A stretch of 64,000 nucleotides of DNA, taken from positions 248,001 to 312,000 of the forward strand of contig JAQGDQ010000224.1 of the NCBI GenBank assembly GCA_030141605.1. The letters run 5' to 3'. Source of the DNA: Tubiluchus corallicola (taxonomy: Eukaryota; Priapulida; Priapulimorpha; Priapulimorphida; Tubiluchidae). The translations under genes were made by a program, and so were the position numbers. Each line of letters starts with the position of its first letter. Positions within the stretch are counted from its first letter, which is position 1. Below the pieces are notes generated by a model that made no database searches, was not told the DNA's origin, and saw only the letters and a program-made list of their open reading frames with translations. Of the stretch, positions 1-64,000 are shown piece by piece.

Positions 1-3000
1 ATGATCGTTAACAAATATAGCCAGCATTTGCTGTAATGTCCTCATAAATCTCTCAACGAGACCATCTGATTGTGGATGATACGGGGTTGTCCTTGTTTTG
101 TCAATCTGCAAAGCAGCACACATTTCTTGAAATAACTTTGACTCAAAGTCTGGCCCTTGGTCACTATGTATTTGAATTGGTACTCCAAACCTGCATATAA
201 ATTCGGTCACCAACACATCTGCAACAGTATATGCCTCGTGATTAGGAAGTGCATAGGCTTCGGCCCATTTTGTAAAATAGTCACAGACGACCATCACCAC
301 CTTATTTTTCTTATCAGTCTCTTCTAGTGGTCCTAAAATGTCTATTGCTATTCTTTCAAATGGTCCAGTTGCCCTCTGTTGTTGCAGTTTACCTCTTTTT
401 GGTCCTTTTCCAGGTTTTCTTCTGGCACAAGCAGCACAATATAGGCACCATCTTTTAATGTCTGCCTGATAACCTGGCCAGTAATACCGTTGCTTTAATA
501 ATGACAGACTCCTCTGTATTCCTTGGTGTGCACCAGTTCTGGTTTCATGCAAAGCTCTAAATAATTTCCTTCGTAATGCAGTTGGTACAACCATCTGGTA
601 TACAGGAGCACTTGGTGTTACATCTGTTTCCCACTTCTTGTACAGCAATCCATCTCGTACCTCTAATACATCAAACAAGTTCCAGTATGCCTTGAAATCT
701 GGGTGTTTATCTTTCACATCTTTCCAGCTGGGTCGGTCCAAATCTTCTTCTTTCAACTCCTTGAATAACAAAACTGCTTCCTCTTCCTGTTGCATGTTAA
801 TAACATCTTCTCTTGACAAATCTAAAACAAACTTTTTCTCTTCTTCATCTTCTACCTCTATTTCTTGACTTGCCAATATTCTGCTGGGAGCCACTACAAA
901 ACATGAACCATGCGCTGCTTCCTCAGCCATATAGGGAGCCTCTCCTAAACACAAATCGTGCGCTGCTTCTTCCATATGAGGAGGAGCCTCTACCAAACAC
1001 GATTTCTGCGCTGCTTCCCTGATATCACCAGGAGCCTCTACAGAACACAAGTCGTGCGCTGCATCCTTTCCACAAGTAGGTGCCTCTGTTATGCACAGTC
1101 TGTGCGCTGCTTCCTGGTCTTCATAAACATTGTCAAGTCCATCTTCCCCCTTTCTGGAATTACCTTCCATGCATAAGCATTCTTTTCTACATCTTACTTT
1201 ACCTTTTCTGAAACTACTGCTTTCCTCTTCTCCATTTCCAGCTGGTATTGCATAGATAAAATCACACTCAGCATTGTTTGGAACTTTTAAAATATCGTTA
1301 CGTGTCCTCTTGCTAATTTCTTTAGAACTGTGGGCTTCTTTCGTGCCTTTATGCCTGTCGTCATTACAGTCCTCTCTTGGGCATTTGCTAACCCTTGTAT
1401 TTGGTTTTCTGGATAATCCATCAGCATTCCCATGTTGTGTTCCTTTTCTATGCTCAACACTAAAATCATAAGTGTCTAAAATAGATAACCATCTTGCTAT
1501 CATACCTTCTGGGTTCTTGAAATTGATGAGCCAAGTTAGTGCTGCATGATCAGTCCGAATCCTAAAATGTCTTCCCCATAGATAATGGTGGAATTGTTTT
1601 ACAAATGTGATAACAGCCAGTAATTCTTTTTTTGTAGTACAGTACTGCCTTTGTGACTGGTTTAATGTCCTACTAGCATAAGCAATGACTTTCTCTTCAT
1701 CGACTTGTAACTGGGATAAAACAGCTCCAATCCCAGAGTTACTGGCATCTGTATCTAAGATGAATTTTCCCTCCTGTGTTGGATATGCCAATGCAGGACT
1801 TCGTGTTAAAAGATCTATTAAGGTGTTAAATGCTGCCATACATGAATCATTCCAAATAAATGTTGCTCCTTTCTTTGTCAAGGCAGTAAGGGGGTCTGCA
1901 ATTGAGGCAAAATGTGGAATGAATTTTCTATAATATAAAGCAAATCCCAAGAAGCTACGTACTTGTGTAGGTGTTTTTGGGAATGTCCAATTCTTTACAG
2001 CCAGTATTTTGTCTGGATCACATCGGATGCCTTGACTATCCACTACATGCCCTAGGAACCGAACACTTGTCTGAAACAGTGTGCTTTTTGATGGCTTGAT
2101 TTTCAAATTTGCTTTCCTCAAGCGAGAAAATACTGTCTTTAAATTATTTTTAGCCTCTTCAAAGTTTTTGCCAAAAACAATAATATCATCGAGATAGACA
2201 AGACAATTCTTCCATTGTAAGCCTCTAAGTACTTCTTCCATTAACCTCTCAAATGTGGCTGGTGCATTACAAAGGCCAAACGGCATCACTCGAAACTGAA
2301 ATAATCCTTGTCGTGTAACAAAAGCTGTTTTAGGCTTCGACGTTTCATCCATTTCAACTTGCCAATACCCGCTAGCTAGGTCGAAAGTAGAGAACCAGTG
2401 GGACCCACGTAATGTGTCAAAAATCTCTTGAATGTTTGGCAGTGGAAACCCATCTTTAATTGTCTTTTCATTTAACTGACAATAATCAACGCAAAATCGT
2501 GTGGAGCCATCCTTTTTAGTCACCAACACGATCGGTGAGGCCCAGGGACTGTTGCTGTGTTCAATAATTTGTTCTTTGAGCATTTTATTTATTTCAGCTT
2601 CAGCAATGGCTCTTTTCTGTTCAGCCAGTCTTCTCGGAGCTTGTTTAACTGGGTGCTCAGTACCAGTGTCAATAACGTGTCTTACCAAGTTTGTCCTGCC
2701 ATATTTATTATCGGGCCCCACAAATATATCCTGATATTCCTGTATCAAATTTACGAGAGAAGATTGCTCACTAGGTGAAAGCTTAGAGCTGATTTCTTCT
2801 ATTAGTTGATGCAAGTGCTCAGGGAGCAGAGATTTCGGAGCACCCTTTTCACCAATATTTTCTGGCAACACTAAGTCAATCTGATTATCTGAAGAAGACT
2901 CATGTTCATAATCTGAACTATCCACTGAATTCTTGAAACATTGTATAGTAACTTCACCAATATGGAGAATTCCTTGCTGCATATCTAGCACAGCACTTCT

Positions 3001-3555
3001 TGGTTCAAGAAAATCCAATCCTAAAATTCCGAAGGGCCCTCCAATGGAAGCGACAATCATTGTACTAGTGGTACTTATTCCAGCTAATATAACTTGGAAT
3101 TCAGCTTCTCCCATTTGAATCAGTGTACTAGTGGTACTTATTCCAGCTAATATAACTTGGAATTCAGCTTCTCCCATTTGAATCAGTGTGTGTCCACTAG
3201 CTGCTTGAAGATTCTTTTCGGCGCTTTTCAAGACTGGTCTTTCTTCTTCCGGAATACTATAATACATGTAAACATCTAATATGCTAGCACTGGCTCCACT
3301 ATCGATTACAAAATCTACATCTAAACTGTTGATTAATAATTCTACATGCCAACAATATTTATAATCTACTGGTAGAACTACAATGTTCTCACTTCTCTTC
3401 TTTATCAGATCGGAGTGAGGAGGAATAACTACTTCTTCTTTGTTCAGAGCTGCAACTACCTCTTGCTTTCCCGTCACGGGGCCAGTGCAAGGTAGTATTC
3501 CTGAGGCCTGTGTATTCATGACCGGGACACTGGCCCCATGCCCGGTCTCCTTTAG
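1..3555 (-). CDS. pol: Ty3/gypsy pol polyprotein (protease, RT, RNase H, integrase), cut by window edge
   Basis: Reading the minus strand in the frame whose codons end at 3n+1, there is no stop from 3555 down to position 1, so more than 1180 codons are open. Domains in order: aspartic protease with DSGAS (about 3290-3303) and ILGLDFL; reverse transcriptase with YLDD (about 2190); RNase H starting ILDTDAS (about 1750); an H2C2 zinc finger (about 430-540); and an integrase core with its first Asp in AIDILGP, second in SDQGPDFES and the Glu in SDGLVERF close to position 85. The rest of integrase and the 3' LTR lie outside the window. Pol is in the -1 frame relative to gag. The open frame with all catalytic motifs suggests a young insertion. 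A 16-residue repeat block lies between RNase H and integrase, and the protease carries a 20-residue tandem duplication. Confidence 0.93.
890..1125 (-). repeat. 48-bp (16-residue) coding repeats between RNase H and integrase
   Basis: On the minus strand pol reads five degenerate 16-residue units of the form EAP(x)5-6(E/D)AA(H/Q)(x)2C(x)2, each with one Cys. Forward-strand anchors are the recurring gcgctgc and gagcctc words at about 48-bp spacing. The units differ from each other, so the block is older than the protease duplication. I know of no standard Ty3/gypsy domain with this pattern. Confidence 0.8.
3061..3186 (-). repeat. 60-bp in-frame tandem duplication inside the protease
   Basis: Two adjacent, essentially identical 60-bp copies (about 3064-3123 and 3124-3183). 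In pol they add a second copy of a 20-residue segment containing IQMGEAEF and ILAGIST. It lies between the DSGAS active site and the ILGLDFL motif, where retropepsin strands are normally compact. The frame is kept, but whether the protease still folds is unknown. Confidence 0.9.
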
Positions 3556-4842
3556 TTTAACTGCTTATGTACCTGGTTTTCAGAACCAACAGCTTCTTCT
3601 CTTGGTCTTTTTGGAGATGTAGCTATCGAAAACTGTGTCATCTTGGGAAATCTTTCTCTGCAAAATCTCATCACATGTCCAGGCTTGTGACAGTAGTAAC
3701 ATTCAACCTTCGCACGCCAGTCATTTTGATTTCTCACCTCATTTTGTTTTTGCATATTTGATTCAACGTTAAACTTCTTTTCTTGTTTTTCAGTATTAGT
3801 GAGTTCACGCAGCTGGTATTTTACACTGTTCAGCTCTTTCATAATTTCTTCCAAAGTTATTTCTTTGCTTGATGATGCTTTGTGTGTATAATTCACTTGG
3901 TTGATTCTCGGTTGTAGCGGCTTCTTGCTTCTAGCTTCGGCGGCCTCCTTAGTCACTGCCTCATATTGTGCAACTTTTGTTATTGCATCCTCAAGCGTTT
4001 TTGGTTCCTGGAGGCTGGCATGCTTTCTGACTTCTATGTCACCAAGTCCTTCCAGGTATTTATCAATTAGTAAAGCTTCACTAGCTTCTTTTGACAAACC
4101 AGGATAGGCTAAGCCAAACAAACGTCGAACTGTAGCTCCAAATTCTTCCGGAGTTTCACTTAATTTTCTCATTCGATGCCTCAGCTCACTGCGATGTTGT
4201 AGCATGCGTTCAGCTGGATCAAAACGTTTACCCAGTGCTTGGATGAGTGACATGTAAGTCACTTCACCAGAATCCAAATCCATTTCCATTGCAACTTCAA
4301 GTGCATCCCCTTCCAAGCATAAGGGTAGGTGGGTCACCCATTCAGTTCTTGGCCAACTGTTGTGTTTTGCAACTAGTTCAAACTTTGCAATAAATTGTCT
4401 GAACTGCAAGCCATCTCCTGTTTTAAAAGTAGGAGGCTTCTTTTCTTTGCGTATTTTGCCTGCTCCTTTTGCTTGTGTTGTCGCAGTTGGAGTTGACTGT
4501 TTGGTAAGATGGGGCAGTGGTGTCCATCCAACTTCAGGCTGATTTGGTGTTGTATAACTTATATGTGGCCATCTTGGTTCTACTTCTTCACCAGCTTCTG
4601 ATGCATTTCCCTCTGTTGACCATTCTGACCATGGTGAATGTACTTCTACAGGTGGTGCTTCAATCCAGCCTGTATGTCTCGCACGTTTTCGCTTGCTTTC
4701 AGTACTAGGTGTACCGAGATTGGATAAAGTTGTTTTTGGTTTTACAGATGGTGTTATCTGTAATGTAGTCGGCTGCAAGCTTTCTTCGTTTTGCAGTGCT
4801 GCTGGGAGTGTTGCTCTTCTCTTGCTGAATTTTCTATCTTGT
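3552..4842 (-). CDS. gag: Ty3/gypsy gag, 3' part (capsid-like and zinc knuckle)
   Basis: Open minus-strand frame ending at TAA 3552-3554. It carries a retrotransposon gag/capsid-type helical region (tryptophan-rich [11 protein letters not shown] stretch, [15 protein letters not shown]-like core) and one CCHC zinc knuckle, [14 protein letters not shown], near 3650-3690. This part is out of frame with the gag N terminus at 4843-5317 because of a 338-bp tandem duplication, so no uninterrupted gag exists in this copy. There is no convincing AUG of its own at the left of this frame. Confidence 0.88.
3555..3561 (-). promoter_or_regulatory. Probable -1 ribosomal frameshift site between gag and pol
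   Basis: The last gag codons on the minus strand read G-TTA-AAC followed at once by the TAA stop. G UUA AAC fits the X-XXY-YYZ slippery pattern loosely (the first triplet is not homogeneous) and is a heptamer known to work in arteriviruses. Slipping back one base enters the pol frame exactly. No downstream pseudoknot was modelled. Confidence 0.55.
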
Positions 4843-5180
4843 TAAGATGTGGCAGTGGTGTCCATCCAACTTCAGGCTGATTTGGTGTTGCATAACTTAT
4901 ATGTGGCCATCTTGGTTCTACTTCTTCACCAGCTTCTGATGCATTTCCCTCTGTTGACCATTCTGACCATGGTGAATGTACTTCTACAGGTGGTGCTTCA
5001 ATCCAGCCTGTATGTCTCGCACGTTTTCGCTTGCTTTCAGTACTAGGTGTACCGAGATTGGATAAAGTTGTTTTTGGTTTTACAGATGGTGTTATCTGTA
5101 ATGTAGTCGGCTGCAAGCTTTCTTCGTTTTGCAGTGCTGCTGGGAGTGTTGCTCTTCTCTTGCTGAATTTTCTATCTTGT
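4505..5180. repeat. 338-bp tandem duplication in gag
   Basis: Copies at about 4505-4842 and 4843-5180, recognised by the shared starts aagatg(g/t)ggcagtgg at 4506 and 4844 and the shared ends in tgaattttctatcttgtt. Only scattered single-base differences separate them. The unit is not a multiple of three and so breaks gag. Confidence 0.93.
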
Positions 5181-5317
5181 TCTGCTCCATCTGTTTCCAT
5201 CTTATGCATAGCATTTTCTATGTGGACCTCTGTATTTTGTGCTCCCACAATTGTATCAGTGTTACTTTTAGGAGTGGAAGTCAGAAAGGATTTTAAGTAG
5301 GATAATATAGCTGTCAT
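4754..5317 (-). pseudogene. gag: Ty3/gypsy gag N-terminal part, frame-broken by duplication
   Basis: Starts at ATG 5317 (MTAILSYLKSF), 70 bases downstream of the primer binding site, which fits a gag start. The open frame runs through one copy of the duplicated segment, enters the second copy out of frame and stops at about 4754. Without the duplication the frame would run into the 3' gag frame, since 338 leaves remainder 2 on division by 3. The break looks recent because the two copies are nearly identical. Confidence 0.85.
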
Positions 5318-5387
5318 TTTACCAATTTTATTACAGCTTGCCGTTCTTACTCAGTTTGAATCACAATGCCTCAAAACAAAATTCAAA

Positions 5388-5405
5388 ATCCCGGACGAGC
5401 CCCCA
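5388..5405 (-). promoter_or_regulatory. Primer binding site, tRNA-Pro type
   Basis: The minus strand reads TGGGGGCTCGTCCGGGAT, the 18-nt sequence complementary to the 3' end of tRNA-Pro that many retroelements use. It lies three bases inside the inferred LTR end (…ACTACA at 5409), which fixes both the element's orientation and this LTR boundary. Confidence 0.92.
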
Positions 5406-5924
5406 AAATGTAGTGTGGCACAGCTCGGCTTAAGGGTATGATATTAGGTTAAAGTGCCACCTATCATTGACTTCTGCAACTAACTTTATTTTACTTTATT
5501 TTTACATAAAAAAATGTTGGGTTCAGCTTTGACAATATCTTGAGGCTACTTGTAATTCAAATTTAAACTGAGTAAAAGCAACAACAAGTGAACTAAGATT
5601 AAAAATAATTTATTCTATTGGCTTTACTATAAAATACAGCTAATTTTAGTTAGGTAAAATCCACAATCATCAATACTATTCTTGTTTCTAGTTAAAGAAA
5701 TCTTCTATAGCAATTGCAATTGGTCATGCAAAGAATGCTAGAGTCCAGGTTTCAGTAAGATTAAGCAGTTGCAATTTTCATGCCAGTCCTGTGTATAGGT
5801 ACTATGTTCCTGTTCCACATTTAACTAAAAGTGAGCAAAACTATGATCCAGTCTCTTCTTTCACTTATTTGTATAAGATCTCGAATAACCCCGGATCAAT
5901 AGCTAGCTGACTTGTGATCTGCAA

Positions 5925-6560
5925 CTTTTTTTTAAGTGGAACTTTTTCATTCCAGGAATTTTCTGCAACTTTTCTATTCTGCAACTCTTTAAATTCTGCA
6001 ACTCTTTAAGTTCTGCAACTCTTTAAATTCTGCAACTCTTTTCAATTCTGCAACTCTTTTCAATTCTGCAACTCTTTTAATTCTGGAACTCTTCTATTCT
6101 GCAACTCTTTTCAATTCTGCAACTCTTTTAATTCTGGAACTCTTCTATTCTGGAACTCTTTTAATTCTGCAACTCTTTCATTCTGGAACTCTTCTATTCT
6201 GCAACTCTTTTAATTCTGGAACTCTTTTAATTCCTGGAACTCTTTTAATTCTGCAACTCTTTTAATTCTGGAACTCTTTCATTCCAAGAATTTTCTTTTA
6301 ACTCCAGGAAATTTCTGCAACTCTTTTAATTCCAGGAAATTTCTGCAACTCTTTTAATTCTGGAACTCTTTTAATTCCTGGAAATTACTGGAACTCTTTT
6401 AATTCCTGGAAATTACTGGAACTCTTTTGATCTTGGATTTTCCTGGAACTCTCAGCAACTCTTTTAAATCTTGGATTTTCCTGGAACTCTCAGCAACTCT
6501 TTTAAATCTTGGATTTTCCTGGAACTCTTTTTGTCTCTGCAACTGCTTTAATCCTGAAAC
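5925..6560. repeat. Degenerate ~15-20-bp minisatellite within the LTR
   Basis: About 30 imperfect repeats of ctgcaactctttt / ctggaactcttttaattc. They fall between the putative transcription start and polyadenylation signals of the LTR, so they would be in the retrotransposon's 5' and 3' untranslated RNA. Confidence 0.9.
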
Positions 6561-6789
6561 CCTTTTCTAGCTTCTCTTTTGGTTTCTAGAACCTAGTGTT
6601 TCTGGAACTCTTTTCTAGGTTCTAGATTCCTGACACATCCTAGCTAGTTTTGAAAGCTAGCTTTATCTAGTAAGTTAAAACTTACTTCTCATCCTGCTTC
6701 TTTTCCATGTTTAGATGAATCTTCAGTTGCTGTAGCTCTTTATCACTTTGAAAATGTTCGGATGTGTGTGGTCAATAGCCTGGCCCTCC

Positions 6790-6799
6790 CTTTATATAG
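6790..6799 (-). promoter_or_regulatory. TATA box of the LTR promoter
   Basis: Minus strand GGCTATATAAAGGGAGGG: a textbook TATA box with GC-rich flanks, in the right orientation to drive gag-pol. Transcription would be expected to start near 6760-6770. Confidence 0.6.
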
Positions 6800-7159
6800 C
6801 CGCCTGAGCGTCGGCGTCGCTAAGTTACCCTGGATTGTGCATTGTAACCGAGGGGTGGGCTGTTCATTACACTTTGTTACTTTCAGTCTTCTAATTATAA
6901 TTTCATCAATTTGTTTTGCTCTTTTTTTAACAGCGCATATGTTTGTCTACATTTAATCTAATTTATCAGCTTATGTTTGATCCTTTTTGTTTTTATTTTC
7001 TTGTTTTCCAAACCGGGAATTCACCGGGTTCTAAAGTTTCATCGCCCTGTGTTTATCTTTCGGTCAGCATCTGGTGTGCTCGCCGAATAGCGAAGATGTG
7101 CATAACATAAGAGCATCCATAATGGCTGCGTCCATAGTGCGTGTAAACAATATTAAAAT

Positions 7160-7411
7160 TCCGATGATTATATTTTTTTTAGAGAATATTACAATATTAC
7201 TCGATTTTGTTCTGCAGTAAAACCATCAATAATTTGTTTGAAAATTGTGCACAGAAATCACAGCTAAATTATTTTAATTGCATGATGTTTCAATCATTTT
7301 AATGATATGGAACATATGTGATTGAAGTGCCAAATTATTCGAATCTATAGTTTTACATTCGAATCTAGTTCGAACTAAAAAACTCGTTCGACTCGAATTC
7401 AAATGTTCGTA
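7160..7411. mobile_element. Fragment of the hAT-like family also present at 28826-29814
   Basis: Shared segments with the longer copy include the ctgcag..aaa and cagaaatcacagctaaatt region and the terminal block rich in attcgaat. Only one end is present. It separates the gypsy LTR from the VPS4 upstream region. Confidence 0.6.
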
Positions 7412-8331
7412 TTATTGATGGCCATTATACTGCTGTACCATATACAGCATAATTGTTGTACCTCAACGAGATATTCTTTTAGCCTTGAGGGGTGATAGAT
7501 AGGAGAAATAGCCTCCTAAAACATGCAGTGTTTGCAAACTAGTTGGAATGCATTCAAGGGGTATCTTGATGACATATGGCAAAACTGCTGCTGCAATACT
7601 GAAGCAGTGCCTTCAAGCAAATTTTAGTCAATATGTAATGTTCTTTGTAATCTTAATGAGGACATTACAGGGCTTTACGTTTTTAATGTTAAAGATGACA
7701 GGTCTCACTCATAATTAGCATTATCTTAATAATTATTTGTATAGTTTTCAAGAACAGAATGGTCAACAGGCTAATGCCTAACACGTGGGTGATGGTATGG
7801 TGTCCTAAACCACTATTTCACATGGAGTAGTTTGCCAGCAGATATCATATTGCCTCAAGCTCTCGAGTGTAACGTTTTTTTAAAAATGGTTACTGTTTTC
7901 AACTTTCTGCAGCATTATCTTCTTTGCAATGCTTTTAAGTTATTTGTTATTTTGTTTAACCAACTTTCATGAAACACACGGACCTGTATATAATTATAAT
8001 AATGACATTTACTCAGTATTTTTTTACAATTTAATAAAATTTAAAAATAAATTCTCAAAAGCATAAAGTGGTCGTGTAAGCGTACCTTTTGATGTTAATA
8101 AAATTGTAGTGACGTCATACGCACAGGAGTTTTTAACTATTGCTGAATTACAGTGGTTCCTTTAGCGATAAAATAGGAACTCTTGGGACGAAACATTAGT
8201 GATTTGCCGAACTTCTGTGTCTTAAAAATGCCCAAACCTAACGCTGTTTTAGAAAAAAAACTTTAGAGCAACATTGACGAGTTTAAAACCTATAACTTTG
8301 GGTAGTCACCGGTATACCTTGACATTTCAAA
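7412..8331. other. Spacer upstream of VPS4; no gene seen
   Basis: AT-rich, with no open frame of note and no recognisable TATA box close to the VPS4 start. It must contain the VPS4 promoter and 5' UTR, but I cannot locate them by eye. Confidence 0.5.
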
Positions 8332-23811
<15,480 letters not shown>

Positions 23812-24239
23812 ATTTTGTTAGTCTGTGATGATGAAACATGAAATGTATATTTATCAGTTTATAACCTGTTACTTGGAGTCTGTTGTAACTCATCACCTGT
23901 ACGTCGTTTAGTAGTTTTGCAGGTAAATACTTTGTTTGATACGCAGGGAGGCGAGCAGTAGCAAATCCAAAAGTGCATGAAATTCCAACTTTCGGCTGTA
24001 ACCGTAGCCGTAGCCGTAGGTACACAATATGGTACGTGCATTTCCATTTGTAAAGTAACAGAAACAGGTTTTCGCATTTGTTAATGTAGAACATGATAAG
24101 TATATTGCTTATTTGTGATTTTGTATGCTAACTTCCTTCAAGTTAAAGTTGACACGTGTATAAGATGCGGCTTCGTACAATAAATTCAAGTTTGACAGGT
24201 CTGTGCAGCGCAATTTACCTTCAAATTACACTTATATCT
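23812..24239. other. VPS4 3' UTR and start of intergenic spacer
   Basis: The first AATAAA-like signal on the plus strand is aataaattcaag near 24180. A ccgtagccgtagccgtag hexamer run sits at 24000-24018. No gene is seen. Confidence 0.5.
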
Positions 24240-24810
24240 TAGTTTGCCGGATCTCGCTTTTACGGATGTCGGAGCAAAACCTGGACTGTTAAAAAGTCCC
24301 ACATACTAGAGACACAGTCCGTTGTTTCACGAGCTGAACGCTAGTTGACCGTCACTTTGTTTACATCATTACATCTGTGTAACCAAGCAGCGTGTCACTT
24401 TGTTTACATCATTACATCTGTGTAACCAAGCAGCGTGTCACTTTGTTTACATCATTACATCAGCGTAACCAAGTAGTGTGTCACTTTGTTTACATCATTA
24501 CATCAGTGTAACCAAGCAGCGTGTAACGACACGTGTGTAGCTTGTATGTCAGCTTGTTTAACTGGTTTTGATTAGCAGAGTTATTTGAGTCAATTGCTGA
24601 CAGTTTTTATACACTTTTGCATAATTGCATGTGGGAGACCCGAACTAGACGTTTTTGAGACAATTTGGTGATTGATTCTACATTATCGTGAGTCTAATAC
24701 ACGGCAGTTACTGTATTAGTTTAGTATCGGTAAATACGGACAATCGGCAAATTTGGACTGACGTCTCCCCGCTTTTGTCCAGCGAACTGAGATATGAATG
24801 TAGTTCATTT
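24240..24810. mobile_element. Dispersed repeat, family A, with internal 43-bp tandem repeats
   Basis: Same ends as 9290-10345. Between 24351 and 24520 a 43-bp unit (cactttgtttacatcatt…accaagcagcgtgt) is repeated four times. Confidence 0.78.
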
Positions 24811-25730
24811 AGGTAAGCTGTGTCTTAGCTGATACTAGCACGGCATAATTTTACTGATATGTTTACTATATAAGATACATAAATGTGGGTTTATGCTATG
24901 ATTACATTTCTAATGAAATACATCAATCGTCAACATATAAGATCAGTCAATGATTTAATCCACTGTTGTTTGTTTGTTTAATATTCGAGTATATAGTCAT
25001 TTAATGAGATTTTGCTATCTAATTAATAATGCTGCACATAATCTATGCATACATGTGCATAAATTATGCAAATTTTTCCTGAGATGTAATATTTACCTCA
25101 ACGTAAGCATATAATTACAATTCTTACTACAAGCGTATAATCAATACGTACAATTCCTAGAACTCACGTGAATTTTATTCTCAACATTATAGCGAGAGTG
25201 ACGACCGTTTACAATCTTGCTGTTCGACGTACCTCCATGTGCAAGCCTGCCTGCCTGTTCCTGTCGTGAATAATATCTTCACGTATTCTGCCTGCTTATA
25301 TCCTGCCGTGAATAACGACTCCAAACATTCAGTTTGCCTAATCCTTCTGCGCCTTGTTGGCTGTGTTGATTAGTTGTAGATATTGAAATTATGTGATAGA
25401 ATAAGTAAGCAAGTCGTTTGTTGCAGTTAGTAAAGATTGATGAATTGTAGAAACTTTGACGTAAGGTATTTCTTTTGAAAGTTTTAACACGTATGATATC
25501 CATTTCTCGAAGAACTAGGTTTGAAAATGCTGTGAGTTTTTTTCAAGTACAATGTTGTCATCCTTAAAAGTATGTTATTCTCAATTGTTAAGTGTGTTTA
25601 TGTCTTGCTTATATCTAAATTGATGTAAAAATGTTTGTTTAAATGCAGTAGCTGAACATATTTAAAAGCTAATATATTTTTCACCTTTATTATCATAAAT
25701 CTTTACTTAATTAACGTCTAGCATAACGTC

Positions 25731-26000
25731 AGTCGTTCCCGTCGACCGCCCAATAAGCGTGCAAGATTTTTTCACACCCACGCAGAGCTTATTTAACGCG
25801 GTTCTTTCGGGACATTTAGCTGCAGCTGCATATTGCCGGGCATCTAATACTGTTATGAAAAATGCAGTCATTCCCGTCAACAGCCCAATCAGCGTGCAGG
25901 GTTTTTTCACACCCACGCAGAGCTTATTTAACGCGGTTCTTTCGGGACATTTACCTGCAGCTGCATATTGCCGGGCATCTAATACTGTTATAAAAAATGC
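25731..26000. repeat. 135-bp tandem duplication
   Basis: Copies start agtcgttcccgtc (25731) and agtcattcccgtc (25866). Both contain cacccacgcagagcttattt, the palindrome tgcagctgca and ccgggcatcta. The unit is a multiple of three and stays open on both strands, but I recognise no protein in it. Confidence 0.9.
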
Positions 26001-26766
26001 TCAACTTTTCATTAGTTAGCGGGAGAAATATTGGCCTGGTTCTAGATTTCATTATTGTTGATTTAAATTGCCAGTGAATTGGTGGAAATATATAGTCTAG
26101 TTTTGTTTATTATAGGAAGAAATGCACAGCGCTTGAGTCTATGAGTTGCTGATTAAATCATTTTGCTATCAATAAAACACACAGTTTAGTTGTGCTTATG
26201 ACTTTGCAAGTTAGATAAAAAGCTGAAACAACCAATATGATTGAAAAGGATAAATTAACCTAACGAGGTTAGGCGATCATGATTAGACATTAGTTGTCAC
26301 GTTGTTTACTAAAGACAGTTGTTATCCAGCGTGAGCTGCTGTCCCAAATACCGCTAAGCAGGCTTACGTTACAGCGCACGCGGAGCGACAGACCAATATA
26401 CTTGACGTCGATTAAGACGTGATGCGTGTCATAGATTAGAACGGACTTTGGCATTTTCAGTTTTTGTCCTGTGCCATCAGTGTCGTTGATCAACATTTTT
26501 AGTACCTGCTTTTTGTGATACGAAAGCAACTTTTGACGAATTTGAAGTAATGCAGAGTATTTTAGCTTTCAGACTGTATTATGTCGGCTAAAAACCTTGT
26601 TGTTGGTGTGGAAACTTATTAGCGTCTGATACACAATAATGTAAATTTATAAAAAAATAAGCTAGAATGCTACAACGTAACCCCCCTCCTGAGAACTGAA
26701 AACGAGTATTCCAGATCATTCTGATTTTCCAGGAAGATTCCCGAATAACTTGACCTAAAAATGAAA

Positions 26767-26918
26767 TATTAAGTGGCGTTTATGTAGCATCTGGGTGTGG
26801 GGAGTCGGTTTACAATGTACCCGTTTACGCAGCCTGAACGTGCATTTTTTTCCGCAGGTGGAAAACGCACCTGCATTGGCATCCGCGATTCCGGATGCTA
26901 CGAAAATGCCACATTAGT
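26767..26918. mobile_element. Small MITE
   Basis: AGTGGCGTTTATGTAGCATC at the left and GGATGCTACGAAAATGCCACA at the right are inverted. Flanking tta on both sides would fit a Harbinger-type target site. Confidence 0.6.
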
Positions 26919-27594
26919 CTGAATTTCTAATAAGACTAGCAAGCAGTTCAGTGAATAACTTGTAAAAAAAAGATCATAACACGCAATGATTCAGCAAACG
27001 AGCCACAGAGCCGTTTGTTACCATTTCAGATACAATCAATTTGTAAGCTGTAGCTAATATAAGACACTATAGTCTTTTTTTAAGCAAACATGTACACTAA
27101 TGTAGTTTTTGAAGGTTCTTAGTAATTATTTCTCGTTAATCAGTCATTTAAAACATTGTAACTAGAACCAATTACATGTTCCAATTTCTTCGGGTTAATT
27201 AACTATATTAGCTACATAAAATTAAATTAAGTTTTATACATTGAATAGGAAAAACAGCTATGTCTTAGCTAGTTTTTTGTAGGACCTTTAATTTAAACTG
27301 TTTATTGATACGATATTTTCACTGTTTGATACACAGATTACATTAAAATAATTCAACAGTGATTACATGCTGGGTTAATTGTTTATGGTAAATACTGTGT
27401 TTATGTTTAAAGCAAGACTTGTAATATAATTAATTTGTATAATAAAAATAAAAACTATTGAACGTTTAATTGAGAAATCACTTATTTCTTAACAATGATT
27501 GACGAATCATTATCATTCACATTAAAATCTCATTCCATATCAGATACGTAATCAGTAGACATTGAATAAACAAACAGTTGTAAATTAATATAAA

Positions 27595-27825
27595 ACTTTC
27601 AATTACTTGTGGTGTATTAGAAACAGTATTAAACTAGTTTCTACCTGGTTATTATTAATTACATGTATTTGCATAGAGCTTATATTCAAGCAGAGTGCTG
27701 TAATACCTTGCACCTGTTCGTTATGTGGTACTTATATAAAAGCTGGGGCCAGTAACTGCCTGTGGTGTGTTACAAAATGTGCCCTGGACATGAATATAAA
27801 AGCATACACATTTTGATTTTGATAA
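27595..27825. mobile_element. Dispersed repeat, family E (copy 1)
   Basis: Matches 33850-34080 and 34100-34290 directly and 35300-35590 inverted (anchors: cttgtggtgtattagaaa, ggttattattaattacatgt, tgttacaaaatgtgcc, ataaaagcatacaca). It lies just downstream of the VPS9D1 stop and may serve as part of its 3' UTR. Confidence 0.75.
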
Positions 27826-27895
27826 ATCAATGTCATAAATAATGTCATATTACCTTGTTGCTGTCTGTACTATAATACTACACGGTAGAGTCAAT

Positions 27896-27980
27896 TTATG
27901 AACCAGTAGATAAAGATTCCAGATACTGTAGTGCATTCTGCAGGGAAATCAGACAATAGCCTTCTTCGCCCATTAAATAC
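27896..27980 (-). CDS. VPS9D1: VPS9D1 exon 14 (C terminus)
   Basis: tttctcacag|GTATTTAATG… to TAA 27896-27898. Encodes [20 protein letters not shown] and ESLSTGS, matching the family C terminus ([20 protein letters not shown]). Confidence 0.96.
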
Positions 27981-30900
27981 CTGTGAGAAAATCATATTTC
28001 ATCATTTTGCAATTGAATTTAAACGAATGCGGGTCATTTTTATTCTGTCTAGACCAGAGCCAGATTTAAGCCAATTAGGCAGATTCGTTCCTGAGCCCTG
28101 CGTCAAGGGGGGGGGGGGCACGCATGGTTAAGCGGAGAACGCTATGGTGAATTAATGATGCTTATGAGTGTCCAGGTTGCACGAAGTTTCTTGATACTGT
28201 GAACGCAGTGAAACTATTCAATCTGTCCTCATTTAAATTGGGTCCCGCGCCAAGAGGGGGGCACGCATGGTTGAGGAGAGGACGCTATGATGAATTAATG
28301 ATGTTATGAGTGTCCAGGTTGCTTGAAGTTTCTTGATACTGTGAACGCAGTGAAACTATTCAATCTGTCCTAGTTTAAATTGGGTCCCGCGCCAAGAGGG
28401 GGGCACGCATGGTTGAGGAGAGGACGCTATGATGAATTAATGTTATGAGTGTCCAGGTTGCATGAAGTTTCTTGATACTGTGAATGCAGTGAAACTATTC
28501 AATCTGTCCTAGTTTAAATTGGGTCCCGCGCCAAGAGGGGGGCACATATGATTGAGGAGAGGACGCTATGATGAATTAATGACGTTATGAGTGTCCAGGT
28601 TGCATGAAATAACACATCACTCTTCAGCCTTTAGGGCAGAGGGCCCCAATAATTTTCTATTTGGGCCCTGCACTTCCTAGGGCCGGGCCTGGTCTAGACA
28701 GTACTTTAATCATTCAACTGTGATTACTGACTTTAATCATTCAACTCTGATTATTGACAAGTTTTCACAAAATCTTTGCCAGCTTACAAACAAAAAACTA
28801 AACAATCGTTACACAATATTTTTGTGAGGGGTGAGCAGAGAATATTCGAGTTCAATTCGAATGAGTTTTTTGAGTTGAAATTCCATTCGAACCTAAATTG
28901 TAGATTCAAATAAGTCAGCAGCACTTCAACTAAATGTGTTGCTTGCAAACCAAAATCGTCCACGAGTCGGTTACATTATGATGCTTCAAAGTAAAATGCA
29001 CCAAAAATTTGGTCAAATGTCAATCTTTCATTTTTTATAAAAACAAATGCTAAATATATTGGACTTTTATATTCTAGCATCAAATTGTCAAGAAAATGTT
29101 TAAAAAATACCAAAAATCTAATTATATAACCCGGTACCCACTTTTCTGGCTAGAAACTAGTACTGAAATTGTAAAACTTGTATTTTCAAACTCAGATAGT
29201 AGCTTGTGAAAGCAGTCATTTTGCTTTGGGTTTTGCCAAGCCCAGATCTTCGTCAGGAAGAGCCATCTACTGCATTTCAACATAACTTCAAAGTGCTCTT
29301 GTAAAGTCTGTAGCAACCAACATTTGTGCGGTTGCTAAGTGCTTTGTAGAAATACAATGGCTGACTTTAACATTGATTTTCTCAAGATTATGTTTTTCAG
29401 TGTGCAGCCTGCACCTCAACTTCAATGTGGATTATCTCAGCTTAGAAATAACATAGAGTGATGAACTTGGTATTAAAATGATCCTCATGAAATGGAGATT
29501 CAGGATGAGTGAATAACTAGAAAAACTTAATTGCTGACTTATGGATTATTTTGCTATGCAAGTTCACATGATTTTTTCATTAAAACATTTCAAACATCAG
29601 CACAATTTAGCTGTGATTTCTGTACACAATTTTTAAACAAATTATTAGTATTTTTACTGCAGAACAAAATCAAGTACTATGCATGATCTTTGTGAGACAA
29701 CTTTTTTGCTAGAGATTTCAAAATCTTTGAAACTGAATTCGGATTAGAGTTCGAAATCCAGAAATTCAATTCGAGTTGAATTCGCTTTCTGATAGAGAAT
29801 GCTGCTCAGCCCTAATTTTTACAGTTAACTGACACACTAATGAACGTACTCATTCGCTTTCTGATAGAGAATGCTGCTCAGCCCTAATTTTTACAGTTAA
29901 CTGACACACTAATGAACGTACTCATCGTGAATGAAATCCTCTACAGCTTGTAATTCCGCAATTAACAGAGGTAACTCACTGCGCACGATTACGTAACTCA
30001 GGATGGGTACAAGATCATCTGCACCACTGTAATGGAAAATAAAACAGAAATGAATTAAATCAACGCAGTTTAGGATGGGCACAAGATCATCTGCACCACT
30101 GTAATGGAAAATAAAACAGACATGAATTAAATCAACGTAGTTTAGAATGGGCATAAGATCGTCTGCAGCACTGTAATGGAAAATAAAACAGAAATGCATT
30201 AAATCAACGTAGTTTAGAATGGGCACAAGATCACCTGCACCACTGTAATGGAAAATAAAACAGAAATGAATTAAATCAACATAGCTTAGGACTGGCACAA
30301 GATCTTCTGCAACACTGTAATGGAAAATAAAACAGAAATGAATTAAATCAACATAGCTTAGGATGGGCACAAGATCGTCTGCACCACTGTAATGAAAAAT
30401 AAAACAGACATGAATTAAATCAACGTAGTTTAGAATGCGCACAAGATCGTCTGCACCACTGTAATGGAAAATAAAACAGACATGAATTAAATCAACGTAG
30501 TTTAGAATGGGCACAAGATCGTCTGCACCACTGTAATGGAAAATAAAACAGACATGAATTAAATCAACGTAGTTCAGGATGGGCACAGGCTTATCGGCAC
30601 CAGAGTAATGAGAAATAAAATAGAAAAGAATTAAATCAACATAGCTTAGGATGGGCACAAGATCGTCTGCACCACTGTAATGAAAAATAAAACAGACATG
30701 AATTAAATCAACGCAGTTTAGGATGGGCACAAGATCGTCTGCACCACTGTAATGGAAAATAAAACAGACATGAATTAAATCAACGTAGTTTAGAATGGGC
30801 ACAAGATCGTCTGCACCACTGTAATGGAAAATAAAACAGACATGAATTAAATCAACGTAGTTCAGGATGGGCACAGGCTTATCGGCACCAGAGTAATGAG

Positions 30901-33900
30901 AAATAAAATAGAAAAGAATTAAATCAACATAGCTTAGGATGGGCACAAGATCGTCTGCACCACTGTAATGAAAAATAAAACAGACATGAATTAAATCAAC
31001 GCAGTTTAGGATGGGCACAAGATCGTCTGCACCACTGTAATGGAAAATAAAACAGACATGAATTAAATCAACGTAGTTTAGAATGGGCACAAGATCGTCT
31101 GCACCACTGTAATGGAAAATAAAACAGACATGAATTAAATCAACGTAGTTCAGGATGGGCACAGGCTTATCGGCACCAGAGTAATGAGAAATAAAATAGA
31201 AAAGAATTAAATCAACATAGCTTAGGATGGGCACAAGATCGTCTGCACCACTGTAATGGAAAATAAAACAGACACGCATTGCTGTAAGAAACACGCTACG
31301 AATGGTACAAAAAGTTAGATACACGATGTTTACACTTCATTTGAACTACCTGAACAGCTGAAATTTTTTGGCAATTTTTAACATCTAAGAGGAAAAAAGG
31401 TAAGCTGGATAAATACTACTAAAACCTTGAGAAAATGCTTACAAAATTTTCGGCTATGAAACTTATATTATATACATACACATATATATATATATATATA
31501 TAATTTTTATTTGCCATTAAAATACATTGATAATCACTGATAAAAACTTTACAAAGATGATCAATCAGTGTTAGTTAATAAAAACTTGCACTGCTGAAGG
31601 CGAATGCATCAGTGCAATCTAAACTACTGTGCAGTAATGGAAAGTAACGACGAATAAAATCAAACATATTTACAACTATGCACAAAAAAATGAAAAAATT
31701 ATGATTTAATTAATACCACCGTGGATGTATAAATTCTGAATTAGTGTGTATGTTGTCATGCTGGTGTGATGGTATTTCATATCTGGTTAATATTAGTGAT
31801 TTTAATTTTGTTTTAAATGCTGATAGGGACTTGATTTGTTTAACCTGTTAATAATGATTTTCAACGAAAACGAAACTGAACCAAAAGTGCAATTATCGGC
31901 AAACGGAAACCAAATTTTCGTATTCGTAACATCCCTGCTGACGCCAAAAACAATGATGAAAAATGACGTGTAAAAACACGCAAGACAAAAACAATGTAAA
32001 ACTGAACTTGCCAAAAACAATGATGAAAAATGACATGTAAAAACACGCAAGACAAAAACAATGTAAAACTGAACTTGCCAAAAACAATGATGAAAAATGA
32101 CGTGTAAAAACACGCAAGACAAAAACAATGTAAAACTGAACTTGGCAAAAACAATGATGAAAAATGACGTGTAAAAACACGCAAGACAAAAACAATGTAA
32201 AACTGAACTTGGCAAAAACACTGATGAAAAATGACGTGTAAAAACACGCAAGACAAAAACAATGTAAAACTGAACTTGGCAAAAACAATGATGAAAAATG
32301 ACGTGTAAAAACACGCAAGACAAAAACAATGTAAAACTGAACTTGCCAAAAACAATGATGAAAAATGACGTGTAAAAACAAGCAAGACAAAAACAATGTA
32401 AAACTGAACTTGCCAAAAACACTGATGAAAAATGACGTGTAAAAACATGCAAGACGAAAACAATGTAAAACTGAACTTGTGTTATTAGTAAAACTTACAT
32501 TGAATTCCCCTGATGCTGTTGTCCTTTTGCACTAAAGTACTCATCAACATTCATGCATATAATCTTGCATACTTGTACTGTGAGATACAAAGAAACAAAT
32601 ACAATAGTTTAAAAGTTGTTAATTATGTTATAAAGACAGACAGAATGCCCATCACGACTGTCTGTCCATCTGTGCATTGCCTGCCTTCGTTTGCAGTGGT
32701 CACAATGGCTTTTTAATTTATATAGTTTGGCATTTTAACAAAACCAAATTTAGAATATTCACTTGAATTTAAAAGAAAACAAGACCCAATCTTAAACTGT
32801 AAGTCAAAATAATCTACTCCTTAAAATATTGAAAGGAAACGTACTATTTTTTCAAGAATGACTTACGTGAAAGAATTATTGCCACACAAACACAATTTCG
32901 CATTCGTGCCACTAGTTCTTCGCTGTTACATGCATTTCGCCATTCGCTAGTTAGATGGGCACTAGCACCTGAATTTTGGAAATGCATTGCACAAAAAACA
33001 AGCGATGTACCTCTCAATTTAGATGTGTTTTGTCGACTCCCAGTTTAGAGGTGTCTTGTTCACTCTCAATCTAGAGGTGTTAGTTTGTGACGTAGTGCAC
33101 AGCTTCGACAGCTCTTGCATAAGCACAGCAGTAAATTATAAACTTGAATTTTTATCTTAAAACTTGTCTAGTTTTAGTTTAACACAATGAATCTCTTACA
33201 GTAGCAGTGTACTTCAATTTTCGTTTTCACAAACACGTGCAACACAATATTTTTACTGTTGAGATTTATGTTAGTTTGTGATGTCATCAATAATTGGGCT
33301 CGCTCCCCGTTATCATTTAATTAACAGAAACGCTTTTGCAGTATTAATCGTGTTAAAATTATACTTTATATCAGACTTGAAAATGGGGGGGGGGGTGTAT
33401 GAAAAATCATCCTGTCCTCTTTTAATTACCACAGGTGAAAAGTTCACTAATAGACAAAGATTTGTTGTCAGAATTTTAGAAATACTTACCAATGATTTCT
33501 AATTTGCTGAGAGGACAAATACAATTGATAAGCTTTCTCAGTTCAAAGATGGCAGCACTGTACGGTATCTCCTCACTATCTAATAAACTCAACTTCTTCT
33601 TCACGGTTAGGTGATAAGGCAATGCACCTTGGTACAGCGTCATGGTTTTTGCCAAATTTATTTCCCTCGATTTGTAGACCAACCTGTGCAAGAAAATAGT
33701 TAGTAACTTTTATTTCAACTCAAAAGATTTAGTGTCTACTCACTAATAGCTACTGCAGTTATTTGCAGGAGCGTATCAAGACTCCCTAGGCTGATACTTC
33801 TGTCCTGCCAATCTTTATTGCAAATTTATGGTTGCTTATATAATAAGCAATTTAAACAATTACTTGTGGTGTATTAGAAATATTATTAAACTAGTTTCTA

Positions 33901-36900
33901 TGTGGTTATTATTAATTACATGTATTTGCACAGCGCTTACATTCAAGCAAGCTGCGAAGCTTGTTGTGTAATACCTTAGACCTGTTCATTATGTGGTACT
34001 TATAGAAAAGCTGGATGCAGTAACTGCTTGTGGTGTGTTACAAAATGTGCCCTTTACATGAATATAAAAGTATACACATCTCTATTGTGAATTTATATGG
34101 TTATTTATATAATAAGCAAATTAAACAATTACTTGTGGTGCATTAGAAATATTATTAAACTAGTTTCTACGTGGTTATTATTAATTACATGTATTTGCAT
34201 AGCACTTATATTCAAGCAGGCTGCGATGCCTATTGTGAATTTATGGTTGTTTGCTATAGTAATTTCACATGACTGCAAATAATGCAATTACAAGTTTCAC
34301 TGTTGTGCCTGATTAACTTGCTGGCTATTGAGAAATTCACTTTTCACACAATATTCATTAATTTTATTACAATGAGAATCTGCGGGTAAAAACAACCAGC
34401 GGATCTATTATTAAGAGGGGTTCTTATTGTAACGATCAATGCACCAATGCTGGTTAAATCATGTAAATTAAACATTTTATTCATAATTCTACTATTAATT
34501 TCTTTCTCTTTGTTTGAAACATCTATCTTTCTTACCAATGTCTGGCTAGACTTGCTAGCGATCTCTCCTCTGCCAAGCTCTGCATGGAGCGACCTTGAGA
34601 CAATTTCATGTAGTATTGATGTGGTTGCTATAGCAACAGGTTAGAGACAAAATTACTTGGCATAAAGTTTAAACGCCGCTGTCACTTGATGCAAACGGCT
34701 AGAATTTAGTACATGGTCAGTCGGGAAGCAAAAACATTATAATAATTGCACTGTTTACGTTACTAATACATTTTTAGAACAAAATAAAGCAATATGTACC
34801 ATTTTAATGCTTCAAATTTGCGAAAAAAAAGTTGTTGATAAAATAAAAATGGCCGTGAGCAAGGTAAAAAATTCGTCGTTAAACGAAACTGTGCGTCATT
34901 AAGTGAGGAAAAGGTGTCAACTAATAGTACTACTTTCACATCGTGAGCAAGGTAAAAAATTCGTCGTTAAACGAAACTGTGCGTCATTAAGTGAGGAAAA
35001 GGTGTCAACTAATAGTACTACTTTCACATCGTGAGCAAGGTAAAAAATTCGTCGTTAAACGAAACTGTGCGTCATTAAGTGAGGAAAAGATGTCAACTAA
35101 TAGTAGTACTTTCACATTTTTGCTTCAAGATCATTTTTGGGTTTTGTGCGTTTTCTGTAAATTTAAGTAAATGAAGTATTTTCATGGTGTACCGGCTGAT
35201 TTTCCTGAAGCAGTTATTTTATTTAACTATTGAACTAAACTAAATGATTAAGTTGAACATTTTACAAATAATCAGGTGAGTATTAACCAAATAGGCTAAT
35301 CAAAATCAAAATGTGTATACTTTTATATTCATGTAAAGAGCACATTTTGTAACACACCACAGGCAGTTACTGACCGCAGCTCTTATATAAGTACCAGATA
35401 ACGAACAGGTGTAAGGTATTACACAACAAGCATCGCAGCCTGCTTGAATATAAGTGCTATGCAAATACATGTAATTAATAATAACCATGTAAAAACTAGT
35501 TTAATACTGTTTCTAATACACCACAAGTAATTGTTGACTTTGCTTATTATATAAACAGCCATAAATTCACAATAGAGATGTGTATACTTTATACTCCCTC
35601 TCCCTCTCTCTCTTGCCGCACGCGCGCCGTTTGCCAGTATTGACAAGTATTAAGGACTGGTCTTGAGAATAAAGCAGTTTTTCTTTCAATTGTTCTTTTC
35701 TTTAACAACTGTATAACTCCATATTTTCTCTTCGACCGGCATTCTAGCAGTTCAAAAATTTTCAGGGCGCCCCGAGGGGGCCTTACACGCCCGACTTCCC
35801 CGGGCCTCGCTTAGACTGAAATAGGCCCTGATAATCGTAAATAAAAATGTGCAACGCCGCACACTTGACAAATACAATTATCCGAGATCTCTGTCTAAAT
35901 TAAAACACGAACCTGATTACCTGAACAACGGTAACAAATACGGCCACAGTCTCTCCAGAAAAGGTTGTTCTATTGAAGCGTGTACTTGATCGCGACCAAT
36001 CGGTGTATCTAACTGCTCATACGCTAAAATAAACAATTCATACAAGCGATCCATGTAGAGTCGAACGTCATTAATGATATTCTTTGAATGTCGCATCAAA
36101 GCTTCTTCTTCCAGGGAGCAGAGACCGTGACGCGTATCCTGGAAACGAAAATAAATGTAATTCGCACCAGCAAAGCTTGATCCTTCTACAGTAAGTCCTC
36201 GCTTAACGACGCTAATGCGTTCCAGCAAAACACGGCGTTAAGTGAAACGTCGTTAAACGAAACTGTGCGTCATTAAGTGAGGAAAAGGTGTCAACTGTTC
36301 AGAGTGGTTAAGCGTCCCGGGACTTCACTGTATGTATAATAAAAATAATTAACAGTTCAAACTAATTTTAATGTTAATAATTAAATTAACAGTAGCTAAG
36401 TACACAGAAGAAAGCTATTATAACAGCTAATGTCCATAAATGTCTGTACTTTCCGTTCATAAGTTTTTTTGTATATTTGTTAGCCTACAATACTTACTTT
36501 TTAAAAATTATTCAAAATTTTTTTAAAATTTTCTTAATTTTTTTTGATACATTTGCTAAGTTTAAGTGATACGTTTAGGTAAAAACACAACATACTGAGT
36601 GACTTGTTCTTTCCTTTAAATTTCGTACCTTGACCTCCTCACTGCTGGGTGATTCCTCAGCTGCCGTATCACCTGTAAGTTGCCTGACTAGCCTACTGCC
36701 TTTCTCTAAAGCCTTTTCCGCATCATCTATAGATGAAGCTACCGCATCTGCAAGATCACTACCGTCATCACCGGTCCCAGCATCACCAGGCACATGCAAA
36801 TGATCACCAGACTCTAGTAGCTCCGTGTTTTGATTGGTAGGTGGACTGGAATCATCGTCAGTGAGCCGTCGATCGTCATGAACATCGTCGTCACCGTCGT

Positions 36901-39900
36901 CATCATCATCATCATCGTCATCGTCGCTGGATGAGTTATGTCGATGAAGTGCGCTCCCTGGTTCTATGCCACAAAACGGCACCCGAACGTAAAAGCATTC
37001 ATTCAATCTGTCCACAACTAACGGTTTTAATTTGTCGTATATGACATACTGGTATTTCCTAAGAAGCTGGCACAGTGGATGGCCATCCGTACTGTAACGT
37101 AAAAAATTCCTTATTACATGTGTAACTGCACTAGCCGTACGTTGGGATTGAGGTGGGTTGCTACATTGCTACTTGAGGTGGGATTGAGGTGGGTTGCTAC
37201 GCCTTCAAGGGGTGAAAAACTATTTTAACGCAGAAACACAGTGAAGATCTGTAATCAGATTACCCAAACGTCTTTACGGCTACAGAACAGGTGAAGACAT
37301 ATGATGGCATTCGCAAACATAGCTCCGTACAAACGTCCCGTAATTACTAACATATTCCCTGTATTTACTACATAAATTCACTGTATAACTAATGTATTCA
37401 CCGTATTTACTACACAAATTCATCATATTACTAAAGTATTCAATGTATTTGCTGCATAAATTCACTGTATTACTAACGTATTCACCGTATTTACTACACA
37501 AATTCATCATATTACTAAAGTATTCAATGTATTTGCTGCATAAATTCACTGTATTACTAACGTATTCACCTTATTTACTACATAAATTCACTATATTACT
37601 AATGTATTCACTGTATTACTAACCTATTCACCGTATTTACTACATAAATTCACTATATTACTAATGTATTCACCTTATTTACTACATAAATTCACTATAT
37701 TACTAATGTATTCAACGTATTTACTACATAAATTCACTATATTACTAATGTATTCAACGTATTTACTACATAAATTCACTATATTACTAATGTATTCAAC
37801 GTATTTACTACATAAATTCACTATATTACTAATGTATTCACCTTATTTACTACATAAATTCACTATATTGCTAATGTATTCAACGTATTTACTACATAAA
37901 TTCACTATATTACTAATGTATTCACCTTATTTACTACATAAATTCACTATATTACTAATGTATTCACCTTATTTACTACATAAATTCACTATATTACTAA
38001 TGTATTCACCGTATTTACTACATAAATTCACTATATTACTAATGTATTCACCGTATTTACTACATAAATTCACTATATTACTAATGTATTCACCGTATTT
38101 ACTACATAAATTACTATATTACTAATGTATTCACCGTATTTACTACATAAATTCACTATATTACTAATGTATTCAACTTATTTACTACATAAATTCACTA
38201 TATTACTAATGTATTCACCGTATTTACTACATATTCACTATATTACTAATGTATTCACCGTATTTACTACATAAATTCACTATATTACTAATGTATTCAC
38301 CTTATTTACTACATAAATTCACTATATTACTAATGTATTCACCGTATTTACTACATAAATTCACTATATTACTAATGTATTCACCTTATTTACTACATAA
38401 ATTCACTATATTACTAATGTATTCACCCAAACGTGAAATTGTGTGTGTGGTAATAATTCTTTCACGCAAGTCATTTTTGAAAAAATAGTTTGTTTTCTTT
38501 CAATATTTCAAAGTGTAAATTGTTTTGACCTGCAGTTTAAGATTGGGTTCAATTTTGTTTTAAATAGCATCTTGACTTCTTTTACTGTCATGACTGGACA
38601 TTGTACTTCTTTTACTGTCATGACTGTACAATGTACTTCTTTTACTGCCATGACTGTACAATGTACTTCTTTTACTGCCATGACTGTTCATTGTACTTCT
38701 TTTACTGTCATGACTGTACATTGTACTTCTTTTACTGTCATGACTGGACATTGTACTTCTTTTACTGTCATGACTGTACATTGTACTTCTTTTACTGTCA
38801 TGACTGTACAATGTACTTCTTTTACTGCCATGACTGTTCATTGTACTTCTTTTACTGTCATGACTGTACATTGTACTTCTTTTACTGTCATGACTGTACA
38901 TTGTACTTCTTTTACTGCCATGACTGTTCATTGTACTTCTTTTACTGTCATGACTGTACATTGTACTTCTTTTACTGTCATGACTGTACATTGTACTTCT
39001 TTTACTGTCATGACTGTACATTGTACTTCTTTTACTGTCATGACTGTACATTGTACTTCTTTTACTGTCATGACTGTACATTGTACTTCTTTTACTGTCA
39101 TGACTGTACATTGTACTTCTTTTACTGTCATGACTGTACATTGTACTTCTTTTACTGTCATGACTGTACATTGTACTTCTTTTACTGTCATGACTGTACA
39201 TTGTACTTCTTTTACTGTCATGACTGTACATTGTACTTCTTTTACTGTCATGACTGTACATTGTACTTCTTTTACTGTCATGACTGTACATTGTACTTCT
39301 TTTACTGTCATGACTGGACATTGTACTTCTTTTACTGCCATGACTGTATATTGTACTTCTTTTACTGTCGTGACTGTACATTGTACTTCTTTTACTGTTA
39401 TGACTGTACATTGTACTTCTTTTACTGTCATGACTGGACATTGTACTTCTTTTACTGTCATGACTGGACATTGTACTTCTTTTACTGTCATGACTGTACA
39501 TTGTACTTCTTTTACTGTCATGACTGTACATTGTACTTCTTTTACTGTTATGACTGTACATTGTACTTCTTTTACTGTCATGACTGGACATTGTACTTCT
39601 TTTACTGTCATGACTGTACATTGTACTTCTTTTACTGTCATGACTGTACATTGTACTTCTTTTACTGTCGTGACTGTACATTGTACTTCTTTTACTGTCG
39701 TGACTGTACATAGTACTTCTTTTACTGTCATGACTGTACATTGTACTTCTTTTACTGTCATGACTGGACATTGTACTTCTTTTACTGTCATGACTGTACA
39801 TTGTACTTCTTTTACTGTCGTGACTGTACATTGTACTTCTTTTACTGTCATGACTGTACATTGTACTTCTTTTACTGTCGTGACTGTACATTGTACTTCT

Positions 39901-42900
39901 TTTACTGTCATGACTGGACATTGTACTTCTTTTACTGTCGTGACTGTACATTGTACTTCTTTTACTGTCATGACTGGACATTGTACTTCTTTTACTGTCG
40001 TGACTGTACATTGTACTTCTTTTACTGTCATGACTGTACATTGTACTTCTTTTACTGTCATGACTGTACATTGTACTTCTTTTACTGTCATGACTGTACA
40101 TTGTACTTCTTTTACTGTCGTGACTGTACATTGTACTTCTTTTACTGTCATGACTGGACATTGTACTTCTTTTACTGTCATGACTGGACATTGGACTTAT
40201 GTGGACAAATGAGTAAAGAAATCAGAAGTCAATATGTGAGTTTAAACTTTTAGTATCAGTTACCTACATAGATAAATACTCTAAGCTCATCATCTTACCT
40301 GACTATGAGCTTTATAAGATGGTCTATAAACACCGTATCTTGCTGACTCTCTTTTAACCTTGCCCTCCAATCGAGAAGCCACGCCTGTAAGAGAAACCAC
40401 ACCTGTAAGAGAAGCCACGCCTGTAAGAGAAGCCACGCCTGTAAGAGAAACCACACCTGTAAGAGAAGCCACACCTGTAAGAGAAGCCACACCTGTAAGA
40501 GAAGCCACACCTGTAAGAGAAACCACGCCTGTAAGAGAAACCACACCTGTAAGAGAAGCCACACCTGTAAGAGAAGCCACACCTGTAAGAGAAGCCACGC
40601 CTGTAAGAGAAACCACACCTGTAAGAGAAGCCACACCCGTAAGAGAAGCCACGCCTGTAAGAGAAACCACGAATTCTGTAGCAAGTACCTCATTCAAACC
40701 ATTTTAAAACATTTTTCATCTTTTATAGTTAAAACATCACAACTTTATTAAAACTTTTACTTTAACGTAGTTAAAAATCATATCAAACATTTCGACAGAG
40801 CTACCGCTATCATCATCAATAGTACATTTTTACAAACATACAACCTGTTTACATAGGCAGAAGTTACAGTATAAAACATTATGCACTAATTATCTATTTA
40901 AGAGAAGCAAAATAGGTCATGAATTACAGACCAAAAGAAAAGAAATTGATACAATAAATTATGCATAATGCATGCTTTTGTAAGTACATAATTAGTGCAT
41001 AATCTACTGTATCAATTTCTTTTTTTCAGGTCTACTTAATCACTATCTATTTGTCTTTTGTAAATACATAATTAGTGCATAATCTACTGTATCAATTTCT
41101 TTTCTACTGGTCTGCTTAATCATTACCTATTTGACTTCTGATAATACATAATGTTCTATACTGTAGGTTCTGCCTTTGTAAACTGGTTGTATGTTTGTAA
41201 GATTTACTATTGATGATGACAGCGGTAGTTCTCCTTAAACGCTTGACATGATTTTTTTAACTATGTAAATTAAAAGTTTAAATAAACGTGAAGTGCTTAA
41301 CTAGACATATCCAAATATATTAACAACCAACCTGATCTTGTTCATACTCTAATATAGCTAAATAGATTTGCTTCTTCTCATCTTCTTGCCTAGTACCAGT
41401 ACCGCCACCAAATTTCCTAAAAGACCAAGAACCTATTACAAAAATGTGCAAACAATACAGAATTACAGAAATTGTTGCGCTTTGTTTCTCTCGTACGGCT
41501 CGTAGAGAAACCCAGAAAACACTTCATCAAATTAAACTAGTTTATTAAGCGAGAATTCTACAACATAAAAGTATGAAGGAACACGAAATGATTACAGTAA
41601 ACGTGAAAATCTGGAAAACGTTTAAGTGTATCTGAAATTGCAAGTATACAAGAGAATGTGTAAGTGACGTCTCTGTGAATCTGTGTGTGTCAGCGGCTTG
41701 CTTCACCTTATATAGGGTGCCAGGGAACATTCTAGACGTTTCCTTCTAGAACATTCTACAAGGTAAGACGATTGTTCTAATGGAACATTCTACAATGTTC
41801 TATTTAATTCTAATAGATGCCAGCGATCTCCACAATAGAAATTTAGTTTTTACATATAATCACAGTCTGAAAGTACCAGTACCACCACCAAACAATACAG
41901 AACTAGAGAAATTTAGTTTGTACATATAATCACATGTAATAATATATATAATCACATATAATCACAGTTTGAAATCACCTTGCAGCAGCATCTTTGAGCT
42001 TTTCTCTTCTTTCTTCTCGTTTTCTTAATAGTTCCTCGTGTTTACTCTTAGCAATGGCTACATTTTCTAGCAGCCTTCGTTGTAATGAAACACCCTGTAG
42101 AATGAAATTGCAAACCAATTTTAAAATTATTTAGCGGGTCCCCACTCGCTACCTTCAACCTCTCCCAGAGGGGACCGGGTCCCCACTCGCTACCTTCAAC
42201 CTCTCCCAGAGGGGACCGGGTCCCCACTCGCTATCTTCAACATCTCCTTGTTTAACTGAATACCAGCCAAACTTAATGGAAAACACCTAATTGACTCAAA
42301 AATGTCTGGAACGGGGCACTCCTATTCAAATGTACATAAAAACCATCGGTAATTGACTCACATAACTGTGCACAATTGACTCAAATAACACCGAGTAATT
42401 GACTCAATATTTTCTCTTGGCGTACTTAAAATAAGACACTTGTGTGTGACCAAAGAACTTTTACTGCTTTCATGTCATTTTTACATTGATGTTGTGCACT
42501 ATAATATACGTAGAAACAGTCATGTTAAGTACAGCTTTGTTTGTAAGCAGGTACAGTATCACAAGTACTAATATGTTAGCTTAGCAGTTTTGCTTTGAAT
42601 CTGTCACCCACTTGTCCACTGCAATTAACCTCGTTGTTTCTGGAAGCTAAACATTTAATCACTTGACCAGCGGTTTGCTTTTGAAGTTCCTGCTGCTTTT
42701 CACAGGGGAAACAAGGTCATCACCAACTGCAGCTCAAGCACTAGGTGACTACGTGTTTTGAGTGAATATGTACAGTATACAGTAACAGATTTTCAAAGAA
42801 ATGTTGCAGACCAAAATCAATGCATCTTTAATGCTCAGGTCAAGTGTTCTCCAAGGTCAAACCTCAAGTGCATGCTTAATCTTTCTGAACGGAAATACTC

Positions 42901-44933
42901 AGTAGCTAAGAAAAAGTTCTTTTTTCAGTTATGGAAAGACATTGTTTACAATGTAAATACAGTAAGTCTTTGCTTAATAACTCCCTGTTTAGAGATGTTT
43001 CGCTTGACATTTGACTCTTTTAGTCACCTAACGATTCACTTTAATGATTTTTTTACTTTGTGTAAAGTCAATTTTTATTTTGTCAGCAACATTTTACCTA
43101 ATTTCCTGCATTAAAATGGCATATATTGAGTTATTTAGTTCTAAAAACGCACTAAAAATGTAAATAGTGCAATTATTATGCTTTTGCTTCCCGAATCTTG
43201 ATTTGATCAACAAAATTTTTGCCTAATTTGATGCATTACGAGAGTACAACTTGCATTATAAAATGTATGTAAAATGTTTGTGTATATATGATACAGTAAG
43301 TCCTCGCTTAATGACGCTCCGTTTAGCGACGTTTCGTTTTAATGACATTTTACGCTTTTTTCAGTTAATGACGCCCGTTTCACTTTAACCATGATTTTTT
43401 TACTTTGCTTAAAGTCAATTTTTATTTCATTAGCAACATTGTTACTTAATTTGATGCATTAAAACATCACACATTGCATTATTCTGTTCTAAAAATGTAC
43501 TAATAATGTAAACAGTGCAATTATTATACCCGTTTTTCTTCTTCCCTTCTGCTGACTAAAATAAAATGCCAGCCGTTTATGTCACCTAAAACCTACCAGC
43601 AAACTTTGCACATGCAACCTGTTGCTATAGCAACCAGACTAAGTATCTAGATAAGATCCCCATGGTTGTCCAGCGCTTGGCTTTGACTCTGCAGTGTTTA
43701 TTGTTCACACCGCTGTCTAGGCTTAAACGTTAACGAAAGAGAAGCTGCTATAGTTAAGAATGGTAAGTAAGATGTATGGGTGGTTTCAGGCAAGCAGAGA
43801 GAAATTAATCAGTAGAAATATGAATGAAACTCATAAAATGTTTAAGTTACATATTTAATCAGCCTTGATTTTTGCCTCTGGAACGTATCTCAATTCACTT
43901 ACACTAGTTTCCATGGAAGTCTTGGATTCATGTAACGATGCTTCGCTTAAAAGAAAACCGGATGATTGTGTCAACATTAGTTCAGAATCAAAAATGCTCT
44001 AAAATATTGAAAACTACAACAGCTTTTTTGAATCAAAGCTTAGAATAAATAATAATTACCTCGGATAGTTAAATTTCGTTAAACTTTCAAAGCTACGCGC
44101 GGCTCAGTGAATCTACTAAGATTAGCAATGGCGCCTTTTTGTCGCGTGCGCATGGCCGACAAATAGAAGGCGGTACTGCGATAACCATGATCATGAACTG
44201 CAGTGTTAGTTTCTAACGTGATATGACGTAGGGCCCATTTTCGTGACATCATGCATTTAAGCAGTATTGTAACACCTATGCAAATGTGCTTGAAGCGCAA
44301 GGGAAGACGCCTGCCATCGCGCAAACTGTGGTTAGTTTCTGACGTATGCAATAGCTGTGTTCAGTTGCCGTTAATTAACTTTCTAAACTAATTATTCAAA
44401 TATAAGAAGCAACTGCTAACTTTTATATTTAGGCAAGAAAACATATGTTTTGGATAGTAAATTAAAATGAGATTGAGTCTAAACAATCATCCACTTTTCC
44501 TTTAATGTCACATTTTGCTGGAACGCATTAGCATCGTCAAACGAGGATTTACAGGAAAGAATTTAAACCGTAAATTAAAACTGTAAAGCGAAATAAATTA
44601 ATTTAGTAATTAGCGACAGTTCTGTTAAACGCATTCAAATCTTAATAAAAGAAAAATCGATACCAGTTGATATTTGGTTGTCGCTCCATGAGTCCTTGCT
44701 ATACGAGCTCGATAAGCTGCTATTAATCGTTGGTTTTCTCTGGATGCAAGTTCAAGCGGGTCGTATTCTGTTCTGAGAAAGAAATTCATAAAAAATAACA
44801 ATAAATCAAAGACGTAAGAATACAAGTAACAAACTGCAATAAGAAATGGGTATTTACTGATATACAATCTGGGTAAACAAATATATTCATTTTTCATTTT
44901 TATTCTCCCCAAAGCATTTGTCTAGAGCCTTAC

Positions 44934-44990
<57 letters not shown>

Positions 44991-47900
44991 CTTTATTATT
45001 ACGACTACGGCAAAATCACGTTGAAAACACCGGTTCTCGTCTGATTACCGAAGATAAGCAACATATAGCCCGGTTAGTACTCGGATGGGTGACCACCTAG
45101 GAATACCAGGTGCTGTAGGCTTGCGGGATGCCCACACTGTATCTCGACACTAGGCGGAGGAGCTGCACAAGCAGCCAACGGCTAGAGGGCGGAGGAGGTC
45201 AAGTGACCCAACGGCCATGTGTAGAGGAGTAAACCTTCAAAATCAGGAGTGGAGCTCCGAAGGCGGACCAGTGCAGCATGCTCACTGACTCCGGCAGTTC
45301 CTGCAGCCAACCTGGTGCCAAACGTATCGTTCCGCTTTCTTTGGACTACACCAGCGAGGAAGAGAGGGGGTTCCTGTTGTCTGGGCAACTCAGGATCTCC
45401 ATACACCTTGCCCAGGCATGTGCCCTGGAGAGGCCATTCCAGTGGTTCAAGGATCGGACTGCTCAGCCACAGTCGACGCTGCAGCTCCAGCAATGTGATC
45501 AATAACTGACTCTCTTGGCGCACACTCCATTGTCTTCCAAGACAGAAGGATGCCAACCAATAATAATCTTTATTTAAAGTCGGCTTTTGGGTCAAAGAGC
45601 TATTATCGCCGACTGTAAATAACAACCTACAACTACATAACAGAGACTATTATTACCGCTTGGTTCCCAACCTGGTGTACTAGTACCCCTAGTCTGTCGA
45701 AAACTGAACAGCGATTCAAAAAGTAACTAGTACCCCCTGGAAGTACTACTGAACACCACAAGGCGTGCACGAGAAGCCTCTTAGACAAAATTAAAAAATT
45801 AGCGGGTGATTCAGACAACTGAAGCGCCGCCTGGAAACAACATCAGTAACCGAATTTTGGTGCAGTCCGCAGATACGCGAGGCCTATCTGGTTCCATACG
45901 TCCACCCAACTACGACGTTTGTGATTGGCTACCTGTGAAGCAGGCTGTTCAAAGATGGTGACAATGAAGACAAAAGCCCGAAACCGTGTTGACATCCGCA
46001 GAGATATGAGAGTCAGTCTGTGGAAAACTGAACCGCGATTCATAAAGTTAGTTTCTGCTATGCAACAGCAGCCAACTCATTGGGCTTTCATTTACTGAGC
46101 TTGATCATTTATGTTCACAAATAAAAACAACCACTGGTACATTTTAACTAACTGCACCGTTATGTTAACAACAAGCGTTCATTTATTACACCCTGAGAGC
46201 CTGAACACACGAACTGTGAGTCGCAAAAGTCAGTGTTGCCCCCCCCCCACACACACAAGGCATTTGGTTGAGTTTTTATCTGTCAGTTGTATATAAGACT
46301 GCTTAATTACCCTAATTGCACACGTTAACAATGAGTCAGCCTAAGTAGTACCACACTGAGTACTATTAATGCGGCGTAGGTATTAGGAAAATAAAATAAT
46401 CTATAATATCCTTTTTGTATTCTGTTAAACTTAACTATCTGTTAATTCGTTTCTTGGAAATAGTGGCCTAAAATAGGTTTTTAAAAGTTAATAAACAGTT
46501 AAATTTGAATAATTAACCTCTTTGTAAAGAAATCATAGTTCTTTTGGAAGTCACCCCTACAGCAAAAATGGTTTAGTCTTCCATTCCTACTAGTTCTTAA
46601 CCTGGCACGGTGCCAGCAGTTGACCTGGCACGATGCCAGCAGTTGACCTGGCACGGTGCCAGCAGTTGACCTGGCACGGTGCCAGCAGTTGATAGTCAGT
46701 TAATTGAACTACACAACAGAGTGGCATTCAAATTTTAAATTCTCTAACAATGGATATCGCATTACAAATGTCTGCATTTTCATTATCGGAGCCAGGTAGA
46801 AACATTAAGCTCGGGCAATTAACAATGCGGGTAATTTCTCAGGTACCCGGGAACACTAATGCTTACCTAGGACTAGCTGGCATTAATGACAAACTTCTAG
46901 ACTCAGCAGAAACTGGAGAAGATTGGGATGATGAGTGCGGAGTGGATGCTGCAGGTAAACTATGATAATTGGTAGAAACGTGTAATTTTGACTGAGACGA
47001 GTCGTCTGCAGTTACTGCAAGACTGGAAGGTTTCTGAATAACTGTATCTTTATCACCGCCTGAAAAATACAAAGTTAGGAATGAATGAACAATCAAAAAG
47101 TGGCCCGGAAAAGGGATGATTATTATAAATAAAATTAAATCATTTGTTTATAATCCTTGAAAAATTGTTTGGTAAAAGAAATGATTTGAATTAACTTCAC
47201 TGTGATTTCCAGAAACGATCAAATACGGTCGGAACCGCAGATCTAGGTGCGTCCTCAGAGAGAGATTGTTAGGCCTGCGTAAAAAGTGAGGAAAACAATG
47301 GGCGTCATGTTCTAATACAAATTCTATGCTCTGCTGTTGGGCAAACAATGGGCGTCATGTTCTAATACAAATTCTATGCTCTGCCATTGGGCAAACAATG
47401 GGCACCATGTTCTAATACAATTTCTATGCTCTGATGTTGGGCAAACAATGGGCGCCATGTTCTAACACAAATTCTATGCTCTGCTGTTTGGCAAACAATG
47501 GGCACCATGTTCTAATACAAATTCTATGCTCTGCTGTTGGGCAAACAATGGGCGTCATGTTCTAACACAAATTCTATGCTCTGCTCTGCTGTTGTGCAAA
47601 CAATGGGCACCATGTTCTAACACAAATTCTATGCTCTGCTGTTGGGCAAACAATGGGCACCATGTTCTAACACAAATTCTATGCTCTGCTGTTGGGCAAA
47701 CAATGGGCACCATGTTCTAACACAAATTCTATGCTCTGCTCTGCTGTTGGGCAAACAATGGGCATCATGTTCTAACACAAATTCTATGCTCTGCAGTTGG
47801 GCAAACCATGGCCATGTTGCTGGACCAAATAGCATTTGATTGTTACGCAAAAGCTGCCCTCGAGCGACACAGTTTTGAAACATTGTTTTATACGCAAGCT

Positions 47901-50900
47901 AGCAATCTCTCTACACACTTCATCTAAATCTACGGTCAAAACAAAATTTTTTACTATTTTTCCTCAAGATTATTCTATGCAAATGAACTACTGAAGAGAT
48001 AATGTTTAATATAATCACCATTTTCCTTCAAAATCTCTTGTGTCCGTTCAACGCACTGCAAGCAAAGCTTAAAGAACTTGTCGTCAGCTCCACCTAGTAG
48101 TAAAAATGTTTAATATAATCACCATTTTCCTTTAAAATCTCTTGAGTCCGTTCAACACACTGCAAGCAAAGCTTAAAGAACTTGCCGTCAGCTCCACCTA
48201 GTAGTAAAAATGTACACTGATATGTTTGTTAGGTATGAAATAAGGGGTTTTTACTTAAGCCTGTGTGTTTGCCGATTAAAGGTATGTGGTGATACTTTGT
48301 TAAATAGTCAAACACACAACACAAATCGCAAATCGCATTTAGCCCCGCCCAACTTGAAGATGTAACACACATTCTCACAAACTCCCCCCGATACAAGTGC
48401 TTACAACACATTAACAAACTGAAAAGATGGAAAAAATTGGTACTAGTAAGTTTGCCAAAGGTAAATTTGGTCTAGCAATTTTGGTAAGAGGAATTTTTGG
48501 TGCAGCAAAATTTTAGCACAGCACCCGGAAAATTGGATACAGAGAAAATCTTCTACTGGAAAAACTTAATACAGTACTGGCAAGCTTTTGTCACGCATTT
48601 TTAGTACAAGGAAATCTGGTTCAAGGTAATAGGAATTTTCACAGTTTCATTGCGCAGTTGCTGTAGGTCAAAGGTTAAGTGTGCCACAGCAACGAGCCTT
48701 AACTACAACTGTCACGTGACGTGTAGGTAAAGCAAAGCTGTCTGTCGCATCAGCTCAGTAGCTTCAGTTGTTTTACATAGACTTTACCTAATTATGCATT
48801 AGTCTGTGCATAGAGTGATTTACTAGCAGGATTTTGCTCGGGAACAAAAAAATGAACTAGGTAACTGTTAAAACTGTAAGTATTACAATGACTTGGGCTA
48901 CAAGGGGTTATCAATTGTAGACAAATGTGTTATCTAGTACACTTAACCTTTGGTCTTTTCACGATCATCATCATTCGCTGGATCTGCAAGACTTATTACA
49001 GAGGATCAGAGAATTCTCTATAACAATGTATAAACTGCTCCAAATCTCGATGTTGCCTCCAGAAATACAGCACTCGTGTACGGCATCATTGAAACAGTGA
49101 TAATAATGTTAGTTAGACAGTAAAATTGGTGCAATGATGATAAAAACAATTTTTCACACCGATACAATAAGGGAATATTCATCACAACGACATGACATTA
49201 TCACTAGTGTGGTAGTTGGAATTGTACATTGTAGTCAGGTGCTGCCATCTATGTGCTAATCTTGTTACATTCTACAAGCTGACTTACCTTCAGTCTAATT
49301 GCATGGTCCAGTGACTACATACACACTGGTCCTCTCCCTATCAAAAATTAATGGTTGTTGTGAAGCCTGTGCAACTCTGCATAGTTCAAGTTCTACACCT
49401 GTATACTGGCTGTGAAACAGGTTTTACTGACTGTTTTTGCTTTTCTAGTTTTTGCTCAATGTTCAGTGCAGCAGTTTTCTGTAGTTCAATAAACACTTTT
49501 CTGTTGTGTGCAGTGCAAATATTTATTATAGATTTTTGGTTCCTATTCACACTTCTCTGTGTCTAAACTCATTCATAACTAAGTGACTGAACAACAACTT
49601 CAAAAATGACTTTCACAACTAACATCCTTACAAGCCAGTGAACTTAACTTAATGTACATTTATCTAAGATTAATACAAACCTTTACTCCTTGCATCTGCC
49701 AGAAGATGTTGTATTACATACGTCACGCATTGTAAATAGGTTACGGAAGCTGCCTAGATAAGAGAATTAGAAAATATTTCAGAAAGTACCACTTTCTTAG
49801 TATAATTCTAATCACAAGAAATACAAATACCAAAACACAATGAACCAATACAAAATACAAATTATAATAATAATAATAAGAAGAATTTTTTTATTTATCT
49901 TGCAACACACGCAGAGTTATAATGCAGTAAGGATAACAAAGTTTGGTGTCATTTATAATTATAGTGGTTCTTAGTAATTGTATCACGTATTACTCGAAAT
50001 TTCAAGGTCAGGGCATTTTTACAAGCTTGGTTTCTTACAATACAAATCATTTAGGTGGGTAGTTAATAATTTTTTTTCAAAATTTTCTTATTACATATCT
50101 TGCAGTTTGCCACCTCTTGAATTATTGAAAACTTTTTGCTTATTTTAATGTATTAATTTTTTATTTGTGTTGATGTGAAATAAACAATCTATATATATAT
50201 ATATAATAATCTTTATTTGCCATTAAAAACATTGATAATCACTGATAAAAACTTTACAGAGATAATCAATCAGTGTTAGTTAATAAAAACTTACACTGCT
50301 GAAGGCAAATGCGTCAGTGCAATCTAAACTACTGTGCAGTAATGACGAATAAAATCAAACATATTTACAACTATACACAAAAAAATATAAAAAAAACTAT
50401 GATTTAATTAATATGGCCGTGGGTATATGAATTCTGAATTAGTGTGTATGTTGTCGTACTGGTGTGATGGTATTTCATATCTGGTTAATATTGGTGATTT
50501 TAATTTTGTTTTAAATGCTGATAGGGACTTGATTTGTTTAACCTGTAATGGTAGAGAATTCCAAAGTAGAATTGCTTGTTTGATTACAGAGTTCGTTCCA
50601 TAGTGGGTATTTGTCCTAATTTGTTTTAGATTGCTTGTTCTGGAATTAACGATAGGATTTGGAAAAAGGTAAATCTGTTATTCTGGAATGGTTTGCTGAT
50701 GTTGTTAATGTATTTAAATATAAAAAGCAGAGTAAAATATTCTTTGTGTGCTTCAATGATTGGGAATTTTAATGTTTTTCTCAGGTTAGTTGTTGAAGCT
50801 TTGAATTTTTGTCTACCTGCCTTGTGTTTGTATGAGTACCCAGCTATCAATCTCAATGCATAGTTTTGAAGGAGATTTAATTTTAAGTAATTTTCTCTTT

Positions 50901-53900
50901 TGGTTTTTTGAAGTAGCGTACATCCATATAAGAAGTGTGGTAGAACTAAAGTTTTATATATTAGTGTTTTAGTTTCCTTTGTTAGTTGCCCTTTAACTTG
51001 TCGGAGATATGATGTGCTAGATGCCATTTTTGTGTATATGTTATTAAAGTGATCACCCCATGAAAGATTATTGTCTACCTGTATGCCCAGGAATTTAACA
51101 TTGTTAGTTTGTTTGATTACAGCATTATCTATTGTCAAAGTGGTTGATGATGCATCATTAGTATTTAATGAGGGTGACAGTATCATGAATTCTGTTTTGT
51201 CATTATTCATTTTTAGCTTGTAATGACTAAATGCCATATTTATATTTTTTATATCTTCTTCTAAATAATTTTTTGCAGTTTGGACATTTTCATGGGCTAT
51301 GTAGATTGTAGTGTCATCAGTGTATTGCGTTATTTGTGAGTGTTTTAATACACTGGATATGTTGTTTATATATAGGCAAAATAATAACGGACCTAGTAGT
51401 GTTCCTTGCGGTATACCTCTGTTTAACGTGGCCCAGTCAGAAAAGTTGGTTGTATCTAACTTTACTCGTTGTTGTCTATCTTTGAGATAATTTTGTATCA
51501 GTTTTAACGATATCGAATCTAATCCTATTTGTTTTAAATTATCGTAAAGTAGTTCGTGATTAATGCTATCGAAAGCTTTACTTAAATCCAAAAATGCTGC
51601 TAAAATGTATTGCTTGTTGTCTAAACTATGTCTCCAATTTTCTGTTGTGTGTATTAGGGCGTCAATGGTTGAATGGTGTTTACGGAAGCCAAACTGATGT
51701 TTTGATAAAAGTTCATGTTTATTTACATATGAATTTATCTGATCATAAATTACCCTTTCCCAAACTTTGCCGAAACAATGGATTACAGAAATTGGGCGAT
51801 AATTCATGGGATCACATTTTGGATCTTTTTTATGGATTGGAGTCACGTTTGCCATTTTACATACCGTTGGAAATTCGCCTCTCATAATTATCTGATTAGC
51901 AATGTAAGTCATATGCGGGGCTATTACAGATGCGCTATCTTTTAGAATTTTGATAGGAATATCTGATGGTCCACTCCCTTTGTTGGAACTTAGGTTATTT
52001 AATATGTCGTTAATTTCTCCTACTGTGACGCTTTTGAATGAGAATACTGTGTTAGACGATTTGTTTTTTAATTTATTAATTATATTATTGTTAATATGAG
52101 AAGCCACTCCCTTAAAATTTCCAAGATTCAGGAATATTGCATTTAGCGCATTGGCAATATCTTTGGGTTTTGTAATAACAGTGTTGTTGATCTTAATTTC
52201 GTCAACACGCGTTAGTTTGTTACGGCATTTATTTATTACATTGTTAATAATTTTCCATTTTTCTTTGGTATTTGTTGCGTTTTTACATTGTTGTTGTATA
52301 TGTTTATTTTTCAAGCATTTATTAAGATTATTAAATTGATTTCTCTTTTTTTATAATTGTTATGATTGTTTTTAGTTTTGTTCTTTTCCCATATATTATA
52401 CATTCTGTTTTTCGCTATTCTTAGTTTGTCAAGTTCAGGTGTTGTCCAGGTACTTTCGTTATTGAGTTTGCTTTGTTGTGGGATTTGCTTTACGTTTTTA
52501 TATGGTGCATGTACATTAAGGCAATATTCGACATTATATGTCAGAATATTAACTTGTGTATCTATTTTATCAGTCATATATATGGAGGTCCAGTTCATTT
52601 TTGCTAAGTCGATTAAGTATGAATGTTTGTTGTATTGGGCGTAGTCTCTCATTAAATGCCAGACTGAATTTTGGTTATTATTATGCTGTGGGGTCATTTT
52701 ATCTACTAATATTATGAAATGATGATCTGAATAATCACACGGGAAAGTATCATATGCTACGAAATTATTGTTACTATTCGAAATGAAATGGTCGATTACT
52801 GTGGCTGATGTTTTAGAAATTCGAGTAGGTTTATTGTTGTTAAGTATGTGGACATTATATTGTTTTAAAAGCTCTGTGTATGTTTTGTATGCCAGTGTGT
52901 TTGTAGCTAAAATATCAAGGTTGAAATCGCCCATTATAAGTACTTTTTTATTTTCGAAAACACTGCGTTCTAGTTCTTCACTAAAGTATTTGAAAAATGT
53001 TTTGTGTTTGAGATTGGGTGGTCTATATATGGTTCCTATTACATAGTTCTCAATGCTGCACCAAACAGATTCAATTTTGCCAGTTCTGATGCCTTTCATT
53101 TCTTGTGGTCTCAGGTGTGAAGGTATATACATCGCAACCCCTCCACCTTTCTTATTTTTACATCTATCTCTTCTTATTAATGTGTGATTAGGTAATTCTA
53201 TAGTGTTGCTAAGTATTTGTTTATGTAGCCAAGTTTCTGTTATGCCTACAATCAGATTTTCGGTGGCGTGAATTGTATCTTTCAGCAGCCAGTGTTTTTT
53301 GACGAGACTTTGAATATTTATATTTAGAAATTTGATGTTCTTTTTATAAGTAATCATGAATTTTTTTAGCTTATCACTGGTATTATTATTGTTGGTGTTA
53401 TTATTATTATTATTTGGCAAAATGGGTCCAGGGTTAGTTTCGATACCACCAAGTATAAGTAGTAAACGAATTATGGTTAAAATGTAAGCCAGTTCAGAAC
53501 ATGAGTATAGAGTGCTTTCAAATTTAGATGAAATCTGTAATTTTTCCAATTTTTTTAGAGCTACGTATTTTAGATTGACATGACGCATTTGTCTTATAGC
53601 ACTGAGGTACACAACTTTTAAGATGGATACAAATCTTTTTAAAATAAATTGCATAGAGTGTCTTATTCTATCGCTATTTACAGGAAAAGCAATGAAAAAG
53701 TTGTTTAAATTACCTTTAGTCATTACATTACAAATTACTGTTACGTAGATCATTTTCAGTTTTAGTATGGAGAGTAATGTACGTAGTATAACTAAGACGT
53801 AAGCATAGTTACAATAAAAGAACTTAACTGTTTGATATTTGGCGTTAAATATACAAAGGCTCCCATGATCACAAATAAATTTGGTAATTTTATGATAAGA

Positions 53901-56616
53901 TACGTTAGAAATATCAACTATGATACAAGAAGTAAATTCGTATGGTTTCCAAAATGTACCTATTAACACAAATAAAATAACTTTAACTTGCAGTTTTTTT
54001 GCAGTAATACAGCAGCATAGTATCAAGCTTACACAGTAAAACGTTACACATGCGTGGTAAATTAATTTTAGAACGATCATAAGGATACTAATATCGATTG
54101 TGAGTAAAAGGGCTTGTATAGAATACAGTACTATAAGAAGTAAATATTTCCTATTATGTAATAACGTGGGTGAGATAATTGTTATTATAATACTAGTATA
54201 CACAATTGTTACGTTATAATCTTTACACGAGTTAGGATGGATTGGCCTATTTTGCCATATTATGTAAAAATTCACTAGCAGCAGTGCTAAAAATTTTCTG
54301 TTATTCAGTGTCATCATTAAAATCATAATAGAATAGTAAAAAAAGGAGTTTTATAACAGGTTTACGCAGACTAGCTTTAAAGTTCAGAGTAATGTCTAAA
54401 ACCAAGCTAAACGATACTAGGCCTATATGAACTTGGAGATAAGCTCTTTAAAGGCTTTGGTTAGTATGTTTTCAATCTCGGATTTTACAACTGGTTCCTG
54501 AGTTAACAGCAGCGGTTCATTTTGGCTTGGCAGTGTTGTAGAACATTTATTAGGATAATGAGCTTTAGCCGATTCTGTGTAGTACAAACTGCTTCGTTCA
54601 GATGGCTCTCTCCGGTTCGAAACGGAGTAGGCTCGCTGTGGGTCGTTAATTACTGGCGTTGGGAGAAGACCAGGTTTCTTAACTGCGTCTGAATAGCTGG
54701 TATTGTGAGATGAACCAATACGTAAATTAAACGAGTTATTTAGGCGCGAAATTGCAGAATTGTGTTGGTATGGGTTTGTATGGGACATTGGCTTGCGTCT
54801 TGTTTTCACGTACCAACGCTTAGGATCATTGTGTAAACATAAGTTCAGTCGTTCTGCTAATTTTGATACACCAGCACGACTTAAATGTAAACCGTCTCTT
54901 GCCATTAACCCTTCAGCTAAAAAATGACTTTGAATGTTGCACAATAAATAGCCCTCTTTGTTAGCTAAATAGACTAGATCATCATTGAAAGAGCGTATAA
55001 GCTCGTTTGTCAGAAAGATATTACATGGTTTTGCATTAAAATGCTTACTTTTTGAAGTCAGCGGTATATTACAAATAAAAATGTTTGCAGCTTTAAACTT
55101 ACTTGCAATGTTTTTTGCACAGTTGTCTGCAATTGTAATGATGTCTCTAACTGATGATTCTTTGTCGATTTGCTGTCCAACCTCGTCGCATTTTTGCGCT
55201 AGCCGTCTTATGTCATTTACACCACAAGCGATGATCACATTTTCAAGCTTCATAGCTGGATAATGGTTTAACACTTTTGTGCTTAACTCTTCTAATGTTA
55301 AGCCTCTGTATGAGTGTACCTGGACGTTTTGCCCGATGTCCTTTGGATTTAAGTATACGGTCCGTGAGTCTCCCAGGACTAGCGTTTGAGTGGTTGCATG
55401 TATGGTCTTATGATTTTTCCTTCTTTGATTCACAGTTATTGTGGCATTGCAAGTTTCCTTTTCCTGCAAGGTTTCGCCCTGCGATGGAAGGTCATTATTG
55501 CCGTGTTTCGATGAGGAGGTGTCTCCATTCACAAGCAAAGTTTGACTTGCTTCATCTGTGTGACTGGGATCTTTGGAGGAATTATCACTTGTTTGGTTGC
55601 TTACATTTCGTTTTCTTTTTTGTAGTTCAGAGAGTTCCGTTGATAATTTATGAACCTTTTCGATGAGAGTTGACTGCTCTTTATAGCTGGCAGCTAGTTT
55701 TGACTCCAAGCATTGAATTGTCTTTTTACTCTCTTTTTCCTCATTTTTGGTTTTTATTTGTAAGGCAATTAGCATTTGTTTATATCGTTCGCCCTCTGGA
55801 TCACCAACAAGTACGAAGTCGGGAAACACAATTTCTGCCGCCTCGTGTCCATCATTTCCCATATTCGTCGTTTGCCTATGTTTTTTGAAGCACCTTTCGC
55901 ACGTTGCAAGAAATAGCTGATTTTTATTTATTGGATTTTTTGCACTTTTGCAAAGCGTGCAACTTTTCCTTGCCATTCATGTATGTCTTTTAACATATAC
56001 TTTGTTCGACGTAGTATCTTTTAACTATAAGTAAATTTGTACAGCCTTGGCCTCACGGCCTAATCACAATCTATTCAACACTAACTGGTATAATTAGCAA
56101 CCGGAGCACGAGACAAACGATGTGCACCGGACAACTGACAACTGACCATCTTGACTCTTAAATCTTGAAAATCGTACATAAGTTTTTTCCCTCTTTAGAA
56201 TTTTTCAGCAAGCTCACAAAATGTCTTCCAGAAGCTCCGTTATTGGGGATCAATTTCTCCGGAAGTGTTTAATAGGGTTGATAAAACAATAAACTCCTGA
56301 CAAAGTTTTTCACCCGGCCAAAACTTGTAGAGTAATCTGAATATATTAGCTCAAAGTTCATAGTTCTCTAATATCGAATTTGACAATTCATAAATATGAT
56401 ATTATATTGTTTGTATTTTTCCCTGCAAGTTTATGTAAAAAAAAGCTCCCTTGAAACTCTGTAATCCAGCCGTACTTAGTTTCCAATAATTCAGACCCGC
56501 AAATGTGTAGACGTTACCTGGTGTTTTCCATGCTCATCCATGCGGATTCCTTCCGCGGCGATTTGTTTCGCTCTGACGAAGATCGCATCCGTGACTGTCT
56601 GTTTGCTCATTATCAT
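27896..56616 (-). CDS. VPS9D1: VPS9D1 orthologue (complete, 14 exons, 659 aa; MIT + VPS9 Rab5-GEF)
   Basis: Exons 5' to 3': 56616-56518, 49753-49681, 48093-48019 (or duplicate 48197-48123), 47059-46867, 44772-44664, 42094-41979, 41416-41332, 40384-40299, 37091-36629, 36138-35921, 33683-33490, 32577-32499, 30026-29922, 27980-27896. All are GT-AG with matching phases, 1980 nt including TAA; the human protein has about 631 residues. N-terminal MIT-like helices (1-83), a Ser-rich linker, a Glu/Arg-rich coiled coil ending in the family signature AILEYEQDQ (about 185-250), a long acidic region with an Asp run (exon 9), then the VPS9 domain (about 500-655) with [12 protein letters not shown] and EEGYCL. 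VPS9 domains load GTP on Rab5-class GTPases; the role of VPS9D1 itself is poorly known. The model was built by reading each exon and joining phases. Exons 3, 8 and 13 carry tandem duplications of whole exon or splice sites. Confidence 0.93.
28055..28691. mobile_element. Non-autonomous hAT element with internal tandem repeats
   Basis: Begins CAGAGCCAGATT, ends AGGGCCGGGCCTG, flanked on both sides by GTCTAGAC (28047-28054 and 28692-28699), a perfect 8-bp target duplication. Inside, a unit of about 140 bp (ggggggcacgcatggttgag…) is repeated four times. It lies in VPS9D1 intron 13. Confidence 0.9.
28826..29814. mobile_element. hAT-like non-autonomous element, 989 bp
   Basis: Left GAGGGGTGAGCAG and right CTGCTCAGCCCTA are inverted; flanks atttttgt / atttttac match at 6 of 8. 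Sub-terminal attcgaat-rich blocks are mirrored. The right end overlaps the 72-bp duplication beside exon 13. A relative is at 7160-7411. Confidence 0.8.
29783..29926 (-). repeat. 72-bp tandem duplication containing the exon 13 donor
   Basis: cgctttctgatagag…gaacgtactcat occurs at 29783 and 29855. The copied part includes ATGA|gtacgttcatt, so a second donor-like site exists; but the exon frame meets TAG 12 bases after the first donor, so the distal donor would give a protein ending DEYVH. Confidence 0.9.
29922..30026 (-). CDS. VPS9D1: VPS9D1 exon 13 (VPS9 core; acceptor inside a 72-bp array)
   Basis: The most downstream acceptor is ttccattacag|TGGTGCAGATG…; the donor is GATGA|gtacgt. Encodes [20 protein letters not shown] and [14 protein letters not shown], the catalytic core helices of the VPS9 domain. 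Seventeen more copies of the acceptor and GADDLVPIL start lie upstream. Confidence 0.93.
30003..31265 (-). repeat. 72-bp array of VPS9D1 exon 13 acceptors
   Basis: Eighteen units including the genuine exon start; each contains tgttttattttccattacag followed by TGGTGCAGA and GADDLVPIL-coding sequence. 72 = 3x24, and the array is open in the exon frame for its whole length. Fifteen units keep the AG; three (GADKPV type) have ctcattactctgg and lack it. A four-unit (288-bp) higher-order pattern is repeated about three times at the distal end. Confidence 0.96.
31484..31860 (-). mobile_element. 5'-truncated CR1-like LINE copy (3' UTR only)
   Basis: Nearly identical to the 3' end of the full element at 50195-50560 (ttatttgccattaaaa…gctgatagggacttgatttg), in the same orientation, with a (TA)n run at its 3' end. 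Confidence 0.88.
31935..32480. repeat. 67-bp minisatellite next to the exon 12 donor
   Basis: Eight copies of a unit containing gaacttgccaaaaacaatg and gacgtgtaaaaacacgcaag; the second part holds the hairpin cgtgtttttacacg. It begins about 20 bp from the VPS9D1 exon 12 donor. The unit is not a multiple of three and the long open frames in it are accidental. Confidence 0.95.
32499..32577 (-). CDS. VPS9D1: VPS9D1 exon 12
   Basis: tatctcacag|TACAAGTATG… to TCAAT|gtaagt, 79 nt. Encodes [18 protein letters not shown], aligning with RTLRIICVCAEDYC. Ends in phase 2, so that AT plus T gives the Ile before GADDL. Confidence 0.9.
32745..33425. mobile_element. Dispersed repeat, family C (copy 3)
   Basis: Same orientation as 22620-23110 from cccaatcttaaactgtaa to tttgtgatgtcatcaataattgggctcgc. 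It extends to within about 65 bp of exon 11. Confidence 0.72.
33490..33683 (-). CDS. VPS9D1: VPS9D1 exon 11
   Basis: ttgcacag|GTTGGTCTAC… to ATCATTG|gtaagt. Encodes [48 protein letters not shown] and PLSKLEII, helices of the VPS9 fold. Confidence 0.94.
33850..34290. mobile_element. Dispersed repeat, family E (one full and one partial copy in tandem)
   Basis: Two direct copies, each beginning aattacttgtggtgyattagaaa; the second is cut at about 34230. An inverted copy is at 35300-35590. Confidence 0.75.
34570..35110. mobile_element. Pogo-like family D element, inverted, with triplicated end
   Basis: The body matches the inverse of 43330-43650 (tgctatagcaacaggtt, aataattgcactgtttac). Its terminal segment gagcaaggtaaaaaattcgtc…tagtactactttcacat is present three times at an 85-87-bp spacing (34855-35110). 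Confidence 0.7.
35300..35590. mobile_element. Dispersed repeat, family E (inverted copy)
   Basis: Inverse of 33850-34080. With that copy it forms a widely spaced inverted repeat in VPS9D1 intron 10. The next 35590-35840 holds a C/T-rich run, an AATAAAG and a GC-rich block (ggcgccccgagggggcc); I cannot classify it. Confidence 0.7.
35921..36138 (-). CDS. VPS9D1: VPS9D1 exon 10 (start of VPS9 region)
   Basis: gtttccag|GATACGCG… to TTCAG|gtaatc. Encodes [16 protein letters not shown], the [18 protein letters not shown] helix and [16 protein letters not shown]. The last block is conserved as EEPFFSPLWPLLLALY in relatives. Confidence 0.94.
36189..36330. mobile_element. Pogo-like MITE, 142 bp, TA target site
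   Basis: CAGTAAGTCCTCGCTTAACG at the left, GGGACTTCACTG at the right, TA on both sides. It is inserted only 50 bp upstream of the VPS9D1 exon 10 acceptor. Confidence 0.85.
36629..37091 (-). CDS. VPS9D1: VPS9D1 exon 9 (long, acidic)
   Basis: acgttacag|TACGGATGG… to GTCAAG|gtacga, 463 nt. Encodes [20 protein letters not shown], a Cys/Arg-rich stretch, an aspartate run (forward gtcatcatcatc, 36895-36925), and a Ser/Asp-rich tail with [18 protein letters not shown]. The aspartate run is a GAT/GAC trinucleotide tract, likely variable in length. Confidence 0.92.
37345..38428. repeat. 42-bp minisatellite in VPS9D1 intron 8
   Basis: About 26 copies of attcaccgtatttactacataaa-type units. The left part (to about 37600) is more diverged. 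Because 42 is a multiple of three, accidental open frames run on both strands. A family C end follows at 38428-38560. Confidence 0.96.
38573..40192. repeat. 30-bp minisatellite, 54 copies, in VPS9D1 intron 8
   Basis: Unit begins ttgtacttcttttactgtca and continues tgactgtaca. Each unit holds the palindromes GTCATGAC and TGTACA. Variants (ggaca, gtcgtga, gccatga) are clustered, and 39000-39300 is almost perfectly homogeneous. Several reading frames on both strands stay open for hundreds of codons because no frame of the unit contains a stop. Confidence 0.97.
40299..40384 (-). CDS. VPS9D1: VPS9D1 exon 8 (acceptor inside an 18-bp array)
   Basis: The most downstream acceptor gives cttctcttacag|GCGTGGCTT…, encoding [16 protein letters not shown] and [12 protein letters not shown], to GTCAG|gtaaga. 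It aligns with DWPKHWKAKLK in relatives. About 15 equivalent acceptors lie upstream in the same frame, so the true 5' boundary may vary by multiples of 18 nt. Confidence 0.88.
40367..40690 (-). repeat. 18-bp array of splice acceptors upstream of exon 8
   Basis: On the minus strand each unit is G(C/T)GTGG-CTTCTCTTACAG: exon-start sequence followed by a pyrimidine-rich CAG acceptor. Fifteen full units plus edges. Read in the exon 8 frame it is an open hexapeptide repeat (A/V)W(L/F)LLQ. One unit has lost its AG (CGG). Confidence 0.93.
40729..41290. mobile_element. Fold-back element (long imperfect inverted repeat)
   Basis: The left arm gagctaccgctatcatcatcaatagtac … gcactaattat mirrors the right arm attagtgcataat … actattgatgatgacagcggtagttctcc. 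The arms are about 250 bp and meet near 40975. The right arm has a 70-bp internal duplication. It lies in VPS9D1 intron 7. Confidence 0.82.
41332..41416 (-). CDS. VPS9D1: VPS9D1 exon 7 (AILEYEQDQ signature)
   Basis: cttttag|GAAATTTGG… to GATCAG|gttggt. Encodes [18 protein letters not shown] and [10 protein letters not shown]; the last block is nearly invariant in VPS9D1. Ends in phase 0. Confidence 0.94.
41979..42094 (-). CDS. VPS9D1: VPS9D1 exon 6 (coiled coil)
   Basis: ccctacag|GGTGTTTC… hence [20 protein letters not shown] and [14 protein letters not shown] to GCAAG|gtgatt. Strongly charged helix matching the family coiled coil. Confidence 0.93.
42133..42240. repeat. 41-bp repeat upstream of VPS9D1 exon 6
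   Basis: About 2.5 copies of gggtccccactcgctacctt units, 40-145 bp upstream of the exon 6 acceptor. Confidence 0.9.
42290..42440. mobile_element. Dispersed repeat, family A (inverted fragment)
   Basis: aattgactcaaaaatgtctgg, ataaaaaccatcggtaattgactca and caattgactcaaata are the inverse of the gagtcaattgc…agttttta block at 21660-21720. Confidence 0.65.
42955..44556. mobile_element. Pogo-like family D: one partial and one longer element in tandem
   Basis: Starts at 42960 (agtaagtctttgcttaat) and again at 43292 (CAGTAAGTCCTCGCTTAATG, preceded by TA); the right end catcgtcaaacgaggatttacag is at 44532-44554. Internal sequence is non-coding. It sits in VPS9D1 intron 5. Confidence 0.72.
44664..44772 (-). 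CDS. VPS9D1: VPS9D1 exon 5
   Basis: tttctcag|AACAGAATACG… to CAACTG|gtatcg. Encodes [20 protein letters not shown] and RARIARTHG, matching the conserved LTPLEEASLQNQKLKAAYEAR block of the vertebrate protein. Confidence 0.93.
44935..44998. repeat. (AAT)n microsatellite
   Basis: About 17 uninterrupted AAT units, probably the 3' tail of an older LINE/SINE, since it continues ctttattt as in other LINE tails in this window. Confidence 0.95.
44998..45558 (+). mobile_element. 5S rRNA-derived SINE (SINE3 type)
   Basis: The first ~120 bp (about 45001-45122) is a 5S rRNA-like head: cacgttgaaaacaccggttc, gattaccgaagataagcaac, cggatgggtgaccacctagg, then ggtgctgtaggctt. It keeps the internal pol III control region. 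A body of about 430 bp follows. The insertion is bounded by the 16-bp direct repeat aataataatctttatt at 44982-44997 and 45559-45574. The head differs from canonical 5S at several positions, so it is not a working rRNA gene. Confidence 0.88.
45575..46084. other. VPS9D1 intron 4, unclassified repeat-like sequence
   Basis: Relatively GC-rich; contains the short repeated text ctgtcgaaaactgaacagcgattcaaaaagt / ctgtggaaaactgaaccgcgattcataaagt (45697, 46018). It looks like decayed transposon sequence; no gene. Confidence 0.45.
46085..46850. mobile_element. Dispersed repeat, family F (copy 2)
   Basis: Same order of anchors as 10893-11590. It includes, at 46608-46690, four 23-bp units cctggcacggtgccagcag whose CTGGCAC-G-GTGCCAG core is a perfect hairpin. 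It ends within about 20 bp of the VPS9D1 exon 4 donor. Confidence 0.74.
46867..47059 (-). CDS. VPS9D1: VPS9D1 exon 4 (Ser-rich linker)
   Basis: tatttttcag|GCGGTGATA… to CCTAG|gtaagc, 193 nt, phases 1 to 2. Encodes a low-complexity Ser/Thr/Pro linker ([23 protein letters not shown]). Its 3' end abuts the family F repeat at 46085-46850. Confidence 0.85.
47285..47815. repeat. 50-bp minisatellite in VPS9D1 intron 3
   Basis: About 11 units containing gcaaacaatgggc(g/a)(t/c)catg and attctatgctctgctgtt. Two units carry an extra ctgct. Intronic. Confidence 0.94.
48019..48093 (-). CDS. VPS9D1: VPS9D1 exon 3, duplicate copy B (downstream)
   Basis: Same splice sites and length as copy A. Encodes [17 protein letters not shown]; the second Asp agrees with the acidic position before this helix in relatives. 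Only 29 nt (48094-48122) separate the copies, and reading through them meets a TAG, so only one copy can be used per transcript. Confidence 0.87.
48123..48197 (-). CDS. VPS9D1: VPS9D1 exon 3, duplicate copy A (upstream)
   Basis: ttactactag|GTGGAGCT… to GAAAATG|gtgatt, 75 nt. Encodes [17 protein letters not shown] then [11 protein letters not shown] helix 3. It differs from copy B by one residue (Gly for Asp after GAD) and a few silent changes. Both splice sites are intact. Confidence 0.85.
48640..48970. mobile_element. MITE with aggtcaaaggttaagtg termini (copy 2)
   Basis: gtaggtcaaaggttaagtgtgcc at the left and tagtacacttaacctttggtc at the right; the interior matches 16065-16370 (agcaaagctgtctg, tttactagcaggat). 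Confidence 0.78.
49681..49753 (-). CDS. VPS9D1: VPS9D1 exon 2 (MIT helix 2)
   Basis: cttatctag|GCAGCTTCC… to AGTAAAG|gtttgt. Encodes [15 protein letters not shown] and HLLADARSK, aligning with the EYLRSIHYISQVLL helix of the vertebrate protein. 73 nt, phases 0 to 1. Confidence 0.9.
49866..50190 (-). mobile_element. LINE 3'-tail fragment
   Basis: The minus strand ends in aaataaaaaaattcttcttattattatt, an (ATT)n-tailed LINE-like end. No coding remains. It is followed directly by the CR1-like element. Confidence 0.5.
50626..52326 (-). CDS. CR1-like ORF2, reverse transcriptase part (after frameshift)
   Basis: Reverse transcriptase with [37 protein letters not shown] and an active site QYTDDTTI (YTDD instead of the common YADD), then thumb and C-terminal region with [11 protein letters not shown]. 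There is no start codon of its own. Together with 54326-52311 it makes one ORF2 split by a homopolymer indel, which could be a real mutation or a sequencing error. Confidence 0.9.
   Translation of the reverse strand, partial: LNKCLKNKHIQQQCKNATNTKEKWKIINNVINKCRNKLTRVDEIKINNTVITKPKDIANALNAIFLNLGNFKGVASHINNNIINKLKNKSSNTVFSFKSVTVGEINDILNNLSSNKGSGPSDIPIKILKDSASVIAPHMTYIANQIIMRGEFPTVCKMANVTPIHKKDPKCDPMNYRPISVIHCFGKVWERVIYDQINSYVNKHELLSKHQFGFRKHHSTIDALIHTTENWRHSLDNKQYILAAFLDLSKAFDSINHELLYDNLKQIGLDSISLKLIQNYLKDRQQRVKLDTTNFSDWATLNRGIPQGTLLGPLLFCLYINNISSVLKHSQITQYTDDTTIYIAHENVQTAKNYLEEDIKNINMAFSHYKLKMNNDKTEFMILSPSLNTNDASSTTLTIDNAVIKQTNNVKFLGIQVDNNLSWGDHFNNIYTKMASSTSYLRQVKGQLTKETKTLIYKTLVLPHFLYGCTLLQKTKRENYLKLNLLQNYALRLIAGYSYKHKAGRQKFKASTTNLRKTLKFPIIEAHKEYFTLLFIFKYINNISKPFQNNRFTFFQILSLIPEQAI
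52311..54326 (-). CDS. CR1-like ORF2, N-terminal part: hydrophobic leader, 2A-like motif, endonuclease
   Basis: Residues 1-200 hold several hydrophobic, probably membrane-spanning segments. [14 protein letters not shown] at about residues 288-301 resembles a ribosome-skipping 2A peptide. The apurinic-type endonuclease follows: [34 protein letters not shown]. The frame ends at 52311 because of a one-base change in an A-run (forward 52350-52356, ttttttt); the continuation lies in the next frame. Confidence 0.88.
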   Translation of the reverse strand: MILMMTLNNRKFLALLLVNFYIIWQNRPIHPNSCKDYNVTIVYTSIIITIISPTLLHNRKYLLLIVLYSIQALLLTIDISILMIVLKLIYHACVTFYCVSLILCCCITAKKLQVKVILFVLIGTFWKPYEFTSCIIVDISNVSYHKITKFICDHGSLCIFNAKYQTVKFFYCNYAYVLVILRTLLSILKLKMIYVTVICNVMTKGNLNNFFIAFPVNSDRIRHSMQFILKRFVSILKVVYLSAIRQMRHVNLKYVALKKLEKLQISSKFESTLYSCSELAYILTIIRLLLILGGIETNPGPILPNNNNNNTNNNNTSDKLKKFMITYKKNIKFLNINIQSLVKKHWLLKDTIHATENLIVGITETWLHKQILSNTIELPNHTLIRRDRCKNKKGGGVAMYIPSHLRPQEMKGIRTGKIESVWCSIENYVIGTIYRPPNLKHKTFFKYFSEELERSVFENKKVLIMGDFNLDILATNTLAYKTYTELLKQYNVHILNNNKPTRISKTSATVIDHFISNSNNNFVAYDTFPCDYSDHHFIILVDKMTPQHNNNQNSVWHLMRDYAQYNKHSYLIDLAKMNWTSIYMTDKIDTQVNILTYNVEYCLNVHAPYKNVKQIPQQSKLNNESTWTTPELDKLRIAKNRMYNIWEKNKTKNNHNNYKKREINLIILINA
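54423..55976 (-). CDS. CR1-like ORF1: zinc finger, coiled coil, SGNH esterase (517 aa)
   Basis: N-terminal [13 protein letters not shown]…CERC cysteine pairs (PHD/zinc type), then a heptad-rich coiled coil around residues 80-120, a Ser-rich linker, and an SGNH-hydrolase domain with [11 protein letters not shown] (nucleophile Ser), ACGVNDIRR and DGLHLS (Asp-His). ORF1 esterases of this type are known from CR1/L2-group LINEs, where they may help membrane or RNP trafficking. The frame is intact from ATG to stop. Confidence 0.88.
   Translation of the reverse strand: MARKSCTLCKSAKNPINKNQLFLATCERCFKKHRQTTNMGNDGHEAAEIVFPDFVLVGDPEGERYKQMLIALQIKTKNEEKESKKTIQCLESKLAASYKEQSTLIEKVHKLSTELSELQKRKRNVSNQTSDNSSKDPSHTDEASQTLLVNGDTSSSKHGNNDLPSQGETLQEKETCNATITVNQRRKNHKTIHATTQTLVLGDSRTVYLNPKDIGQNVQVHSYRGLTLEELSTKVLNHYPAMKLENVIIACGVNDIRRLAQKCDEVGQQIDKESSVRDIITIADNCAKNIASKFKAANIFICNIPLTSKSKHFNAKPCNIFLTNELIRSFNDDLVYLANKEGYLLCNIQSHFLAEGLMARDGLHLSRAGVSKLAERLNLCLHNDPKRWYVKTRRKPMSHTNPYQHNSAISRLNNSFNLRIGSSHNTSYSDAVKKPGLLPTPVINDPQRAYSVSNRREPSERSSLYYTESAKAHYPNKCSTTLPSQNEPLLLTQEPVVKSEIENILTKAFKELISKFI
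56518..56616 (-). CDS. VPS9D1: VPS9D1 exon 1 (start codon, MIT helix 1)
   Basis: ATG at 56616-56614, with a second in-frame ATG at 56610 (MIMSKQ…). Encodes [17 protein letters not shown], matching the first MIT helix, and ends CACCAG|gtaacg in phase 0. Intron 1 is about 6.8 kb because it holds the CR1-like LINE. Confidence 0.88.
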
Positions 56617-57478
56617 CTAACGACAGCAGCTGAACGAATAAAAACATTTTTTGATGAAATGGTGACACTTTTATAAGTTTTTTACTGTTAAATTACATTC
56701 TTACCTAATGCAGTACCAAAATGAATAAAAACATTTTTTTCAAGAAATGATTCAACATGTCCAACATTAGTACGTTTGTTACAATAAAATTAACGCAGGT
56801 TAGTTCTCAGTTAAACAATGCTAAAATTAGCTTCACCTTGTCTGAATTTTTTATTTGCATTAACTTTGCTTATTTTTTCAAAATTGACCTTTTCCGGTTG
56901 CAAGCTGGACCTTCGGCATCCGGCGCTGCTAAAGAGACAGATTGTCCAAATGTACCCAAAAAGCAATAAATCTAGCCTTTTTCAGACAATCTTAGTCTAT
57001 TGAGTAGGTTAGTCTGGTGTACACTTGCGTGATCGTACACACTATTTTATTGATCGCCTGGTTGCTACAGCCCGAGAGAAGTGTCTGCTGTGAAGAACTC
57101 GAGGAAAACTAACAGATCAGCCAAGGACAAACTAAGGTTGTCTTGTCTTTTAAGAGGAATTTCTCCTTAAAAATAGAGTAGACTTGAAGCCAAAGTGTAT
57201 AGACTGTTGCATTAGCTTTGCTATAATTTTCTGCATTAGCCAATTTCACACAAGTGGCACTGTACATTGTTATAGTGCAAACACTGCAGTTACTGAAAGC
57301 TTTTTTTATTTTTCTTCATTAACAATTGGTTTTTAATTTGTTTAAGGTGAGCAAATGCATTTCATAAATAACTTTGCATGAAAATCCATTGTCTGAGGAG
57401 TAGAAACCTACAAAAAAGGCTTAAGGTCCTGAAGGAGTTAATATTGTGATCTTATATATTACTAGTAATATAAACATA
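56617..57478. other. VPS9D1 upstream region; no gene
   Basis: AT-rich, containing the presumed VPS9D1 promoter. No clear TATA box is seen on the minus strand. The open frames here lack codon-like character. Confidence 0.5.
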
Positions 57479-57832
57479 TGGGGGGCAGGCCTGCAAGTAG
57501 CGGAAGTTGTGAAAGTGCCGGAATTCCGTCTCTTCGATCAGCTTGCACAGTCAGTCAGCTATCAATAAGCAGTGTAGCGATGAGGAAATGTGACAGAAAT
57601 CTATCTCTTCTGTCTGTTCTAGCTGTCAAGCAGCAAAAGTGAAGAAACTTCAGCTTTTCGTGTGGGGTAGCGCCTGTGGAACAGGCCAGCAAGTAACTGA
57701 GAAAGCAGAAACCCCTCAATTCTATCTATTCTATCTGTATCCTGCTCTTGAGCTAACAGAATTGAATGAAGTTGAGTCCGAGTTGAATGTCTAGCTCCCA
57801 TGCCCAGTGCTGCCATCTACAGCAGCTTTTTT
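57479..57832. other. Unclassified GC-richer segment
   Basis: ggggggcaggcctgcaag… with repeated ctatctcttctgtctgttc / ttctatctattctatctg. Possibly decayed retrotransposon 3' sequence belonging to the element at 57833-58340; not supported further. Confidence 0.35.
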
Positions 57833-58340
57833 TCAACCACTTGCTGGTGAGCAAATAAACAGTGAACCACCTAAACTGCCAGTGTGCCGATACTTCCAAT
57901 GACATGACCCTTGTCCTGATATCACTTTACACCACACAGCCCTGTCACCCGTAATCGCCCATGTCTCTGTATTTTTGATATTTAATGGTGTATTGATAAG
58001 ATCTTTTTGGATGAAATTGATGTAAGTCAGCAGCTGTCTTCTTAGCGGTTTCTTTTCTTTCTGCAGTGCTTCTCTGAAAGCTAATTTTAGAGCCATCATC
58101 TGGTAGTTTTATAACATGTTGTAACCATCTTAATCTTCTCCTTTTGATTTTAACTATCCATTCCTCTGCCTTGACTTTATTATACCCGATCCTGCTTTAA
58201 TATTTTCCTGAGATTTTATTCCTAGGCTAGAGTTTCTTCTGTGGAATGCATCAATTTCAGATTTGTGTTGTGCTTTGAATATCCATAATTCTGAGTTGTG
58301 GAGAAACTAAATTCCCACAATTGCAGCAAAGATTCTTAAT
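57833..58340 (-). pseudogene. LINE reverse-transcriptase C-terminal remnant
   Basis: On the minus strand, broken frames read ELWIFKAQHKSEIDAFHRRN and KKPLRRQLLTYINFIQKDL, the C-terminal tail region typical of many LINE RTs. Stops and frame changes are frequent. Confidence 0.65.
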
Positions 58341-58411
58341 TTGTTTCTACACTGACCCTTTTACTTTCAAAAATTTTGGAATATGCAGCTAATTTGATTT
58401 CAAGCCTGTTT

Positions 58412-60240
58412 CACAGGATCAGGTAAATAAGTACCTCAGTGCCATTGGTAACAAAAAGGCGACTGGCCTTGACAATATTCCTGTAAAAATTCTGAAACTA
58501 GTCAAAGAGGCCTTTCTGCCTCAATTAACTGGTCTCATAAATCAGATGTTTGACTGTTCAGTTTTTCCAGATGAATTTAAGCATGCTCGCGTCACCCCAG
58601 TGTTCAAAAAAGATGATGCGCTGAACAAGAAAAACTACCGTCCAGTCAGTGTTCTTCCTATAGCTTCAAAGGTGTTTGAGAGAGCCATGGTGGACCAGCT
58701 TGGCGACCATATGTCCCGACACTTTCACCCACTCTTGTCAGCCTACCGTAGTGGATACAGCTGCCAGTCAGCACTGTTAGGGTTAACCGAAGAGTGGAGG
58801 AAGGGACTGGAGGCCGGTAACTATGTTGGTGCCATCCTGATGGATCTTTCAAAGGCGTTTGACAGCCTTCCACACAATTTATTGTTGGAAAAGTTAAGGT
58901 GCTATAATTTATCAGAAAATGCTGTAAATTTGATCAAAAGCTACCTTACTGACAGAAAACAACTTGTTCAGATCGGGAACGTCAAGAGCTCACCCCTTCC
59001 TATGGATAAAGGCGTTCCTCAGGGATCCTTAACTGGACCTGTACTTTTTAATTGTTTTATTAATGATATCTTCCATTTTGTCAGTAAATCCACCTTGTAC
59101 AACTATGCTGATGATAATACTGTTTCCTACTCCAGTAAATCATTTAATGATATGAAACAAACCTTAGAAGTTGAAAGTAACGCACTGGTCGACTGGTTTG
59201 CTTCCAACCAGTTTCAGGGGATTGCTGTGGGCAAAATTACACACGACCTGAAACCTACTTTCAACATCAAAGGAGCGGATATTGAATGTACAGATGAGGT
59301 GAAACTTCTTGGTGTAAATATAGACTATCGCCTGAATTTTGACTCGCACATTTCAGCCCTGTGCAAAAAAGCAGCTAAACAGATTAATGTTCTACGCCGT
59401 ATTGGGCGAAACCTGTCGGTAAAATGTCGAAAACTCATCTACCTTTCGTTTGTCAAGTCGAATTTTAATTTCTGCCCCGTAATCTGGCATTTCTGTAGTA
59501 CATCAAATAGCCAGAAGTTAGAGCGTTTGAATTTCAGAGCGCTCCGTCTAGATTATAATTATTTCGAAAGTACCTACGAAAATCTATTGTTTAAAGACAA
59601 TTTTGTGTCTCTTCAACTTCAGAGACAACGTCTCATTGCTATCGAAGTATTCAAGATTTTGTCCAAAAACTGCCCGTCCTATCTCTATGGACTGATAGAG
59701 GAACGAAAGCAAAACCGCTACTTCCTCAGAAAAATGAACACTGCAGAACACCCTACATATGATGGTGTTACATACGGAAAGAAAAGTTTCTCTTATTATG
59801 GAGCCACATTGTGGAATGAATTACCAAACTGTCTCCGAATGGCCGAAAATCTTGGGGAATTTAAACGTCTAATTAACTCATGGACTGGTGCATCATGTAA
59901 ATGTGCCATTTGTAAATTCAGCGAACTTCCCAATTTTATTAAGTCTTAATTAAATGCTGAATGTGTTGGCAGGAAAATTTTTTATTGACCATAGCTTTTT
60001 GTGTAAATTTTAGAAAATGTCACTGCCTAAATTTTTACTGTCTCAAATTTTTACTGTCTTTCATGTAGGTGGCATCTAAAAGTTTTTAAGAAGTACATAT
60101 TATTACCATGTTATCGCTCATATACATTATGTTTGATATCGGTTTACGAGCTTTAAGCTCATGTTTTACAAATATGTACTGTTTTATATCATACCGATGA
60201 AAATAAATATTATCTTATCTAATAATAAATATTATCTAAT
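58412..60240 (+). mobile_element. 5'-truncated CR1/L2-like LINE with open RT
   Basis: The coding part begins in mid-RT at about 58418 and runs to TAA 59947-59949, followed by a 3' UTR and an (a/t)atattatctaat tail. Different family from the one in VPS9D1 intron 1. Confidence 0.85.
58418..59949 (+). CDS. LINE reverse transcriptase, N-terminally truncated
   Basis: The open frame starts at about VNKYLSAIGNKKATGLDNIP (first Met at 58546) and holds [54 protein letters not shown] (active site) and LLGVNIDYRLNF, ending with a WTGASCKCAICK cysteine cluster that may bind nucleic acid. The RT core is intact, but endonuclease and ORF1 are missing, so this copy cannot move alone. Confidence 0.9.
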
Positions 60241-60875
60241 GCTAACGTTTTTCTTCTTGGCGTAACTTCTTAAAACTCACTTCCCAGCAGCGTGAAATGT
60301 CACTATGCAAGATCTTAGACAAGTTTGTTTGTCGTGCCTTTCCGTATTTTTTCACGACTTATTTCTATGTTCATAGTTTTGCACTTGGTCAATTAATTAA
60401 TTTATTAATAATTAGTCATTCAATTAATCATCTTTACCTACCTTATGATGCTTAGGTTCTTTTTGCAAAGTACAAATTCTGCCTGGGTTCTAATCCTGGG
60501 TTATAAATGTCAGATATTAGGTCTTCAAGTGAAGTTTTATAATTGCAGACCAGATCTTTTGTTACACAATAGCTATCCAGCCACATTGTTTAAACAAAAG
60601 TGCTTAGGTCTCTGTCAGAGACATGTGTCATTATTATATGCATGGATAAAAAAATTTGCTCGCCTGATCCACTCTTTTATTAGCCTGTACCAGATGGCGA
60701 GTGCCATCTGGTAGTGAATGTTAGCCGACTGATCAGTATTTTTGGATTCCAGTTAGTTCATCTTTTGTCTACTGAGCACAGTTTGTCTGCTTCCTTGTGC
60801 ACCAGCTTGCGTGATATTATAAGAGATTTCTAGTACATGCAAATTTGTCCAAGTAGATTTGAAGGTGCTGTTACA
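60241..60875. other. Intergenic, no gene recognised
   Basis: AT-rich sequence between LINE fragments. The tract ctgtaccagatggcgagtgccatctggtag (60686-60714) contains the inverted repeat ccagatggc-gag-tgccatctgg. Confidence 0.5.
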
Positions 60876-62060
60876 GTAGTGCTATTGATAATATATCTTC
60901 AAGCATTGAATTCCATAATTCCATAGGTTTACCTCCGCATTTGAGAAACTAAACTTGTATACATCCAACCTGAACTGTCTTTTATATATTTTATACCTGT
61001 GTCCTCTTGTTACTGAGGGGCAGCAATCAAAGAACATTGCAGGATATAATGAAGTCCGAAACACCTGTGAACATTTTACACATTTCGATTAGATGTCCTC
61101 TAGTAGGCTACGTCTATGTTCAGGGCTGTGTAGTTTGAGTTCCTGTAGTTTGTCCTCGTATGCACTGTTGTTTAACCCAGAGAAATTTTCACTGTTCTCC
61201 CTTGGATTTTCGATAGAGCTGAAAATAATATCTTTGACATAACGTGGGTTCCCCAAACTTGGCTTGATATTCAATGTGTGGCCTGACTAAGGTTTTATAT
61301 ATTGGTACGTTTCTATTCATACTAAGAATAGTTTTAAAGGTGGCTCCAAGTATCTGATTTTCCTTGGCAACTTTAACATCATTGACAGGTATTCGAAATT
61401 TGAGTTGGTTGTCCACAACAACACCCAAGCCTTTCTCAGAAGTAACCAATGGCAGGAATCTCCCATGAAATTGATAACCTAAATCACCTTGCAAGTCAGA
61501 TTGTAACAGATTGTAACTAGGATACACACCATGTAAGCTTAACATGCAAATTTGCTCAGTTTCGAGATGATACTGCTATCAATGTTGTCAATAGTCCTAG
61601 TACACTGCCTTGGGGTACTCCAGAAATAATTAACTGGAAGTGTCAATGATTGTTAGTTTTGTACTGTCTGTTAGCTTTCTATTTGTCAACCATTCTTTGG
61701 TCCAACTAAAAAGTTTACCAAGGACACCATGGGCTTGTAGTTCGACAAGTACACATTGATGAGGTGCCCTATCAAAAGTCCAAGGTCCAAATATCCCAAG
61801 TCCAAATATGTAATACCAACTGAAGACCCAGTGTCAATATAACTCAAAGAAGTCTAACAGATTGGTCACAATTGAACGTCATTTGAATAGTAAATTATTG
61901 CTAAATAACTTAGTGAAAATGTTCTGCATCTGCACTACAAGTATTTTACAGGCTATCTTGTCAAGGAGATTGGTCTATATAGTTGCTGCTACACTTCTGG
62001 AACCTTATGTATTGGCGTAATAGTAGAGAGCTTCTTTCTAGTGTGTTTGCATCTATCAAT
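60876..62060 (-). pseudogene. Degenerate CR1-like LINE RT
   Basis: Minus-strand pieces in different frames: GVPQGSVLG (about 61600-61625), SEKGLGVVVDNQLKF (about 61390-61450), NQILGATFKTILSMNR, IYKTLVRPHIEYQ, and further C-terminal fragments to about 60880. Many stops. Confidence 0.8.
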
Positions 62061-63560
62061 GATTTACGGTAGACAATAGTTGATGGTTCAGTAATTATAC
62101 AGTGCAGTTTTAAGTACATAGTTTAATGCAATAGATCAAGTCCTGGTGCAGAGTTGACATTAGTGTTTTGGTAATAATCCTCCTTAATATCAATGTCTTA
62201 ACTGTAGTGGTATATCGGTTGTAGAATCAATTGAAGGTAACGTTGACACATTCTCACTAGTAAACAAGGTGTTGAAAACCTCATTCAGAATTTTCAGCCA
62301 GATAATGAGGGTCTGTCACTTGTTCACCATTTAAAAATTGAAAAATCTTTATAATAATGATTACTAAATTATCGTAATGATAATAATCATATCGTTAACC
62401 ATTTTTAATCATTACTAGGTCAATTAAGACCTAGCAAAATGTAATTAAAATTCACAGATGGACACGTTTAAATAGTAGCCGAGCATAGTCGATATTGCCA
62501 ATTTACCATTCTCATCTTCATCATCATCATCTTTTTCTTGTTCATCATCATCATAATTTTCACAATCATCATCATTATTCTCGAGAAATTTTTTTTAAAA
62601 AAATATCAAAGGTTTTGTCTCCTTGCATTACATTTTAATGATGATCTTTTCTTTTATGTTGATTTAAGCATCTGAACATTTTGTTGACAGACTTTGATGC
62701 ACGGATGTGCAGATACAAACATAGTTTTTATACTGACTCTATGGTAATTGTAAGCATCTAGAAAAAAGATGATGCAGCCTGGAATACTTTGTTTTTTTCT
62801 AGAAACAGTCGAACCCGATCGCTTTCTGAACAGTGAATATACAGTTTTCGTTTGTAGAATAACGTATGAATAAGGTATGAAAACATTTTTTTATTTATTT
62901 TTGTTTTCTTTGTTTATTTTTTATCTTCCGTTTTCTTTCTTTAATCTCTTCCATCCCTTTTACTGGTGACTTCTGTGATGTTCCTTTGCTTTTTGTGTTA
63001 GTATTCCATGTAAATAAATTCGAATTAAACCAACTAAAGTTACGTTGCTCGATGGTTTGATGTAAAGGTGATACTTATTGCCGAAGACTGCAATTCAAGG
63101 CAGTAATTTTGAGTTCAAGAAATGGGAATATTAATTTTGCTCTTATTTGCCTAAGTATTTTACCCTTTTTTCCAAGTTATAATAATAGTATTAGTTTGTA
63201 TTTTAATGAATAAGACATTCTTGAACGACAGTATTATTTGCTTTATTTTGGTAGGGAGATTTTAGACAGACATTTTATTTATCTTCTCATTTACACCAGA
63301 ACACAAATAGACTATTATTGCTATAGTTATTAATTAAACAGGATGAATGATGTATGAAGGAAAGAGTTTGTGGGGTGCAGGAGAAAGGGTAGCGAAAGAC
63401 CAATTGGTCATCAAGTCAGCTACCCAAGTAAACATTTAAATAAAATGTTTACGTGTCTGATTATTTCATCTCAGTATCTGACTAGGCTTGTTCTGATATC
63501 GATCGTAGATTGGATTATTTTACAGTTTCGTTCATCTTCAATTGTTTCAATACAAAATGT
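62061..63560. other. Non-coding, AT-rich
   Basis: Contains (cat)n-rich tracts at 62510-62580 and decayed sequence that may belong to the flanking LINE remnants. No gene seen. Confidence 0.45.
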
Positions 63561-63564
63561 CGTG

Positions 63565-64000
63565 ATATATTGTGCACATTGAGAAAGTCGCTAACCAAAG
63601 GATTGGTCTAATCAAAAGTGCCACAGTATGCTGCAAAGCCAAAGTCTTCATTCTTTTGTACAAATCACTAGTTAGGCCTGTCTTAGAGTGCGCGGCTTCT
63701 GTTTGGTCTTCTCAGTTTTCTACTATCATCTATGCTTACGGTTTTCCCAAGGATTTCGACTGGGACAGTGTTTCTACTTTAGAACAGCAAAGGGCAACAA
63801 TTGACTTAGTTAATGCATATGAAGTAATAAATGAGAACTGGCACATCAATCCAAATTCTTTTTTCTATCGCCCATACAGACAACTTGAAGGTCATGGTCA
63901 TAAACTCTTTGTTCCATCTGTCATGTAAAATATTCATTAACATTTCTTTATTAACAGAGTCGTTCTTCGTTGGAACAAACTGTATGACAATGTTGAAAGA
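63565..64000 (+). pseudogene. CR1-like LINE RT C-terminal fragment, running to the window edge
   Basis: Plus-strand KVANQRIGLIKSATVCCKAK, LLYKSLVRPVLECAASVWS and LEQQRATIDLV are the thumb/C-terminal blocks of CR1-like RTs; RVVLRWNKLYDNVE-like text continues near the edge in another frame. The upstream RT core is missing. Confidence 0.75.

What the first reader, a model, noticed from the sequence alone, without database searches (positions are those of the whole stretch)
29922..31265. A satellite made of splice acceptors: 18 in-frame copies of the VPS9D1 exon 13 start
Seen: a 72-bp unit carrying a pyrimidine tract, CAG and the first ~11 codons of exon 13 is repeated 18 times; 15 copies keep the AG. 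Every unit is open in the exon frame and 72 is a multiple of three. Inference: splicing from exon 12 to any intact acceptor would give a protein with n x 24 extra residues placed at GADDLVPIL, the entry of the VPS9 catalytic helices. Conservation of frame across all 18 units, including the three that lost the AG, is notable. The most 3' copy gives the conserved protein, so the cell must pick the last of 15 near-identical acceptors or tolerate a ladder of isoforms.
Basis: partly seen in the sequence, partly recalled or inferred. Interest (0 to 1): 0.92.

Follow-up and report, generated by a model that had tools for sequence, protein, structure and literature searches.

The report
Eighteen-fold splice-acceptor repeat in VPS9D1
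An animal gene (a VPS9D1 orthologue, likely from a priapulid worm) carries 17 extra in-frame copies of its exon-13 splice acceptor and first dozen codons (14 with an intact AG), and 15 extra copies of its exon-8 acceptor (14 intact), yet is predicted to be spliced mostly to the last copy, as in the "mirage" repeats known from lancelets.

Summary
In front of exon 13 of a complete 14-exon VPS9D1 orthologue (minus strand), a 72-bp unit stands in 17 tandem copies plus the true exon start: 18 acceptors, 15 with AG, all open in the exon frame. Nine of the 17 upstream acceptors equal the true one over 23 nt. The same gene holds a second array of this kind that the finding does not mention: exon 8's acceptor, 16 units of 18 bp, also in frame. 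Exon 3 and the exon-13 donor are also tandemly duplicated.

The kind is known: "mirages", minisatellites across intron/exon boundaries, described in amphioxus. This host is not amphioxus; VPS9D1 groups it with Priapulus. A close relative's transcript-like protein joins exon 12 directly to [12 protein letters not shown]. Frame conservation is not notable: no stop is expected with probability 0.42, and the coding half of the units changes as if unselected. Arrays hit splice sites no more often than chance in a gene that is 25% tandem repeat. Use of the last acceptor, and any 72-nt isoform ladder, remain untested. Three contigs hold the locus but seem to share one assembly path, so the copy number is not independently confirmed.

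The parts
30027..31250 (-). 17 tandem 72-bp units, each = 36 nt matching the exon-13 start + 36 nt of intron-end type (branch-point-like motif, pyrimidine tract, then AG, or TC in 3); order ABCDABCDABCEFGHIJ from 5' to 3' on the gene strand
31251..31274 (-). first (most 5') acceptor of the array, AG intact
29922..30026 (-). VPS9D1 exon 13 proper (105 nt), [12 protein letters not shown]...FIHD; predicted true acceptor at 30027/30026
29780..29925 (-). 72-bp x 2 exactly repeated block that duplicates the exon-13 donor (ATGA|GTACGT); use of the distal copy would read HDEYVH-stop
40385..40672 (-). second acceptor array: 16 units of 18 bp (consensus GTGTGGCTTCTCTTACAG), in frame mostly as (V/A)W(L/F)LLQ; 15 of 16 unit ends have AG, the last of them being the true exon-8 acceptor
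40299..40384 (-). VPS9D1 exon 8 (86 nt), [28 protein letters not shown]
48001..48213 (-). 104-bp x 2 duplication holding the whole of exon 3 (copies 48197-48123 and 48093-48019) with its splice sites; 29 nt lie between the copies
32499..32577 (-). VPS9D1 exon 12, donor AAT|gtaagt, leaves phase 2 so that any array acceptor stays in frame
31943..32479 (-). 67-bp x 8 array in intron 12, beginning 19 nt after the exon-12 donor
27896..56616 (-). whole VPS9D1 gene model: 14 exons, 659 codons plus stop, 82% identical to P0001 over its length

Best explanation
The array is a mirage-type minisatellite: 17 tandem copies of a 72-bp unit that joins an intron end to the first 36 nt of exon 13 of a VPS9D1 orthologue, likely expanded by slippage or unequal exchange and predicted to be removed as intron through use of the last acceptor. 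Shown: unit make-up, copy number in the assembly, AG retention, open frame, identical A, B and C units inside the array with unique units next to the exon, and a second array of the same kind at exon 8. Inferred: the last acceptor wins because exon definition from the exon-13 donor favours the nearest upstream acceptor (a 105-nt exon against 177 to 1,329 nt), since the 23-nt acceptor sequence itself cannot tell nine of the copies from the true one. Slips to the nearest one or two upstream copies (+24 or +48 residues) would be the commonest by-products and, being in frame, would not be cleared by nonsense-mediated decay. Period and open frame are taken as accidents of the founding unit, copied by descent. 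The confidence covers array class plus predominant use of the last acceptor.
For: Units and AG counts. A, B and C occur three times each without a difference, D twice, while E and the five 3'-most units F-J are each unique; amphioxus mirages are described with concerted evolution inside and unhomogenised cluster edges (PMC3087553, passages). Exon model complete and in phase. The relative's protein P0001, 671 aa on a 2,254-nt contig and so without room for these introns, joins NSI to [12 protein letters not shown] and DQ to AWLLHW, no repeat units at either site; none of 19 aligned homologues has a second GADD copy. Coding half of units without sign of selection: 6 synonymous of 18 distinct changes, 5.4 expected. 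No protein with the repeat found (limits given above). No donor above score 2.3 inside the array except one chance GCAG|GTGATC at 30234 (6.7; true exon-13 donor 2.9), so upstream copies can scarcely form separate exons. Arrays at splice sites are at chance level: 5 of 26 boundaries, rotation mean 6.48.
Against: P0001 is from another species (82% identical), whose genome may lack the arrays altogether, so it does not prove how this one splices. All 14 upstream AG acceptors score as high as or higher than the true one on a crude matrix of recalled human frequencies (6.4-7.1 against 6.4), and the exon-13 donor is weak (2.9), which does not favour strict exon definition. At exon 8 the possible exons are only 86-356 nt long and the most 5' array acceptor scores best (5.6 against 2.4), so exon-8 isoforms are harder to exclude. 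The intron-derived half of the 72-bp unit is less variable than the coding half, which plain neutrality of the whole unit does not predict. No RNA from this species was available.
Confidence: 0.75

Rival explanations
1. Ladder of functional isoforms: the cell uses several acceptors, making VPS9D1 proteins with n x 24 extra residues ([24 protein letters not shown]) in the loop before the helix that bears the conserved Asp, tuning exchange activity.
For: All units in frame; 14 upstream AG acceptors score no worse than the true one; the insertion point is a loop (601-611) just before helix 612-626 in the AF2 model of P0001, so an insertion may be tolerated; the unit repeats the residue that is D in AtVps9a and N in the D185N entry 2efh.
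Against: Coding half changes without codon constraint; the relative's protein has no units; the unit includes a hydrophobic stretch of intron type; no protein with units found.
Confidence: 0.12
2. Assembly expansion: the true array is shorter or absent and the assembler inflated it.
For: Three contigs repeat the same end sequence, so the assembly is redundant here; identical 288-bp blocks are of the sort that assemblers miscount.
Against: 10 distinct unit sequences in a structured order are hard to make by miscounting; a second array at exon 8 and many other arrays in the window.
Confidence: 0.06
3. Array kept as splice signal: the extra acceptors act together (for example as branch-point and U2AF sites) and are kept for recruiting the splicing machinery, not for protein.
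For: The intron-derived half is less variable than the exon-derived half: 8 of 37 against 16 of 35 columns, p = 0.045; without types A and B 3 of 37 against 11 of 35, p = 0.017.
Against: The split was chosen after seeing the data, there are few independent events, and copies share history, so columns are not independent; a low-complexity tract may also vary less by its make-up.
Confidence: 0.07

Closest known systems
Amphioxus 'mirages' (minisatellite-like repeats across intron/exon boundaries: Adh3, globins BflGb6 and BflGb9, PGBD5)
   Same: Tandem repeats of an intron end plus exon start, unit lengths from 10 to 160 bp, splice signals kept in many but not all units, homogenised inside and not at the cluster edges, acceptor and donor boundaries both hit; RT-PCR in globins and Adh3 data suggest regular splicing is not disturbed, for PGBD5 the authors infer it (PMC3087553 and PMC3902484, passages only).
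   Different: Host groups with Priapulus, not cephalochordates; 17 units against 3 and 6 in the two BflGb6 haplotypes; two acceptor arrays in one gene, both with in-frame units; use in RNA not tested here.
[quoted passage not shown]
   Same: A minisatellite that repeats a working splice site of the host gene.
   Different: Donors, not acceptors. Seen only as a title in a reference list; the gene name and details are recalled, the paper is not held.
Variable internal tandem repeats at human exon-intron boundaries in segmental duplications
   Same: Minisatellites at exon-intron boundaries that alter gene structure and may form introns (PMC2812944, passages only).
   Different: Those passages describe repeats within exons that turn into introns; here the acceptor itself is the repeated piece.
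Tandem exon duplication / mutually exclusive exons (recalled)
   Same: Exon 3 here is duplicated whole with both splice sites, with a 29-nt gap likely too short to be an intron.
   Different: Exon-13 and exon-8 units carry an acceptor and exon start only, with no good donor bar one chance site.

Membership tests
mirage (boundary-spanning minisatellite) | tandem repeats that span an intron/exon boundary | tested here: met
   72-bp x 17 at exon 13, 18-bp x 16 at exon 8
mirage (boundary-spanning minisatellite) | many but not all units keep splice signals | tested here: met
   AG at 15 of 18 (exon 13) and 15 of 16 (exon 8)
mirage (boundary-spanning minisatellite) | homogenised inside, unhomogenised units at the cluster edges | tested here: inconclusive
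   ABCDABCDABC then E-J unique: met at the exon-side edge, not at the 5' edge, where the first unit is an ordinary type A
mirage (boundary-spanning minisatellite) | regular splicing not disturbed | tested here: inconclusive
   only a relative's protein on an intronless contig, no RNA of this species
mirage (boundary-spanning minisatellite) | length differs between haplotypes or somatically | not testable with these tools
   one sequence path only
VPS9D1 orthologue | VPS9 domain and full-length match to VPS9D1 proteins | tested here: met
   PF02204 1.9e-09 on the exon-13 frame; 659-codon model 82% identical to P0001; grouped with P0001 and Priapulus VPS9D1-like at 100/99
mutually exclusive / tandem exon array (exon 13) | each unit is a whole exon with acceptor and donor | tested here: not met
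   no donor above score 2.3 in the units except one at 30234
donor-site minisatellite (IFI6 type) | units carry donor sites | tested here: not met
   units carry acceptors

The most novel reading that the evidence does not exclude
A gene whose exchange protein is length-tuned by two in-frame acceptor minisatellites: each cell makes a ladder of isoforms with extra copies of the Asp-bearing GADDLVPIL segment (exon 13, +24 residues each) and of VWLLLQ (exon 8, +6 each), and allele length sets the ladder.
Probability: 0.1. Interest if true: 0.85.

Novelty: new member of a known kind. Interest (0 to 1): 0.48.

Why it matters
It places a structure known from lancelets in what is likely an ecdysozoan, at larger copy number than the example I could read, and twice in one gene. 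It offers a natural test of how a spliceosome chooses among more than a dozen near-identical acceptors when their sequence cannot decide. It also shows how in-frame repeat units would let mis-splicing escape decay. If such arrays prove frequent in this genome they would be a route to new exons and introns.

Tried and rejected
Rejected: frame conservation as a sign of selection. As a control, of 18 arrays in the window with period 15 or more and 3 or more copies, 10 have a period divisible by three (one-sided binomial p = 0.043 against one third) and 6 of those 10 are open in at least one frame; both counts include the exon-13 and exon-8 arrays, so 8 and 4 without them. Rejected: special targeting of splice sites. 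Rejected: three independent genomic copies. Two further Pfam matches to the array's frame (Cas1_AcylT, DUF4144) lie below their cut-offs and are taken as spurious. The splice matrices use human base frequencies from memory and only rank sites.

Led nowhere: sampling other multi-exon genes of this genome for such arrays. Searches of the own genome for PF00069, PF00225, PF00102 and protein P0001 never got an answer. Ten arbitrarily chosen 10-kb stretches (three of them half N) hold 3.7% tandem repeat of period 7 or more, 4.4% of their 85,000 bases that are not N, against 16.5% of the window; of the other ten stretches six did not exist and four served to compare contigs. One search's comparison of the contig starts found no match. 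Literature: eight searches, judged from titles and the starts of abstracts, showed me no report of acceptor arrays outside cephalochordates; only named Priapulus. The listed papers were not read except PMC3087553, PMC3902484, PMC2812944 and PMC2572611, in passages. The library lacks most subscription papers; the Adh3 paper (PMC117041) and the donor-minisatellite paper (PMC306954) are not held.
Full report
What is there. On the minus strand, upstream of VPS9D1 exon 13, 17 tandem units of exactly 72 bp run from 31250 to 30027 and end at the true exon start at 30026. Each unit starts with 36 nt that match the exon start (TGGTGCAGAYGATCTTGTGCCCATYCTAARCTAYGT in most) and ends with 36 nt of intron type (consensus TGATTTAATTCATGTCTGTTTTATTTTCCATTACAG). 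AG is kept at 15 of 18 acceptors. Nine of the 17 upstream acceptors are identical to the true one from -20 to +3, five differ at one base, and three, without AG, at five. There are 10 distinct unit sequences in the order ABCDABCDABCEFGHIJ, with a 288-bp higher-order repeat in the 5' part. The three AG-less acceptors are the ends of the three type-A units, and type B just behind carries a diverged exon start (GADKP for GADDL): it looks like one dead acceptor that was copied with its block.

The gene. Tblastn with P0001 and splice-site fitting gave a complete 14-exon model from 56616 to 27896, 659 codons and a stop, all 13 introns GT-AG, all phases consistent, 82% identical to P0001 over its length. 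The model starts MIMSKQ; P0001 starts at the second of these Met. PF02204 (VPS9) matches the exon-13 frame. In the own genome PF02204 was found at this locus (three contigs) and at one other place, C1730. A tree of 24 proteins, the window's included, puts the window's protein with P0001 (100/100) and then Priapulus caudatus (100/99) (the bootstrap had not fully settled and 8 of 21 inner branches are open). The host is therefore likely a priapulid or near kin; this rests on one gene.

Splicing. Exon 12 ends in phase 2 at AAT|gtaagt, so any array acceptor gives [12 protein letters not shown] in frame. P0001 is a 671-aa protein on a 2,254-nt contig of source 'lgn', hence without these introns, and read by me as a transcript contig. 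It has [24 protein letters not shown]: no extra unit. None of the 19 aligned homologues has a second copy there. A search with the 475-codon frame of the array found P0001 only (7,997 candidates sharing most words were scored). All AG acceptors score 6.4-7.1 on a crude matrix, and each of the 18 has a yTNAy motif 25-35 nt upstream, so sequence near the acceptor cannot single out the last copy. What differs is the distance to the exon-13 donor: 105 nt for the last copy, 177, 249 and up to 1,329 nt for the others. I infer that exon definition selects the last copy. Against this, the donor is weak (2.9).

Is the frame selected? Only 7 of 216 single-base changes of the consensus create a stop; with 26 distinct changes the chance of none is 0.42. 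A shuffled intron half stays open in 54% of trials. In the exon-derived 35 columns 6 of 18 distinct changes are synonymous, 5.4 expected. So the extra units show no sign of selection as protein. The intron-derived half is less variable (8 of 37 against 16 of 35 columns, p = 0.045; without types A and B 3 of 37 against 11 of 35, p = 0.017). The split was made after seeing the data and the units are not independent, so I take it as a hint only, but it is not what full neutrality predicts.

More of the same in this gene. Exon 8 has its own acceptor array: 16 units of 18 bp, in which the exon start GYGTGGYTTCTC (15 of 16 units; the first differs) doubles as the pyrimidine tract of the next acceptor; 15 of 16 unit ends have AG. 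It too is in frame with exon 8, whose frame is fixed by P0001 (DQ-AWLLHW). Use of upstream copies would add 6 residues each. Here the candidate exons are 86-356 nt and the most 5' array acceptor scores best, so a ladder is easier to imagine than at exon 13. Exon 3 is duplicated whole with 104-bp spacing; the 29 nt between the copies are likely too short for an intron, and P0001 has the GADDK of the 3' copy, not the GADGK of the 5' copy. The exon-13 donor is duplicated exactly (72 bp x 2, 29780-29925); the distal donor would bring a stop after HDEYVH.

Background rate. Tandem arrays (period 7 or more) cover 25.0% of the gene span. Five of 26 splice boundaries lie inside one: exon 3 acceptor and donor, exon 8 acceptor, exon 13 acceptor and donor. 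Rotating the boundaries gives a mean of 6.48, P(at least 5) = 0.83, P(at most 5) = 0.30. So arrays at splice sites are what this density of arrays gives. Coding bases are hit less: 169 of 1,977, 8.5% (whose exon 3 and 11 ends were 3 bases short in all). Ten arbitrarily chosen 10-kb stretches had 3.7% (4.4% without N), so this gene is richer in arrays than the little I could sample. The other VPS9-domain gene has a 60-bp x 15 array that begins 19 nt behind a likely exon end GEAGYYFTNL|gtaaga (locus L018), the same distance as the 67-bp array behind the exon-12 donor here.

Where an insertion would fall. In an AF2 model of P0001 (mean pLDDT 77, 19 sequences) the exon 12/13 junction is the end of a loop (601-611) before helix 612-626. 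The five Foldseek matches with E up to 0.001 are Rabex-5 (2ot3, 1txu) and VPS9a (2efh, 2efc, 4g01). In the PDB sequence comparison the first D of GADD aligns with the D of AtVps9a that reads N in 2efh, the D185N entry; that this is the catalytic Asp finger is recalled. Each in-frame unit would add another such segment.

Known precedent. Amphioxus globin, Adh3 and PGBD5 genes have 'mirages', minisatellite-like repeats over intron/exon boundaries, with many AG/GT signals kept; for globins and Adh3 the authors report that regular splicing seems undisturbed, for PGBD5 it is inferred (PMC3087553, PMC3902484; passages). Human minisatellites at exon-intron boundaries are described too (PMC2812944, passages), and a donor-site minisatellite in an interferon-induced transcript (title only). 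In the listings of eight searches I saw no such array reported for a priapulid; only asked for Priapulus by name. So: a new member of a known kind, remarkable for copy number, two arrays in one gene and the likely phylum.

Limits. No RNA and no reads of this species; copy number rests on what seems one assembly path. Genome-wide frequency could not be sampled because the search machine did not answer.

Noticed in passing
50629-55976 (minus): Retroelement in intron 1 of the gene: reverse transcriptase (PF00078), endonuclease (PF14529/PF03372) and a third frame with a GDSL-esterase match below the cut-off; LINE-like.
   Followed up: no
58393-59946 (plus) and 3555-4841 (minus): Another reverse-transcriptase frame, and a frame with a Ty3-capsid-like match just below the family cut-off.
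   Followed up: no
L018:1778-2689: Near the other VPS9-domain match of this genome (C1730) a 60-bp x 15.2 array begins 19 nt after a likely donor, the same distance as the 67-bp x 8 array after the exon-12 donor in the window.
   Followed up: partly
38575-40198 and 37606-38427: Intron 8 carries a 30-bp x 54 array and a 42-bp x 20 array, 96% matches each.
   Followed up: no
G000 contigs C44, C2105, C2125: Three contigs hold the locus at the same distance from their ends and share an identical last 1 kb, so the assembly seems to print one path several times.
   Followed up: partly
36883-36926: A 9-bp x 4.9 repeat inside exon 9 codes a run of Asp; P0001 has a longer acidic stretch there.
   Followed up: no
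window, 18 arrays: Ten of 18 longer arrays have a period divisible by three, a slight excess over one third (p = 0.043), though most lie outside exons.
   Followed up: no
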